Shown: positions 1 to 64,000 of the stretch, in pieces
How positions within the stretch are numbered: position 1 is the stretch's first letter
Layout: each line of letters starts with the position of its first letter
Assembly: GCA_037974665.1 (NCBI GenBank)
Contig: CM075765.1
Location: 16,797,501 to 16,861,500 of the forward strand
Direction: 5' to 3'
Length of the DNA stretch: 64,000 nt
Origin: Ehretia macrophylla
Lineage: Eukaryota; Streptophyta; Magnoliopsida; Boraginales; Ehretiaceae
The notes under the pieces: model-generated
Seen by the model: the letters and a program-made list of their open reading frames with translations, nothing else
Told to the model about the DNA's origin: nothing
Databases searched by the model: none
Position numbers and translations under genes: made by a program

Positions 1-3000
1 ATGAGATTCCAAATTGCTGGTTGAACTTGATATGATGAGCTCGCTGCAACAGAGATGGAATGTGAAGCTGAATTCGTGAGATCCTTTGCCACTAAATAGC
101 CTGACTTAACTTAATAAGATCCATTCTTTGTGAGTGGCCAAATAATTTTGTCTTCAACTTCAGAAACAGGAAGGTGGATCTCAAGAATGGCTTTCTCAAT
201 ATGGCTTGGGAACAATGTGTTGATACAGAGAGTATTCCACCTGCCCGAATGAGGATGAATAAGATCATTGACAGTAGTTGGTCCATCAATCTTGAAGCTA
301 GAAAGGTTGGGGAAGCTACGACCCCAGGGGTCTTCCCAGATGTTAACCTTTGAACCATTCCCAATCGACCAAATTGTATTTGAAGTAATGATGTCTCTTC
401 CTTTCAAAATGTTCTTTTAGGTCCATGAAGCACGATGACTTTCTTTAACCTTCCAAAAATTCTCTTTTGAGCAATAGATGCCAAAGAGAGTGGCAGCAGC
501 AAGGCAAGTCGGGTTTGAGATGAGCTTCCAGGCTTGTTTTGTAATGAGAGCTTGGTTGAAACAGTACAAGTCCTTAAAGCCCAATCCTCTACGGCTTTTA
601 GGCTAAGCTAATTCGCTCCATTTAATCCAATGAATACCTCACCTACCTTCTTTATTCCACCAAAAATCTGCAGCCATAGAGGAATGTTTCCTGCAAAAAG
701 ATTTAGGAAAAAGCACGGAAGACAACATATGAAGGGATTGTTTGGAAAACAGCCTTAATAAGGATATCCTTCCCACCTTCTGAAAGGAGAAGGTTTTTCC
801 AACCTTCAAGCTTACTAACACACTTCTCTTGGACCCACTTAAGCGCTTTGGTTTTAGAGTTGCCCCATTCAGAAAGGAGGCCCAAATAAATGCCCAATTT
901 CTTTGATGTTGAGACCCTAAAAAAATATGCAATTCCTTTCTGCAAGCCTTCAGGAACATTATTACTGAAAACACTTGTGGATTTGTTAAGGTTAAGGCTT
1001 TGGCCAGATGCAAAACAATACTGAAACAAGATATCGTGAACAACAAATTAAGGCCTCGCGGTATGATGATTCTAAGAAGAAGACAGAGTCATCCTTGAAA
1101 AAGAGGTGCATCAGGGGGGCAAGCATTAGTAATTTTGTATCCTTGAAGGAGGCCAGTACTAATTTGCCGATCAAAAAGACATGAAAGAGCCTGAGTCGCA
1201 ATGGCAAAAAAGAAAGGTGATAAAGGGACACCTTGCCTTATTCCTCTAGCTGGTTTAAAAGATTCAGGGGGGTGCCATTAACCAGCACTGAGAATGAAAC
1301 TGATGAAACACACTTGAGGATCCAGTTTGTCCAAAGGGGGTGAAAGCCAAGCTTAAGTAGAACTTTTTCCAAGAAGTCCCATTCAAGACTATCATAAGCC
1401 TTACTCATATCTGCCTTCAAGATTGCATGTCCTTTTTTAGTTGTTTTGTTCTTTTTTTGAAGCCAGTAGGCAGCTTCTTGAGCAATAAGGGTATTGTCTT
1501 GTATTGATCTGCCCGAAACAAATGCAGACTGAGTAGGAACAACAATTTTGTTGAGCAAAGGTTGTAACCTGTTTACCAAAGTTTTAGCTAAGTTTTTATA
1601 AATGAAGTTATAACAACTTATGGGTCTCAAATCTGAAACTCTTTGGGGGGTTTTCACTTTAGGAATAAGAGCGATTACCGTTTGGTTGATGGCATGAAGA
1701 TTAGATTCACCTTGTTGAAAACTCTGCCATGCAAGAAGGATATCCTTTTCAATGATGTTCCAGAAATTGTGGAAGAAGTGCCCATTAAAATAATCAGGAC
1801 CTGAAGATTTTCAGCTTTGAGACTCTTGGCAACTAGCCAAATTTCGTCTGACATGAAGGGTTGAATAAGGGCTTGATTCTCATCATCTGAAATAACAGGG
1901 TTATTGCATTCTAACACAGGGATGATGTTTCTATTACCAATAGAACAATATAAATCCTTGAAATAGGCTTTAATCATACCTTTAATGATTTTCTGATTTT
2001 TAGTCCAAGCTGTTTCACTATTTTGAAGTCTCAAAATTTTGTTGTCTCACCGTCTCATTTTTGTTGAAGAGTGGAAAAACTCTGTGTTGCAGTCCCCTGC
2101 TTTCAACCATTTCACCTTTGCCCTGGCAGCCCAATAATATTCTTCGCAATCCCAGATAGTCTCAATTTCCTTTGAGACTCTTTTAAACTCTTCGAAAATG
2201 AAATCTGTAAGTGGTCCCTTGGTCAATTGCTCAAGTTGTTTCTTCAAGGTAGAAATCAGCTTTTTATTATTTCCAAATGTGGTTTTGTTCCAACGTTTGA
2301 GGCCATTCTTGCATCTGGACAGTTTCTTTTTAACAACTCGCACTTTGCTACCTTTATTTGGTGAGGACCAGTTGGCTTCAACAATATCTTTGCAGTCAGG
2401 GTTCTCCAGCCAATAAGATTCAAAGTGGAATCTCTTTGACTGAGAATGGCAAAAACCAATATTCAAAGAGAGAATCAAAGGAAAATGATCAGAACCTATT
2501 GGGGGAAGAACCGAGACCCATGCTTCAGGGAAGAGCACGATCAATCTTTTGAAGAATGAGTTGGTCACCTTCTCGGCGATTGATCCAGGTGAAAGCACAT
2601 CCTTTAGAAGCAAATCCACCATATCCTTCGACTGCTTCAAATTTCCACCCGACTTCTCATCTTGGCTTTTGATACTATTGAAGTCACCCATAAAGATATG
2701 AGGTTGATCAGAATCTTCTTGAGATGCAAAAATGTATTCTTACAGTTTAGCCATATCTGTGCTGTTAGGAAAACCATAGACAAAAGAAAAGTCCCAACTA
2801 GACTGGGATTGAGGGTTAATTCTAATACGAATAAACTGGCGATCAAAGCAAATAAGTTCAACATCCAAATCCTTTAAACACAAAAGAGCTAATCCACCTG
2901 AAAGTCCAAAGGGATCAACAATGAGGACTGGTTTGAAATTTATTCTTCGAGCTATGTGCTACAATTTATTAGACTTCATCTTGGTTTCGGAAAGATCAAT

Positions 3001-3093
3001 GATGGAAGGCCTTTCTTGAGAGATGAGCTCTCTCAGATTCCGAATTGTCAGGGCAGGACCTAATCCCTGACAATTCCAAGCAAGAATCTTCAT
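1..3093 (-). pseudogene. LINE ORF2 (endonuclease-reverse transcriptase), broken and cut by window edge
   Basis: The start at 3093 gives an endonuclease opening 'MKILAWNCQGLG', then an 'SETK' motif, 'MGDFNS' near 2690 and the closing 'GSDHFPLILSL' near 2470-2500, so most EEP landmarks remain. TAG codons interrupt it after 'KSNKL' and after 'DMAKL'. The reverse transcriptase follows at about 1660-700: 'LRPISCYNFIYK', 'SAFVSGRSIQDN', catalytic 'LKADMSKAYDSLEW', 'GIRQGVPLSPFFF'. The usual Y/F-A-D-D box reads 'LFFKDDSVFF' around 1080-1110, with Lys for Ala. A frameshift lies near 1800 and another just before the FKDD box. The zf-RVT region ('NGSKVNIWEDPW') is at 111-407. Confidence 0.88.
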
Positions 3094-4634
3094 TGGTCTG
3101 CGAGGGGCTGTATAAGGACAGCACCCGGAACCTTTGAATTTGGACTAAGGGAGTGAGCATGATATTTTGACGAACTGTCATCACCTTTGAGTCTTTTGTT
3201 CTTGATTTGGTTTGATGCGAGAATGTTTGTTGCAGAATTAGAATTGAGCTCGTAGGTAACTGGAATTTCCACCAGCTCAGAATTTTTAAGGTTGCTGGTG
3301 ATTGGCAGGCAGGAGCTGTTTGCGGTTTTAGCTTCATCTAACACACGGCTTTTCTTTTGGATATGTTTATCCCTATCGGTGACGGGCCAGTTGTTGTATA
3401 TTGGGTTTGGTTTTGGGCAGTGGTTTGGGAAGAGTTTTGATTTGGTGGACACTTGGGCTTCAAATTAAGGGTTGTTTGTGCTGATGGATTGGTTCTGATA
3501 TGACTGGTAAGTGGGCCCAATGATGTGGGGAGGATTGTTGTTGAGGTATGGTTTGAGGAACAGGCTTTACCGTTGACAGACTCAGGCTTGTTTGAAACTG
3601 TGTTATCGAGCCTTGTGATGGGCTCAAAGTTGTTGACAAAAATCTGGGTCAAGATCATTTGGGTCACAGTTAAGGTTTGACTGTGATGGCTCACTGCACC
3701 CTTCGAAATCAGTATCAGCTTTTATCAACCTTGTCACGTGAGTTCATGCTTGAGGTTGATTTGCAATGTTTTGTCTAGAGACATGTTCACACGCCTGGTG
3801 TTGAGCTTCGTTGATTTGATTAGCATTTTGTTCACGCGCCTGGTTTCTACCGTCCTGATCTTGGTTGTTTCGGCCTTCCAATGGTCGCACTCGCCTGTCC
3901 TTGGTTGGTGGTGCTCTTGTCCAAGCTCCCAATTTTGTAAGATCAACTCTTTCTATGTTGAAGGTTTCATCAGGCCTTCTAACTTTACAAAATTTCATAT
4001 CATGACCCAGGAGCCCACATTTGATGCAAAACTCGCTGAGTTTTTCATACTTGAAGTTGATCCATGCATGAGGAAGGTTAGTTCTTGGCATAGGAAGTCT
4101 TGGTAGCAAGGGATTTCTGACATCCCATTTGATTCTGATTCAATGCCATCTCTGAAAAGTGTCTTCCCCAACAATATCTACATATTCAAGAGGACCCAAT
4201 CTTTCACTTATTCTTCTGGCGTTTTCCACTGTGACAAAGCGGGGAGGAAACCTATGAACTTGTACCCAGAAATTAGTAGTATCCAGATCGAGGTCCTCAT
4301 CTTTGCATTCATCTTCCCAGGTTTGCAATAGCATGTGACTGCCTTGGATGGCCCATGGTCTATAGTTCCATGCCTTGATTTTGTCGCCTTCTGTTCTAAA
4401 TGTGAGGAGAAAAATGTTGTTTTTAAGAGTACTGACCTCCACATTATTTTTGAGGCCCCAATTTTTTATCACTGTTTGGATTGACCCAGACAGTATAACT
4501 CTATCAGAGATCACTTGACCCACTAGGACAAAATTCGCCTGGTGTTGAAAGTTTGGATCGTCATCTGGCACAAGAAGGATAAGGGTTTGACCTCCAATTT
4601 CAGCAGGTGCATCTGGTGTGGACCTTGGGTTCAT
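3090..4634 (-). pseudogene. LINE ORF1 (gag-like, DUF4283 plus zinc knuckle), broken
   Basis: Nucleic-acid-binding ORF1 of the LINE. Translation from the ATG at 4634 gives about 164 residues of DUF4283-like protein (a 'FLLTFRTEGDKIKAWNYRPW' stretch is visible). A TGA at 4140-4142 interrupts it, but the same frame continues ('IRIKWDVRNP', then a zinc knuckle C-X2-C-X4-H-X4-C, CIKCGLLGHDMKFC, near 4010-4040). Beyond about 3744 the frame shifts at least twice through a low-complexity Ser/Thr/Asn/Pro-rich tail. The tail ends with a TGA that overlaps the ORF2 start codon as ATGA at 3090-3093. The family role is RNA chaperone and RNP formation; this copy cannot make full-length protein. Confidence 0.85.
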
Positions 4635-4846
4635 GGTACGAGAGAGGGTGATATCTGAGGGAATATTAAATATGGGGAGTTAATAAGCAATGAATGCAGA
4701 GTGATAAACTTGATAATTGTTGAAAAGGGGTAAATGAGAGCGGAAAGAGAAAATCACAAACGGATGGTGTTGAGAACAAACAGGTGGGTTCCAGTGGTTC
4801 AAGGAAACTTTTTGGTAGGTGAAATGGTTTTTCTGGTTTTGCCTTA

Positions 4847-5240
4847 GACCAACTCCAACAGCTTCTTTATTTTGTTTTTCTACATGTAGAGATTTTGAAT
4901 AATTTCTCTATATTTATATATTTTCTATTTTAGTTTTACTCCAATAGCTTCTCTATATTACTCAATCTCTGTTTTTAGAGAATTTCTATTTCAATTTAGC
5001 TCCAGCATCTTCTCTATTTCAGTTTCATTCCAACAACTTCTCTACATTTACTCAATCTTTATTTTTAGAGAATTTGTAGATGATCTCTACATGTGGAGAT
5101 GTTAAATTCAATTGTAGAGATTCTCTACAAGTTCTCTACATTATAGAAAATTTGTAAAGATGCTGCTGAAGACAAAAGTCTCTAAAAACATCTCTACATA
5201 TAAAGATTTTGACATTTTACATATGCTGCTGGAGTTGGCC
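4847..5240. mobile_element. MITE, PIF/Harbinger-like, inside LINE leader
   Basis: A 394-bp AT-rich element with ends GACCAACTCCAACAGC (left) and GCTGCTGGAGTTGGCC (right), which are inverted copies with two mismatches. It is flanked by TTA on both sides (4844-4846 and 5241-5243), the 3-bp duplication typical of PIF/Harbinger MITEs. The interior is made of inverted 'ttctctacat' type repeats. No ORF. Confidence 0.75.
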
Positions 5241-5336
5241 TTAGTGGTTACAGTGGTTTTGAGGGCTTTGAGGGTTTAGAAGGTTGTAGAGAGAGAAACT
5301 TTCCATCTCACTCGAGGAGGTTAGACTTTTACATCT

Positions 5337-5684
5337 TGTTTGAATTGGGTAAAATTATAAAAGAAATATTTATAAATGATTATATTTATTATTTGTGTGG
5401 ATTGAAAAGGAAATGAAAAGAAAAAATAAATTTTATAAAAAAAATAACATGTTTATCATTTTTTAAAGGTATAATTAGAATAAATAGAATGACAATATAG
5501 ACATTGTGTAATAAATGAATTGAAACCACCTTAATTTGGGGTGATTGCAAAATCATCCCGTTAAATAATTTTACAAATCACTCCCAATCACCTCATTTCC
5601 AAAATCCTCAAATCTAAACAAGTACAAAAATTAAAAATCACTTTAAATTAAATCATTTCCCTCCAAATCTCCCAATCTAAACAA
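5337..5684. mobile_element. Short TIR element (MITE)
   Basis: Ends TTGTTTGAATTGGG and CCCAATCTAAACAA are inverted copies (12 of 14 match) around a non-coding AT-rich core. The ends resemble those of the MITE at 22178-22660. A target duplication was not resolved. Confidence 0.5.
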
Positions 5685-6397
5685 ACCCTAGGTGCATGAG
5701 ATGCCAGCCCGACTATGCTTGTGGTTTGGCACTGTTAATTCTGACATTACAAAGTCTGAAAAGCTGAGGTTGGATAATTTAAATTGATTGGAGTTTCTTT
5801 CGACCACAAAAAAACAAAAAAACAAAAAAAGACTGAAAAGGAAATATAATATTTATAAATAGTATACTTTATACACATTATTTGTGAAATTGGCTACTTC
5901 AAAAATAAGTGACGAACATTATTGCACGCCCGTACTAGATACATGTAAGAAAGAATGTGTACTATTTTAATTAACCCATCAACTTTGACCCAAAAACAAA
6001 AAGAAATGGTATACGATTTTCTGCCTAATTTAGCTTTTTACTTGTTCGCCCGTCACTGGTGCTGGGGCTTTTCGTTGCATGTAGGGCAAGAAATTAGTTT
6101 ATTTTTTGTTCATAAGGAAACTCAACTGGTGTGACCAAAAAAAAAAAAAAACTCAATTGATAAAATTTAATAATCGATAATTTAATCAAATTTAATTATT
6201 AATTAATAAATTTTAAATATAAAGATACGTCTTTTAATACATGCATCAATTTAATCAAAACTTTCAATCCATAATTAAGAGCGTGAATCAAATTTAAAAA
6301 TATATCACACTAAGACACACTCTTACCGTTTGGACGTCATGGGACTACAAGAAATTAGTTTATTATTTACACTCGTAGGTGGTCATGTGTTGGCACT
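5685..6397. other. Gene-free upstream region of the MATE gene
   Basis: AT-rich DNA with A-runs near 5808-5830 and 6137-6150. No ORF with coding character and no repeat with clear ends was seen. The part closest to the gene is presumably its promoter. Confidence 0.5.
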
Positions 6398-6403
6398 TAT
6401 ATA
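6398..6403 (+). promoter_or_regulatory. Putative TATA box of MATE copy A
   Basis: TATATA lies 90 bp upstream of the ATG at 6493. A C/T-rich stretch at about 6425-6480 follows, as in many plant 5' leaders. Position and composition are the only evidence. Confidence 0.45.
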
Positions 6404-6492
6404 CAGTGTTTTAATTTCTATTGATCTCATCATCGTCCTTCATCATCCACTTCTCTCTCGATCTCTCTATCCATACTTGACCCCCTGCAGCA

Positions 6493-9400
6493 ATGGAGGA
6501 TGCTAATCATCCCCTTCTAACCACTAGAGATGATGATAATGCACTAAACTCTCATAACAAATCGAGCAGATCTTTCACTTCCACTTTCAGTGGGGGTGAA
6601 GATGATATCAAGCAGATCGATGGCTTCAGCGATTTCATCAGAAATTTCAATATTGAGTCCGTGAAGCTTTGGTACCTTGCTGGTCCAGCCATCTTTACCG
6701 TGCTATGTCAATACTCCATGGGGGCCATAAATCAAATCTTTGCAGGCCATGTTGGAACCCTTGAACTTGCAGCTATTTCAGTTCAAAACTCTGTTATCGC
6801 TGGATTTGCTTATGGCCTCATGGTATAATAACTGCACGCCATTTTAATTTAAAACACACATGATTTTACATTTTATTTCCCTTTTCTTTTATTATGTTAT
6901 ATATCTCACTTAAGATCATTGATTTATTTGTGACAGTTGGGCATGGGAAGTGCGCTAGAGACACTTTGTGGACAAGCTTATGGAGCTGGACAGCTTAATA
7001 TGCTAGGCATTTACATGCAAAGATCATGGATTATTCTGCTCACTACAGCGATACCAATAATGTTTATGTACATATTTGCAGCGCCAGTATTGAGATTAAT
7101 TGGTCAAAATCCTGATATATCAAAATGGGCAGGCATCTATTCAATTTGGATGATCCCACAGATATTTGCTTACGCGTTGAATTTTCCCATCCAGAAGTTT
7201 CTACAAGCTCAGAGCAAAATTATGGCGATGGCTGTGATATCTGCAGTGGCAGTAGTGCTCCAAATTGTCTTCAGCTGGTTCTTGATGTTGAAATTGGGCT
7301 GGGGGATAGCGGGTGGAGCCGTCGTGCTAAACGTAGCATGGAGGTTTATAGTCATTGGCCAACTGCTTTATATTTTCAGAGGGACATGTGGTGACGCATG
7401 GTCTGGTTTTTCTTGAAAAGCTTTTCAAAATCTGTGGGGATTTGTCAGGTTATCTCTTGCATCAGCCATAATGCTTTGGTGAGTTCCGGAATTAACAGTC
7501 ATTACTTAATATCATAATATTATAAGTACAATAATTATTATGAACAGTATAGGTGGGGGGACTACCCACTTACTCAAACCTCATTTTTTAAATCTAAAAA
7601 TTAGATAAATAATAATTAAATAGTGACTTAAAGGTTTTGAGTTTTAACTACTGTATTAACCAGGATAATATCAAAAAAAAATATCATTTTTCTATAATCT
7701 TTTATGACAAAATCCCAACAAATGAAAACTACATACATCTAACAATTAAGTCCTTATTAAGAAAGCATAGAAAAGAAAAAAGAAAAAAGAAAAAAATTAG
7801 AAAGGAACCATAACAAAAATCTACCCTAAAAGAAGAGATAGAAGCTTTCAAATATGAAATGAACTTTCAGCATTTGACAGAAGATATTTCTTTTCTTTTC
7901 GCCTCAAATACTTTGTTTTAATTTTCCTTTTTTTTTTTTGATAAATTATTATTTTTTACACTTTGGTTATTTTTCTTTATTGGAATCTAAATCGTAAGCA
8001 AAAGCTTGAGTTTTGATGTGACCACGATGCCCTTAGTCATAAATCCTGTATGGGTGTTGGATAATGATTTTTCCAAATTCATGCAGCCTTGAAATATGGT
8101 ACTACACAGCGTTGGTTTTATTTGCTGGTTACTTGAAGAATGCAGAGATTTCAGTTAGTGCTTTCTCCATATGGTAAGCTCCATTGTCCTGAAGTATTAT
8201 TTTGACCTACAACAATTCATGCCACTTTTAGATTATTAAGAAAACAAAAATATTTTTAACATGTATGGCTGGATTATATTTTTCAAAATATTAAAATTCT
8301 AATTTTAGTAATAGAAATTCAAAACTTATTTTTATTTTGTGGGGGCCAAATACTAAGATTTTATCATTTAATACACCATTTTTTTTTAAAAAAAACTATT
8401 TTTTCCGAAGTTCGTATTTGAAAATTGCTATTGTTTTTCTTTTGCTATTTGCCTGCAGCGCGACCGTACTAGGGTGGACAGTGAGCTTATCTTTTGGATT
8501 CAATGCAGCGATAAGGTTTGTAACCCAAAAAATCTTTGAAAATTAAATTCTAGCTAGATTTTACAACCAATATAAAAACAGAAATTAAATATATATATAT
8601 ATGCCTTGTGAAATTTGCAGCGTAAGGGTATCAAATGAATTGGGAGCAGGTCACCCAAGAAAAGCAAAATTCTCAGTGGTTGTGGTCACAATTACTGCAC
8701 TTATATGTGGTCTCTTACTTGCACTTGTTTTTTTTGTTGCTCGAGAGCAATACCCAACTTTATTTTCGGATAGTAAAGAAGTCCAAAAGGTTGTATATGA
8801 CCTTACACCTTTCCTATGTCTTAGCATTATCATTAACGTTCTTCAACCTACTCTCTCACGTTAGTAAATTAATTCATTATATATTGTTGTGATGAGTCCC
8901 GAGATTATGAGAAAAAATGGGCTTTAACACACATGTGTGACGTACGGGCCCTGAGAATCTAAGAAAACATGAGTCTTAACACACGTGTAGAACTCAACTA
9001 TTGACCTAAAAACTTTAGTGTCCATTTCTTCTCAGATTAATTCTTAAAACTCGCCACAACCTATATATATAGAATTTCAAGCATTTAAACTTTCTCTATC
9101 AACAAGCTAAATCAGAGGGTTAATAAATTGTAAAATTTAGGAGTCGCGATTGGAGCTGGGTGGCAAGCATATGTGGCATATGTGAATATAGTTTGCTACT
9201 ATGTTTTTGGTCTTCCTTTAGGGCTGACTCTAGGCTATGTAATCGACTTGAGTGCTAAGGTATTTACATGTTCTCTACATCTTGTTCATTGTCTCATAAT
9301 TGCTTCAGTATGATTTAGACTTCTCCATTAGATTATTTAACGTCGTGCTATTTTTATTGCTCCTAGATCAACCACAAAAATAATTAGCTGTATTTATTGA

Positions 9401-9903
9401 TTTTTTAATTAAACTTAAACTTTTATGTTAGTTAAGGGAGAGAAGACGGAAAAACGAAGAGAGACAAAAGTTAATAAAAGAAGATAGAGAACAAATAAAA
9501 TTAAATTAACAAAAGAAGAGAGAAATCAAATAAACTTATTTAGAAGGAAACATTCAGTATTACTCTTCGGCATATAAGTGTCTTGACTTAAATCTAAATG
9601 TTTGACCTTGATTCTTGGTACAAGCTGATTAATAGATGTTGATGTTTTGCAGGGCATATGGGTTGGCATGTTGTCAGGAACAACAATTCAAACGTCTGTG
9701 TTGGTTTGGATGATATACAAAACAAATTGGAACCAAGAGGTACACTATTTAGCCAATAAGCATATCGACAACTGAGTTATATAAAATCCCCACACAAATT
9801 AATTTTCTCGGCACTATTATTACACTGATTTATGGGAAAAGGTTTTATAAGTAGTTTAATATTGCAGGCTTCCGTTGCTGGTGACAGAATAAAACAATGG
9901 TGA
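6493..9903 (+). pseudogene. MATE (DETOXIFICATION) efflux transporter, copy A, with one in-frame stop
   Basis: Multidrug and toxic compound extrusion family, a proton-coupled membrane antiporter for organic solutes. Exons with GT-AG introns: 6493-6822, 6937-7478, 8087-8173, 8459-8515, 8621-8859, 9141-9259, 9653-9739, 9868-9903. They sum to 1497 nt, or 498 codons plus stop, the usual plant DTX length. Landmarks are a hydrophilic N-terminus of about 55 residues, 'GMGSALETLCGQAYGAGQ', 'IPQIFAYALNFPIQKFLQAQ', 'VRVSNELGAGHPRKA' and 'GVAIGAGWQ'-like and 'GIWVGML' segments. By recall it is closest to the Arabidopsis DTX29-DTX35 group. The break is TGA at 7414-7416 (codon 270) where relatives and context expect Trp. 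Exon 5 ends in C before GTTAGT, whereas copy B has G. It could be a true null allele or a base error; the family call is firm, the substrate unknown. Confidence 0.88.
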
Positions 9904-12649
9904 GGAGAAACGAAAACAGATGCAGTTGATGCACATAGCATTAGTTGAAAGGAACTATATATATATATACCAAAACGTACAGCTTTCCCGTTTAAGATGT
10001 TATTGTTCTTCTTTTTCCTGTTTGGTTTTAACATGAGCTTAACGATGTATTTTTAAGGCTAGTATCTCTCTGTTATTGGTTTTTGACCCACCTCTTGTAT
10101 TTTCATAAACCTTTGTGAAAAAAAAAAAAAAACAAGGAAGATGTGAAATGTGTTGTTTATAAATATGTAGGTAAAGGCTCCTCTACACAACTTTAGCATG
10201 AGCTTACATGTAATATCGATGTCCGTAATGTTTGTCTACAGCTTTTCTCTATCATTGATAGTTAAGACTTTTAACCTTTTTTTTTTCTTACCCCATGAGA
10301 TTGGAGCCCTGATATTTTAACTGTTAAGGAGAATAACCTACCACTAATCTATTCCTGAATTTATAGTTAGCTAGAGTTAAGACTTTTAACTTGAGGATAA
10401 TGACTTGCAAGAGTTGGAGATTGAGATAAGTGGGGCTATTTTTTAGTCTCTCTTAATTGCTCATGTGTCTCTTACATCTATCAAGTATTATAGTGCCATT
10501 ATTAAGCTTCTCATTGTTGTTATTGAATCTTATTAATTGTGTCAACCTGGTTGTTGTAATATGCCCATTCAGTTTTTATTCTCTTCTTTGGCTTCACGAA
10601 TTTGAGAAAGAAAATTGAATTCCAATTATTTGTACTATCACGCGTGAAGGGTGCATGGGCCCTGATTTAATCACACTAATTTGAGAATGTTTTGTTGATT
10701 GGTATCTAATTGAAGTGGAGAGTGATGATTCGACGCAGCTTGCGATGGCCCGCCCCAAGCAGATCCATTATTTGTGTCAATGAAGGCGCAGACTGATCAA
10801 GCTGGGCTGCCTCAATTAAATCTGACCCCAAAGTAACATCAACATCAATAGGATTGTCTGAGGATTGCCCAAGTGGCAATAGGATTTACATAGCATTGTT
10901 CACTTGTCCATTTCCTTAGAAAAATTCTGCAAATCGTTCAACATTCCAGACTGAAGATATAGATCTTACACTGACATGTAAGTTTACATACTAGACTAAC
11001 GGTGTGGAATACCCGGATGTTTTTAAACCTATTCCATTTCTTTATTGTTCGTTTTATAGGTAGCAAAGTGTAACTCACGTTTGAGAAGAAAAGATAGTGA
11101 TCAAGATATTACGTTTTGTGGTTTTGAGTTGTCTAGAATGCTTAAGTAGTTGAGTGCTAAGGCACAAGGCACTTGCGCTCTTGAGATTGACACTAGCAAA
11201 TTCTCGAGGGCATGACAAATGCTATATGCTCATCACCATGTTTCTTATCTTTCTCTATTTAGTTGAAAACCTCGATGATTTGTCGTTCTTAACATTTTAT
11301 GTTTTTATACCATTAATATTAAATAAATGATATTTGTTTTCCACATTAGTTTGAAGAAAATGGACAAATCCACTATAAAATAGACAAATGATTCTCATCA
11401 CACTTGCAGGAAATTCTGTAATTTGGCAAGGCCTGACGGATAATCCGTTGTTGTAATAAGAAGTTGTGACTTAAAACTTTAACTTCTATTTTTACTGTAA
11501 ATTTTTTTAAAAAAAACAGTCCTTGATTCATGAAGCACAGATATTGTCACAAGTTATGAGTCAAAATAAGTGATATAAAAAAAAAAAAAGTAAAGGGTCG
11601 AGTTATGATCTAAGAGTTATGACAACTCGAAAAAAAAAAAAAGTTATGATCTAAGAGTGGGACATGAAGCACACATATTGTCTGAAAAGTTAATGTTTTA
11701 GTGGAAGCCACTTGAACTGTAGTTTTATGATCATCATCATACTATGTAGTATCACATTCTTCATAGTTTTTTCCTTTTCAGATCTTTCATCATAGCCTTA
11801 TCAATGACAAAAAAACAATCATAGCCTTATCACAAGTAAAAGGACAGATGGATAGAACAATTGGCCATGACAATGAGTGTTCATCATTAATGGAGAAAGG
11901 TAAAGTGCAGGGTCGGCATATCACATAATGGGGAGTATCGTATGAATAGTTGTCATTGTTTGTCCAAAATTTATTTTAGTCCCCATTATTTTAAAAAATT
12001 AAAAAAAGTTCTCAATATTTTCAAAACAAATCAAATAAGTTTTCAATGTTAAAAACCCAGTTAAAACTAACTGAATAATGGTCACGTACATGTCACATGA
12101 CCAGTAGTTAGAGGGTAGTTTCGTCAAATTGTAATAATATTTAATTAAGTCCCTAATGTATTGATAAACATTCAATTTACTCCTCATTATTTTACCAAGA
12201 TTCTTTTTAGTCCCTATTATTTGAACATGATTCAATTTAGTCATGTTCAAAACCATCGGTTGCAAGAGAAACGCCTTTGAGTTTGATTGCTTGAAACAAC
12301 CTCCCACGTCAATTTGGGTATTTTCGCGATATGGAATTGGGTCGCAACGTTAGAGGATATTGGCAACAACTAATCTTTGGTCAACTTTCAGACTATTGCA
12401 AGCACTGATACCATCTTGGACATGCAAAGGAGAATTGTATTTTGCTTCATCCAACTAAAAGTAATTTTTTTTTTCTCATTGTCATCATCATAATTATCAT
12501 CCAGCTAAAAGTATGATACAAAAAGGTGGAGAAGAACAAAAAAACATAAAGACACTGTCAACAATTTAGAAAAATAGCAAGTTTACCAAAGATGATGAAC
12601 GAGATAATAGCAAAGATTAAGAAGCAGAAGGGGATGATGGAATTACAGT
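9904..12649. other. 3' flank of MATE copy A, gene-free
   Basis: A 3' untranslated region and intergenic DNA, matched in large part by 54770-57650 in copy B. It has several A-runs and short low-complexity tracts. No coding region was recognised. Confidence 0.5.
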
Positions 12650-12843
12650 TGGGATGTTGAGGCAAAAAACAGATAAAGAAAGTAAGAAACTTGAAGAAGG
12701 ACGGGTATTTTTGCCCGTAACTGTGTCGTCACTTTTCCGTCACAAAACTGGTGTCAACATTTTCCTTCACTGTGCCGTAGCCACATCTGCGACGGTTTGG
12801 CTATGGTCCATCGCAAAATTTAGTTTTTTTTTTTTTTGTAGTG
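12650..12843. mobile_element. Possible CACTA transposon end
   Basis: The stretch ends in a T-run followed by TTTGTAGTG, the right-end consensus of CACTA elements. The DNA inside ('tgtcgtcac', 'gacggtttggctatggtcc') resembles their subterminal repeats. No matching CACTACAA left end was found nearby, so this would be a truncated relic. Confidence 0.4.
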
Positions 12844-13690
12844 GTTGCCTAAGATCGCGTTACATTTCTTCTTCATAGTTAATGAAAATTATTGGCTACT
12901 AGAAAAGTGAATGATGTAATCAAAGAGTAAGAGTAAGGTGAAATGTTCAAATAATGACATGTTGTAATTAGAGATTAACAAAAAATAAATAAACAAATGA
13001 GCGGATCAAATCTAATGGTTCATAACAAATTTCATCTAGTAGATGAATGGAAAAGTAGATGAGAGGATTCAAAACCTTCAAAAATATTTACCTCCTTGTT
13101 ATTTTTTCTATGTGCCTTAATAATAGGTAAATAAGCACCTTTTAGTTTCAAGATAGTGCAGTTAATTCTCAAATGCCAAAATTGTCATTTTCTTATATAC
13201 TTCAATGAAAGTCATTGAGTGCTTATATATTAGGCATTTGATATTTTAGGAGTTAAATGGACTATTATTAAAACCGTAAAGTGGTTATTGTACGGGATTT
13301 ACTTGTATATTTTGAAGCTCATAGAAGGATTAATTATATATATGCTTTTTGTCCTTAAAATTATATAAGATTTTATATATTGAGTGTGTGCCTAATTCTA
13401 TGACATACTAACAACTAGCACCTAGGCAGTGACTCAGGAAAACCACTTATTATCATGTGATTAAACATCATAATTAATGAAGTACATAATTATTTGATAA
13501 ATAATGGAAGTAATTAACTGTAATTAATTACAGAATTTTGGAATGCCTTTAGTAGCAAGGGCAAACCTATATTATGGCCAGTGGGAATTGTAACCCCTTC
13601 TCATTTCAATTTTTTTTTTTTTAAATGTTTGCTTTTTTAAAGTATTCTTTGACTAAAAAATCAATTTAGCTCCCAATGAAATTTTTTTTA

Positions 13691-14918
13691 GAGTAAAGGA
13701 CCAAAATAGTCCTTTATCTTATAAATTTTTTGACATTTTCGTCCCTCATTTACAAATCGTGACATTTTAGTCCTGCATATTTTATTTTGTGACAACATTA
13801 GTCTTTTTTGTAAAAACTGTTAAAATTTTAACAGTTCTCTCACGTACAGCTCACGTGACCCCCAAATTTCAAATTTAGAAGGGCAAAATCGACATTTTAC
13901 AAAATATGCCCCAATTCTGGGTCATCTTCTTCACCCATCAACCCAACCCTAACACTGCTAACGATCCAACCATTGGATCATCCTACTGTCAAGGGAAAAT
14001 TACTTGCCGTGTTTCGGCGACCTCAGCGCCATCGTCATATCGCGAATTTGACGTCGACAGCACCACGAACTGCCATCTTGCAGTTCGCCACTGTCTTCAT
14101 CTCACCGGCGCCACCACCGGCCACGACAAGCTTCATTGTCACCACCATTAGCTTTGTTTCATCGCTACGAACCTTCCTGTACCATCCAAGGACTTCAAAG
14201 CACCTCCGACGACGTCCGCCGTCACCTTGCAGTGCCGCCTTATTTGGCTCCATTGCCGATGATGTTTTGACCATATGAAGAACTGAACTTGCTTCATCAA
14301 AAAAGCAATAATTGTAGTATTGCATGTTAAGTCCACTTGTGAAAAAGATTGACAAATTATAACTCATGTAGATTTTTATGTCTCTATTAACTGAAAGACG
14401 AGCTATAATGTCTCGATTAACTGAAAGACAAGTTGGTGGGTATGGTGGATATGGTTCTTGGTATGGTGGTGATAAAGAGTTGGTAGTGGTGGTGATCAAG
14501 GTGAAGGAGAAGGTGATGGTGGTGCGGTGGTGATGATATGAATGATGATAAGCCAAAAAGAAAAGAAATTAGCTGAAATGACGATTTTGGCCCTCAGGGT
14601 ATCTCCAATAGGGAGGGCAAAATACAAAGCTTACTATTTTTTGCTATTTTTAGAGACTCGGGTCTCTAAAAATCATTATTAATAATTTAAATATACATGA
14701 GACCTATTACTTGTGTCAACTTTTGAGTTAAAATAGAGACCCATACTACACACTTGGCTCAAACACGTGCTGCACATGTGACATTTCCGTTTGGATTCTA
14801 ACGGAAAGACTAACGTCGCCACAAATAGAAAGATGAGGGATTAAAATGTCACGATTCGTAAATAAGAGACGAAAATGTCAAAAACTTTTAAGATAAGGGA
14901 CAATTTTAGTCATTTATT

Positions 14919-14920
<2 letters not shown>
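13691..14920. mobile_element. Mutator-like long-TIR element, possible gene-fragment carrier
   Basis: About 130 bp at the left end ('gacattttcgtccctcattta' region, 13691-13820) is repeated inverted at the right end (about 14790-14920). The 1-kb interior is GC-rich at 13905-14275 and unlike its surroundings, which fits an acquired genic fragment, but no protein was recognised. No transposase. The element lies in DNA missing from copy B, so it may have arrived after the duplication. The target duplication could not be fixed. Confidence 0.6.

Positions 14921-14921
<1 letters not shown>

Positions 14922-14970
<49 letters not shown>
14922..14970. repeat. (TA)n microsatellite
   Basis: About 49 bp of pure alternating T and A directly after the right TIR of the 13691-14920 element. 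Confidence 0.95.
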
Positions 14971-14974
<4 letters not shown>

Positions 14975-15569
14975 GTCAAATTGAGTGATTTTAACTTTTC
15001 ATTAAATAAAACTTTTGAATTAGCCCCCGTTTAGTAGTATATATATTTTTGAATAATTTGAAAGGTCTGAAGTGCAGATCCCTAGATAACCTTCCAAATA
15101 ATCAACTGGCCACTGATGTATATAAAGCTGCCGGCGTTATACAACTTACGATTCTTGAGAAGTCATGGTCCCGACTGTTCATTTATATTGAAGGCATGCT
15201 CAGTTGTGGCCAAGTAACGCCTTCATGTGGCCATTCAATTATTGAATCTCTTGACCAACAAATAAACGATGGAAAAGCTAAGATGCTATTTGAGTTCACA
15301 AATTGGACTTGGAGGCATTGTGCATGAAAATTTGTAATGTATAACCAAACAACAATTTGGTGGTCTCCAATCTGCAGGCTATCAAAAGAGATGGCAACGT
15401 GACCTGAGAATCTGTCAGGCCTGAAGTGTAGGTTTTGTCAGAACCAACGTGAATATGGACCTAATGTGAAGAGCCTTTCTTTTTATGCGGACATCTTTTT
15501 GCTTTGTCACATGTCAAATCATCAAATTTTTTAATGCACAAAACACGAATAGTAGCAGCATTATCAATT

Positions 15570-15961
15570 GGGAAAATTTTATATTTAATCTTTATTATTT
15601 ATAAAATATATTAATTTAATTTCTATTATTTAAAATATATTAATTTAATCTTTATTATTTTACCAAAAGTTTTAATTTCATCCCTATTATTTAAAATATC
15701 TCAATTTAGTCCCTATTATTTTTTTTAAAAAAATTAATTTCATCCATATTTAAAAAAAAAAATTAATTTCGTCTCTATTATTTTATTAAAGTTTCAATTC
15801 GTCTCTATTATTTAAGGAGAAAATTAAATTTTTTTGAGAAATAATAAGGAAGAAATTAAAACTTTTAGAGAAACAATAGAGACTAAATTGAGACATTTTA
15901 AACAATAAAGACTAAACTGAAATTTTTTGCAAACAATAGGAACTAAATGTGAGATTTCCCC
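15570..15961. mobile_element. Fold-back MITE with perfect 9-bp target duplication
   Basis: A 392-bp element beginning GGGAAAATTTTA and ending TTTCCCC. Its two halves are inverted copies made of repeated 'tttagtctctattattt' units. TTATCAATT flanks it on both sides (15561-15569 and 15962-15970). A 9-bp duplication points to the Mutator superfamily. No ORF. Confidence 0.8.
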
Positions 15962-15970
15962 TTATCAATT

Positions 15971-16443
15971 TATCCTCATTATAGAAATAAGTGCCCTTTT
16001 TACCCTTTAATATTGCAATTACAAAATTAACCTTGTGGATTAACCTAGGATAAGAAATATCAATCATTTTTACCTTTATACTCTCGCACAATACCCAAGA
16101 AATCAAATACCACTTTCACAAAACCAATGCAACTACTGTTCATCTCCACAAAAAACATATTCATCTCTCTACACAAATCTTTACAAGGCTTTACATATGT
16201 ACATTATTTTTCTATCAATATTTCATATACATAGACTTGATCTTTTTAACTCCCTCAAGCTTCAAGTTTATCTATTATGTAATTCTTTGAGTAAAATCAT
16301 TGATAATTGATGTACCATGTTATGATATTCTTAGGATAGTGTCTGGAAAGTTTTGCAAGTATTCAACTTTGCATAGGTGATAGGACCCCTATATTTTTTA
16401 TTAGATATATATTGTTCATTAGATGTTGGGTTGTGTATGCACG
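15971..16443. other. Gene-free spacer
   Basis: AT-rich intergenic DNA between the fold-back MITE and the outer solo LTR. No gene, repeat or RNA was recognised. Confidence 0.4.
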
Positions 16444-16988
16444 TGTAAGACCCAACCCAAAAAAAGGAAAGGAAGAAGAAGGGAGATCAAGATTAACCCC
16501 AACTGAAGGAGGATAATACTCTTAGCCAGTTTTAACTCCTGAATCTTTTATTAGGCGAGGATTATTAAGTGTTATGTATTCTTTATTTTTTTTTTTTTGT
16601 TTGTATTTCACTGTGCATGCGGTTCCATATGCTTAAATTCATTTGAATTCGATTGATTGCGTTCGACCCATAATAGGTGAGGATTAATTAGAGGTTTATG
16701 TGATTTTGGTACTTCGAGATATGTTGGTATCTATATGTTTAAGTCAACCTAAATTCGATTAGTTGATTAAATCCATAGTTTTTTTTTTTTTTTTTGGTGA
16801 AGATTAAATCCATAGTTGGTGAATAAGGAATTGTGTTATTTTTGTGTGTTATGGTGTGTATAGTGTAGTTACATGCTAAATAAGAAAGTTTTGTGTATGT
16901 GTCATATCGGGTGGGTGTTGGTGGGCATGGTGGGTTTGGTCAATTAGCTCACAGTGTAGAGCCTTGTCTTCTCTTGCTTAGGTATTGC

Positions 16989-19456
16989 TGTGATGCCCGA
17001 GATTTTTATCACATATTTCTTTATAACTGTTGCATACCTGCTTGAGCATTCTTACGTGCATAATTTTTTTTGCTTAATTACTTTACTTTGAGGTTACTAT
17101 TCATAAGATTTTCGACTGTTTTAAAAGTGTAATTTAATATTTTTTCTAAGTCATATGACATATAAAAGGAACCGAGAACTTGTCATTTTAGGCTTTTGAG
17201 CTCGGGAGCATACAAATAGCAAATAGTTTTCGTATCAATTGAATAGTGTTACGTATGTAACAATACTAATTTCAATTAGTTAGCATTAGATTAAAGTTTA
17301 AGCTAATTTGACCAACCTTTTTATGAGGTTTGACTTAGCAAAACTTAACATATAATATCAATATACTTAACATAACACAACACACACATTTTATCATAAA
17401 AAACAAAAGCAAAAATACCCTTTTTGTCCCTCCTTTGGCCGACCACTTCAAGGAGAAAAAGAGAAAAATTGCTTCATCAAATCTTGTATTTTGGCAATTT
17501 ATTTTAGGTTTTGGAGTTTGGTTGAGCATCCTAGGGTCTCCAACAAGCCTTCTAGCCTCTTGAATGTGAGGGAGATGCATGTTATTGCTTTCAAAGTTTA
17601 AGCTTAAATATTGAATTTCTTCATTTGTCAATTATAGCTATAAAACTTGTTATGAATGCTTATTATGTGTTTATTAGGACCTATAGAGTTAACTTTTGAA
17701 GCTTGTTATCAAATTTTATGGTTGAATGTTGAGATTGAATGAAGAAGATGATGAATAGTGCTCAAAATTAGGCTTTTGTTAAAACGTGCTAAATGGATTG
17801 AATTGAGGCTTCCTTTAGATGCTTTAGATGTTAGTGGAACTAGACAAAGGCCCACGTGAAGTTGAATCACCCAAAACCGAGCTAAATTACGAAATTAGTC
17901 GACTTTAAAAAGGGGACTTTTATCGTTGTGCAATCCGGGCACGTTTGGGCTATGGTTTTGGTATCCTTGGGGTAAGGAAGCACTTTTGGTGCTTTTGTTA
18001 CGTGAAATTGGGGTTCGGTTAGTATAGTTGTAGTTTAAACCCGCTCGGGGCCTTCCCGAGCTTTTGCTTCTAAAATGGGTTTTTATGATCTTTATTGGTG
18101 TCTTTTGGCTTAGTTAGGAAGGTAGTATGGTTAGGTTATGGGTGGGTAACCTTGAAGTACTCTTAGGAGATGAAAAGCTTGGTTAAAGAAAGGGGAAATG
18201 TAGTATTTGGCTTATTTTGATGCATCTTGAGCTTGTAGTAGTGTTGTCATGCATTATATTGTTTGTCTAAACTTCAATTGAGCTATTCAAATAGATAGTA
18301 GGGAAAATTTATGTTGAATGCCTCTTTTGGAGACTATAATGCTATATTGTGTATTTGTTGGCTTACATTGTAATTATTTATGAGAGTGGCCTACCTTGTC
18401 GACCTTCCTACTTGCTATTTGTTGTTGTTGGAACTTGTGTTTTGAATTCGGGGTTGCGCAACCTTTTTCGGACATGGTAGCGTCGAGAAACACGGGCGGC
18501 GTTGAGCTTGCCGTGTTCCCTCGACTACCATGGTGCCTATTCCCTTCTTGCTGAGCATACTTCACTACCTCTGAGGTGTGGTTCACCTGCTGGGGGCATA
18601 TGGACCTACCTCAGGAGAAAGGGTCGTAGGATCGGGATACATCTGAAGTATCCCAACTTGTTGGTGTATGGGTTTGTCGGAACTTGCGTAAAGTTCGTGG
18701 CTCGTGATTGAAGACTTGAAGTGAAACCGTATCCTTTTTAATGTGGTTAATTATTTGGCTATTTAACCTTGTTGGTTTATGTTGTATATATATGATTTCT
18801 TGTGTTTGCATATCATATTGCACGCCCCGCTACATTGCATCACTTCCCTCGCTGGGCAACATTGTTGCTCACTCCTCATTTGACATGTTTCAGGAGAAGC
18901 TGAGGTAGACCCCCAGCTATTAGTAGTAGTTGAAGAGGAAGAAGTGCAAGTTGAGCAGCTTCCGTGACTTTGTGTGATAAGGTGGATCATATGTGTAGTT
19001 TGCTTAGAGTTCATGTTAAATGTTGTGTTTTGAGGCCTTGGGGTCTTGTATATATGTTGGTAGTTGAAATCTTGTATGATAGAGAAAGTCGATGGATTGT
19101 AATAATGGATTTTAGATTACATCTTCTATTGCATGCTTGGTTGTTTACTATCTTACAAGTAGAACTTAATTATGGTTGTATCTAACTACTTTTAGTTAAA
19201 GTCAACTTGCCTCGCATGCTTGTGTGTTTAAGTAGATTTCTTCGCTCCAAGGCTCGGATGGCCTTGTGATCATGACTTAATTATATATATATATATATAT
19301 ATCTTGAAGGATAGTTGTAATTGTTGTTGTTGATAAATCAAATACTTTGTGTGGTTAGTTGCAGGTAACCTTTTAGTCCACGGTATAGAGGAGACTCTGT
19401 CCGAGTGATGGATCCGGACTTGACCTATAGCGTGAGATTGGGTTCGGGGCGTTACA
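16989..19456 (+). mobile_element. Inner solo LTR, 2468 bp
   Basis: Starts TGTGATGCCCGAG and ends CGGGGCGTTACA, with a perfect ATTGC duplication at 16984-16988 and 19457-19461. The ends and the GC-rich interior are similar to the LTRs of the 46613-50882 element, so the families are related. Primer site and coding region are absent. Confidence 0.85.
18452..18654 (+). other. LTR hairpin module, copy 1
   Basis: A GC-rich block in an AT-rich LTR with three foldable parts. The palindrome GGTTGCGCAACC is at 18452-18463. A long hairpin at 18473-18532 has stems CATGGTAG/CTACCATG, TCGAG/CTCGA and AACACGG/CCGTGTT closing a 15-nt loop. A terminal hairpin GGGATAC/GTATCCC is at 18634-18654. The same plan recurs in four other LTR copies in the window. 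Confidence 0.7.
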
Positions 19457-19920
19457 ATTGCAGTAGAAACGTGAAAGCAACTAGGAGAATTGGGAATAAA
19501 GGAATTAAGAATAGCTAAGGATAGTATGTTGAGCTTAAACCCAGTAGTTTATTAGTTGGTGTCCTTCTTCTTTGATTATGGCTTGTAATGAAAATAAGAG
19601 CAGAAAAAAGGGGAAAATGAAACATATTAAGCTAAAATTGAGCTAAGAACTTACGAAAGTGATATTGACTTATTTTAATGGAATCATTCATGTGCTCACT
19701 CATGGTGCATTTTCTATTATGAATTGCCTTTTTGATTATATTAGAGTATATTTCTATTTTATATGCCAAGTTGCAGTAATACTTATTTGATAAAAATAGA
19801 GTATCAACGTGATATGGCGGCCTCTTTTGTTGCTAACTCATGATATTATTGACCGTTGATGTGGAAAGGGGTGCGGCCTACTTTGTCTCTCTCTTCAAAT
19901 TAAAATGATTATTGAATGAA

Positions 19921-20099
19921 GGTTGCAACCTATATGTGTCCTTGTGTCTTGTTTGAGCCTAGTGGCAGCGTTGTGGCACACTAGGTGGTATCGAGTTTGC
20001 CACGCAAAGACATGACTACCATGATCTATTCCCTACTCAGAATGGACGGAGTGTTCCATGAAGAGCGGGTCGTAGGATTCGGCGTACTTCCGTAGTACA
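19921..20099 (+). other. LTR hairpin module, copy 2 (diverged)
   Basis: Has palindrome GGTTGCAACC (19921-19930), an apical stem GTGGCA/TGCCAC around 'tatcgagtt', the shared 'gactaccatg' and 'ggtcgtaggat' segments, and a weaker GTAC/GTAC end hairpin. The stem sequence differs from copy 1 but pairing is kept. Confidence 0.55.
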
Positions 20100-20611
20100 A
20101 CCATATTGGGTAATATAAGTATTTATGTTCGTGACAGGTGGTATAAGGGTAACACTTTCAGCAACTTGGACAACATATCCTCCTTCTGTGATTCTACTTA
20201 AATATACTTCATGTGATTATTTGGGATTCTTTCTTTTTGTTTTGGACATAAATCTTGTTATTTCCTTTGCAACAAATAAAAGAGTATTTTGCAAAATCAC
20301 ACATTTGCACATCCTCACTGAGCTTTAAAGCTCATCATGTGTATTTATAAATGTCACATGTGAAGATTTTAGATAGCAGGGTGTGATGACAACATGGATG
20401 TATGTGAAATCTTTTTGGCTTGTACAGTTTGTTTAGAATGTCTCTGAGTTAGGAGAATTTTTGTTGTGTATATTTACATCCTAAATACAACAACTAGTTT
20501 GTGTCCCACGTGTTCGATTATTTACCACTTTAGCTGTTTAGTTTAAATATCCTCGCTTGTTTGGGTCGTGTCTTGGCTTGGATCTAGGTAGGATTTGGTC
20601 CGGGCATGACA

Positions 20612-21864
20612 ACACGGGTTTTTTTTTTTTTTTTTAAGTAGTTTAAATTTTGACTGTTCATAGTAGTTTTGTGTTTTCTTGTTTATTTATGAGGTTTATC
20701 GCAATCTGAAACATGAAATAATGGTTTGATATGTATGTATATGATGTATTTGTGTATGTACGAGTTCATTATTTTTTTTCTAGGTCATTTTGCATACATC
20801 AATGTAATACGGTAAATTTTTATTGTTTGTTTTTTGGAAAGAAAGAATGTTAATGTATGAAGGATTAGAGCATCATAAAAATTTGAAACCAAGATTAATT
20901 TGGAGTTTGTTTGAAGATGAAAGAGTTCTTTTTCTTTTCATTTTGGGACAATCTTTGCTTTAAAACCTGTTGAATAGCTGATAACAAAATATAAGTTTCA
21001 TGATGAAAGTTTTGATCTATTCGAAATTTGATATTGGTTACTGTAGAATTAGGCCAAGATTTAGGCTCTCGCCACGTCGTTTGTAATTCTTGTTAATTTT
21101 TCACTTACTTCTAGTGTTTCTTAAAATTTATTTTTGACAATTTCGATTCTCTTTTTTCTTTCATTCTTATGATTTTCATTTTTTAATGATGCATAAAATC
21201 AAAATTCACTTATGGTTTTACGATTTTGGATCACGCCATTTTATGGTATGATATACATAACATATTATTGGTACTTGAGTTCGCTTAGATGTAGTTATAG
21301 GATCTATAACATGGATATGCGGATAGATGTATTTTTTTTTTTTACTTTGTAAGATATATAGGAGTCCATTTTTAGTCCCTAATATCATAGGGAACTAATT
21401 TCAATTTTCAATTTTGTGTTCATGATTTTTGGTGATTCCTCATTTATACTTAAATTTTGTTGTAACGGGAACTTGAATTTTGTTATAACGGGAATTTAAA
21501 TTTTGATTTTGGTTTGAATTTTGTTATAGAGGGAAATTAAACTTTCATTTGTAATTGAATTTTGTAGGAGCGAGAACTTCAATTTTGATTTGCACTTGAA
21601 TTTTGTTCTAACAGGAAATTAATTCTGACTTGAATTTCATTATAGCAGGAAAAAGGAACTTTTATTTCCAATTGAATTTCGTAAAAGCAAGATCTTCAAT
21701 TTTAATTTACACTTGAATTTTGCATAGGAAACTTCTTATACAACTAAAATGTGATGTGTGAGAATAATCTCAAGGGAACTTATACAACTTGAAGGAAAAT
21801 AATGAAAAAAACAACTAGAATTGCAACTTATTCAATTCATTTTTCCAAGTAGCTTTTCTTTATT
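20612..21864. other. Gene-free AT-rich spacer
   Basis: Holds a T-run near 20618-20634 and the degenerate repeats at 21455-21735 listed separately. No gene was recognised. Confidence 0.4.
21455..21735 (+). repeat. Degenerate minisatellite
   Basis: About five imperfect repeats of a unit around 50-65 bp with the core 'ttgaattttgttataacggga'. Spacing and sequence vary. Confidence 0.55.
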
Positions 21865-22177
21865 TTATTTAGGATAAAAAATTTTATGGGCTACTAAGTT
21901 ATCATGTGAGTCTTATTTTGTCCACTCAACTATAAATGGTTTCAAAAGTACCATTAGTTTATAGAATTGGTTCCAATATGGCCACTTTGTTAACTTGCCA
22001 TCCAAAATACATTAATGTGAACCCAACCACAGGCCAATCACCTCACAAACTAAGGGTAAAATTGTCAATTTAATATTTTAATTACAAAACTGTCTCTTAA
22101 AAAAGAACTATTTATTGTTTTGCCCAATCCCCAAATATCCCATTCAATACAGACAACATTCCCAAACCCAATTCTAA

Positions 22178-22660
22178 GGGTGTGTTTGGATTGAGGGGGA
22201 TGAAGTTTAATAAATGAGAGAAAATGAGAGTATCATAAAGAAAATGAGTGGAGGGGGTCAAATCATGTTTGGATTGCATAATTTTATAAATAAGAGAATC
22301 ATAAAGGATGATTAGTATTCTTTGTTTGGATTAGAAAGAAAATGGAAGGGAAGAATTTTTTTGTGTAAAATGACTTTTATACCCTTTTCTTAAATAGGGT
22401 TTGTCTTTATTATATAGTTGGTAGGATGGTAATTATCTAAAATTGAAGGGTAAAATTGTCTTTACAGGAAATAAGATTTGTATCTCTCTTCATTTTACTC
22501 CAGATCGGGGTGATGGTATTTTGGAGATATAAAGGGGCTAAACTCATCCACTGCCTACCCCCACCATCCATGAACCCTGAAACCAAACAAGAGAAATGAC
22601 TAAAAGCCCTCCTTCTACTACCACTCCCTTCCCTCCATTTCCCCCAATCCAAACACAGTG
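22178..22660. mobile_element. MITE with TGTGTTTGGATTG ends
   Basis: The left end TGTGTTTGGATTGAGGGGG is an inverted match to the right end CCCCCAATCCAAACACA. The interior is non-coding with 'gagaaaatgaga' type repeats. A target duplication was not fixed. It is nested in the 21865-24452 element. Confidence 0.65.
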
Positions 22661-23544
22661 TAAAGCTGTGTTCTTTTTTTCTCTTTTGAAAGGGAAGACA
22701 GTTTGAGAGATGAGTGTTGGAGGAGGGGAAGAGGACGCTGTGAAAGCTGGAGCTGGAGAGGAGGTGATGGGCATATTTGTGACCATTGAGAAAGGGCTAG
22801 CGAAGCGATGTAAGGAAAAACAAAAGAAAAAAAAATTAGGATCGAGAACTCATTGGAGTGTTGAGTGCTCTAATACCATATAAGCAACTCCAACACTAAA
22901 GCCAAAGTAGAGAGTCAAACCCCAAAATTATGCTCCAACAAACTAGCCAAATTTTTAGCCAAAATTTAATTCTCGCTAGATTGTTGTTGCTGCTCGGCAC
23001 ACCTAGCGAGTCACTTTGGTTTTTAATTTTTAATTTTTTTCCTGTCAATCTATTTCAACAGAGCAAGTTGGTGAGATTTTTGTCCATCTTTTCAACAAAA
23101 GCAAACATTAGCGTTCTGTTAGTGAGTTGCTTTTTTTTTTTTGGTCAATCTAGTTTAACAAAACACCACTAGTTGGTGAGATTTTTGTCCATCTATTTCA
23201 ACAAAGGACCAACATCAGCGTTCTGTTTGTAATTTTTTTTCCCGGTCATGAGCGATTCTGTTTGTGAGATTTTTGATTTAGTTTTATATTAATTATGATT
23301 TGTTTAGTATATACTGTTGGAGTGAAATTGAAATAGAGAGTTTAAAATAAAGAATATTGTCGGAGTAACATTGAAATAAGGAATTTCGAAACTAGAGAAT
23401 CATCAATTTCAAGGCTGCATAAATATGTGACAAGAATTACAAATACAAATTTGGAATACAAAGATAAAAGGCCCAAGATGAGGGTTTGCAGTGCATCCGT
23501 AGTACAGCTAGCTTTCGGATGGTTGACTCTTTCCTAATAGAGAG

Positions 23545-23673
23545 CGTTTGGTTCACGAAATATTTTTAACAAACCAAACACTTTTAATCATATTCTCGAG
23601 AATAATATTCCTAAAAATGATATTCTTAGGAATGTCATTCTCGGAAATAAAAAATCTATTCGTGAACCAAACG
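23545..23673. mobile_element. 129-bp hairpin MITE
   Basis: CGTTTGGTTCACGAA at the left and TTCGTGAACCAAACG at the right are perfect 15-bp inverted repeats. The interior is also roughly self-complementary ('attctcgagaat', 'aggaatgtcattctcgg'). No ORF. Confidence 0.75.
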
Positions 23674-24452
23674 TCTCCTATAATGTGAATGCTTTGAATG
23701 CTTCATGGAGATTTAAGAATACCATTATTTTATTGTATTTTGACTTTTTTTTTCCTTGGTTGAATGCAAAAATTCAAATAGCAGATAGGGAGTTTTTTTT
23801 ATTGTCCAAAAATAACAAAAGATAGGGAATTTTTTTCAAGGAATTGATTTTTTCGTGGAATTTGCCTCGTTTGATTTCTAATACTAAGCCTGCTTTGAAT
23901 TGAACAAATGTCAAGTACATGTTTTGGGAGGCAAACCGGCCGATTGATGCAAATATTGTATTTTGTTTTTTCAAGGAGCCACAAATTTTTTTAAGATCCA
24001 TTAGTATCCAATTTTTAGGTAATTTCTAATGTTTCTTATCTTTTAAAAATCAAATTAGGATAGATCTAAATTTATTGTTGATGCTTTTTCAAGAATTCTG
24101 AAGAAATTTAGGAGTTTTAAACGAATTGAAAAAAAAGAAGAGGAATTAGAGAATTATTAACAATTTCAAATATTTATTATAAGAAATTTGAATAAAAGTT
24201 GGGCAAATTGGAGCCAAAGTGCGAATAAATTAAAATTTTATGCCTGCTTTGAGTAATTTATGCTGAATTGACTATTTTACCCCTGTATGCATTGTTTTGT
24301 TACTGTTTTTTGGTTGAAATGTTAACAGATGGCACTTTAGAACCATTTTATAAAACTAATGATACCTTTGGAACCATTCATAGTTGAGTGAACAAAACAA
24401 GACTCACATGACAGTTTAATGATCCCTAAGATAATTATCTTATTTACTCGTA

Positions 24453-26410
24453 TATAATGAAAACCAGATACCACTAAATTTTTCAAACACGTTTTCTTTC
24501 ATTTAGGACTTTTTTTTTTTTGCTTCGTTAATGCTCTAAGATGAATTACAAATACAAATTTTTTCTTGTGTGCATATAGATCTCCGGAATATGGGGTTGC
24601 TTACACAAACCATAAGTCAAAAAATGTACACAACTAAAATAATGAACTCAATTCATGAGAATTTTTTTGGAATGGAACACAACAACTACACTAAAATCTC
24701 TTCAGTTTAATGAACACCAAATAATGACCATAAATTATCTTTCAGGAGCCTGCTAGAATTGTGCTGCTATAACAAGCACCATTAAAGAAAGAAAATAACA
24801 AACATGACGCCATTATCATAACATGTCGCCATCAAGAAAAGCTACAAACTACATCTACTAATATCAAATTCATCGTATTTTTCTCCTTAGTCGTATGGTC
24901 CCACAACCATTTAAGGCTAAATGCTTTCATTCCATCTTAAGGAGTGATATTCTTCTATGACCGTTATTGTTAATTCTTAGTCGAACTTCATAGATGCAGT
25001 TCCTTTCTGAAGTCTTCGTATTTTTTTCATCCTGCAAGAAAATTATATGTAAATCTTCAATTCGAATAAATTTTCAATAACTTAATACCCAAAAAAGGAC
25101 ACGAGCCCACATTTAACACTTGGAAGAAAAATATATAGGTGGATGTCGGTCTTTCAAAGCCGTAGTAGAATGCGTCGTGCTCTCTTCCTCTTCTTTGTGG
25201 AAAAGTTGTAGATGGATCCATAAGCTTGCTTGCTTGTGTCCTCACCCTCATTAAAAAATTAAAACGTGTATGTCAAATCATACACCATATATCAATTTAT
25301 CAAAACTTTCCCATCATATAAAACACAATTCTTCACATGATATTCACGTAGAAAATGGAGAGAATATTCACATAAAGTAATCTGCACATGATATCACCCG
25401 AGTGAGAATATTCACATAACGTAAGATATCACAAACCAAATAGTACACAACAATAGAAATCTAGAGCAACCATTAACCATTTGATAAACGTCATGCATGT
25501 CTACCATGCCCAGAATTCCAATAGTTTTGCAAATGTTAGGAAAATTCAATGCTTGGCCCCATATGTTAAGTGACACCATTATTTTTCAACAACTATTGAA
25601 TTCGAATGCAAATAAGTTTATTGATATTTCAATGGCTTGCAAATTCAAAATGAAACATGGACTAGAAAATGTAATGAAAACCTATTGCAAAAAGCTGAAT
25701 ACAAAAACCTATCACTTTCTCCTTACTGTTGCTTTTGAACATGTAAAATCCCAATAGACCATTTTGGTTTTAAACGCCAAACGCCACAGTACAAAGAACT
25801 CATTTTGGACAATCAAATGATACTACACACTATCATGTACAAAAATAATTTGATAATCTCTAGAGATAATGCATACTACCACAAACATAAAAAATTTGAT
25901 AATCAAATGACAAATAAAATAGTGCAAATAAACGAAAAGTACGAGATCCAAAATCATAACACAAAAAAATAAAAAACATACCATAAATTGGCGTGTGCAC
26001 CGAATCTTGACTTGCAATGGACAACAAATCAGTTAAGTATACCATAAAAGGATTAACATGATGCCTACAACCAAATTTTCCTAAATAAATAGTGAGAAAA
26101 TTGTCGGAAAATTGAATTTTAACCTGAAACAAACGAGGAAAGCTTGAGGCGACAAGGGGTAGAAAGAGATGAGAGAGAATAAAAGGAGATTAAGAGGGGT
26201 GCACCGTCTATTCCAAGGGTTAAACAAATGATAGAGAACAACAATAGAAAAAAAGGATAAAAGACAAACAAATGAGATGTGGTGGGTTGAGTTGCGGCGC
26301 TGAGACGAAGGGAGAGAATAGAGATGAAAGCTTGTGTTTTGTTGGTTTTAAGCCATTGAATGTACTAGGGTTAAACAAGGACATGAAGGAAAATTTATTT
26401 AATTTTAAGA
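24453..26410. other. Gene-free stretch
   Basis: AT-rich DNA with short open frames on both strands, none with recognisable domains or consistent codon character. No repeat with clear ends was seen. It may hold old transposon remains. Confidence 0.4.
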
Positions 26411-27550
26411 TGGAATGCACTAGACCCCCTGTGGTTAGGCATAAATGCATCGGTACCCCCTGTATTTCAAAAATTAGTATAAGTAGTCCTTGTATTTTAG
26501 TAAAAGTGTAGATTACCTCATTGTCGTCCAAAAAATCATTAGTATTGACGGATGGTGACATGAATGCGCTTATCATGCAAATGGGCTGTTCTTTTGATGT
26601 ACATGTGAGCAAAATGTATTGATTATTGGACATAAATGTCCTTTGAAAAAAAAAACAAAAAACATCATCTTTCCCGTCAACACCCTCCCACCCCCCAACC
26701 CCACCCCCACCAAGCCCATTACCCCCCCCCGTGAGTCCCCCCCCCGTTAGCCTGCCACTCCACCCCACCCCACCCCACCCCTCTCCCATTCTTTGTTGGC
26801 AATAAAATCTAGGTAAACACAATTTCATTTTTGTGTATATATATATATATATATATACACAAAAAAATTTGAGGGAAATTTCAGAGGAACCCATTTTGTG
26901 AAACAACCAAAACCAGACACAACATGTGTATAAAACACATTTTAATCACTATAATGATATGTTCACATGGTAATATGACTCCCAAAATTGAAATTAGTGT
27001 TGAGGTCCTATGAAAAATTATGCAAAAAATGCTATTTTTGGTTGCCAGGTCAGTGAGTCCCGACCCATTTGGAAATTTGGAATGATGAACTGAATGTGTA
27101 TGAATTGCTTAATAAGTTGCAATTAATGGCCCAAACAGTTTTGGTAGAAAATCAATCAAGGGCTTGAAATTAATTTCGAAGATTTTGATGAGAATGAATT
27201 TGTGGGTTGGTTATGAAAAGTTTGAGTAAGGAGTGATGAAGTTCTTGGAAGAATTGGCGGCAAGGGAAGGCGGAGACGGCGATGGCGACAACGACGTCAA
27301 CGTCAAGCAGGTGAGGAAAGGCGCGACGTTGGTGATTATATATATATATATATTATATGTGTGTAAATAAACAAAAGGGGAAGAGGCATTTATGTCTTTT
27401 CAGACGTTCTGTTAATTAACTGGACAAAAATATGGATAGAGGGTACGTTTGCACTTTTACCAAAACATAGGGACTACTTATGCTAGTTTTTGAAATACAA
27501 GGAGCACCGATGCACTTATGCCTAACCACAGGGGGGTCTGGTGCATTTCA
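26411..27550. mobile_element. Mutator-like long-TIR element
   Basis: About 130 bp from TGGAATGCAC ('gaccccctgtggttaggcat') recurs inverted at 27415-27550. The 0.9-kb interior has a C-rich tract (26680-26785), a (TA)n run (26838-26858) and a short GC-rich piece at 27238-27320 that looks like an acquired coding fragment. A target duplication was not resolved. Confidence 0.6.
26680..26785 (+). repeat. C-rich low-complexity tract
   Basis: Repeated 'caccccac' and runs of up to 10 C within about 105 bp. The minus strand could form G-quadruplexes. It is inside the 26411-27550 element. Confidence 0.85.
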
Positions 27551-27599
27551 CTTTATTAATATGTAAACTTTTCTCTTTTTAGCTTTATCAAATACTATT

Positions 27600-28045
27600 C
27601 CATTTTCTATCTCTCAATTATCACTTTCCATATGTACGTATGCTTAGTTAATATGGTGCGAGGGGACAATCAATGGTGGTGTGGTCACACCAATCATACA
27701 AAGCACACCTCTCATAGGTGCAAGGGATAGGGGCGGGGAATCTACCACTATAAGTCCAATGATTGAGTTTATACATGGTTCACATAGGAAAAATTAACAA
27801 CAAATAATGCTACAACCCAATCAACAAATGAAATCCCCTATGGAAGGCCTAACACCTAAGCATATAACGAAAAACTAAAAAACTAAAAAAAAAAAAAAAG
27901 AAAAGCAGACAACTACTTACCACAATCCTAATACTAGCAATAAAAGCAAAATAAATCAAAAAAAATTAAAAACATGAAATCAAACTACCAAACACAAAAA
28001 CACACAAACATTCACTGTGTCTCCCCAACAACGGCGCCAAAAACT
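27600..28045 (-). mobile_element. 5' internal region and primer site of a Tat/Ogre-like LTR element
   Basis: On the minus strand, TGGCGCCGTTGTTGGGGA (28022-28039) follows the LTR end by six bases. It matches the primer-binding site form I know from Tat/Ogre and Athila gypsy elements. About 400 bp of non-coding leader remains; no gag or pol was seen before the 26411-27550 element is reached. Confidence 0.6.
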
Positions 28046-28106
28046 TGATTGTTTCCTTGGTGTATGAAAAATTAAAGTGCAAAACTACCAAGTTTAACTT
28101 GCAAGT

Positions 28107-31100
28107 GCCACACCCCAACCCCTCACGGAGCCAGGACTCATATTCACTCCACTAGCATTAACCCAAACTTAACCTTGGGCACGAAAAATGAAAGAAAAAT
28201 GACATGGTCTCCCCTATTTTTAGGCCAAATCACATACCTGCACTCATAAGAAATGAACCACAACACATGATATAACATTCATAAACACAATTTTTCAGAT
28301 TCCTAAGGCCATTCGAGCCTTCTATTAGCAAAAATGAAACATACAAGCATGTATTCTTATAAGCTATTGAAATATTATGTTATAAAACCAGTTATCATAC
28401 CACTCTAATCTTATCTATTTAATTAATTTAGAATTTAAATTCCATTCAACCTTCCACAAGCTTAACAACATACAAATTAATACAAGCCATCAACAACTTA
28501 AAATAACTTCATACAAACCAAAAAATTAACCAATATATACAACATATATCACACAACATCCACCTTGAACTACTATAGACAAGCTAACACAACCACGCAA
28601 GGAAACTCTGAGCCTTTTTCTCCCCGGATTTCCAGAGGAGCAGAAACTGTCTTACCTGAAAAGTGTTAGAAAAGAGGGGTGATCATATAACATATGTATA
28701 CTCAGTGAGGGATGGAATAAACGGGAAGCTTTTGAAAATCATTTTCGTGCAATGCATATAAGGCATGCAAATAGCATTTAACTAAGCATTATAAGCTATG
28801 CGGAAAGCTACATTAACATGATAAGCTTTAAGGCATTAAGAACTCTAAAACATTAGCTAAACATTTATGAACACAAGGATTTATCATTATATGCTAACAC
28901 TTGAAACATTAATATTGAGGCACTAACATTATAAGCATTAAAACATTAATCACTAAATAAACACTTTAAAAAACATATCGCTAACCCCATGGAATGCTCC
29001 GTCCATGCGGGTTCACTTCTCTTTCGCTACGCTTCTCTTTCTCTTTCACTTCACTTGCCGGTATCACTTATCGCTCCATTGGGTATACTCCGGATGTACC
29101 CCAATCTTACGACCCCGTCCATGGAACGCTCCGTCCATGCGACTAGGGACTAGTCCTCGGCGAGTTAGCATCCACTGGCAAGCCCACTGCCGCCCAGTGA
29201 ATGATCACCATATCTGGGCCGATGCCTAAGGTTGCAACCTTCGCTACGCTGAATACTCGTTAGCATTGTTAGTTCGCTGGAGACAGTTTATAGCACGTAA
29301 CACATTGGAGCACTTGGACATTTAAGCATAATAAATACACATAAGTGAGAAGTGACAAAAGAGGCCACTCTCATGCACAAAGCACTATCATGCTCTAAGT
29401 TCGCTAAACATGTGCTACTACACATTAAAGTTCAATATCATGCTTTAGAAAATATTAAACATGCACCTCTTATACTAAGTTTAAATGACATGCCTTTCTT
29501 TAATTAAAAGTTAAGAAGCATCTTTTGAAGGCAACATTACACATAATTTAACAAGCTAACACTTATATAACGCTCAACCACTAAAATATTCTTTTTTTTG
29601 AAAACTCAAAAACATTTCGTATTTTACATGGCTTAAAGAGATTCCTTATTTACAACCATGACATATAGCATTTAGCAAAATAAAGCACTTATAATGTACA
29701 TAGGAATGATCCCCCACCTTGGATTAGGCTAACTATGCAAGAGAAAGCTAGATTCACTCCAATCCTCCTGGAATTAGCTCGAATGGCAAACCCTAATTTA
29801 TTCATATAAGTACAACACCTTAGCAACAACTATACCAAGTTCTTTCACAAAACACTACTTCACAAGTTCATTAAAACTTATAGCAACTCAAGGACATTCA
29901 ACTAACTAAGTTAGACATTTAAACAACTAACTTAAAATAATCTATTACTCAACTACTAAAACATGCTTTAGAGTTTTTATCATGCATTGCATTCAACCAA
30001 CAAGAGTTACATTCTACATACTTAGGCATTCTTTTGCTTTGACACTACTTAGCTTATCTAACATATCCTGCACACATAATACAATTAGCAAATAATATAA
30101 CAATATTGACAAGACATAAGCATATTCTTAACAAAGTAACCATAATAACAATAATCAACAAGCAATATAAACGAAACAACGGGAATTTAACTATAATCAT
30201 TCAAATTAACAACTAAGTGGACAAGTTACATACTTAACCAATTAAATACATCAGGCATCACTTAATATGCAAATAACCCAAACATTTACTTAACCTCTCT
30301 TGAACCTACTTAACACTCTTATAAGGCTTGCAAACAAGTGACATCCTAGCACTTAAGCTATGCAATTCACAATCCAACTATACTGATCACTTCTAGCCAC
30401 TTTATGACACCTCTCAACCATGTGAAACCCCGCTTTAACCCGCGATTACCACTTAACCCCAAATAGCCCCTTTGCCCGTTTGTACTATAGCTACCAAATC
30501 TGATCACCAATTCAATGCCATAAATACATCATAACTACTATCTAGTATATCTAAGACTACCACAATCCTTAAACCAAGCATCTAAGTCCTAATTACACTA
30601 ATTTCTTCATACGCACATAAAGGGCCATAATTTTCAATGATAACGAAACTTAATAAATTTTAATGTACAACCTTTTTAGCATCCCTAGAACCTATATCAA
30701 ACATTAGATTAAGATCTGGAGCAAGCTTTTAAGGGTCTACATGAATAGTGCCTAACATGAACTTTGTTAAATTCAATTCTTACGTACACTACACCAACAC
30801 ATGAAACAACCTAAAAAGTATGCTCTATCACTCCTATGAGCACAATCTATAGCATCAAAATGATTTATAGCAAGCATATATAGCATATTCAATTTTTGAA
30901 CATAAACTAAATTCAATCAAAATGCAATTTTACCAAAAAACCTCACCAAAACAAGGCTAGGCAAGCAAAGATGAAGCTTTTGGATGGTTTGAATCCACTA
31001 AATCAAGCTTGGAAGACCCAAAGATCAAACCCTAGAATTTATTTTCTTTTCTTTTCTTTCTTGGCCTTGGCCGAAATTTCCTATGCCTTTTTCTTTGGTT

Positions 31101-31679
31101 TTTGTTTTGCTAATATGTGTATATATGTGTATAATAGGTATATATGGTAGATATATTGGTTGGGTCATTGGGTTGGCTTTGAAAATGAGTTTGGGCTTAG
31201 GTTTGGTTTATGTTAAATGGGTTTAGTTGGGTAATAGGCTCAAATATGCTACTTGAATGTTACTATTCATCTATTGTGTTTAGCAATTATTCTACCTACC
31301 TTTCCGATATGCTATACACCTAAAATTTGTGAGTGTATGTCCAAAAATAAGTGTATACTTAGGGAAAAATACGGGTTTCATAAAATAAAATGCTTTAATA
31401 TTTTTTCCCGGGCTCAAGGTTCATTTTTATATAATGAAAATAAATCTATTAGATGTAGAAAATATCTGCACATAATTTATATAGCAAAATAATAGGTTAT
31501 TTACATTTTATATATTAATTAAACATAGTTTAGTTATTTTTAAAAAAGAATGTAAAAAGTAGTCTACTAAATGAATGCAATTTACTAGATAAGCAAGCAA
31601 TCATGTAACAACACTTAAATAACACATAAATATATGCAAATAGACACAGCTCACTACATGTTAGGTCCATGGTGTTACA
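28107..31679 (-). mobile_element. Solo LTR of about 3.6 kb, nested
   Basis: On the plus strand it starts TGCCACACC and ends GGTGTTACA, imperfect inverted ends, flanked by GCAAG (28102-28106) and TCAAG (31680-31684), a duplication with one mismatch. On the minus strand it carries the hairpin module at 29081-29239. No primer site or coding region was found. It is unusually long for a solo LTR, so hidden nested DNA is possible. Confidence 0.6.
29081..29239 (-). other. LTR hairpin module, copy 3 (diverged)
   Basis: On the minus strand: palindrome GGTTGCAACC (29230-29239), hairpin stem CACTGG/CCAGTG closing the 15-nt loop GCGGCAGTGGGCTTG (29172-29200), then a GGG-TAC/GTA-CCC end hairpin (29081-29102). 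The loop matches copy 1 in 11 of 15 positions, while several stem pairs have changed together. Confidence 0.65.
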
Positions 31680-32516
31680 TCAAGTGTACAGATATATGCA
31701 ATATAGTGTGTTAGAGTACAGGGTCAACTCTCCACAGGGAGGAATCTAAGTGATAAGGTGTGTTCATGTGAAAAGTGGCCTAAAAACGTGAATAAAAGAA
31801 AATTTGATTCATTAATGATGGATTGAAGGAAACTCTAAATTAAAATTAAACTAGTTAAATCTAACTAAATGGAAGGTGTCAAATCCTAAGATTGGGTCAA
31901 ATTGGAGATGGGTTAAGTCAAGATCCTCGTGTTATGCCTATAAAATTATGTTTGAACTTTAGATTTGTATAGTCAAACTAGATTGACCAAGCTACAAGTC
32001 TATTTTGTTGACTTCACCTAGTTAGTCTAAGTCAACAATTCTAGATTTAGGTGTAACTCTATCCATCTAGTCACCCTAAAAGGTCGAGGTGCGGGTTTGT
32101 CCAAACGATCCTAGGGTCAATTGATTAAGCTAGTGGATAAATCATGGTACAACCTATGATTATTTGAAATTAAGCCCGATTCACATGGATAATTTAATAT
32201 GCACTAATTTTGAACCCGCTACAAGCATTATTTCACCCAAAATTGAAGCAATAAAAAATAATCAACAAGCCCCAATTGAATTTACAAGCTAACAAGGTAG
32301 AATTATATGTAAATACTAGCTAGAAACATATTTAAAGTATAAACGCATAATTCATAAGCATTAATAAATAATACCCAATAAGATCCAAATCATCCAAAGT
32401 GAATAAACCAACGAAATATCCAAATCAAAAAGTCATACATAAATAATAGGCAATAACACTATAGAACTTTCCCTAACCTTTTAATAATTTAGTTCATATC
32501 AAATGAAAGCTAACAG

Positions 32517-33464
32517 ACTGTTTGGAACAAATAAATTCCACAAAATTTTATGGAATTCATTTGTAAATCTAATTTTTTTTGTTTGGTTGCACCTTTTTAA
32601 AAAGTTACAAATTCAGGATTTGCAAGTCTTGGATTTGCACAAGCCTTAATCAAATCCGAGCTGAAGAGGTGGAATTTGCAAATCCACATTTTCTAATTCT
32701 ACTGCTAATTCTTTGAGGACAAAACTCCCATCAAGTTTAAGTTATTGACTTTGCAAGAAATAGTAAAAAACTCAAGAAAAAAAAAATGTCTTCCCCACTC
32801 TTCTCTCTTTCACGGCAAAAAAAGAAAAAGCTCAATATCTTTCATTCACTCCTCTTTATTCGTGTAATCTTCTTTTTGAATTTATTCATGATTTTTCTTT
32901 TGGGCAATATGTATTATTGTAAAAGAATTTCTAGTTATCACATGCTAATCTTAATATAATCAATATATGTCAATCATAATAAACACTAGATAATGCTTTT
33001 ATATATGACAACCACGCTAAAAAGATTAGTATCATGTTTTTCGTGACTTTGCCATGGCCGTGTATATGTGTATAGTTGAACTTGAAGTTATTTATTCATG
33101 TTAAATTTATGGGTGAACTTAAAATTATTATGATTATTTTTTAATGTTTATATTTTTTGAAAATATTTCTTTGCTTTTTTTTTTTAGATTTTTATAATAG
33201 TACCAGAAATCAATAATTGGTTAAAAAGATAACAGTTATATGATAGTCTAATTACAATTGAATAAAAAAAAGGATATTTAAGTAAAATACATCTATTAAT
33301 TCCAATTTCACATGTGTTCCAAACACAAGTTGAATTTACAAATAACATAATTGACTTAATTTAATTTTACATTTCCAAACAAGAGAATTCATTTGTAAAT
33401 GAATTCTTCATGGAATTCATTTATAAATGAAATGAATTCCACACACGAATTGCTTCCAAACACT
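32517..33464. mobile_element. TIR element, hAT- or PIF-like MITE
   Basis: Ends ACTGTTTGGAA and TTCCAAACACT are near-perfect inverted copies. The next 60 bp on each side are also roughly complementary ('aaattccac', 'tggaattcattt'). The core is AT-rich with no ORF. A target duplication was not resolved. Confidence 0.55.
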
Positions 33465-33817
33465 ATGTAAAACATGCTAAGAAATAAAGAAAAGTTTTCC
33501 CATAAGATTGGCCTCTTCAATTGCTTGCAAACTCCTAGATTCTTTGCTCCAATTTGTTCACCAATTTCGGATTTGGTAGTAGAAGTAGATGGGTTTGATG
33601 AATTTGGGGCTCAATTGTAGTAGGTAAGTATGTGTAATAGTGTGTGAATGTATGTAGAAGTGTGTGTGTGAGTAGGTATGTGAAAGTGTAGAGAAAAGTG
33701 TGTGTGAATGTGTGTGGTTAGTGTATGAGTATGTGTGTGTAGGTGGATAGGAATAGATAAGATTGAGTGTGTCAAAAAATGAAGCTTAGCCGTGAAATAA
33801 AAATGCTTGGGTTTGTT

Positions 33818-34270
33818 ATGAAGTGCTTCTTCAGAGCTTTTGTTTACCACCTGTTCAAGCTTTGCTCTTTGTCACATAGAATTTGAAGAATTGGTTGGAA
33901 ACTTTGTAAAAGACCGCCAAAAGTGAGCAATTGGACCAAAATCGAGGAGTGGTTTATTTATATTGCAGACTCCACCTCTTTCCAAGTGATTGTTATAAAG
34001 TGCTTCTTCGGAGCTATTGTTTACCACATTTGGAAGGAACGAAACAGACGCTTCTACAAGTCCGAGATGTTTTACGAGGAACAAATTATTGATAACATTA
34101 TTTTTTATGTTCGTACGAAATTGTAGAAAATTCGAAAAGTTAGATACTCACTTTTGAACCAGACTATTTGTAGGACCTGAAAGTTAGATGATCGCTCATA
34201 CTAGTAATTGTAATGCAATGATGTAAATATTTTTGAATCTAATATACACTGCATGCTTTTAGCAAAAAAC
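33818..34270 (+). mobile_element. 5'-truncated LINE copy with 19-bp target duplication
   Basis: A 453-bp insertion flanked by perfect copies of aaaaatgcttgggtttgtt (33799-33817, 34271-34289). The first 260 bp encode the C-terminal tail of a plant L1 ORF2 ('AIVYHIWKERNRRFY'), ending in TAG near 34126. A 3' UTR follows and ends 'gcttttagcaaaaaac'. The first 33 bp nearly repeat a segment 177 bp further in. Confidence 0.9.
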
Positions 34271-34484
34271 AAAAATGCTTGGGTTTGTTGGAGTCGTGTC
34301 ATGGCTGGTTCATGAGTAAGGCTGTGTGTTTGATAAAGTTCTGAACCGTGTTGGTTGGTTAATTGAGCCGTCAGGTGTGTTGGTGAAGTGAAATGTAGAT
34401 TGTGAAAATAATTTGTGAGGTGTGTGCAAGTGGCGGTCAAATAATGTGCTGAAAGATGGTGCAGTATTCAAGTGGTGAGGTGGA

Positions 34485-35083
34485 TTTTTTTTTTTTTGAA
34501 AAGGGAAAGGAAATCATTTTATTAACAAATTATCCTACCCCAGTGGGGTGGACATCTGACATACAAAGTTTTCTAAGATGAGAAGGAAGATTAGTACAAT
34601 AATCATCTAGGAGATTACCACTCACAAAACATTTTGCGACCTAATCTGCACAACGGTTGGCCAATCTTCTAAAACACTGAAACCTAATACTAGGATAATC
34701 AGTAACAAGCTTGCAAATATCCTCCACGATGTGTTTTGCTCTCCAAGGAACCGAGGCATGGGGACAAGTAATTGCTTTGAAGATCATAACTGCATCGTTC
34801 TCAATGACGATGCTTGGGTAATTAAGGAACTTCACAACATAGCAAGCATACCAAATGGCCATGGCTTCAGCTTCTTCAACGGATGAGCACACAATTCACC
34901 ACACATGGCCGGCAATGAGATCACCATTGTAGTTCCTGCAAACTGCTGAAACAACTGCTTTTTCTGGTCCGGAATACGCTGCATCAACATTGATTTTTAA
35001 GAAATCCCGCGGTGGGCAAGTCCAGAAAGGAATGGTGCTTTGAGAGTGATTCAACAAATGATCACGAGACTGGTGGTTTGCAT
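34485..35083 (-). mobile_element. 5'-truncated LINE tail with RNase H domain
   Basis: Minus-strand insertion with its poly-A tail at 34485-34497 (T-run on plus). It is flanked by ggtgaggtgga (34474-34484) and ggtgaaatgga (35084-35094), a likely duplication with two mismatches. It encodes a plant LINE RNase H-like domain (RVT_3): 'LKINVDAAYSG', 'SSVEEAEAMAIWYA', 'IENDAV', with acidic catalytic positions kept. Stops (for example in 'GHVW*IVCSS') make it inactive. Confidence 0.85.
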
Positions 35084-35216
35084 GGTGAAATGGATTGAAT
35101 GAGCTAAAATGTGAATAAGAGTAATCAATTGTGCTGGTTGGTAATGGGTCGGTAGAATCTTGAATGTGCTGCTAGCTATGGCATAAGTTGGTCAATGTGT
35201 TGTTCTTTTCTTTTAT

Positions 35217-35297
35217 GGGTTTTGCTTCTATACCCTTTTAACCCACTTTTGTATTAGAGGCCCGCACCTATATGAAAACCGTATAGAAGCAAAACTC
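35217..35297. repeat. Short hairpin repeat
   Basis: GTTTTGCTTCTATAC and GTATAGAAGCAAAAC are perfect 15-bp inverted repeats about 50 bp apart. It could be a tiny MITE or a palindrome of the Tat-like LTR. Confidence 0.55.
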
Positions 35298-36884
35298 TTC
35301 TTTTATATCAAATGGCAAAACACAAATAGCCTAATTATTGGGCCATATTTATAAAATACCAAAGTTGGTCAACGTGCCAACTTTCTTTTTTTTTTTTCTT
35401 TAATTTCTTTCAACTTCTTCATCTTTTCTTCATTTTGGCTCAATTCTTCATCACAAACACTATTTTTGCTCCATGAGCATCACCTAAATCATAAAATTTA
35501 TATTAATAGATCATTTTAGCATTAAACATGAATAAAGTCAATTTATCAACAAATACTAAAAATGACTTATAAATGCAATCAGTTAAGCACAAATGCCTCT
35601 AAAAATGCATGCAATAAACCTAAAAAACATAAACACATCACAAGTGTTAAGAAAAAAGGTCTACAATAGGGTTAATTATTCTAACCAAGTGGAATGGAAT
35701 TAATCAAGGTTTCAACATAGCTTGAGTTTGTTTGACGTACAAGATGCCTAAGCTTAGGCAACAAGCTCATTATGTGACAAAGCCTACCTAGCTAGAAGTC
35801 ATGCTCCAACTAGAATTCAACTATTGTCTTTATATGTATTTATTTATGTGTAGATCTACATTCTGCTACCAACTCCCCCTACCCTCATTTTTTAAATCTA
35901 AGAATTGGATGAAATGATAATTAAATAGTGACTTCAAGATTTTGAGTTTCAACCACGGCATTGACCGGCATAATACCAAAAAAAAGAAAAAGAAAAATGT
36001 CATTTTTCTATAATCTTTTATGAAAAAATCCCATCAAATGAAAACTACATACATCTAACAATTAAGTCCTTATTAAGAAAGCATAGAAAAGAAAAAAGAA
36101 GAAAATTAGAAAGGAACCATAACAATAATATACCCTAAAAGAAGAGATAGAAGCTTTGAAATATGAAATGAACTTTCAGCATTTGACTTAAGATATTTCT
36201 TTTCTTTTCACCTCAAATACTTTGTTTTAATTTTCCTTCTTTTTTGGATAATTAATTATTTCTTACACTTTGGTTATTTTTCTTTATTGGAATCTAAATC
36301 ATAAGCAAAAGCTTGAGTTTTGGTGTAACCACGACGCCCTTAATCAAAAATCCTGTATTCGCCCTTGGGTTTTGGATAACGATTTTTCCATAATCATGCA
36401 GCCATGAAATATGGTACTACACAACGTTGGTTTTATTTGCTGGTTACTTAAAGAATGCAGAGATTTCAGTTAGTGCTTTCTCCATATGGTAAGCTACTTT
36501 GTCCTGCAGTATTATTTTGACCTACAACAATTCATGCCACTTTTAGATTAACAAGAAAACAAAAATATTTTTAAGATGTATGGCTGGATTATATTTTTTT
36601 AAATATTAAAATTCTAATTTTAGTAATAGAAATTCAAAACTTATTTTTATTTTGTGGTTGCCAAATACTAAGATTTTATCATTTAATACACCATTTTAAA
36701 AAATATATATATTTTTTCGGAATTTCGTATTTGAAAATTTCCTTCTGCTATTTGCCTGCAGCGCTAACATAGTAGGGTGGACAGTGAGCTTATCTTTTGG
36801 ATTCAATGCAGCGATAAGGTTTGTAACCCAAAAAATCTTTGAAAATTAAATTCTAGCTAGATTTTACAACCAATTTATAAACAG

Positions 36885-36887
<3 letters not shown>

Positions 36888-36940
<53 letters not shown>
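36888..36940. repeat. (AT)n(AG)n microsatellite over a splice acceptor
   Basis: About 27 bp of AT followed by about 25 bp of AG. It sits exactly where copy A has the 'tttgcag' acceptor and the first 19 nt of exon 5. Confidence 0.95.
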
Positions 36941-37672
36941 TTGGGAGCAGGTCACCCAAGAAAAGCAAAATTCTCAATGGTTGTGGTCACAATTACTGCA
37001 CTTATATGTGGCCTCTTACTTGGACTTGTTTTTTTTGTTGCTCGAGAGCAATATCCAGCTTTATTTTCGGCTAGTAAAGAAGTCCAAAAGGTTGTATATG
37101 ATCTTACAACTTTCATATGTCTTAGCATTATCATTAACGTTCTTCAACCTACTCTCTCAGGTTAGTAAATTAATTCATTATATATTGTTGTGGCAAGTCT
37201 TGAGATTTCGAGAAGAAATAAGTCTTAACACACATGTGTGAGCTATTAGAATTTAAGAAAAATTAAGCCATAACACACGTGTACAACTCAATGTTATAGT
37301 TGATTCCAGCCCAGCTGTGCGAAGCCTACGGTGTGTGGACCAAAATGAACAAACAGCTACTGGCCCAAGGAGAGGGTCACGCATCAGAACAAGGCCTAGC
37401 CACTGGGATGATTTTATGCCTTTAGCAAATATAGCACCTACAGCTAAGAAGTTTGTTACAACTGTTTTCTGTTAGAAGGAATTCATCCAAGAAGTGCTAG
37501 GCACATTACGTCTATATATAGGGAATGTTCTCAATGTTGAAGTAATGAAAAATACTCTTATTTTCTCTTAGTTCAATTTTATCTTTTCTTTGCTCTATTT
37601 TTGCTCTGTTCTTTTCAGTCGCAATTACCATCATAACAATTGGTGCTTTCGTTGAGTTGTTCGTCGGCTTTC

Positions 37673-38647
37673 ATGGTTGACGGCACTCGTTTGAAGTCGC
37701 TTGATAATAACATGAAGAAGGTCCAGGAGGTTACTGAAGCTCATTCTCAACGATTGGATGAGCAGCAGCACTCCATGGGGGAGATCATTTCTAAAATTTC
37801 AACGTTAGATGGGAAGCTGGAGAGGACTTTGAAGCTGTTAAATGACAAACCACCATCACCACCGCCGGCGAGCACCTCACCACTGCCTTCAACCGCCTTA
37901 CCACCTCCACTTACTATACCCACCACGCGTCTTCAATTTACCATACCATTTTGCATGCCACCTATTATTTCTTCTTTATTTCATTCGTTGCCGGCACCGG
38001 TGGGGTCTTTGGGGATTTCTAACGGAGTTCAATTTCACGGGGTTAGTGCTCCGTATCCGAGTGTTGTTGTGCCTTCATCGATAGGTTCAATTCAGATTGG
38101 GCAACTCAGCCCACAGGGTCATATTAGCTAGTTGGGTCATATGAGCTCGTTGGATCAGACAGGCCTATCTGCTTTTCAAACTCGTCCTATGAAGTTGGAT
38201 TTCCCTCGTTTTGATGGCGATGATCCGATTGGATAGATCTTTAAGGCAGAACGTTTCTTTGTGTACCATAATACGCCAGATGATCAATGTCTCTTGATTA
38301 GTTCTTTTCATATGGATGGCTGGGCTTTGGCGTGGTTTCAATGGATGAGTAAGAATCGGCAGTTTGTGACTTGGGAACAATTTACCCTTAGAAATTCGTT
38401 TCGGCCTAACGGAGTTTGAGGATCACCAAGGAGCTCTCTCTAAATTAGTTCAGACATCAACAGTTGAACATTATTAAACCCAATATAAGGCTCTTTCTAA
38501 TCGGACCATGGGCCTGCCTCTATCGTTTCTGTTGAGTTATTTTGTTGCAGGATTACGTAGCGATGTACAGGCTAAAGTTATGGCCCTTTGTCCAGCAAAT
38601 CTCACCCAGGCTATTGGGCTTGCCAAATTGCAGGAAGCAAAGCTTGA
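37673..38647 (+). pseudogene. Gypsy gag, N-terminal and capsid part, broken
   Basis: Starts 'MVDGTRLKSLDNNMKKVQE', a short coiled-coil-like N-terminus, followed by a Pro-rich stretch. The capsid-type gag domain then follows: 'MKLDFPRFDGDDPIG', 'HMDGWALAWFQWM', 'TEFEDHQGALSKLVQ', 'GLRSDVQAKV'. In-frame TAG codons lie at 38129-38131 and after 'DDPIG', a frameshift near 38398, and a TAA after 'VEHY'. It is cut after 'LQEAKL' by the CACTA insertion. Confidence 0.85.
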
Positions 38648-39118
38648 CACTACAAGATAACAGCCCTGAGGCTACGAAAAATGGCAACGAAAAAATATTT
38701 CATAGTCATTTTCAAGAACTGGTGACGAAGGGGCGATGAAACGAAATCTTTCATCACCGTTTGGTAGCTAAAATATGCGAAAATTATTTCTTTCAGAAAA
38801 AATACAAATGGTCGCCATTTGGTAGCCAAACAGCGACGAAATAGCAACAATAAAAGATAATTATTGATTAATTAGTTATTGGTCGCCATTAGGTTGCCAA
38901 ATGGCGACCACCTGGCCACCATTATCATTAAATTTTGTTCGCAACTTAATTACAAAAAATAAATGAGAAAAAATAATTATAAAATAAAAAAAGTATAAAT
39001 GTGGTCTCCGTTTTGTCGCTATATAGTAACCAAATGGTGACCAAAAGCAAAATTATTATTTTTAAAAAAATTTATAAAAAAATAAATTGACAAAAAACAA
39101 AAGTTAAACAAATTTTAT

Positions 39119-41500
39119 CTTTTGCATGATAGTTCGTAGTCCCGTGGCAGCCATTGGCCACCAAATGGCGACAAAAAGTAAAATTTTAGTTGCCCTTTGG
39201 TCGCCAATAGCTACAAAGGGGTGACGAAATATCTATGTTCATAGAAAATTAGGTTGATTTATAAAATAAGAATTAATAATAAAAAATACATTACAAGTTT
39301 ATGCAAGATCTATTTTGTTTTGATTAAAAATATATTATAAGGTTTACTTAATGGTATGGAGTTGTACATATTTAAGATATAAAAGCATGAAAATGAATTA
39401 ATAATTAATAATTCTATATTCTAATTAACAAAGGCAGGATTAATGAAATACAAAGTGAAAAACAATAAAAAATTTATCACTGTCATTAGTTTTTCACATA
39501 CCAATCAAATTCTAATTTCGCACTAATATTAATAAATTAGTGTAAATTGAAGAATGACTATAATAAATTATAATATTTAGCTTAGAAGAGCTACTTAAAA
39601 CAAAAGAATTGATTATATCAAACAAATTCTATTTTTTACATGATAGTTCGTAGCCCCGTGGTGGCCATTTGCCACCAAATGGCGACAAAAAGTAAAATTT
39701 TGGTTGCCCTTTGGTCGCCAATGGCTACGAAGGGGCGACAAAATATCTATGTTTATAGAAAGTTTGGTTGATTTAGAACATAAGAATTAATAATAAAAAA
39801 TACATTACAAGTTTGTGCAAGATCTATTTTGTTTTGATTGAAAATATATTATAAGGTTTACTTAATGGTATGAAGTTGTATATATTTAAGATATAAGAGC
39901 ATGAAAATGAATTAATGATCAATAATTCTATATTCTAATTAACAAAGGTAGGATTAATGAAATATAAAGTGAAAAATAATAAAAATTTTATCATTGTCAT
40001 TAGTTTTTCGCATACCAATCAAATTCTAATTTCACACTAATATTAATGAATTAGTGTAAATTGAAGAATGACTATAATAAATTATAATATTTAGCTTAGA
40101 AGAGTTACTTAAAACAAAAGAATTGATTATATCAAACAAATTCTATTTTTTACATGATAGTTCGTATTCCCGTGGTGGCCATTGGCCACCAAATGGCGAC
40201 AAAAAATAAAATTTTGGTCGTCCTTTGGTCGCCAATGGCTACGAAGGGGCGACAAAATATCCATGTTCATAGAAAGTTAGGTTGATTTAGAACATAAGAA
40301 TTAATAATAACAAATACATTACAAGTTTGTGCAAGATCTATTTTGTTTTGATTGAAAATATATTATAAGGTTTAATTAATGGTATGAACTTGTATATATT
40401 TAAGATATAAAAGCATGAAAATGAATTAATGATCAATAATTCTATATTCTAATTAACAAAAGTAGGATTAATAAAATACAAAGTGAAAACTAATAAAAAT
40501 TTTATCATTGTCATTCGTTTTTCGCATACTAATCAAATTCTTTTTTGGCACTAACGTCAATGAATTAGTGTAAATTGAAAATTGACTATAATAAAAGATA
40601 ATATTTAGCTTAGAATAGCTACTTAAAATAAAAGAATTAATTATATTAAACAAATTCTGTTTTTTGCATGATAGTTCGTAGCCCCGTGGTGGTCATTGGC
40701 CACCAAATGGTGACAAAAAGTAAAATTTTAGTCGCCCTTTGGTCGCCAATGACTACGAAAGAGCGACGAAGTATCTATGTTCATAGAAAGTTAGGTTGAT
40801 TTAGAACATAAGAATTAATAATAACAAATACATTACAAGTTTGTGCAAGATCTATTTTGTTTTGATTAAAAATATATTAGAAGGTTTACTTAATGATATG
40901 AAGTTGTACATATTTAAGATATAAAAGCATGAAAATAAATTAATGATTAATAATGCTATATTCTAATTAACAAAAGTTGGGTTAATAAAATACAAAGTGA
41001 AAAACAATGAAAATTTTATCATTGTCATTAGATTTTTGTATATCAATCAAATTCTAATTTTCACATTAATATCAAGGAATTAGTTTAAATTGAAGAATGA
41101 CAATAATAAAAGAGAATATATAGTTTAGAAGAGTAATTTGAAACAAAAACATTAATTACATAAAACGACAAAGAGTAAAATTTTGTTTACCCTTTGGTCG
41201 CCAATGGATATCAAGGGGGTACGAACTCTCCACATTTAGAAAAAAGTAGATTGATTTAGAACAGAAATATAATAAATTAGTGCTAGATTTATATCGTTTG
41301 ATTGAAAATATATTTTAAAGTTTATTTAGGGTATAAGGTTGTATTTAAAGTATAAGGACATAAAAATGATTTAATGATTAATAATTCTTTATTCTAACAA
41401 AAGTGAGATTAATGAAATACAAAAAAAATTAATTATATAAAAAAATATTTTGTCTTTTGCATGAAAGTTTGTAGGCACATGGTGGCCATTGGCCACCTAA
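39119..41500 (+). repeat. Tandem array with about 515-bp period inside the CACTA element
   Basis: Four well-matched units start near 39119, 39637, 40148 and 40664 ('catgatagttcgtag'), with a decayed fifth near 41455. Each has a palindromic core 'tggccattggccacca' followed by 'aatggcgaca' and then about 420 bp of AT-rich DNA. Spacing is about 510-520 bp. Confidence 0.9.
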
Positions 41501-41867
41501 TGGTGACAAAATATAATAATTTGGTTGCCCTTTGATCACCAATAGCTACCAAGAGGCTACAAAATCTCCATAAAAATAAGTAAATTGATTAATTTTAAAT
41601 TAATAATATAAAATAAATAGTAACTTTTAAATAATATAAAACATATTTGCAAAAAATTAATATAAAATAAATTTTCATTTTTAAATGAGACAAAAGTTCC
41701 ATATTTAATATAAAATAATTAATTGAAAATTTATTATAACACTATTAAAACCTAAATGAATAAATAAAATAAAACTAAAATAAACCTAAAAACTAAATAA
41801 AACCTAAACCAAGCTCTCCAAGTTTTTACTCTGGCGGCTCCCTTGTAATCCAAAAAACCCTATTTCT

Positions 41868-41899
41868 AAACCCCACCCCCCCACCCCCCCCCCCCCCCT
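41868..41899 (+). repeat. C-run
   Basis: About 30 bp of almost pure C directly upstream of the GC-rich block in the CACTA element. Confidence 0.9.
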
Positions 41900-41901
41900 C
41901 T

Positions 41902-42417
41902 ATGGAGGCGCCGCGGGCGCCTGACGACTTCCCGCCATTAGACGTTGGCCAGGGAAGCCAGCCGACGGCACAACACCACCTTGGTGCTGTGCCGTCGCAC
42001 CACAAGGTGCTGCAACCCCATGCTGCAGCGCCTCATATGGCCTCGGTGCAGCACCCAAGTGGTGCTGCGCAACCTGCGCATTAGCCCCACCCTGATGCAC
42101 AGGTTGATAGGGTGCATCAGCCCCACGCTGATGCACAGGTTGATAGGGTGCAGTAGTCCCACGCTACTGCACCCAAAAGCCCTACAGCGCAGTAGTCAGC
42201 GACTGCTGCGCCACGCGAGTCGCAGCAATCAGCCTCAGCTGCGCCTTCGTCACGGGTACAGCAGCCCCACGGTGCTATGCCCTAAAAGCTCTCCACACAC
42301 TTGGCTGATGCGTTTCCTCCATTGCCATCGCTGCACCACCCAATGGCAGCAATCCAGCCCCAAAAGCTTTCCACGCATCAGCCAAGGGCTAATAAGGGAA
42401 TCGGATTATGACTCTTG
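41902..42417 (+). other. GC-rich, repeat-containing block of coding character, unidentified
   Basis: An ATG at 41902 opens 60 codons rich in Pro, His, Ala and Gln ('MEAPRAPDDFPPLDV'). An overlapping frame stays open from 41945 to 42484. The DNA has direct repeats of about 34 bp ('cctgatgcacaggttgatag' at about 42090 and 42127). Composition is unlike the rest of the CACTA element, so it may be an acquired gene piece. No family was recognised. Confidence 0.35.
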
Positions 42418-42698
42418 TTGGATATTGGGTGAATGTGTTCTTTTTGTCCTTAATGAGTATATTGGATCCCTTTTTTGTGTTTGATTGTGTCTGGATATGT
42501 ATGGTGTTTAATGCCTTGGTGGATGAGAGGCGTGTATATATGTATAATGTCTTGCTCCAATTGTTATTTGCATCCAGATAGTTACTGTTCTTCTTAATTC
42601 TATATGTAGATTATAGTATTATCTATTATCTAAACCTTGAAAAAAACTATCTGAACAGATTGCTGTGATGGGAGTGATGAATATGATGGCAAAATCAA

Positions 42699-42923
42699 GT
42701 GCCCAAATACATGTTGAGAGGCAGGGAGAGTGGCCAGAGAAAAACTGAAGAAAAGATTGCAACATATCAGGAAGGGGTCATTATACGGAAGAGGGAAGTG
42801 GAACAAGCAAAACTAGCAATAGCGGAAGAAGAGGCTGAGTTATCCAAGCTAAAAAATGAGGAGAAGACACTCAAGGGTTTGGTTGAACAGCTTAAGGGTA
42901 AATCTCCTTTCTCTAGAAAATGA
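42699..42923 (+). other. Short coiled-coil ORF in the CACTA element, unidentified
   Basis: 74 codons, highly charged and heptad-like ('KREVEQAKLAIAEEEAELSKLKNE'), ending in TGA. The frame is open upstream to about 42666 in other phases, so the start is uncertain. It could be a transposon accessory protein or a captured exon. Confidence 0.35.
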
Positions 42924-44278
42924 GAGTTCCATTGTCAGTATTGTCTTCCCACCTTGTCTAAGCGTTTCAATTGCAATATTAATTATGACTCATGCATAAT
43001 TCCCTTCAAACAAAAGTTAACTAAGTTTGATATAGCATAGAATTTTATGAATGTAGAATGGAACTTTGGTATGTCTGCAAAGTTACAGTAATTAGTCTAC
43101 GTAAGCTATTTAAGTGTTGAGTATAAGAGAGGTTAGTTTCGTTTTGTTGTGTTGTAGCGTGTTAGAAAGGATTTTTGAGGAACCAAAATGATTGAGGATA
43201 GGGACGTTATACATTCACAGAGTTGTAGAGATTGGAAAAGTTCTTGCTCTATGGAAAATGTTCCACAATGTATATTTGGAGAGTGGTGACTGCTTAGTGG
43301 TTCTATTTCATGCATCGTCTGGGAATGCATCCACAGGGGATATATCACGCAGGAGCATTGCCATTTTTCCTGTGTTATAGAATCATATATAAATATAGCC
43401 TAATAAATCGTATAAGATCATAATGTGAGAATGAGTATGATTCAGAATTTGCTTGCTTCTGATCATATAGCCTAATTAAATCATGGGAATTGATATAATC
43501 TAACTTTTGAAACTCTATGTTGCATTTGGATAAGAATAGACTTGTTTAATTTCAAATCCAGTTATTTTAAAGAAATCTATCTTTCTATGAGTAAAGCTAA
43601 AGAAAGATCAATCATCATTTTCCCTCCAACATGTTATGATATATGTTTTCCATTTTTTTTCTTTACTGTGAATCTACACATCTTTGTGTGAGAAAATGGT
43701 ACATAAGAGAAGATGATTAGCAATGAGCAATAAGCTTGTTTGATTCAGAACTGATTATCTCATAATTGATTATTCATATAAGCAAAACTAAATTTCATGA
43801 TCCAAATAAAGAGGACCATAAATATCGTCTCATGTCAACTCTTAATAATTAGCTCATGTTGCCATGGGGATTGGCGCCTTGTTATGTAGTCATGAAGTAA
43901 CATGCATGAAATTTAAATTGCTGGCATTGATCCCTATGTTATTCAAGTATTTAGTCTCTTTCTAATATGCTTATGCACCATCTTTAATTTCCTCTTAGCC
44001 ATGCTTATACCAACTAATGCTAGTCTTTTTTCTGGTCGGAACCAGCTAATGGTATTGAATTCTGTTATTTTCTTTTGTTGCTTGTACTCTGTTTGGCTCG
44101 TTGCCATTTCTTTTCAGTAAAGGTTCATTACTCTGCAAAGTAATTCTTCCTTTTACTTTCATCGTAAAACATTTTCTTATCTGAATTAGTGGACTTATAA
44201 ATTTAATGTTCTACAAATATTGCTGATGGGTGTTGACAATGATGAATTGAAGAGAATGAAATATATTGTTCGGTGTGC

Positions 44279-44571
44279 AGTTGTCATGGCGTATCATTTT
44301 ATGCTTGAGACTTCGTTCCTTTCTAGATCAAAGGGCAATGTTTTCCACTATTGGTCTTAATGAGGTGGTGGATGCAGCATTACGCCATTACCCACTCTAC
44401 AGATGCAAACTGTTGGTGCTGGCGATGCAACTGTTTCTTCTGGTGAAGAGTCTGATGCTGCAATCAATTCATCAAGTGCGATCGATATTCCCATTTCTAA
44501 TGGATTCCATGAGGAAGGCGTTAACCAAATTATTGGGTGTCAATATATTGCCATTACAGGTGCTACTATTA
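44279..44571 (+). pseudogene. Exon fragment resembling FAB1-type phosphatidylinositol-3-phosphate 5-kinase
   Basis: After an acceptor-like 'gtgtgcag' the DNA reads 'VVMAYHFMLETSF', then after a one-base shift 'LDQRAMFSTI'. This matches the AYH-x-x-LETSFL segment I recall from the chaperonin-like domain of plant FAB1 proteins. A further frame gives an acidic Ser-rich tail ('TVGAGDATVSSGEESDAA'). It ends at a donor-like site near 44571. Intron-like DNA on both sides suggests capture from genomic DNA. It is frameshifted and not functional; the family call rests on one motif. Confidence 0.5.
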
Positions 44572-45860
44572 GGATAGTCAACACCTTTGAAGTGTATTTG
44601 TTTCTGATGTCAATTTGGTCTGTGTGTGTCAGTGGTTCAAAAGGATTCAGCTATTAATATTTCCACTCAAGTCTAAAAACTGAATGATAGCCCTTTTCGA
44701 CTTTACCCATCTTTTGACCAAATTGTGCTGCAGGTTATACGGGTTGTGCACCCTTTAAACAACTTGTGGATAGGTATGTTTTCAAATAGACTCAGAATCA
44801 GTATTAAAGAACCATTTTATTTGTACTCTATCAGATTTATTTGTTGTCATGACTAATTTTTTTCCATTCTCTTAATTGTCAGGGAAGTAATTCTTAATCT
44901 CATAATCCAGCCCTTTATTCGTCAGTTGAGAACAAAAAAACTAGTTGGATTCTTCAGATTCTTGTCTTCAATTTTGAGTTGATCAAATTTTGTACAGAGC
45001 ATATGACTATTTTATGTAATTTTCTTTATGGTACATTTTGAAACTATTGAACAAATGTTACTTTTACGAGCAATTTTTCTTCTTTGTATAGCCTTTGATA
45101 TTCTCTATATAGCCTTCATTAGTCTTTTTATTTTGTTTGCATTTTATTTTTTTTAATTTTAAATTTTTTTTATCAAGCTTACCCTATTTTTGTTTTTTTT
45201 TTAATATTAAATTTAATTTTTATTTATTTTTTAAAAAAATTATATGGCGACCAAAAAGTAGCTACCACATGGAGACGAAAATTAATAAATAATTAAAAAA
45301 TTAAAACATTTGGCTACCTAGTGGCGATAATAAAATTGCTACCATACGGCCACCAAAATATGGCTACAAATTTTAGCTACCAAAAGGCGACGAACGTTAA
45401 TAATTAATAAAAAAATAAAAATATTTGGCTACCTAATGGCGGCGAAATTATGGATATCACACGGCCACCAAATTGTGGCTACAAAAATTCGCTACCACAT
45501 AGAGAAGAAATTAAATAATAAATAAAAAAATATTTAAAATAATTTGCTACATAATGCCGACAAAGATTAGCCAACATGGGGCGACCATGCATAAATAATT
45601 GATACAAAAATTAACGAATTATTTAAAAATTAATTAATAATTAATTTTTCTAAAAATTGGGACCAAGGGGAAACGAAATGTAAAAAAAAATATAATTTTA
45701 ATTTTTTTTCGATTTGGCTAGTAAAATGCGACCAAATAACCTAATGGCGGCAAGAGTTTTCTCGACGCTACGTTGTTAGTCGCCCTTTGATCACCCAATT
45801 GAGATAAACGACCTAAGGACAAAGAAAACTTCGTCATCTCAGATCAATTTTCTTGTAGTG

Positions 45861-46111
45861 TCATGATCAACGTAAGTTTTCTTCGAGGCCCAAATTTTTT
45901 TCCCACAATCCAAACACTTACAATGATTCCACATCAACCCCAACTTTTAACTAGCAGCCATCATCCACTCACAGACATAACTCCACTGTACCCTACTATA
46001 ATCCACCAGTTATACCCAACGTTACTTCCCACGTACCTACTTCCCAACATCAGCCTCCTACTTCACACCTACCTCACATAGCTCCATCTCCATACACAAC
46101 CCGTCGCATTA
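45861..46111 (+). pseudogene. Gypsy gag, linker part between two insertions
   Basis: Continues the outer gag frame past the CACTA element as 'HDQRKFSSRPKFF' and a Pro/His/Ser-rich linker with one TAG. It ends at 'RRI' in the CATTA target site of the next insertion. Confidence 0.75.
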
Positions 46112-47383
46112 TGTAACGACTTCACATGTTCAGTTGGTTGTAACGGGAATTGACTAAGGCAATTGGCATGTGAGGTGTAGCCTATAAGAGGGGAGAGAAG
46201 GCACAGAACAAAGCAAGCAAACACTATCTTATTTCTATTTTGTTCTTCTTTCTTTAATTCTCTGTAATTTTCCTTTCTTTATGTCTTTTAATTCATCCTT
46301 AAGATCTTAATTCGTTACATTGGTGCTCTCGTTGAGAGTCGAACATGACGGAAGGAACGAGCCTCGTTGCTAATGGTGATTTTTGCTTATACTATCCCTA
46401 TCAACAAAGTGATTACCAATAATATCACCAGCAACAATACTACCCCTATCAACATTACTACCCCTCTCACCAATACTACCCATATCAACAATATTACTAC
46501 TATCACCAGCCATAAATCACACCACCGTCTTGCGATTCACAACACCTCAAAACACAACAAACGCAGTCGGCTCTAGACGAGGTGGAGATCAGGTGGAAAG
46601 CTCTGCAACTCATGTGACGACTGAGAACCTCTTCATGTTCATTTTAAATTGTTGAATGTCTTATTTGAGCATTAAATGTGCATTTATTTAATTTTAGCAT
46701 AAGGCACTATTCATAAGAAAAATTTACTGTTTAATTTTTCTGAAACTGTATTTTTCTCCTATCACATATCATGTAGGAGGAATGTGAAAAATATTATTTT
46801 GTGTATTTAATGTTGGGAGTATGCATTTAGAAAATAGTTTTCGTCTTGAATGAACAGTGTTACGAAAGAATAGTAACTTTTTGTAAAATTTTTATTTGGA
46901 CTTCTAGTGAATTAGCTAGACTTTGGATTTTTATTAGACCCAATTTACTAACTCAAACTCATTATTTCCTTAGTGTATTATTTATATAACATAATAAGAG
47001 CCAAAACAAAAAAAAAACAAAAAAAGAGGAGAAAAACTAAAAACACTGTAGCAAATCCGAAAATGGCATTGGAGGAGAATTTCTTCATCAAACCTTGGAG
47101 TTGAGCTCTTGGCTTGCTTTGGGAGGATTCTAGAGCACCTAGGAGCTTCACCACCTTGCCTATATCTTCATACAAGTGAGGGAGTTTTCATCCTTTTTTG
47201 TACATCTTAACTTATTTTATTGGTTATAGATTATATGATTAGTAATTGAAATAGTTTATATGTACTATTTACTCACTATCATGTGTTTTCTCGTGTTATT
47301 TGTGTTTAATTGCGAGTGCGGCCTACTTTGTCGACCCTCTTATGTGTTATTTGATATCTTGAGTGCTTGTGGACTTGTCTCGG

Positions 47384-47583
47384 GGTTGCGCAATCTTTTT
47401 CGGACATGGCAGCGTCGAGAAACACGGGCGGCGTCGGGCTTGCCGTACTCCCTCGACTACCATAGTGCCTATTCCCTTCTCGCTGAGGCATACTCCACTA
47501 CCCTAGAGGCGTGGTTCACCTGCTGGGAATGGACCTACCTCAGGAGAAAGAGTCGTAAGATCGGGATACATCCGGAGTATCCC
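47384..47583 (+). other. LTR hairpin module, copy 4
   Basis: In the left LTR of the 46613-50882 element. The main stem has several mismatches (CATGGCAG opposite CTACCATA; AACACGG opposite CCGTACT). The end hairpin GGGATAC/GTATCCC (47563-47583) is perfect. Confidence 0.65.
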
Positions 47584-49825
47584 AACTTGTTGGTGTATGG
47601 GTTTGTCGGCACTTACGTAAAGTTCGTGGCTCGTGGTTTGAGATCGAAGACTTGAAGTGGAACCGTATCTTTTTTAATGTGGTTAATTACTTAACTATTG
47701 ATCTTGTTGTTTTATGTTATATGACTTCCTGTGATTGCATATCATATTGCACGCCCCGGTATGCTGCATCACCTCCCTCACTGAGTAACTTAGGTTACTC
47801 ATTTCTCATTTTAATATGTTACAGGGGCAGTTAGAATAACTACCTTAAGTGCCGTGTTGCGGGTTGCCTATCGCGCTAAGGTTGGATGCCTACATGTGAA
47901 TTGTGTGAAGTTGCTGTTATATGATCTACTTTGAAGCTTGGCCTTGTATGTATTTGTTAGGCTTGAAGGAGTTTGTGTTGTAATTTAAAGTTTAAGCTCG
48001 TGTTATTGGTAGTTGGGATGTAATATTTGAAGTTAGGCTTTACCGCTTTGAATGCATGCTTGTGTGGACGATGAAAACTAATTAGTTGGTTGGACACAAA
48101 TTATAAGAAAGCTTGTTTGTTAGTATAGAGTGGTATGATAAGTGGATTAAAAGATAGAATTTCAATGGATTTAATTTTGTATGCTTGTGTGATATGTTGT
48201 TGGGTTCCAAGGCTCGGATGGTCTTGAGGAGCTAGTTGGCTTTATGAATCTTGTAAACTAGGTTGTATGAATGGTTGATTGTGGTCCAAGACTTGTATGT
48301 GATTGTTGGCAGGTTTCTAGATAGTCCTATATATAGGAGAAACTCCGTCCGTTTTTTTTAAAATTTCGTGCTCAGGTTTGGAATTGGGTGAGAATAGCAT
48401 GATAAATAGGAGTCCCGGTCTCGTGAGGGATCGGGGCGTTACAGAAGTGGTATCAGAGCTTAGCTAGTTAGCTAGGCGCAAGCCGGGATAGGGTCTTCGG
48501 CTTGTGGGGTAGTAGCCTTAATGTTAATGTGTTTAGAAAGTGTATGTGCATGTCTTTTGTGATAAGAGAGTTAATGTGATCAATGTGCTTATGTGATCAA
48601 CATGTTTTATTTATTGAGTGAACTAGTTGTGGTTTATGTGCTTGTGTGATAAGTGGAATGGATATGGTTAACGTGCTTGATGTGTTTATATGTTCAATGT
48701 GTTTATGTTATTAATGCGAGCTATGTGATTAACGTGCCTTGTGTGAATTATGTGCTTTGTGTACTTGAGTGCTCGATATGCTTTATATGACTAATGTGAA
48801 TATGTAATTAACTTGTTTTATGGGAAATTGTTGTTTCATTGACTTATTAGTTTATAATTTGTGTATGTCAACTTGTTGCTTATGTGACTTTACTTGTCAT
48901 AAATTGCTAACGTGATCAATGTGTTTTATGTGTTAAGCATGCTTACGTGAAACAATGTGTTTTATGTATGAGGGTAACTCACTTGTATGTGTAAGAAATT
49001 GTGAGGACGCAATTTTTGTAAGGAGGGGAGAGTGTGATGACCGAGAACCTCTTCATATTCATTTTAAATTGTTGAATGTCTTATTTGAGCATTAAATGTA
49101 CATTTATTTAATTTTTAGCATAAGGCACTATTCATAAAGAAAATTTACTGTTTAATTTTTCTGAAACTGTATTTTTCTCCTACCACATATCATGTAAGAG
49201 GAATGTGAAAAATATTATTTTGTGTATTTAATGTTGGGAGTATGCATTTAGAAAATAGTTTTCGTCTTGAATGAATAGTATTACGAAAGAATAGTAACTT
49301 TTTGTACAATTTTTATTTGGGCTTCTAGTGAATTAGCTAGACTTTAGACTTTTATTAGACCCAATTTACTAACTCAACCCATTATTTCCTTAGTGTATTA
49401 CCTATATAACATAATAAGAGCTAAAACAAAAAAAACAAAAAAAAAAAGAGGAGAAAAGCTGAAAACACTGTAGTAAATCCGAAAATGACATAGGAGGAGA
49501 ATTTCTTCATCAAACCTTGGAGTTGAGCTCTTGGCTTGCTTAGGGAGGATTCTAGAGCACCTAGGAGGATTCTAGAGCACCTAGGAGCTTCACCACCTTG
49601 CCTACATCTTCATACAAGTGAGGGAGTCTTCATCATTTTTTGTACATCTTAACTTATTTTATTGGTTATAGATTGTATGATTAGTAATTGAAATAGTTTA
49701 TATGTACTATTTACTCGCTATCATGTGTTTTTTCGTGTTTTTTGTATTTAATTGCGAGGATGGCCTACTTTGTCGACCCTCTTATGTGTTATTTGATATC
49801 TTGAATGCTTGTGGACTTGTCTCGG

Positions 49826-50025
49826 GGTTGCGCAACCTTTTTCGGACATGGTAGCGTCGAGAAACACGGGTGGCGCCGGGCTTGCCGTGCTCCCTCGACT
49901 ACCATGGTGCATATTCCCTTCTCGTTGAGTCATACTCCACTACCCCAGAGGCGTGGTTCACCTGTTGGGCATGGACCTACCTCAAGAGAAAGGGTTGTAG
50001 GATCGGGACACATCCGGAGTATCCC
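49826..50025 (+). other. LTR hairpin module, copy 5
   Basis: In the right LTR of the 46613-50882 element. Palindrome GGTTGCGCAACC is at 49826-49837; outer stem CATGGTAG/CTACCATG is perfect; apical stem has one mismatch; the end hairpin has one mismatch (50005-50025). Confidence 0.7.
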
Positions 50026-51225
50026 AACTTGTTGGTGTATGGGTTTGCCGGCACTTGCGTAAAGTTCGTGGCTCGTGGTTCGAGATCGAAGACTTGAAGT
50101 GGAACCGTATCTTTTTTAATGTGGTTAATTACTTAACTATTGATCTTGTTGTTTTATGTTATGTATGACTTCCTGTGATTGCATATCATATTGCACGCCC
50201 CGGTATGCTGCATCACCTCCCTCACTGAGTAACTTAGGTTGCTCATTCCTCATTTTAATATGTTACAGGGGCAGTTAGAATAACTACCTTGAGTGTCGTG
50301 TTGCGGGTTGCTTATCGCGCTGAGGTTGGATGCCTACATGTGAATTGTGTGAAGTTGTTGTTATATGATCTACTTTGAAGCTTGGCCTTGTATGTATTTG
50401 TTAGGCTTGAAGGAGTTTGTGCTGTAATTTAAAGTTTAAGCTCGTGTTATTGGTAGTTGAGATGTAATATTTGAAGTTAGGCTTTACCGCTTTGAATGCA
50501 TGCTTGTGTGGACGATGAAAACTAATTAGTTGGTTGGACACAAATTATAAGAAAGCTTGTTTGTTAGTATAGAGTGGTATGATAAGTGGATTAAAAGATA
50601 GAATTTCAATGGATTTAATTTTGTATGCTTGTGTGATATGTTGTTGGGTTCCAAGGCGCGGATGGTCTTGAGGAGCTAGTTGGCTTTATGAATCTTGTAA
50701 ACTTATGAATGGTTGATTGTGGTCGAAGACTTGTATGTGATTGTTGACAGGTTTCTAGATAGTCCTATTTATATAGGAAACTCCGTCCGTTTTTTCTAAA
50801 ATTTCGTGCCCGGGGTTTGGAATTGGGTGAGAATAGCATGATAAATAGGAGTCCCGATCTCGTGAGGGATCGGGGCGTTACAGCTCAAGTACAGCTCGAC
50901 CCAACAACATACCCAAGAGGAAGTGGAGAAAATGTGGAAAGCTGTACAACTCAAGTACTGCCCGACCCAATCCGAAACCCAAATCCAAAACAACGACAAT
51001 AACAATTATCAAGACACTAAGACAACGTCGTTTGTTGGTTCAAGGCTCCCGAGTGTTGACGACTCATTTTGTGACAAAGAAGCTTACATGGCTACCGCCA
51101 CTGAAAAACTCAAAGTGGATAGGGTCGTTTCCACCGTTGAGACGAAAAGTATTTCGGAAGTCGACGAGAAGAAAGATGGCGAAGAGACGAAGAAGACAGC
51201 GGAGGTTGTCATCTCTCCTACGGAA

Positions 51226-53256
51226 AAAAACAGCAGTTACTGGTTTGATTAATATTACTAGCAAATTGAGTGATTTGGATAGCGCTAAAAGGATGTTTGA
51301 TAAAATGTCTGTGAAGGAAGTGGAAGGAAGAAGAGAGAAAAAGAGGGGAGTTAGAGATTCAGGTTCACAATTTGAAATGGATACAGCGGGTAGTAGGGGA
51401 ATAAGGAGAGGAGAAAAAGGTGAAAGGCGAGGGAGTTTAGTGATGACGGAAGAGGATGATGTAGATCAAGAGGAAGATGAGGACGAGGATCGTTTAAAGA
51501 AAAGTATACGAGAAATGGGAAAATGTTTAGCTAAGCCAAAGAATGATGAGGATAATGGTGATCATAATGTTGAATTTGCCAGTAGAAATGTGCACCTTAT
51601 TACCTCAAAACACAGTTGGGACCAAAAACTGGAAGAATCGAGGAGGGATGGAAAAATTGTCATTGCAAATTTCAGTGCAACATGGTGTGGCCCTTGTAGA
51701 ATGATTGCACTATTCTACTGCGAACTATTGGAGAAACATCCTTCTATGAATTTTTTAACAGTCGATGTTGATGAACTAACTGATTTCAGTTCTTCCTAGG
51801 ATATTATTGTTAATTATGTTCCTTCATTTGATGATCTTGTTAATGATTGTTCTTTGCTGGTTATTCTTGTTAATGTTGACGAATTTGGTGAGAAAATGCT
51901 CTATGCTGCAGAGCCTCTGATTGAGGCACATGACTTGTTTGATAAAATGCCTAAAAAGAGTTGTGCTTCTTATACTTCTATGCTAATGGATTGTTCTGTG
52001 GGCAGCTCATTCTATTCCCCTGATTTAGGAAGAAGGCAACCCTTGGGTGAAATAAAATCTGCAGAGGATGTTACTGCTCTTATTGATAATAAGAAGATAG
52101 TTATTATTGGGGTGTTTCCAGAGTTTTCTAGAGAGAAATATGAGAATTTCACCACTCTGGCTGAGAGGAAAGCTGACCAAGCGCACTGTCCAGAAGCCTA
52201 TAATTCGCTTCTCATGGTAATGTCTAGGTGTAAAAGGTATGATTGGTTAGAACAGATTTTGGAATAAATGAGTGTTGCTGGATTTGGCCCATTTGTTAGC
52301 ACATGCATTGAACTGGTGGTGAGCTGTGTCAAAAATCATAAACTTAGGGAAGCATTCAATCTTATTCAGACCATGAGGAAATTTATATTTTGCCCAGCAT
52401 TTTTTGCTTATACAACTCTAATTGGTGCTCTGTTTGCTGTCAATGAACCTGACCTTATGCTCACACTTTTTCATCAGATGCAAGAATTAGGCTATGAAGT
52501 TAATGTGCAATTGTTTGCTACTATGATTCGAGTGTTTGCCAGGGAGGGTCGAGTAGATGTTGTTCTCTCTCTCTTGGATGAGATGAAAAGCAACTCTTTT
52601 GATGCAGATCTTGTTCTTTACAATGTTTGTATAGACTGCTTTGGTAAGGCGAGTAAGGTGGATATGGCTTGGAAATTCTTTCACGATATTAAGGCACATG
52701 GACTCACGCCTGATGATGTTATCTATACAAGCATGATAGGTGTTCTTTGCAAGGCTAGTAAACTTGATGAAGTTGTGGACCTTTTCGAGCAAATGGATTA
52801 GAAGAGGATAGTCCCATGTGCATATGCTTATAACACCATGATCATGGGCTATGGATCAGCTAGTTTATTTCCTAATGTATTGACTATGAACATAATGATT
52901 GATCGATTGTGTAAAGTTCAAAAACTTGATGCAGTTTGTTCAATATTTGAAAAGATGGATCATAAAGTTTGCACCCCAAATTCTGTTACATTTTTCTCCC
53001 TGATAGATGGTTTGGGTAGGCATGGCAAAGTAGATGATGCTTACAGATTCTATGAGAAGACGTTAGATGATGATCGAAATCTAGATGCTATTGTCTGTAC
53101 ATTCCTAATCAAGAGTTTTTTCAAGTCTGGGAGAGAGGAGGATGGTCATAAGATTTACAAAGAAATGAGGAATAAGGATGTTATTGAGCAGGAATTTGTT
53201 GATTCCTACCCGGGACTGAACCTTGAGGATAAGGTTCTTTCGAATGGGGGAGGTAA
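51226..53256 (+). pseudogene. Chimeric reading frame: PPR - thioredoxin h - PPR - PDI - PPR - pol tail
   Basis: One frame runs about 2 kb, interrupted only by TAG (51797), TAA (52265) and TAG (52799). In order: a PPR-like repeat ('SDLDSAKRMFDKMSVK', about 51250-51315); an acidic linker; a thioredoxin h (h9-like) from Met 51515 with redox motif WCGPC at 51683-51697, cut just after its first half; a second PPR piece ('AHDLFDKMPKK'); a PDI-like non-catalytic domain segment ('IKSAEDVTALIDNKKIVIIG', about 52040-52170); a long PPR array (about 52180-53190), by recall like the At3g06920 type, with an internal deletion after 'YNTMIMGYGSA'; and 'LNLEDKVLSNGGGNV', a gypsy pol C-terminus. No introns. 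The first in-frame stop falls where thioredoxins have Trp. Confidence 0.85.
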
Positions 53257-53469
53257 TGTAACGATTCCACGTGTTCAGTTGGTTGTAACGGGAATTGGCT
53301 AAGGCAATTGGCATGTGAGGTGTAGCCTATAAGAGGGGAGAGAAGGCACATAACAAAGCAAGCAAACACTATCTTATTTCTATTTTGTTCTTCTTTATTT
53401 AATTCTCTGTAATTTTCCTTTATTTATGTCTTTTAATTCATCCTTAAGATCTTAATTCGTTACACATTA

Positions 53470-53631
53470 CACCTAAAGAAATGCAAGCCAGGCGTGATAA
53501 AGGCCTATGTTACTACTGTGATGAAAAGTATATGCCGGGTCATCGATGTAAAACAAAACCACAGTTTTCTTGGTTGAGGGGGACGAGGATTTCACCGAAT
53601 CGGCGAGCGATGAGTAGTTAGCTGATGCATC
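53470..53631 (+). pseudogene. Gypsy gag zinc knuckle, continuation of outer element
   Basis: Joins the frame left at 46111: 'TPKEMQARRDKGLC' then the zinc knuckle C-X2-C-X8-H-X3-C ('CYYCDEKYMPGHRC') and an acidic tail with a TAG. A MITE then interrupts it, and a last scrap ('SGNHTPTTLRFSG') is at 53831-53870. Confidence 0.85.
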
Positions 53632-53830
53632 TAGTGGGGCGGAGCCAGGATTTTTCTCTAGTGGGGGCTAAAATCATACAATTAAATATTTATATATAAA
53701 TATTTTTTTTCAGTGAGGGCTGATTCATTTTTTAACCTAAAAATACCTTAAAAATACACACATTTTTTAATAAAATTTGAGTTGAGTGGGGGCTACAGCC
53801 CCCACAATTCAAAGGGTGGCTCCGCCACTG
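53632..53830. mobile_element. 199-bp MITE
   Basis: Ends TAGTGGGGCGGAGCCA and TGGCTCCGCCACTG are inverted copies with one extra base, a very common plant MITE end type. The interior has paired 'gtgggggctaaa' and 'tgggggctacagcccccac' tracts. The target duplication is not clear. Confidence 0.7.
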
Positions 53831-55358
53831 CTCTCCGGTAATCATACTCCAACTACGTTACGTTTCAGCGGCAACCTATATATATAGAATCTCAAGCATT
53901 TAAACTTTCTCTATCAACAAGCTAAATCAGAGGGTTATCAAATTGTACAATTTAGGAGTCGCGATTGGAGCTGGGTGGCAAGCATATGTGGTATATGTGA
54001 ATATAGTTTGCTACTATGTTTTTGGTCTTCCTTTACGGCTGATTCTAGGCTATGTAATCAACTTGGGTGCTAAGGTATTTACATGTTCTCTACATCTTGT
54101 TCATTGTCTCATAATTGCTTCAGTATGATTTAGACTTCTCCATTAGATTATTTAATGATTTTGTTTAAATAATAATCATAATACTTCGTGCTATTTTTAT
54201 TGCTCCTAGATCAACTGTTGATTTTTTTAATTAAACTCGAACTTTTATATTAGTTAAGGAAGAGAAAAAGGAAAAATGAAGAGAGATAAAAGTTAATAAA
54301 AGAAGACTGAGAAAAAATAAAATAAAATTAACAAAAGAAGAGAGAAATAAAATAAACTTATTTAATTGGCATGGTAATTAAAAGATGATAATTAATTAAT
54401 AAAAAAAGAGAAATGTCTAACTTTATTTTTCGATATATAAGTGTCTCAACGTAAATCTAAATGTTTGACCTTGATTCTTGGTACTAGCTGATTAATAGAT
54501 GTTGATGTTTTGCAGGGCATATGGGTTGGCATATTGTCAGGAACAACAATTCAAACGTGTGTGTTGGTTTGGATGATATACAAAACAAATTGGAACCAAG
54601 ATGTACACTATTTAGCCAATAAGCACATCGACAACAGAGTTATATAAAATCGCCACACAAATTAATTTTCTCGGCACTATTATTACGCTGATTTATGGGA
54701 AGGTTTTATAAGAAGTTTAATATTACAGGCTTCCGTTCCTGGAGACAGAATAAAACAATGGTTAATAAAACCTCTGTGATTGGTCTTTGACTCACCTCTT
54801 GTATTTTCATGTTATTAATAAAACCTTTGCTCACTAAATTAGAAAAAAAATATGAAATATGTTCTTTATAAATATGTAGCTAAAGTCTCCTCTACACAAC
54901 TTAATTTTGCCAATAAGCGAGGCTTACATGTAATATCGATGTCCGTAAAATTTGTCTACAGCTTCTCTCTATCATTGCGTATCAACTGCGATTTTATGGT
55001 GCTCAATTATTTGCTAAGAATGGGTTATTAAGTATTACTATTTTGATTAGCCTTAGTATGGAGGGGTTTCATGATCCTTTATTAAGTAATTATACCGATA
55101 ATTGGCGGTGATATTTGGAACTCCTTGTTTTGATAGTTAGACTTTTATTTTTTTTTTTTTCACACCCCTATGAGATTTGAAATTTAATCTTCTGACTATT
55201 AAGGGAAGTAACTTACCACTAAACTACTCGTAAATTTCTAGTTAGTTAGAGTCGAACAGTAACTTGAGGATAATGACTTGCAATAGTTAGAGATTGAGAT
55301 AAGTGGGGCTAGTTATTAGTCCTTAAGTCTCTCTAATTAATTACTTTTTTTTTTTTTT

Positions 55359-55405
55359 GGGGAGGGGGGGGGGGGGGGGGGGGGGGTGGGGGAGGGAGGG
55401 GGTGG
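55359..55405 (+). repeat. G-run
   Basis: About 47 bp of nearly pure G with single A or T interruptions, right after a T-run. It replaces about 140 bp of ordinary sequence found in copy A (about 10460-10600). Confidence 0.95.
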
Positions 55406-55538
55406 TCAATAAGAAAGAAAATTGACTTCCAATTATTTGTACTATCACGCTTGAAGGGTGCATGGACCTTGATTTAATCACACTAATTTGAGCATATTTT
55501 GCTGATTGGTATCTAATTGAAGTGGAGAGTGATGATTT

Positions 55539-56942
55539 TGTTGGGAATCTTGAATGTTATTTAAAAATTTTAATTAAATAAACGCAACGAAAAATAAATA
55601 CTTATGCATCATGTTTATAACTAATTACGTAAATTACAATACAAAATAAGCATGGGATGATTTCAAGATTACCTTTAAGATGTCAAATCCGTTGTCGAAT
55701 TAATCAATCAAAAGCTTCCCAATTGTGAAACTTTCGAAAGTATTCACACGAAATCTGAATCATTAATAAGCAAAATCCCCACTATGAGTTTTAGAGAAAA
55801 CTAATTTTGGTATGAAAGACAGGATTTGTGTTAGCTTTTTCTATCTATCATAGTTTCTTATTTATAATAAACACTGAACATGTTAGGGCTAGCTTTTGGG
55901 TCAGTCCTAAATACTAGGCTTGGACTGATTAAATGATTGGACTAATATTCGAATCTAATCAGTCTTAAGTCCAATATTTAATTTACTTTTCTCGCTGATT
56001 AATTTTCAATCTCTTTTGTGTGTGATCTCTCACGTTCATAATTAATTGGTAGCGAAATAATATTAATCTAATTAATATTTAAGTAGAACTCTTCTAATTC
56101 AATTTTTGCAAGTTGTAAGTGACACTTGACAGTATATCACGACTACCCAACTAATGATGAAGTATAAATATACGAGCTCTTTCAATAAGTAATTATCATG
56201 CAATCAATTCCTTTTGTCTAAATTATCTTGATTGAGTCAGAGTCATTGATATGGTCGTCAAACTTTATTACTCAACTCCAAATCTATTTAATCGGTAACA
56301 TATGAATAATACGTGGAACGACTTCTACAATTCTACCTTGGCCAATTATTTGCAATTACTTAATTAATAGATAGCATAAGATCCCTGATTGATAGATTTC
56401 GTATCTAAACACACTTATCTCCATGCCGCAATAGATCGTAACCACTAAGTACTTTATCTAATCCTTAATGAGGACTAGCTTCATTGTACTAGCAAATTAT
56501 GGTATCCTTAACACAAGATAATCGTGGTGTCTTAGGTTTTAAGGACTAACTGAACTATTACACTGTACAATGAATTATTGACCAATCCACGTAATTTGTT
56601 GCACTGACGGTTATATCCAGTCACTTGTTCTCAATAAGCATTTATACTTCTACTCTTATGATATGAGATTAATTGCCAAAATTAATATTTCATATTATTT
56701 AGATTGTAGACTGTAATCTAATCTATTCGGATAAACTGACGTCTAATTAATTCATCTTACGATCGAGGATTACTTTTAGAATATATTTAATATCCTTATC
56801 TTTAAAGATAGAATTTATAAATATTATTTTAAAAATTTGTATTTAAATCATTAATCACATTAAATAATATTTAATAAATTATCTAAATTAAATAAATAAT
56901 ATAATTATTATGTTTTAAAATAAATTGACTTATAATCCAACA
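55539..56942. mobile_element. Solo LTR, 1404 bp, absent from copy A
   Basis: Starts TGTTGGGAATC and ends TAATCCAACA (TGTTGG/CCAACA inverted ends), flanked by GATTT (55534-55538) and GATTC (56943-56947). Copy A has the uninterrupted site 'gatgattcgacgc' at 10726-10738, which confirms both ends. No internal domain, so recombination has removed it. The superfamily was not determined. Confidence 0.88.
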
Positions 56943-58836
56943 GATTCGAAGCAGCTTGCAATGGCCCGCCTCAAGTAAATCCATTATTTTACCAAAAAAA
57001 AAGGTAAATCCATTATTTATGTCAATGAAGACGCAGACTTATCAAGCTGGCCTGCCTCAATTAAATCTGACCCCAAAGTAACATCAACATCAATAGGATT
57101 GTCTGAGGATTGCCCCAAGTGGCAATAGCATTTACGTAGCGTTGTTCGCTTGCCCATTTCTTTAGAAGAATTCTGCAAAACGTTCAACGTCCTGTACTAA
57201 AAACCTGGGCTCTACTGGATGTGTAGATTCACGCACCAAATTAATGGCGTATGATTTACGGACGTTTTTAAACATTTTTCATTTCTTTATTGTTTTTTAT
57301 AGGTGGCAAAGTGTAACTCACATTTGAAAAAGAAAGACAGTGATCAAGATATCACATTTTGTGATTTTGAGTTGTCTAGCATGCTTAAATAATTGAGGGT
57401 CAAGACACAAGACAGTTGTGTTCTTGAGATTGGCACTAACAAATTCCGAGAGCGTGACAAATTTAATATGCTCATCGCCATGTTTCTTATATTTTTCTAA
57501 TTAGTTGAGAACCTCGATGATTTGTCATTCTTAACATTTTATGTTTTTATACCATAAATATTAAACAAATGATATTTGTTTTCCACATTATTTTGAAGAA
57601 AATGTTATTTTGATCCACATAACACTTGTAGGAAATTCTGTAAGGCAAGGCCTGACGGCCAAGCTTTTTGTTAATGCCCACAAGTTATGAGTCAAAATAA
57701 GTCTTTGTGACCAAGAGTTGGATGAAATAATTAACTTGTTGTAATTAGAGGTTGTGATTTAAAATTACGATTTCGACCTTTACTATAAAAATTAAAAAGA
57801 AAAAAAAAAGTAAGGTGAAATGCTCAAATAATGTCATGTTATAATTAAAGATTAATAAAAAATAAATAAATAAATAAATGAGTTGATCAAATCTGTTATA
57901 ATAGATCTTATCTAATAGATGAGTGAGAAAGTAGATGAGAGGATCGAAAACCTTGAAAAATATTTATCTCCTTGTGATTTTTTCTATGTGCCTCAATAAT
58001 AGGTAAATAAGCACCTTTTAGTTTCAAGATAGTGCAGTTAATTCTCAAATGCCAAAATTGTCATTTTCTTATATACTTCAACAAAAGTCATTGAGTGCTT
58101 ATATATTAGGCATTTGATACTTTAGGAGTTAAATGGACTATTATTAAAACCGTAAAGTGGTTATTGTATGGGATCGACCCCTATGTAGTAGTATATATTT
58201 TTTCGAATAATTTGAAAGGTTTCAATTGCGGATCGCTAGCTAGATAACCTTCCAAATAATCAACTGCCCACTGATATCATTATAATAGGTGCTTATATTT
58301 GTTTTTGTAATGATATAATATATAGAGTAGTTATCTATTTTAGTCTCTCAATAATATAATTAAAGAGTTGAATAAATTAATTTTATATTTTACATTTTAA
58401 AAAAAATTTACATTACACACGTGTGACGTTCATGTATCGTACGGGTATAAAACTAGTATATATATAGCCAAAGTTATACTTATACAGCTTACGATTCTTG
58501 AAAAGTGATGGTCCCTACAGTTCGTATTTATTGGAGGCATGCTCAGTTATGGCCAAGTAACGCATTTATGTGGCCATTCAATTATTGAAACTCTTGACCA
58601 AAAATAAAACGACAAAACGATAAGATGATAAATATCGATGTATTTGAGTTCACAAATTGGACTTGGAGGCATTGTGCATGCAAATCTGTGATGTATGTTG
58701 GGATGGCAAAACCTATAACCAAACTTCAATTTGGGGGTCTCCATATCCGCAACGTGAATGGCAACGTGACCTGATAATCTGACAGGACTGAAGTGGAGTT
58801 TTGTACGAACCAACGTGAATACGGACCTAATGTGAA

Positions 58837-59238
58837 TGCTCTTCCAGGCATTACAACGTTTGACGATGATGTAAGGTCCCCTCTACAGGCGCGCGCCCAC
58901 ACACATATATATTTGGCACATGTTACTATTGAATATATAATCCATATTTCAGATACGGCATGTGCATGTGGTTGATTTTGGAGCAAAAATAGGACTAATG
59001 ACATGCAAGTCCTGGTTTTTAGCCTTTTTAAGTCAGATAGGTTCTTGAGTTTATTTTTTTCTCGTTGCAGGTCCCTCTAGTTTAACTGCATTAGTACATT
59101 TTCCAAATTGGTTGGTTGTTTGTTTTATTCATTTATTTATTTTGAAAAAATAAATAAAATAACTTTCCGTATTATGTAAAATATATATTTTTGCAAAAAC
59201 TTTTTTTTTTAAAGTTCTAATTTGAAATTTCTTATTTT
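58837..59238. other. Gene-free stretch beyond the duplicated block
   Basis: Non-coding DNA with a (T)n and a 'ttattcatttatttatttt' tract. No gene or bounded repeat was recognised. Confidence 0.4.
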
Positions 59239-59560
59239 GCTGGGCGTCTCCAACTTATCAAATCTGTGTTGGTTGGGATTCAATCTTATTGGTCTGGTAT
59301 TCTAGCTTATGTTGCCAAGTGGAGCTCTCACAGAAGTTGAGCGATATTTTGCCTGTTTTCTATGGAATGGTGATGCTTCAGGTCATGCGAGAGCCAAAGT
59401 CGCTTGGATTTCGGTTGCAAAACTTTTGAGGAAAGGGTCTAGGTGTTCGAAGACTTGAGGATTTAAATCTCTCTCTCTCTCTCATGTTGAAACAGTTATG
59501 GTCTCTCCTCCATGATTCAAATTTAGTCTGGACTCGGTAGGTGAATTCAAATCTGTTAAA
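59239..59560 (+). pseudogene. LINE reverse-transcriptase fragment
   Basis: Across shifted frames it reads 'VLVGIQSYWSGIL', 'FACFLWNGDASGHARAKVAW', the conserved segment of plant L1 ORF2 between RT and zf-RVT. At least one frameshift and several stops; a (TC)n tract sits inside. No poly-A end or target duplication was seen. Confidence 0.65.
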
Positions 59561-61831
59561 AATGTTTACCAATTATAAATAATGAAACCTTTGAGTCTGC
59601 CAAATTCACAGCCAGAAAAAGAGAAACATATTAATATCTAATCAATATGCACTTTCAATAAAGCAGTTGCATGATTAAATGGAATAATAGATTCAAATTG
59701 AATAATATTTAATTCAAATTGAATAATAGATTCTAATTTGATATTAATATTTTTTTTTAAAATATGTTTCTCATAACAGGGCACTACAAGATAGCACCTG
59801 CATATTATATTAATATCTACAAGAAAGCAGTGTACGATATTTAGAAATATCCTACGATGATGAGTAATATTTAATTGAAATTGAATAATAGATTCGACGT
59901 ATGATGTAGAACGCAATAAGCACCTGTAATAAAAAGTGAAATCATTTAATATGTTTATTTTTAGAATTATATGTATACCATATTTGTTTTGCTAAATATG
60001 GTAGTTTAGATTTTTTGTATTTAATGCTTTGTACCATAGTTGGACGATTATTTTACCAGGATTAATATAGTTCATTGATAATATTTAATGACATATGTCA
60101 TTAATTCGTATAAATATTACATAGAATTATAGAGAATAAAATTGTAGAACAGGTCCAAAAATATCACCATCTTTTCCACATTATTCCATCGGAAATAGCT
60201 AGTAATGGAGTAGCACTTCCTATAGTACAAGCTGAGATTAGATTTAGAACCCTTGATACTCTATAAAGACAAGTCCAGCCAGGAAATGGGGAGTATTTAT
60301 TTCTTGGTAAGTTGATTTGCTTTTTTTTATTTATTTATTTTGTTATCTCAAATAATCTTTCAAACAGACCCAACAAAGAAAAAAGTAATATTTTCAACAA
60401 GTTTTGCTTTTCTTTTTTCTTGTCTTTGTTCGAGTTATAATGAGTGCAATCCTCGAAGATATACATAACCTACCTATCTAATAATTATGAACTAAGAGTA
60501 TTCAAAAGTTACATAATTTATTTACCTGGCACTATTTATACATGTTTAGTATTGTTTATCTTTATATCACATCAAAGATGACAGTCATATCAAAGAAATT
60601 GAACGAGATCGAAGACGGATCTGAACACCTTGTCCTAGGTCGGACACACTTTAGTTAGGTTCGGATTTATACCCCATCACTACTTATCCAATAATTATAA
60701 ACTAAAGAGTATTCAAAAGTTACATAAATGAAACAACTAGCAGATGGAATTCACAAATTTAACACACCGCGAAGGCACAATCCGTCAGAACGTTGTACAT
60801 GAGAGTTGAGGCCAAAAAGATAAAAGAAAGATATATTACCCTAAATAGATTAAAAATCCGTTTTTAATCTCACAACTCTGACTGTGAAGGATTATAATTA
60901 TCAATGAATTCTCTTATATAACAGGCACGGTTATTGCTCGAAAAAGTAGACGTGGAACCAGTAAAATTTTGCCACGTATCCTTCATCAGACCGGCTCTCA
61001 ATTAATACGTAGAAATCAGATGCTTCACGTCAAAAGTAGCTTTCATATAGTTGTTGAAAAATAAGTAATAATTACGTCAGCGACAATGTGGTCCAGGATA
61101 TCTATCCGGATCAATATTGCTGATAATTAAGGAGTTGAATGCGACCGCCGATTAATTAATCGATTCATAAACATTGATTGTAACGTGAAACTTCTTCCAA
61201 TTTTTTTATTTTCAGTTTTTCATTATTCTAATGCTTTTATGCTAAAAGTATTCTAATGTTTCGCTGTTTTTGTAATAAACAATTCAAAAACAGCACATTT
61301 ATATGACTTGACATTGATGTTACGCAATACTTGCCCTAGCCCAATAATATCATAACTATCCAAAAGCTATAATTGTGAGCAAGGTCAACGACAACTTCTG
61401 ACAGAAAAAATAACAAAAGAACTGAACAATAGTTGGACACATAACTTTGCTCTGATTGCAATCAACATTTGAAAGAAGAAAAGTTATATATTTTTCTGGA
61501 GGAAAGAAAAAAAAAAATTCACCTCAGTAAACCTTTGAAAATACAGGTTACGTTTATATGATTCGGTATTTAATTAATTTAATAATTTTTTTTTGTTTAA
61601 TTTTATATTTATCGACTACTTGCTCTACGCCCATAAATAAATCATAACTAGACGCTATAAGAATTTTGTAGTCTAAGATGAACCACTGGGCTATAATTGT
61701 TTATGTTTCTTAATTTATTCTTATCAATTGATAGAGGTGAATATACTCCTTCATATTGAAAATTATTAATGGGGGTTGAGATTACACCAAATTTACTTCA
61801 GCTATTTAAGCTTTTTGACTTTTTTCTTTTT
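59561..61831. other. Gene-free stretch
   Basis: AT-rich DNA with repeated 'ttgaataatagattc' motifs (59680-59895) and a pair of direct repeats of about 46 bp ('aataattatgaacta...caaaagttacataa', 60475-60520 and 60685-60729). No gene was recognised. Confidence 0.4.
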
Positions 61832-63001
61832 GGGTAAATAATTTTTGGGGGTCACTAAACTATTTTTTCAGTTATATTTTGACCATTTAATTATTTTTGA
61901 TTCTAAAATGACCATTAGTTTTTTAAAGTGATCTCATTTATGACAATTTGTTAAATTCCATTTAAAAAAATTAATTGACAGGGGTTAAAACATAAATAAT
62001 CAAAATAAAGATACCCAAACAAATTTATTTTTATTCTTGTCCCTGTCATTGTTTTATTATTTTCTTTTCTTCCTGCATCTCTCCTCCCTTGAACACCACC
62101 ATTCACCACTACCCCATCCACTGCCACCATAACCATTTTCCATGTCATCACACCACCACTGATCATCCAAAAAAAATCATTATCCTTCACTTTTTTTTTA
62201 TTGGCACCATAATTGAATCATTGCAGAAGCGTTCAGAAATTATAGAGCACACTATATAACATGAACTTAGTCTACTGTGCTAATTCCATATGATTTTGAG
62301 TTTCGGGCATGGTTGGTCTTCAAGAGATCTCAGAGGCTAATATATATAGGCAGCCATGGAAATACGTCAAATGCCAAAGGCCATATACGAGTCCAAATAA
62401 AAAGGTTACTGAATAAGAGTTAGATTCAGGTTATGGTCAACATGGTTGTGTAAATTCCTTATAACTTGTACTTTTTAATAACCAGATGAGATCCAAGTGG
62501 TTGGTGGTGGTGGGTTTAGCTGCCTGAAATCGTATAACAGAGTTGTATAGCAATGATACGGGTGATGATGCCGGATCGTGGTTAGTGTGGAATGAAAGAG
62601 GTTAATGATAATGATTTTTGGGGAGGTTAGTGATGATGGGATGAGATGAACGATGGTAATAGTGGTGGTGGATAGTTGTTGGGTAGTGTGGGGTGGTGGT
62701 GAATGGAGGTGTTCAGGGAGAAGAAAAGATAGAGTGGATGGAGGAGAGAATGAGGACGAAAAGAAAAAAGAAAATGAAATTAAAACTTACAACAAGAAAA
62801 TAAAAATAAATTTATTTGGGTACTTTTATTTTAATTATTTATAATTCAACCCCTCCCTGTTAAATTTTTTTAGCAAAATCTAACGGAATGACTTAAATGA
62901 CACTTGTTTAAAAAACTAATAGTCCTTTTGATACAGAAAATAGTTCAATAATCAAAACATGACTAACATAATAATTTAATGACCCCTAAAATAATTTACT
63001 C
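61832..63001. mobile_element. Long-TIR Mutator-like element
   Basis: The first and last roughly 300 bp are inverted copies (left 'gggtcactaaacta', right 'taatttaatgacccct'). A 10-bp TTTTCTTTTT flanks both sides (61822-61831, 63002-63011). This is within the 9-11 bp expected for Mutator but low in complexity. The interior is non-coding. The outer ends resemble the 21865-24452 element. Confidence 0.7.
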
Positions 63002-63084
63002 TTTTCTTTTTAGTCAATTTGAGCAACAAGCACTACCATTATTATGTGGGACACTCTTTTTTAGGAGAAGATGGATTGGTATGA

Positions 63085-63467
63085 GGGGAGCTCCAACAGC
63101 TCCCCCAAATGCCTAAAACCATCAAATTTGGGGGAGCTATTGGTGTTATATAGCTCCAACAGCTCCCCCAAATGATCCCCTATATTTTAGGGGATAAACG
63201 ATTTGATGTTTGGATCCCCTATTGTTGGGGGATCAAATCCCATCCCCCATCCCATCCTCCATAATTTTTAATATTATAGAAGTAAGAATTTTCTATATAG
63301 GGGAGCTGTTGGAGTAAAACTAAAATAGGGATTCTATAAAATAAGGGATTGGTTAAAAATAGGGGAACTGTTAGAGTAAAACTGAAATAGGGAATTTGTA
63401 AAAATAGGGTAAATGCTTTAAATCCCCTAAATGTAAGAAAAAAATAAGGGAGCTGTTGGAGTTGGTC
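63085..63467. mobile_element. MITE with CTCCAACAGCTCCC ends
   Basis: The left end GGGGAGCTCCAACAGCTCCCCC and right end GGGAGCTGTTGGAGTTGGTC are inverted over the CCAACAGCTCCC core, flanked by TGA (63082-63084 and 63468-63470). The right end closely resembles the ends of the 4847-5240 MITE, so the two belong together. No ORF. Confidence 0.65.
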
Positions 63468-63470
63468 TGA

Positions 63471-64000
63471 GACAACGAGAGGGTGATGTGGAAGAAGAGC
63501 TAATCTAGAGGGGATTATGCACTAGCTGAAAAAAGTGCCACAAGAGGAAGAAGTCATGTGCAGAGAGTTCACATAACTTAATATAAAAGTTCTGGCCAGA
63601 CAAGCGACGGACTTACATAGGAGGGTGCCCCTTACTTAGTGAGGGAAATATTTGTAATTTCATATTATTATATTTTAAAAAAAGCTTTACTGTATCGCAC
63701 CAGTGACCAAGTCACCAAGAAAAAGTTAACTATTAACTTTTCATTCAAAGGTCAACTTTTTTTTTTTTGGTCAAAATGGTCCACTTTTCATCCAAAACCA
63801 AAAAGTGCACTTTTCATCACCTTTTTTCTTCCTCCATTCCCGCCACTTGTCTGAATTAATTGTTATACACTAATTAGAACTGAAAAGGAATATCTGCTTT
63901 AATAATTATGCCATTGACATTAAAGAGAAAATTTAATTTTGCCTTTTATGGCAATTAAGTAGAGATAAGATTTCAACTTGGAGATGCAAACTTGACAAGT
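63471..64000. other. Gene-free right edge
   Basis: AT-rich DNA with T-runs. No feature was recognised before the window ends. Confidence 0.4.

Follow-up and report, generated by a model that had tools for sequence, protein, structure and literature searches.

We report a non-autonomous LTR retroelement family in Ehretia macrophylla in which the interior of the elements is very probably a patchwork of spliced host mRNAs, captured by template switching and with open reading frames favoured. One member lies in the window, the 64,000-nucleotide stretch of contig CM075765.1 (assembly GCA_037974665.1) analysed here. It retains its LTRs, PBS, PPT and target-site duplication (TSD), four donor introns are exactly lost from its interior, and its pieces meet at short overlaps. 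The same mosaic occurs at an independent site, other mosaics occur elsewhere in the genome, and joints between pieces are in frame far more often than expected by chance.

Results

An LTR element with intact ends encloses a host-gene chimera

An earlier note on this DNA described an element with 208-bp LTRs carrying a five-part chimera of thioredoxin, PDI and PPR gene pieces. The element was confirmed, spanning positions 46112-53464 with the ends of an intact LTR retrotransposon: paired TG...CA LTRs, a 5-bp TSD (CATTA), a PBS and a PPT (Table 1). The complement of the PBS, TTGGTGCTCTCGTTGAGAGTCGAA, is laid out like the 3′ terminus of a tRNA, with T-loop, T-stem, acceptor and CCA. When the flanks were joined in silico with a script, an open frame of an older gypsy gag (...YTTRRITPKEMQARRDKGLCYYCDEKY) was restored through the zinc knuckle, indicating that the whole unit came in as one insertion into an older retroelement. 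The LTR pair shows 7 differences and no gaps (K2P 0.0345), which would date this insertion to about 1.3-2.5 million years at substitution rates of 1.3e-8 and 7e-9. The element nested within it has two 1.83-kb LTRs and 588 bp inside, with TGGTATCAGAGC as its PBS; at K2P 0.0438 its LTRs nominally differ more from each other than the outer LTRs do, a gap that sampling error can explain (P 0.18, rounded 5%).

Table 1. Features of the chimera element, in window coordinates.
Feature	Position	Strand	Remark
Target-site duplication CATTA, left copy	46107..46111	.	
5′ LTR, 208 bp (TGTAAC...GTTACA)	46112..46319	+	
PBS TTGGTGCTCTCGTTGAGAGTCGAA	46320..46343	+	Similar in other family members
gag-like reading region, first part	46344..46612	+	Broken in window copy; common to some members
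Younger nested LTR element	46613..50883	+	Not part of chimera element
gag-like region, second part (frame 1)	50884..51226	+	
Module A, short PPR-like piece	51227..51333	+	Recurs in family
Piece B, purine-rich	51334..51492	+	Open in chimera frame
Thioredoxin h9 piece	51493..51806	+	WCGPC kept; one in-frame stop
Piece D	51807..51877	+	Between thioredoxin piece and module E
Module E, short PPR-like piece	51878..51993	+	Recurs in family
ARGONAUTE piece, ArgoL1 region, 62 bp	51990..52051	+	
Protein disulfide isomerase (PDI) piece	52048..52168	+	Two exons joined
PPR piece H, At3g06920-type gene	52159..53168	+	Two in-frame stops
pol-like tail, ...DSYPGLNLEDKVLSNGG...	53169..53238	+	Chimera frame
PPT TTCGAATGGGGGAGGTAA	53239..53256	+	
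3′ LTR, 208 bp	53257..53464	+	
Target-site duplication CATTA, right copy	53465..53469	.	

The pol domains of an autonomous Ty3/gypsy element are absent from the window element in the Pfam scan, which gave no match for the gag-like part and none for protease, RT, RNase H or integrase in the window pieces or the scanned ORFs of other members. The pol-like tail (LEDKVLSNGGG) presumably resembles gypsy pol ends, and it also resembles the tail of the gypsy element found at locus L024. A 25-mer of the LTR searched in viral contigs gave no matches.

The chimera occupies a single forward frame and is assembled from spliced donors

From module A through B, the thioredoxin piece, D, E, ARGONAUTE, PDI and H to the tail, all parts share one forward frame (51227 mod 3), which has just three stops before its end inside the 3′ LTR, as previously noted; the lowest count in the best frame among 200 dinucleotide shuffles of 50884-53255 was 37. 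The announced thioredoxin, PDI and PPR pieces were all present (thioredoxin, Pfam E 1.2e-10 and PDB 3d21 E 9.4e-35; PDI, E 3.6e-9 from protein homologs; the two main stop-free parts of H, Pfam E 7.7e-32 and 2.2e-22, and likewise protein homologs), but the chimera has more than five parts, including the ARGONAUTE piece, which had been overlooked. No Pfam match was obtained for piece B. Of the three segments that had been called PPR, H does come from a PPR gene, whereas A and E are recurring modules that fall below the Pfam cut-off and stand above shuffles (0/2000 reach E, 1/2000 reaches A). Neither A nor E matches the H donor gene by BLAST, so the suggestion that one parent PPR gene had been broken up was not supported; nor are they fresh captures, as both recur across the family. 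Among the 46 proteins returned by a whole-chimera search from 7992 scored candidates, none was listed as combining thioredoxin and PPR domains. Near an A-run, the gag-like frame of the window copy falls out of register with the chimera frame by one position; in the related element L011 it continues into module A. We considered a programmed -1 frameshift at the A-run and rejected it, since the -1 frame closes within a few codons (by eye).

Donors were sought in the host genome (1.58 Gb). Four exons of the thioredoxin donor (L045 on C12) match the piece at 93-96%; it comprises 22 nt of 5′ UTR, exons 1-3 and the opening part of exon 4, which run together without the intervening introns of 921, 1096 and 293 bp (lengths from alignments), which have GT-AG ends. 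Similarly, two exons of the PDI donor (L048 on C11) match at 95-98%, and the 94-nt GT-AG intron between them is absent from the chimera, bearing out the description of these segments as intronless. The ARGONAUTE piece was traced to L049 on C7 (62 bp at 95%; ArgoL1 by Pfam), and H to L010 (C1:118624904-118626165). H matches this donor at 96% and 93% and lacks one internal stretch of it; the edges of the deletion meet at 52848-52861, where they share the 7-mer CAGCTGG. Joint overlaps measure about 3 nt (E/ARGONAUTE), 4 nt (ARGONAUTE/PDI), 10 nt (PDI/PPR) and 7 nt (the PPR deletion); DNA repair is another process that can leave overlaps this short. Spliced donors together with such overlaps are the traces left by a reverse transcriptase jumping between mRNAs, and they uphold the proposal that mRNAs were joined by template switching. 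The E-ARGONAUTE joint is common to the window element and element L050.

The PPR donor itself has one in-frame stop in the assembly at about position 1593 of L010 (C1:118.6256 Mb), and a second, decayed copy of it (L022) lies at C1:119.649 Mb. Its deletions differ between captured copies (1568/1777 in L017 versus 1604/1845 in the window lineage), and so do the distances to the donor: dS over 107 codons is 0.122 for L017, 0.045 for the window and 0.015 for L011, the first two being rough values from 8 and 3 synonymous changes. Two different deletions and unlike donor distances suggest that this donor was captured repeatedly. A module-A element on C17 (L046, 1315-1722) holds a separate thioredoxin h9 capture with exons 1-2 joined, a longer 5′ UTR and a different end point.

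The same mosaic is present at an independent site

L011 (C2:52904412-52907460, minus strand; 3048 bp) has the same piece order at 95% identity, its own TSD (GCCAA) and no nested insert; it is an insertion independent of the window element, judged from its sequence, and supplies the second genome copy that the earlier note had sought. The two copies carry stops at 3 (window) and 4 (L011) places in the window codon register, with 0 shared, and L011 further differs by a 1-nt and a 28-nt gap. Because the stops lie at different places, the frame was probably open in the common ancestor of the two copies, in keeping with the idea that the product was once an open reading frame. L013-L015 (C2:16.49-17.01 Mb) share the TSD and flanks of the window element, so they were rejected as independent insertions and treated as segmental duplicates; about 0.5 Mb thus holds four copies of the chimera element together with nested insert and flanks, all sharing one TSD.

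An assembly artefact, or a chance stacking of pseudogene pieces, could be entertained for the oddity of the arrangement and for nothing beyond it. The piece order is preserved in three segmental copies and in one independent insertion, and similarly built mosaics occur on several chromosomes, so that the probability we attach to this account is negligible.

Related elements carry other mosaics

An LTR search in which the best 40 of 264 candidates were scored gave 40/40 matches, and family stretches were retrieved from the host genome in sets of 14, then 20, then 5. Setting nested insertions aside, family elements measure about 1.6-3.6 kb; a gag-like start and a pol-like tail enclose what is mostly a mosaic of host genes. 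In copies with related LTRs, wherever PBS and PPT can both be read, they closely resemble their counterparts in the window element; many copies that also have the tail share the gag-like start, yet their mosaics differ. The tail was found in 23 of the 30 loci examined, the window included, and was absent within the stretch examined at L021, L023, L030, L031, L035, L039 and L040. Module A recurs in L011, L012, L024, L026, L032-34, L039, L040 and L046, and module E at 33 other genome places among the 41 matches listed (best 40 of 59 candidates), one of which may be the original PPR gene.

Above the curated Pfam cut-off, 21 families were identified in 13 elements (window, L012, L016, L017, L025, L026/L032, L027, L029, L036, L037, L038, L043 and L050): thioredoxin, PPR, proteasome, THH1/TOM, malic enzyme, UDPGT, bromodomain, TFIID 20 kDa, cyclophilin, PRPF40A FF, PSMD12/CSN4, ribophorin II, MutS V, class II tRNA synthetase (Ala), protein kinase, MTHFR, argonaute (three domains counted once), HSP70, nodulin N, glycosyl hydrolase 100 and Sec15. 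MCM, EMC1, Malic_M, Cullin and PRP39 fell below the cut-off and were left out of this count. Outside the window, 21 of 29 sense ORFs had a Pfam match above the cut-off; among the longest antisense ORFs from each of ten elements, which were mostly shorter than the sense ORFs, 0/10 matched at E 0.001. What had appeared to be a single curiosity is thus a member of a family.

Of 12 separate insertions examined, nine have perfect 5-bp TSDs (the window element, L011, L016, L024, L025, L026, L032, L036 and L038); with automatic boundaries, none was found for L012, L027 or the pair L028/L029. By their ORF limits, the stops of L028 and L029 coincide in place, and the two look like one duplicated insertion, and L033 and L034, with small mismatches, look like relatives of the L032 insertion. 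The pol-like ORFs in L012, L016 and L024 look like nested elements by eye. At L024 (C8), a region read by eye as gypsy gag-pol lies nested in the family member at 1784-7224 and has direct repeats of its own; its gag looks like the gag in which the window element landed.

We weighed capture at the DNA level, through a transposon, a Helitron or repair synthesis, with the flanking LTRs accidental. Available portions of one source (PMC2774510) agree with the general picture that Helitrons and Pack-MULEs carry gene mosaics, a precedent for such capture, but the clean absence of four donor introns contradicts it, and the sense orientation of the Pfam-identified pieces and the perfect TSDs at most insertions also speak against it. 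We therefore regard this route as extremely unlikely.

Joints are in frame and frames stay open beyond chance

We scored the frame at joints between neighbouring pieces, a piece being a Pfam match above the cut-off, the PDI piece (identified by its donor) or the tail. Left out were modules A and E, the 62-bp ARGONAUTE piece of the window, the PPR-tail joint of L016, all of L024 and, as copies of counted mosaics, L011, L018, L019, L028 and L032-34. In 13 elements, 25 of 30 counted joints were in frame (P 2.4e-8 against a chance of one third), with the pieces taken from ORFs picked mostly by length and some joints inherited by descent. Restricting the count to host-host joints gave 16/19 in frame (P 7e-6), and a looser list that included sub-cut-off pieces gave 29/32. 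The out-of-frame joints were malic-UDPGT in L012, Nodulin-tail in L025, GH100-tail in L026, PPR-ribophorin in L037 and Argo-Sec15 in L050; since mostly the longest ORFs were picked, out-of-frame pieces may be missed.

A shuffle test that involves no choice of ORF measures openness and not frame sharing. For 10 of 12 elements, none of 200 dinucleotide shuffles had as few stops as the best sense frame; in eight of the 12 this frame had 0-17 stops, against 35-44 in the lowest shuffle (13 for the short L038). The exceptions are L026 (42 stops, lowest shuffle 40) and L012 (43 and 43), which do not stand out from shuffles. L017 has one stop-to-stop frame of 1128 aa, and in L027 a 716-aa frame holds TFIID 20 kDa, CSN4, cyclophilin, FF and UDPGT pieces, a sub-cut-off MCM piece and the tail.

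Without any selection, a shared frame might simply follow from the way in which joints form or are detected: coding pieces would dominate and some joints would be inherited. The derivation of the counted joints from selected ORFs favours this explanation, as does the fact that several modules were inherited as a group. Set against it are the excess of in-frame joints, in the full and the host-host count alike, over the one third expected, and best sense frames with stop counts far under the lowest shuffles in eight elements. On balance, we consider a by-product unlikely, and the preferred reading remains that open frames were favoured.

Protein sequences show little sign of constraint

Between the window copy and L011, the whole chimera has accumulated 56 nonsynonymous and 16 synonymous changes (dN/dS 0.96). 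The other pairs gave 1.52 (window/L013), 1.02 (window/L014), 0.67 (window/L015), 1.28 (L017/L019), 0.59 (L017/L018, P 0.02), 1.01 (L028/L029) and 0.95 (L033/L034), so the eight values of 0.59-1.52 scatter around 1 and protein constraint is not evident; such comparisons mostly measure decay after insertion and are compatible with constraint in the moving lineage. A value of 0.69 for L019/L018 was discarded, having been computed in a wrong frame with 50 stops in each copy. The PPR module of L017, L018 and L020 gave 0.37 against the donor (P 0.03-0.04). The low L017/L018 value and the PPR-module pairs below 1 might point to a degree of protein constraint, acting either on the donor or within the element; we rejected the shared PPR modules as evidence because they contain too few changes. 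The stop count was likewise uninformative as a sign of selection, with 3 seen and about 1.0-1.7 expected for the ages used.

At positions invariant among orthologs, the thioredoxin piece is changed at 3/16 and the PPR piece at 15/68; no thioredoxin among 88 orthologs breaks more than 2, and single PPR orthologs break 1 to 12. With its C-terminal part missing and these changes, the thioredoxin piece was rejected as a whole working enzyme.

These data bear on whether the chimera is a new gene like maize Bs1, its fused protein functional and kept by selection on its sequence. Long continuous frames, the retained WCGPC motif, the two lower ratios (0.59 for L017/L018 and 0.67 for window/L015) and the reported transcription and translation of Bs1 (PMC13317346, available portions) would fit such a gene. 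The ratios near or above 1 in the six other pairs, the broken invariant positions and the differing mosaics between elements do not, and we hold it to be very improbable; protein function is accordingly an unlikely reason for the open frames, as far as the sequences can tell.

Other features of the window

A MATE transporter gene lies at 6934-7413 (Pfam MatE, E 1e-27). Long duplicated blocks (9057-15470 versus 53872-58836) are 77-94% identical, and to the eye 53888-54073 resembles MATE exons, but Pfam found no match in 53904-54125. A tandem MATE duplication is likely from these similarities. Beside the 3′ flank of the chimera element, 53632-53832 has inverted ends like those of a non-autonomous hAT element (GGCGGAGCCA..., by eye). 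LINE-like remnants occupy the minus strand at 1241-4679 (RVT_1, E 2.4e-17; DUF4283, E 3.1e-18), and a tandem array of approximately 514-bp units, with copies 72-92% alike, extends over 39104-41618. Rfam at the gathering threshold gave 0 matches in the whole window.

Discussion

We propose that the element RNA and host mRNAs would meet in particles of an autonomous partner, none of which was found. Reverse transcriptase would jump between RNAs at short matches, with the two ends of the element supplying priming, and the product of these jumps would then insert. Later jumps between family RNAs would pass modules A, E, H and UGT around. We are less sure of a further step, by which RNAs would multiply well only if one frame ran unbroken from the gag-like start into the 3′ LTR, where its stop lies, for example through escape from RNA decay or through translation that aids packaging. 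Selection of this kind would keep openness and not protein sequence, and copies would decay after insertion at about neutral dN/dS. In its fullest form, our proposal makes the family an empty shell, whose own parts are the LTRs, priming sites, gag-like start and pol-like tail, and whose middle is exchangeable, in-frame, spliced host mRNA, with openness selected and exons shuffled serially; our judgement on this is evenly poised.

The precedent named in the earlier note stands: in the portions of the sources available, Bs1 is a maize LTR retroelement with pieces of three host genes (PMC13317346, PMC4717578), namely an ATPase, a xylan endohydrolase and a glucanase (PMC13317346). As in Bs1 (Elrouby and Bureau, in the parts available), host genes are represented in the window element by exons only, several intronless pieces being fused into one chimeric frame inside an LTR element. 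Unlike Bs1 as described there, the window copy has at least four donor genes and two recurring modules and belongs to a family with differing mosaics; its captured genes also differ, a comparison made by gene and not by Bs1 sequence. As far as we found, Bs1 is the one well-known case of multi-gene LTR capture. Captured host genes in LTR elements have been described in maize, rice, sorghum and pepper (PMC2774510, PMC3726574, PMC5664825, available portions), and the accessible pepper account of retroduplication likewise has spliced host gene sequence in LTR elements.

Other classes of element share some of these properties. A TRIM is a short element without a coding region, a definition at odds with the 3048 bp of L011 and the long frames in the family. 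Available portions of one survey record gene acquisitions in 30 TRIMs of 7 subfamilies, which resemble the present family in their short LTRs, non-autonomy and exons-only content; the family described here differs in its elements of about 1.6-3.6 kb, largely host-gene mosaic (PMC4717578). According to the same portions, Pack-MULEs hold exons and introns (PMC4717578). The window family has LTR ends and has lost introns.

Pack-MULEs and Helitrons are DNA elements in which one family can hold many-gene mosaics. LTR-mediated retroposition by template switching has been proposed in animals, with a jump between element RNA and mRNA in the particle at microhomology; the window family differs in its serial jumps and frame sharing. 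A review, in its available parts, describes aORFs explained by transduction as present in one or few copies and transduced sequences as usually sense (PMC7264820). Our literature search, covering titles and abstract openings mostly outside subscription journals, found no LTR family with multiple mosaics of this kind.

Many mosaics in one genome turn an anecdote into a data set, in which donors, joints, ages and frames can be read. Two questions become open to direct test: how frequently reverse transcriptase links host mRNAs in series, and what keeps long frames open in non-autonomous plant elements that encode no protein they need. With family copies carrying different gene mixtures, the element looks like a natural gene-shuffling machine and a standing source of new domain fusions. 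If the empty-shell reading is true, the family would keep making in-frame multi-domain fusions and passing modules between its copies.
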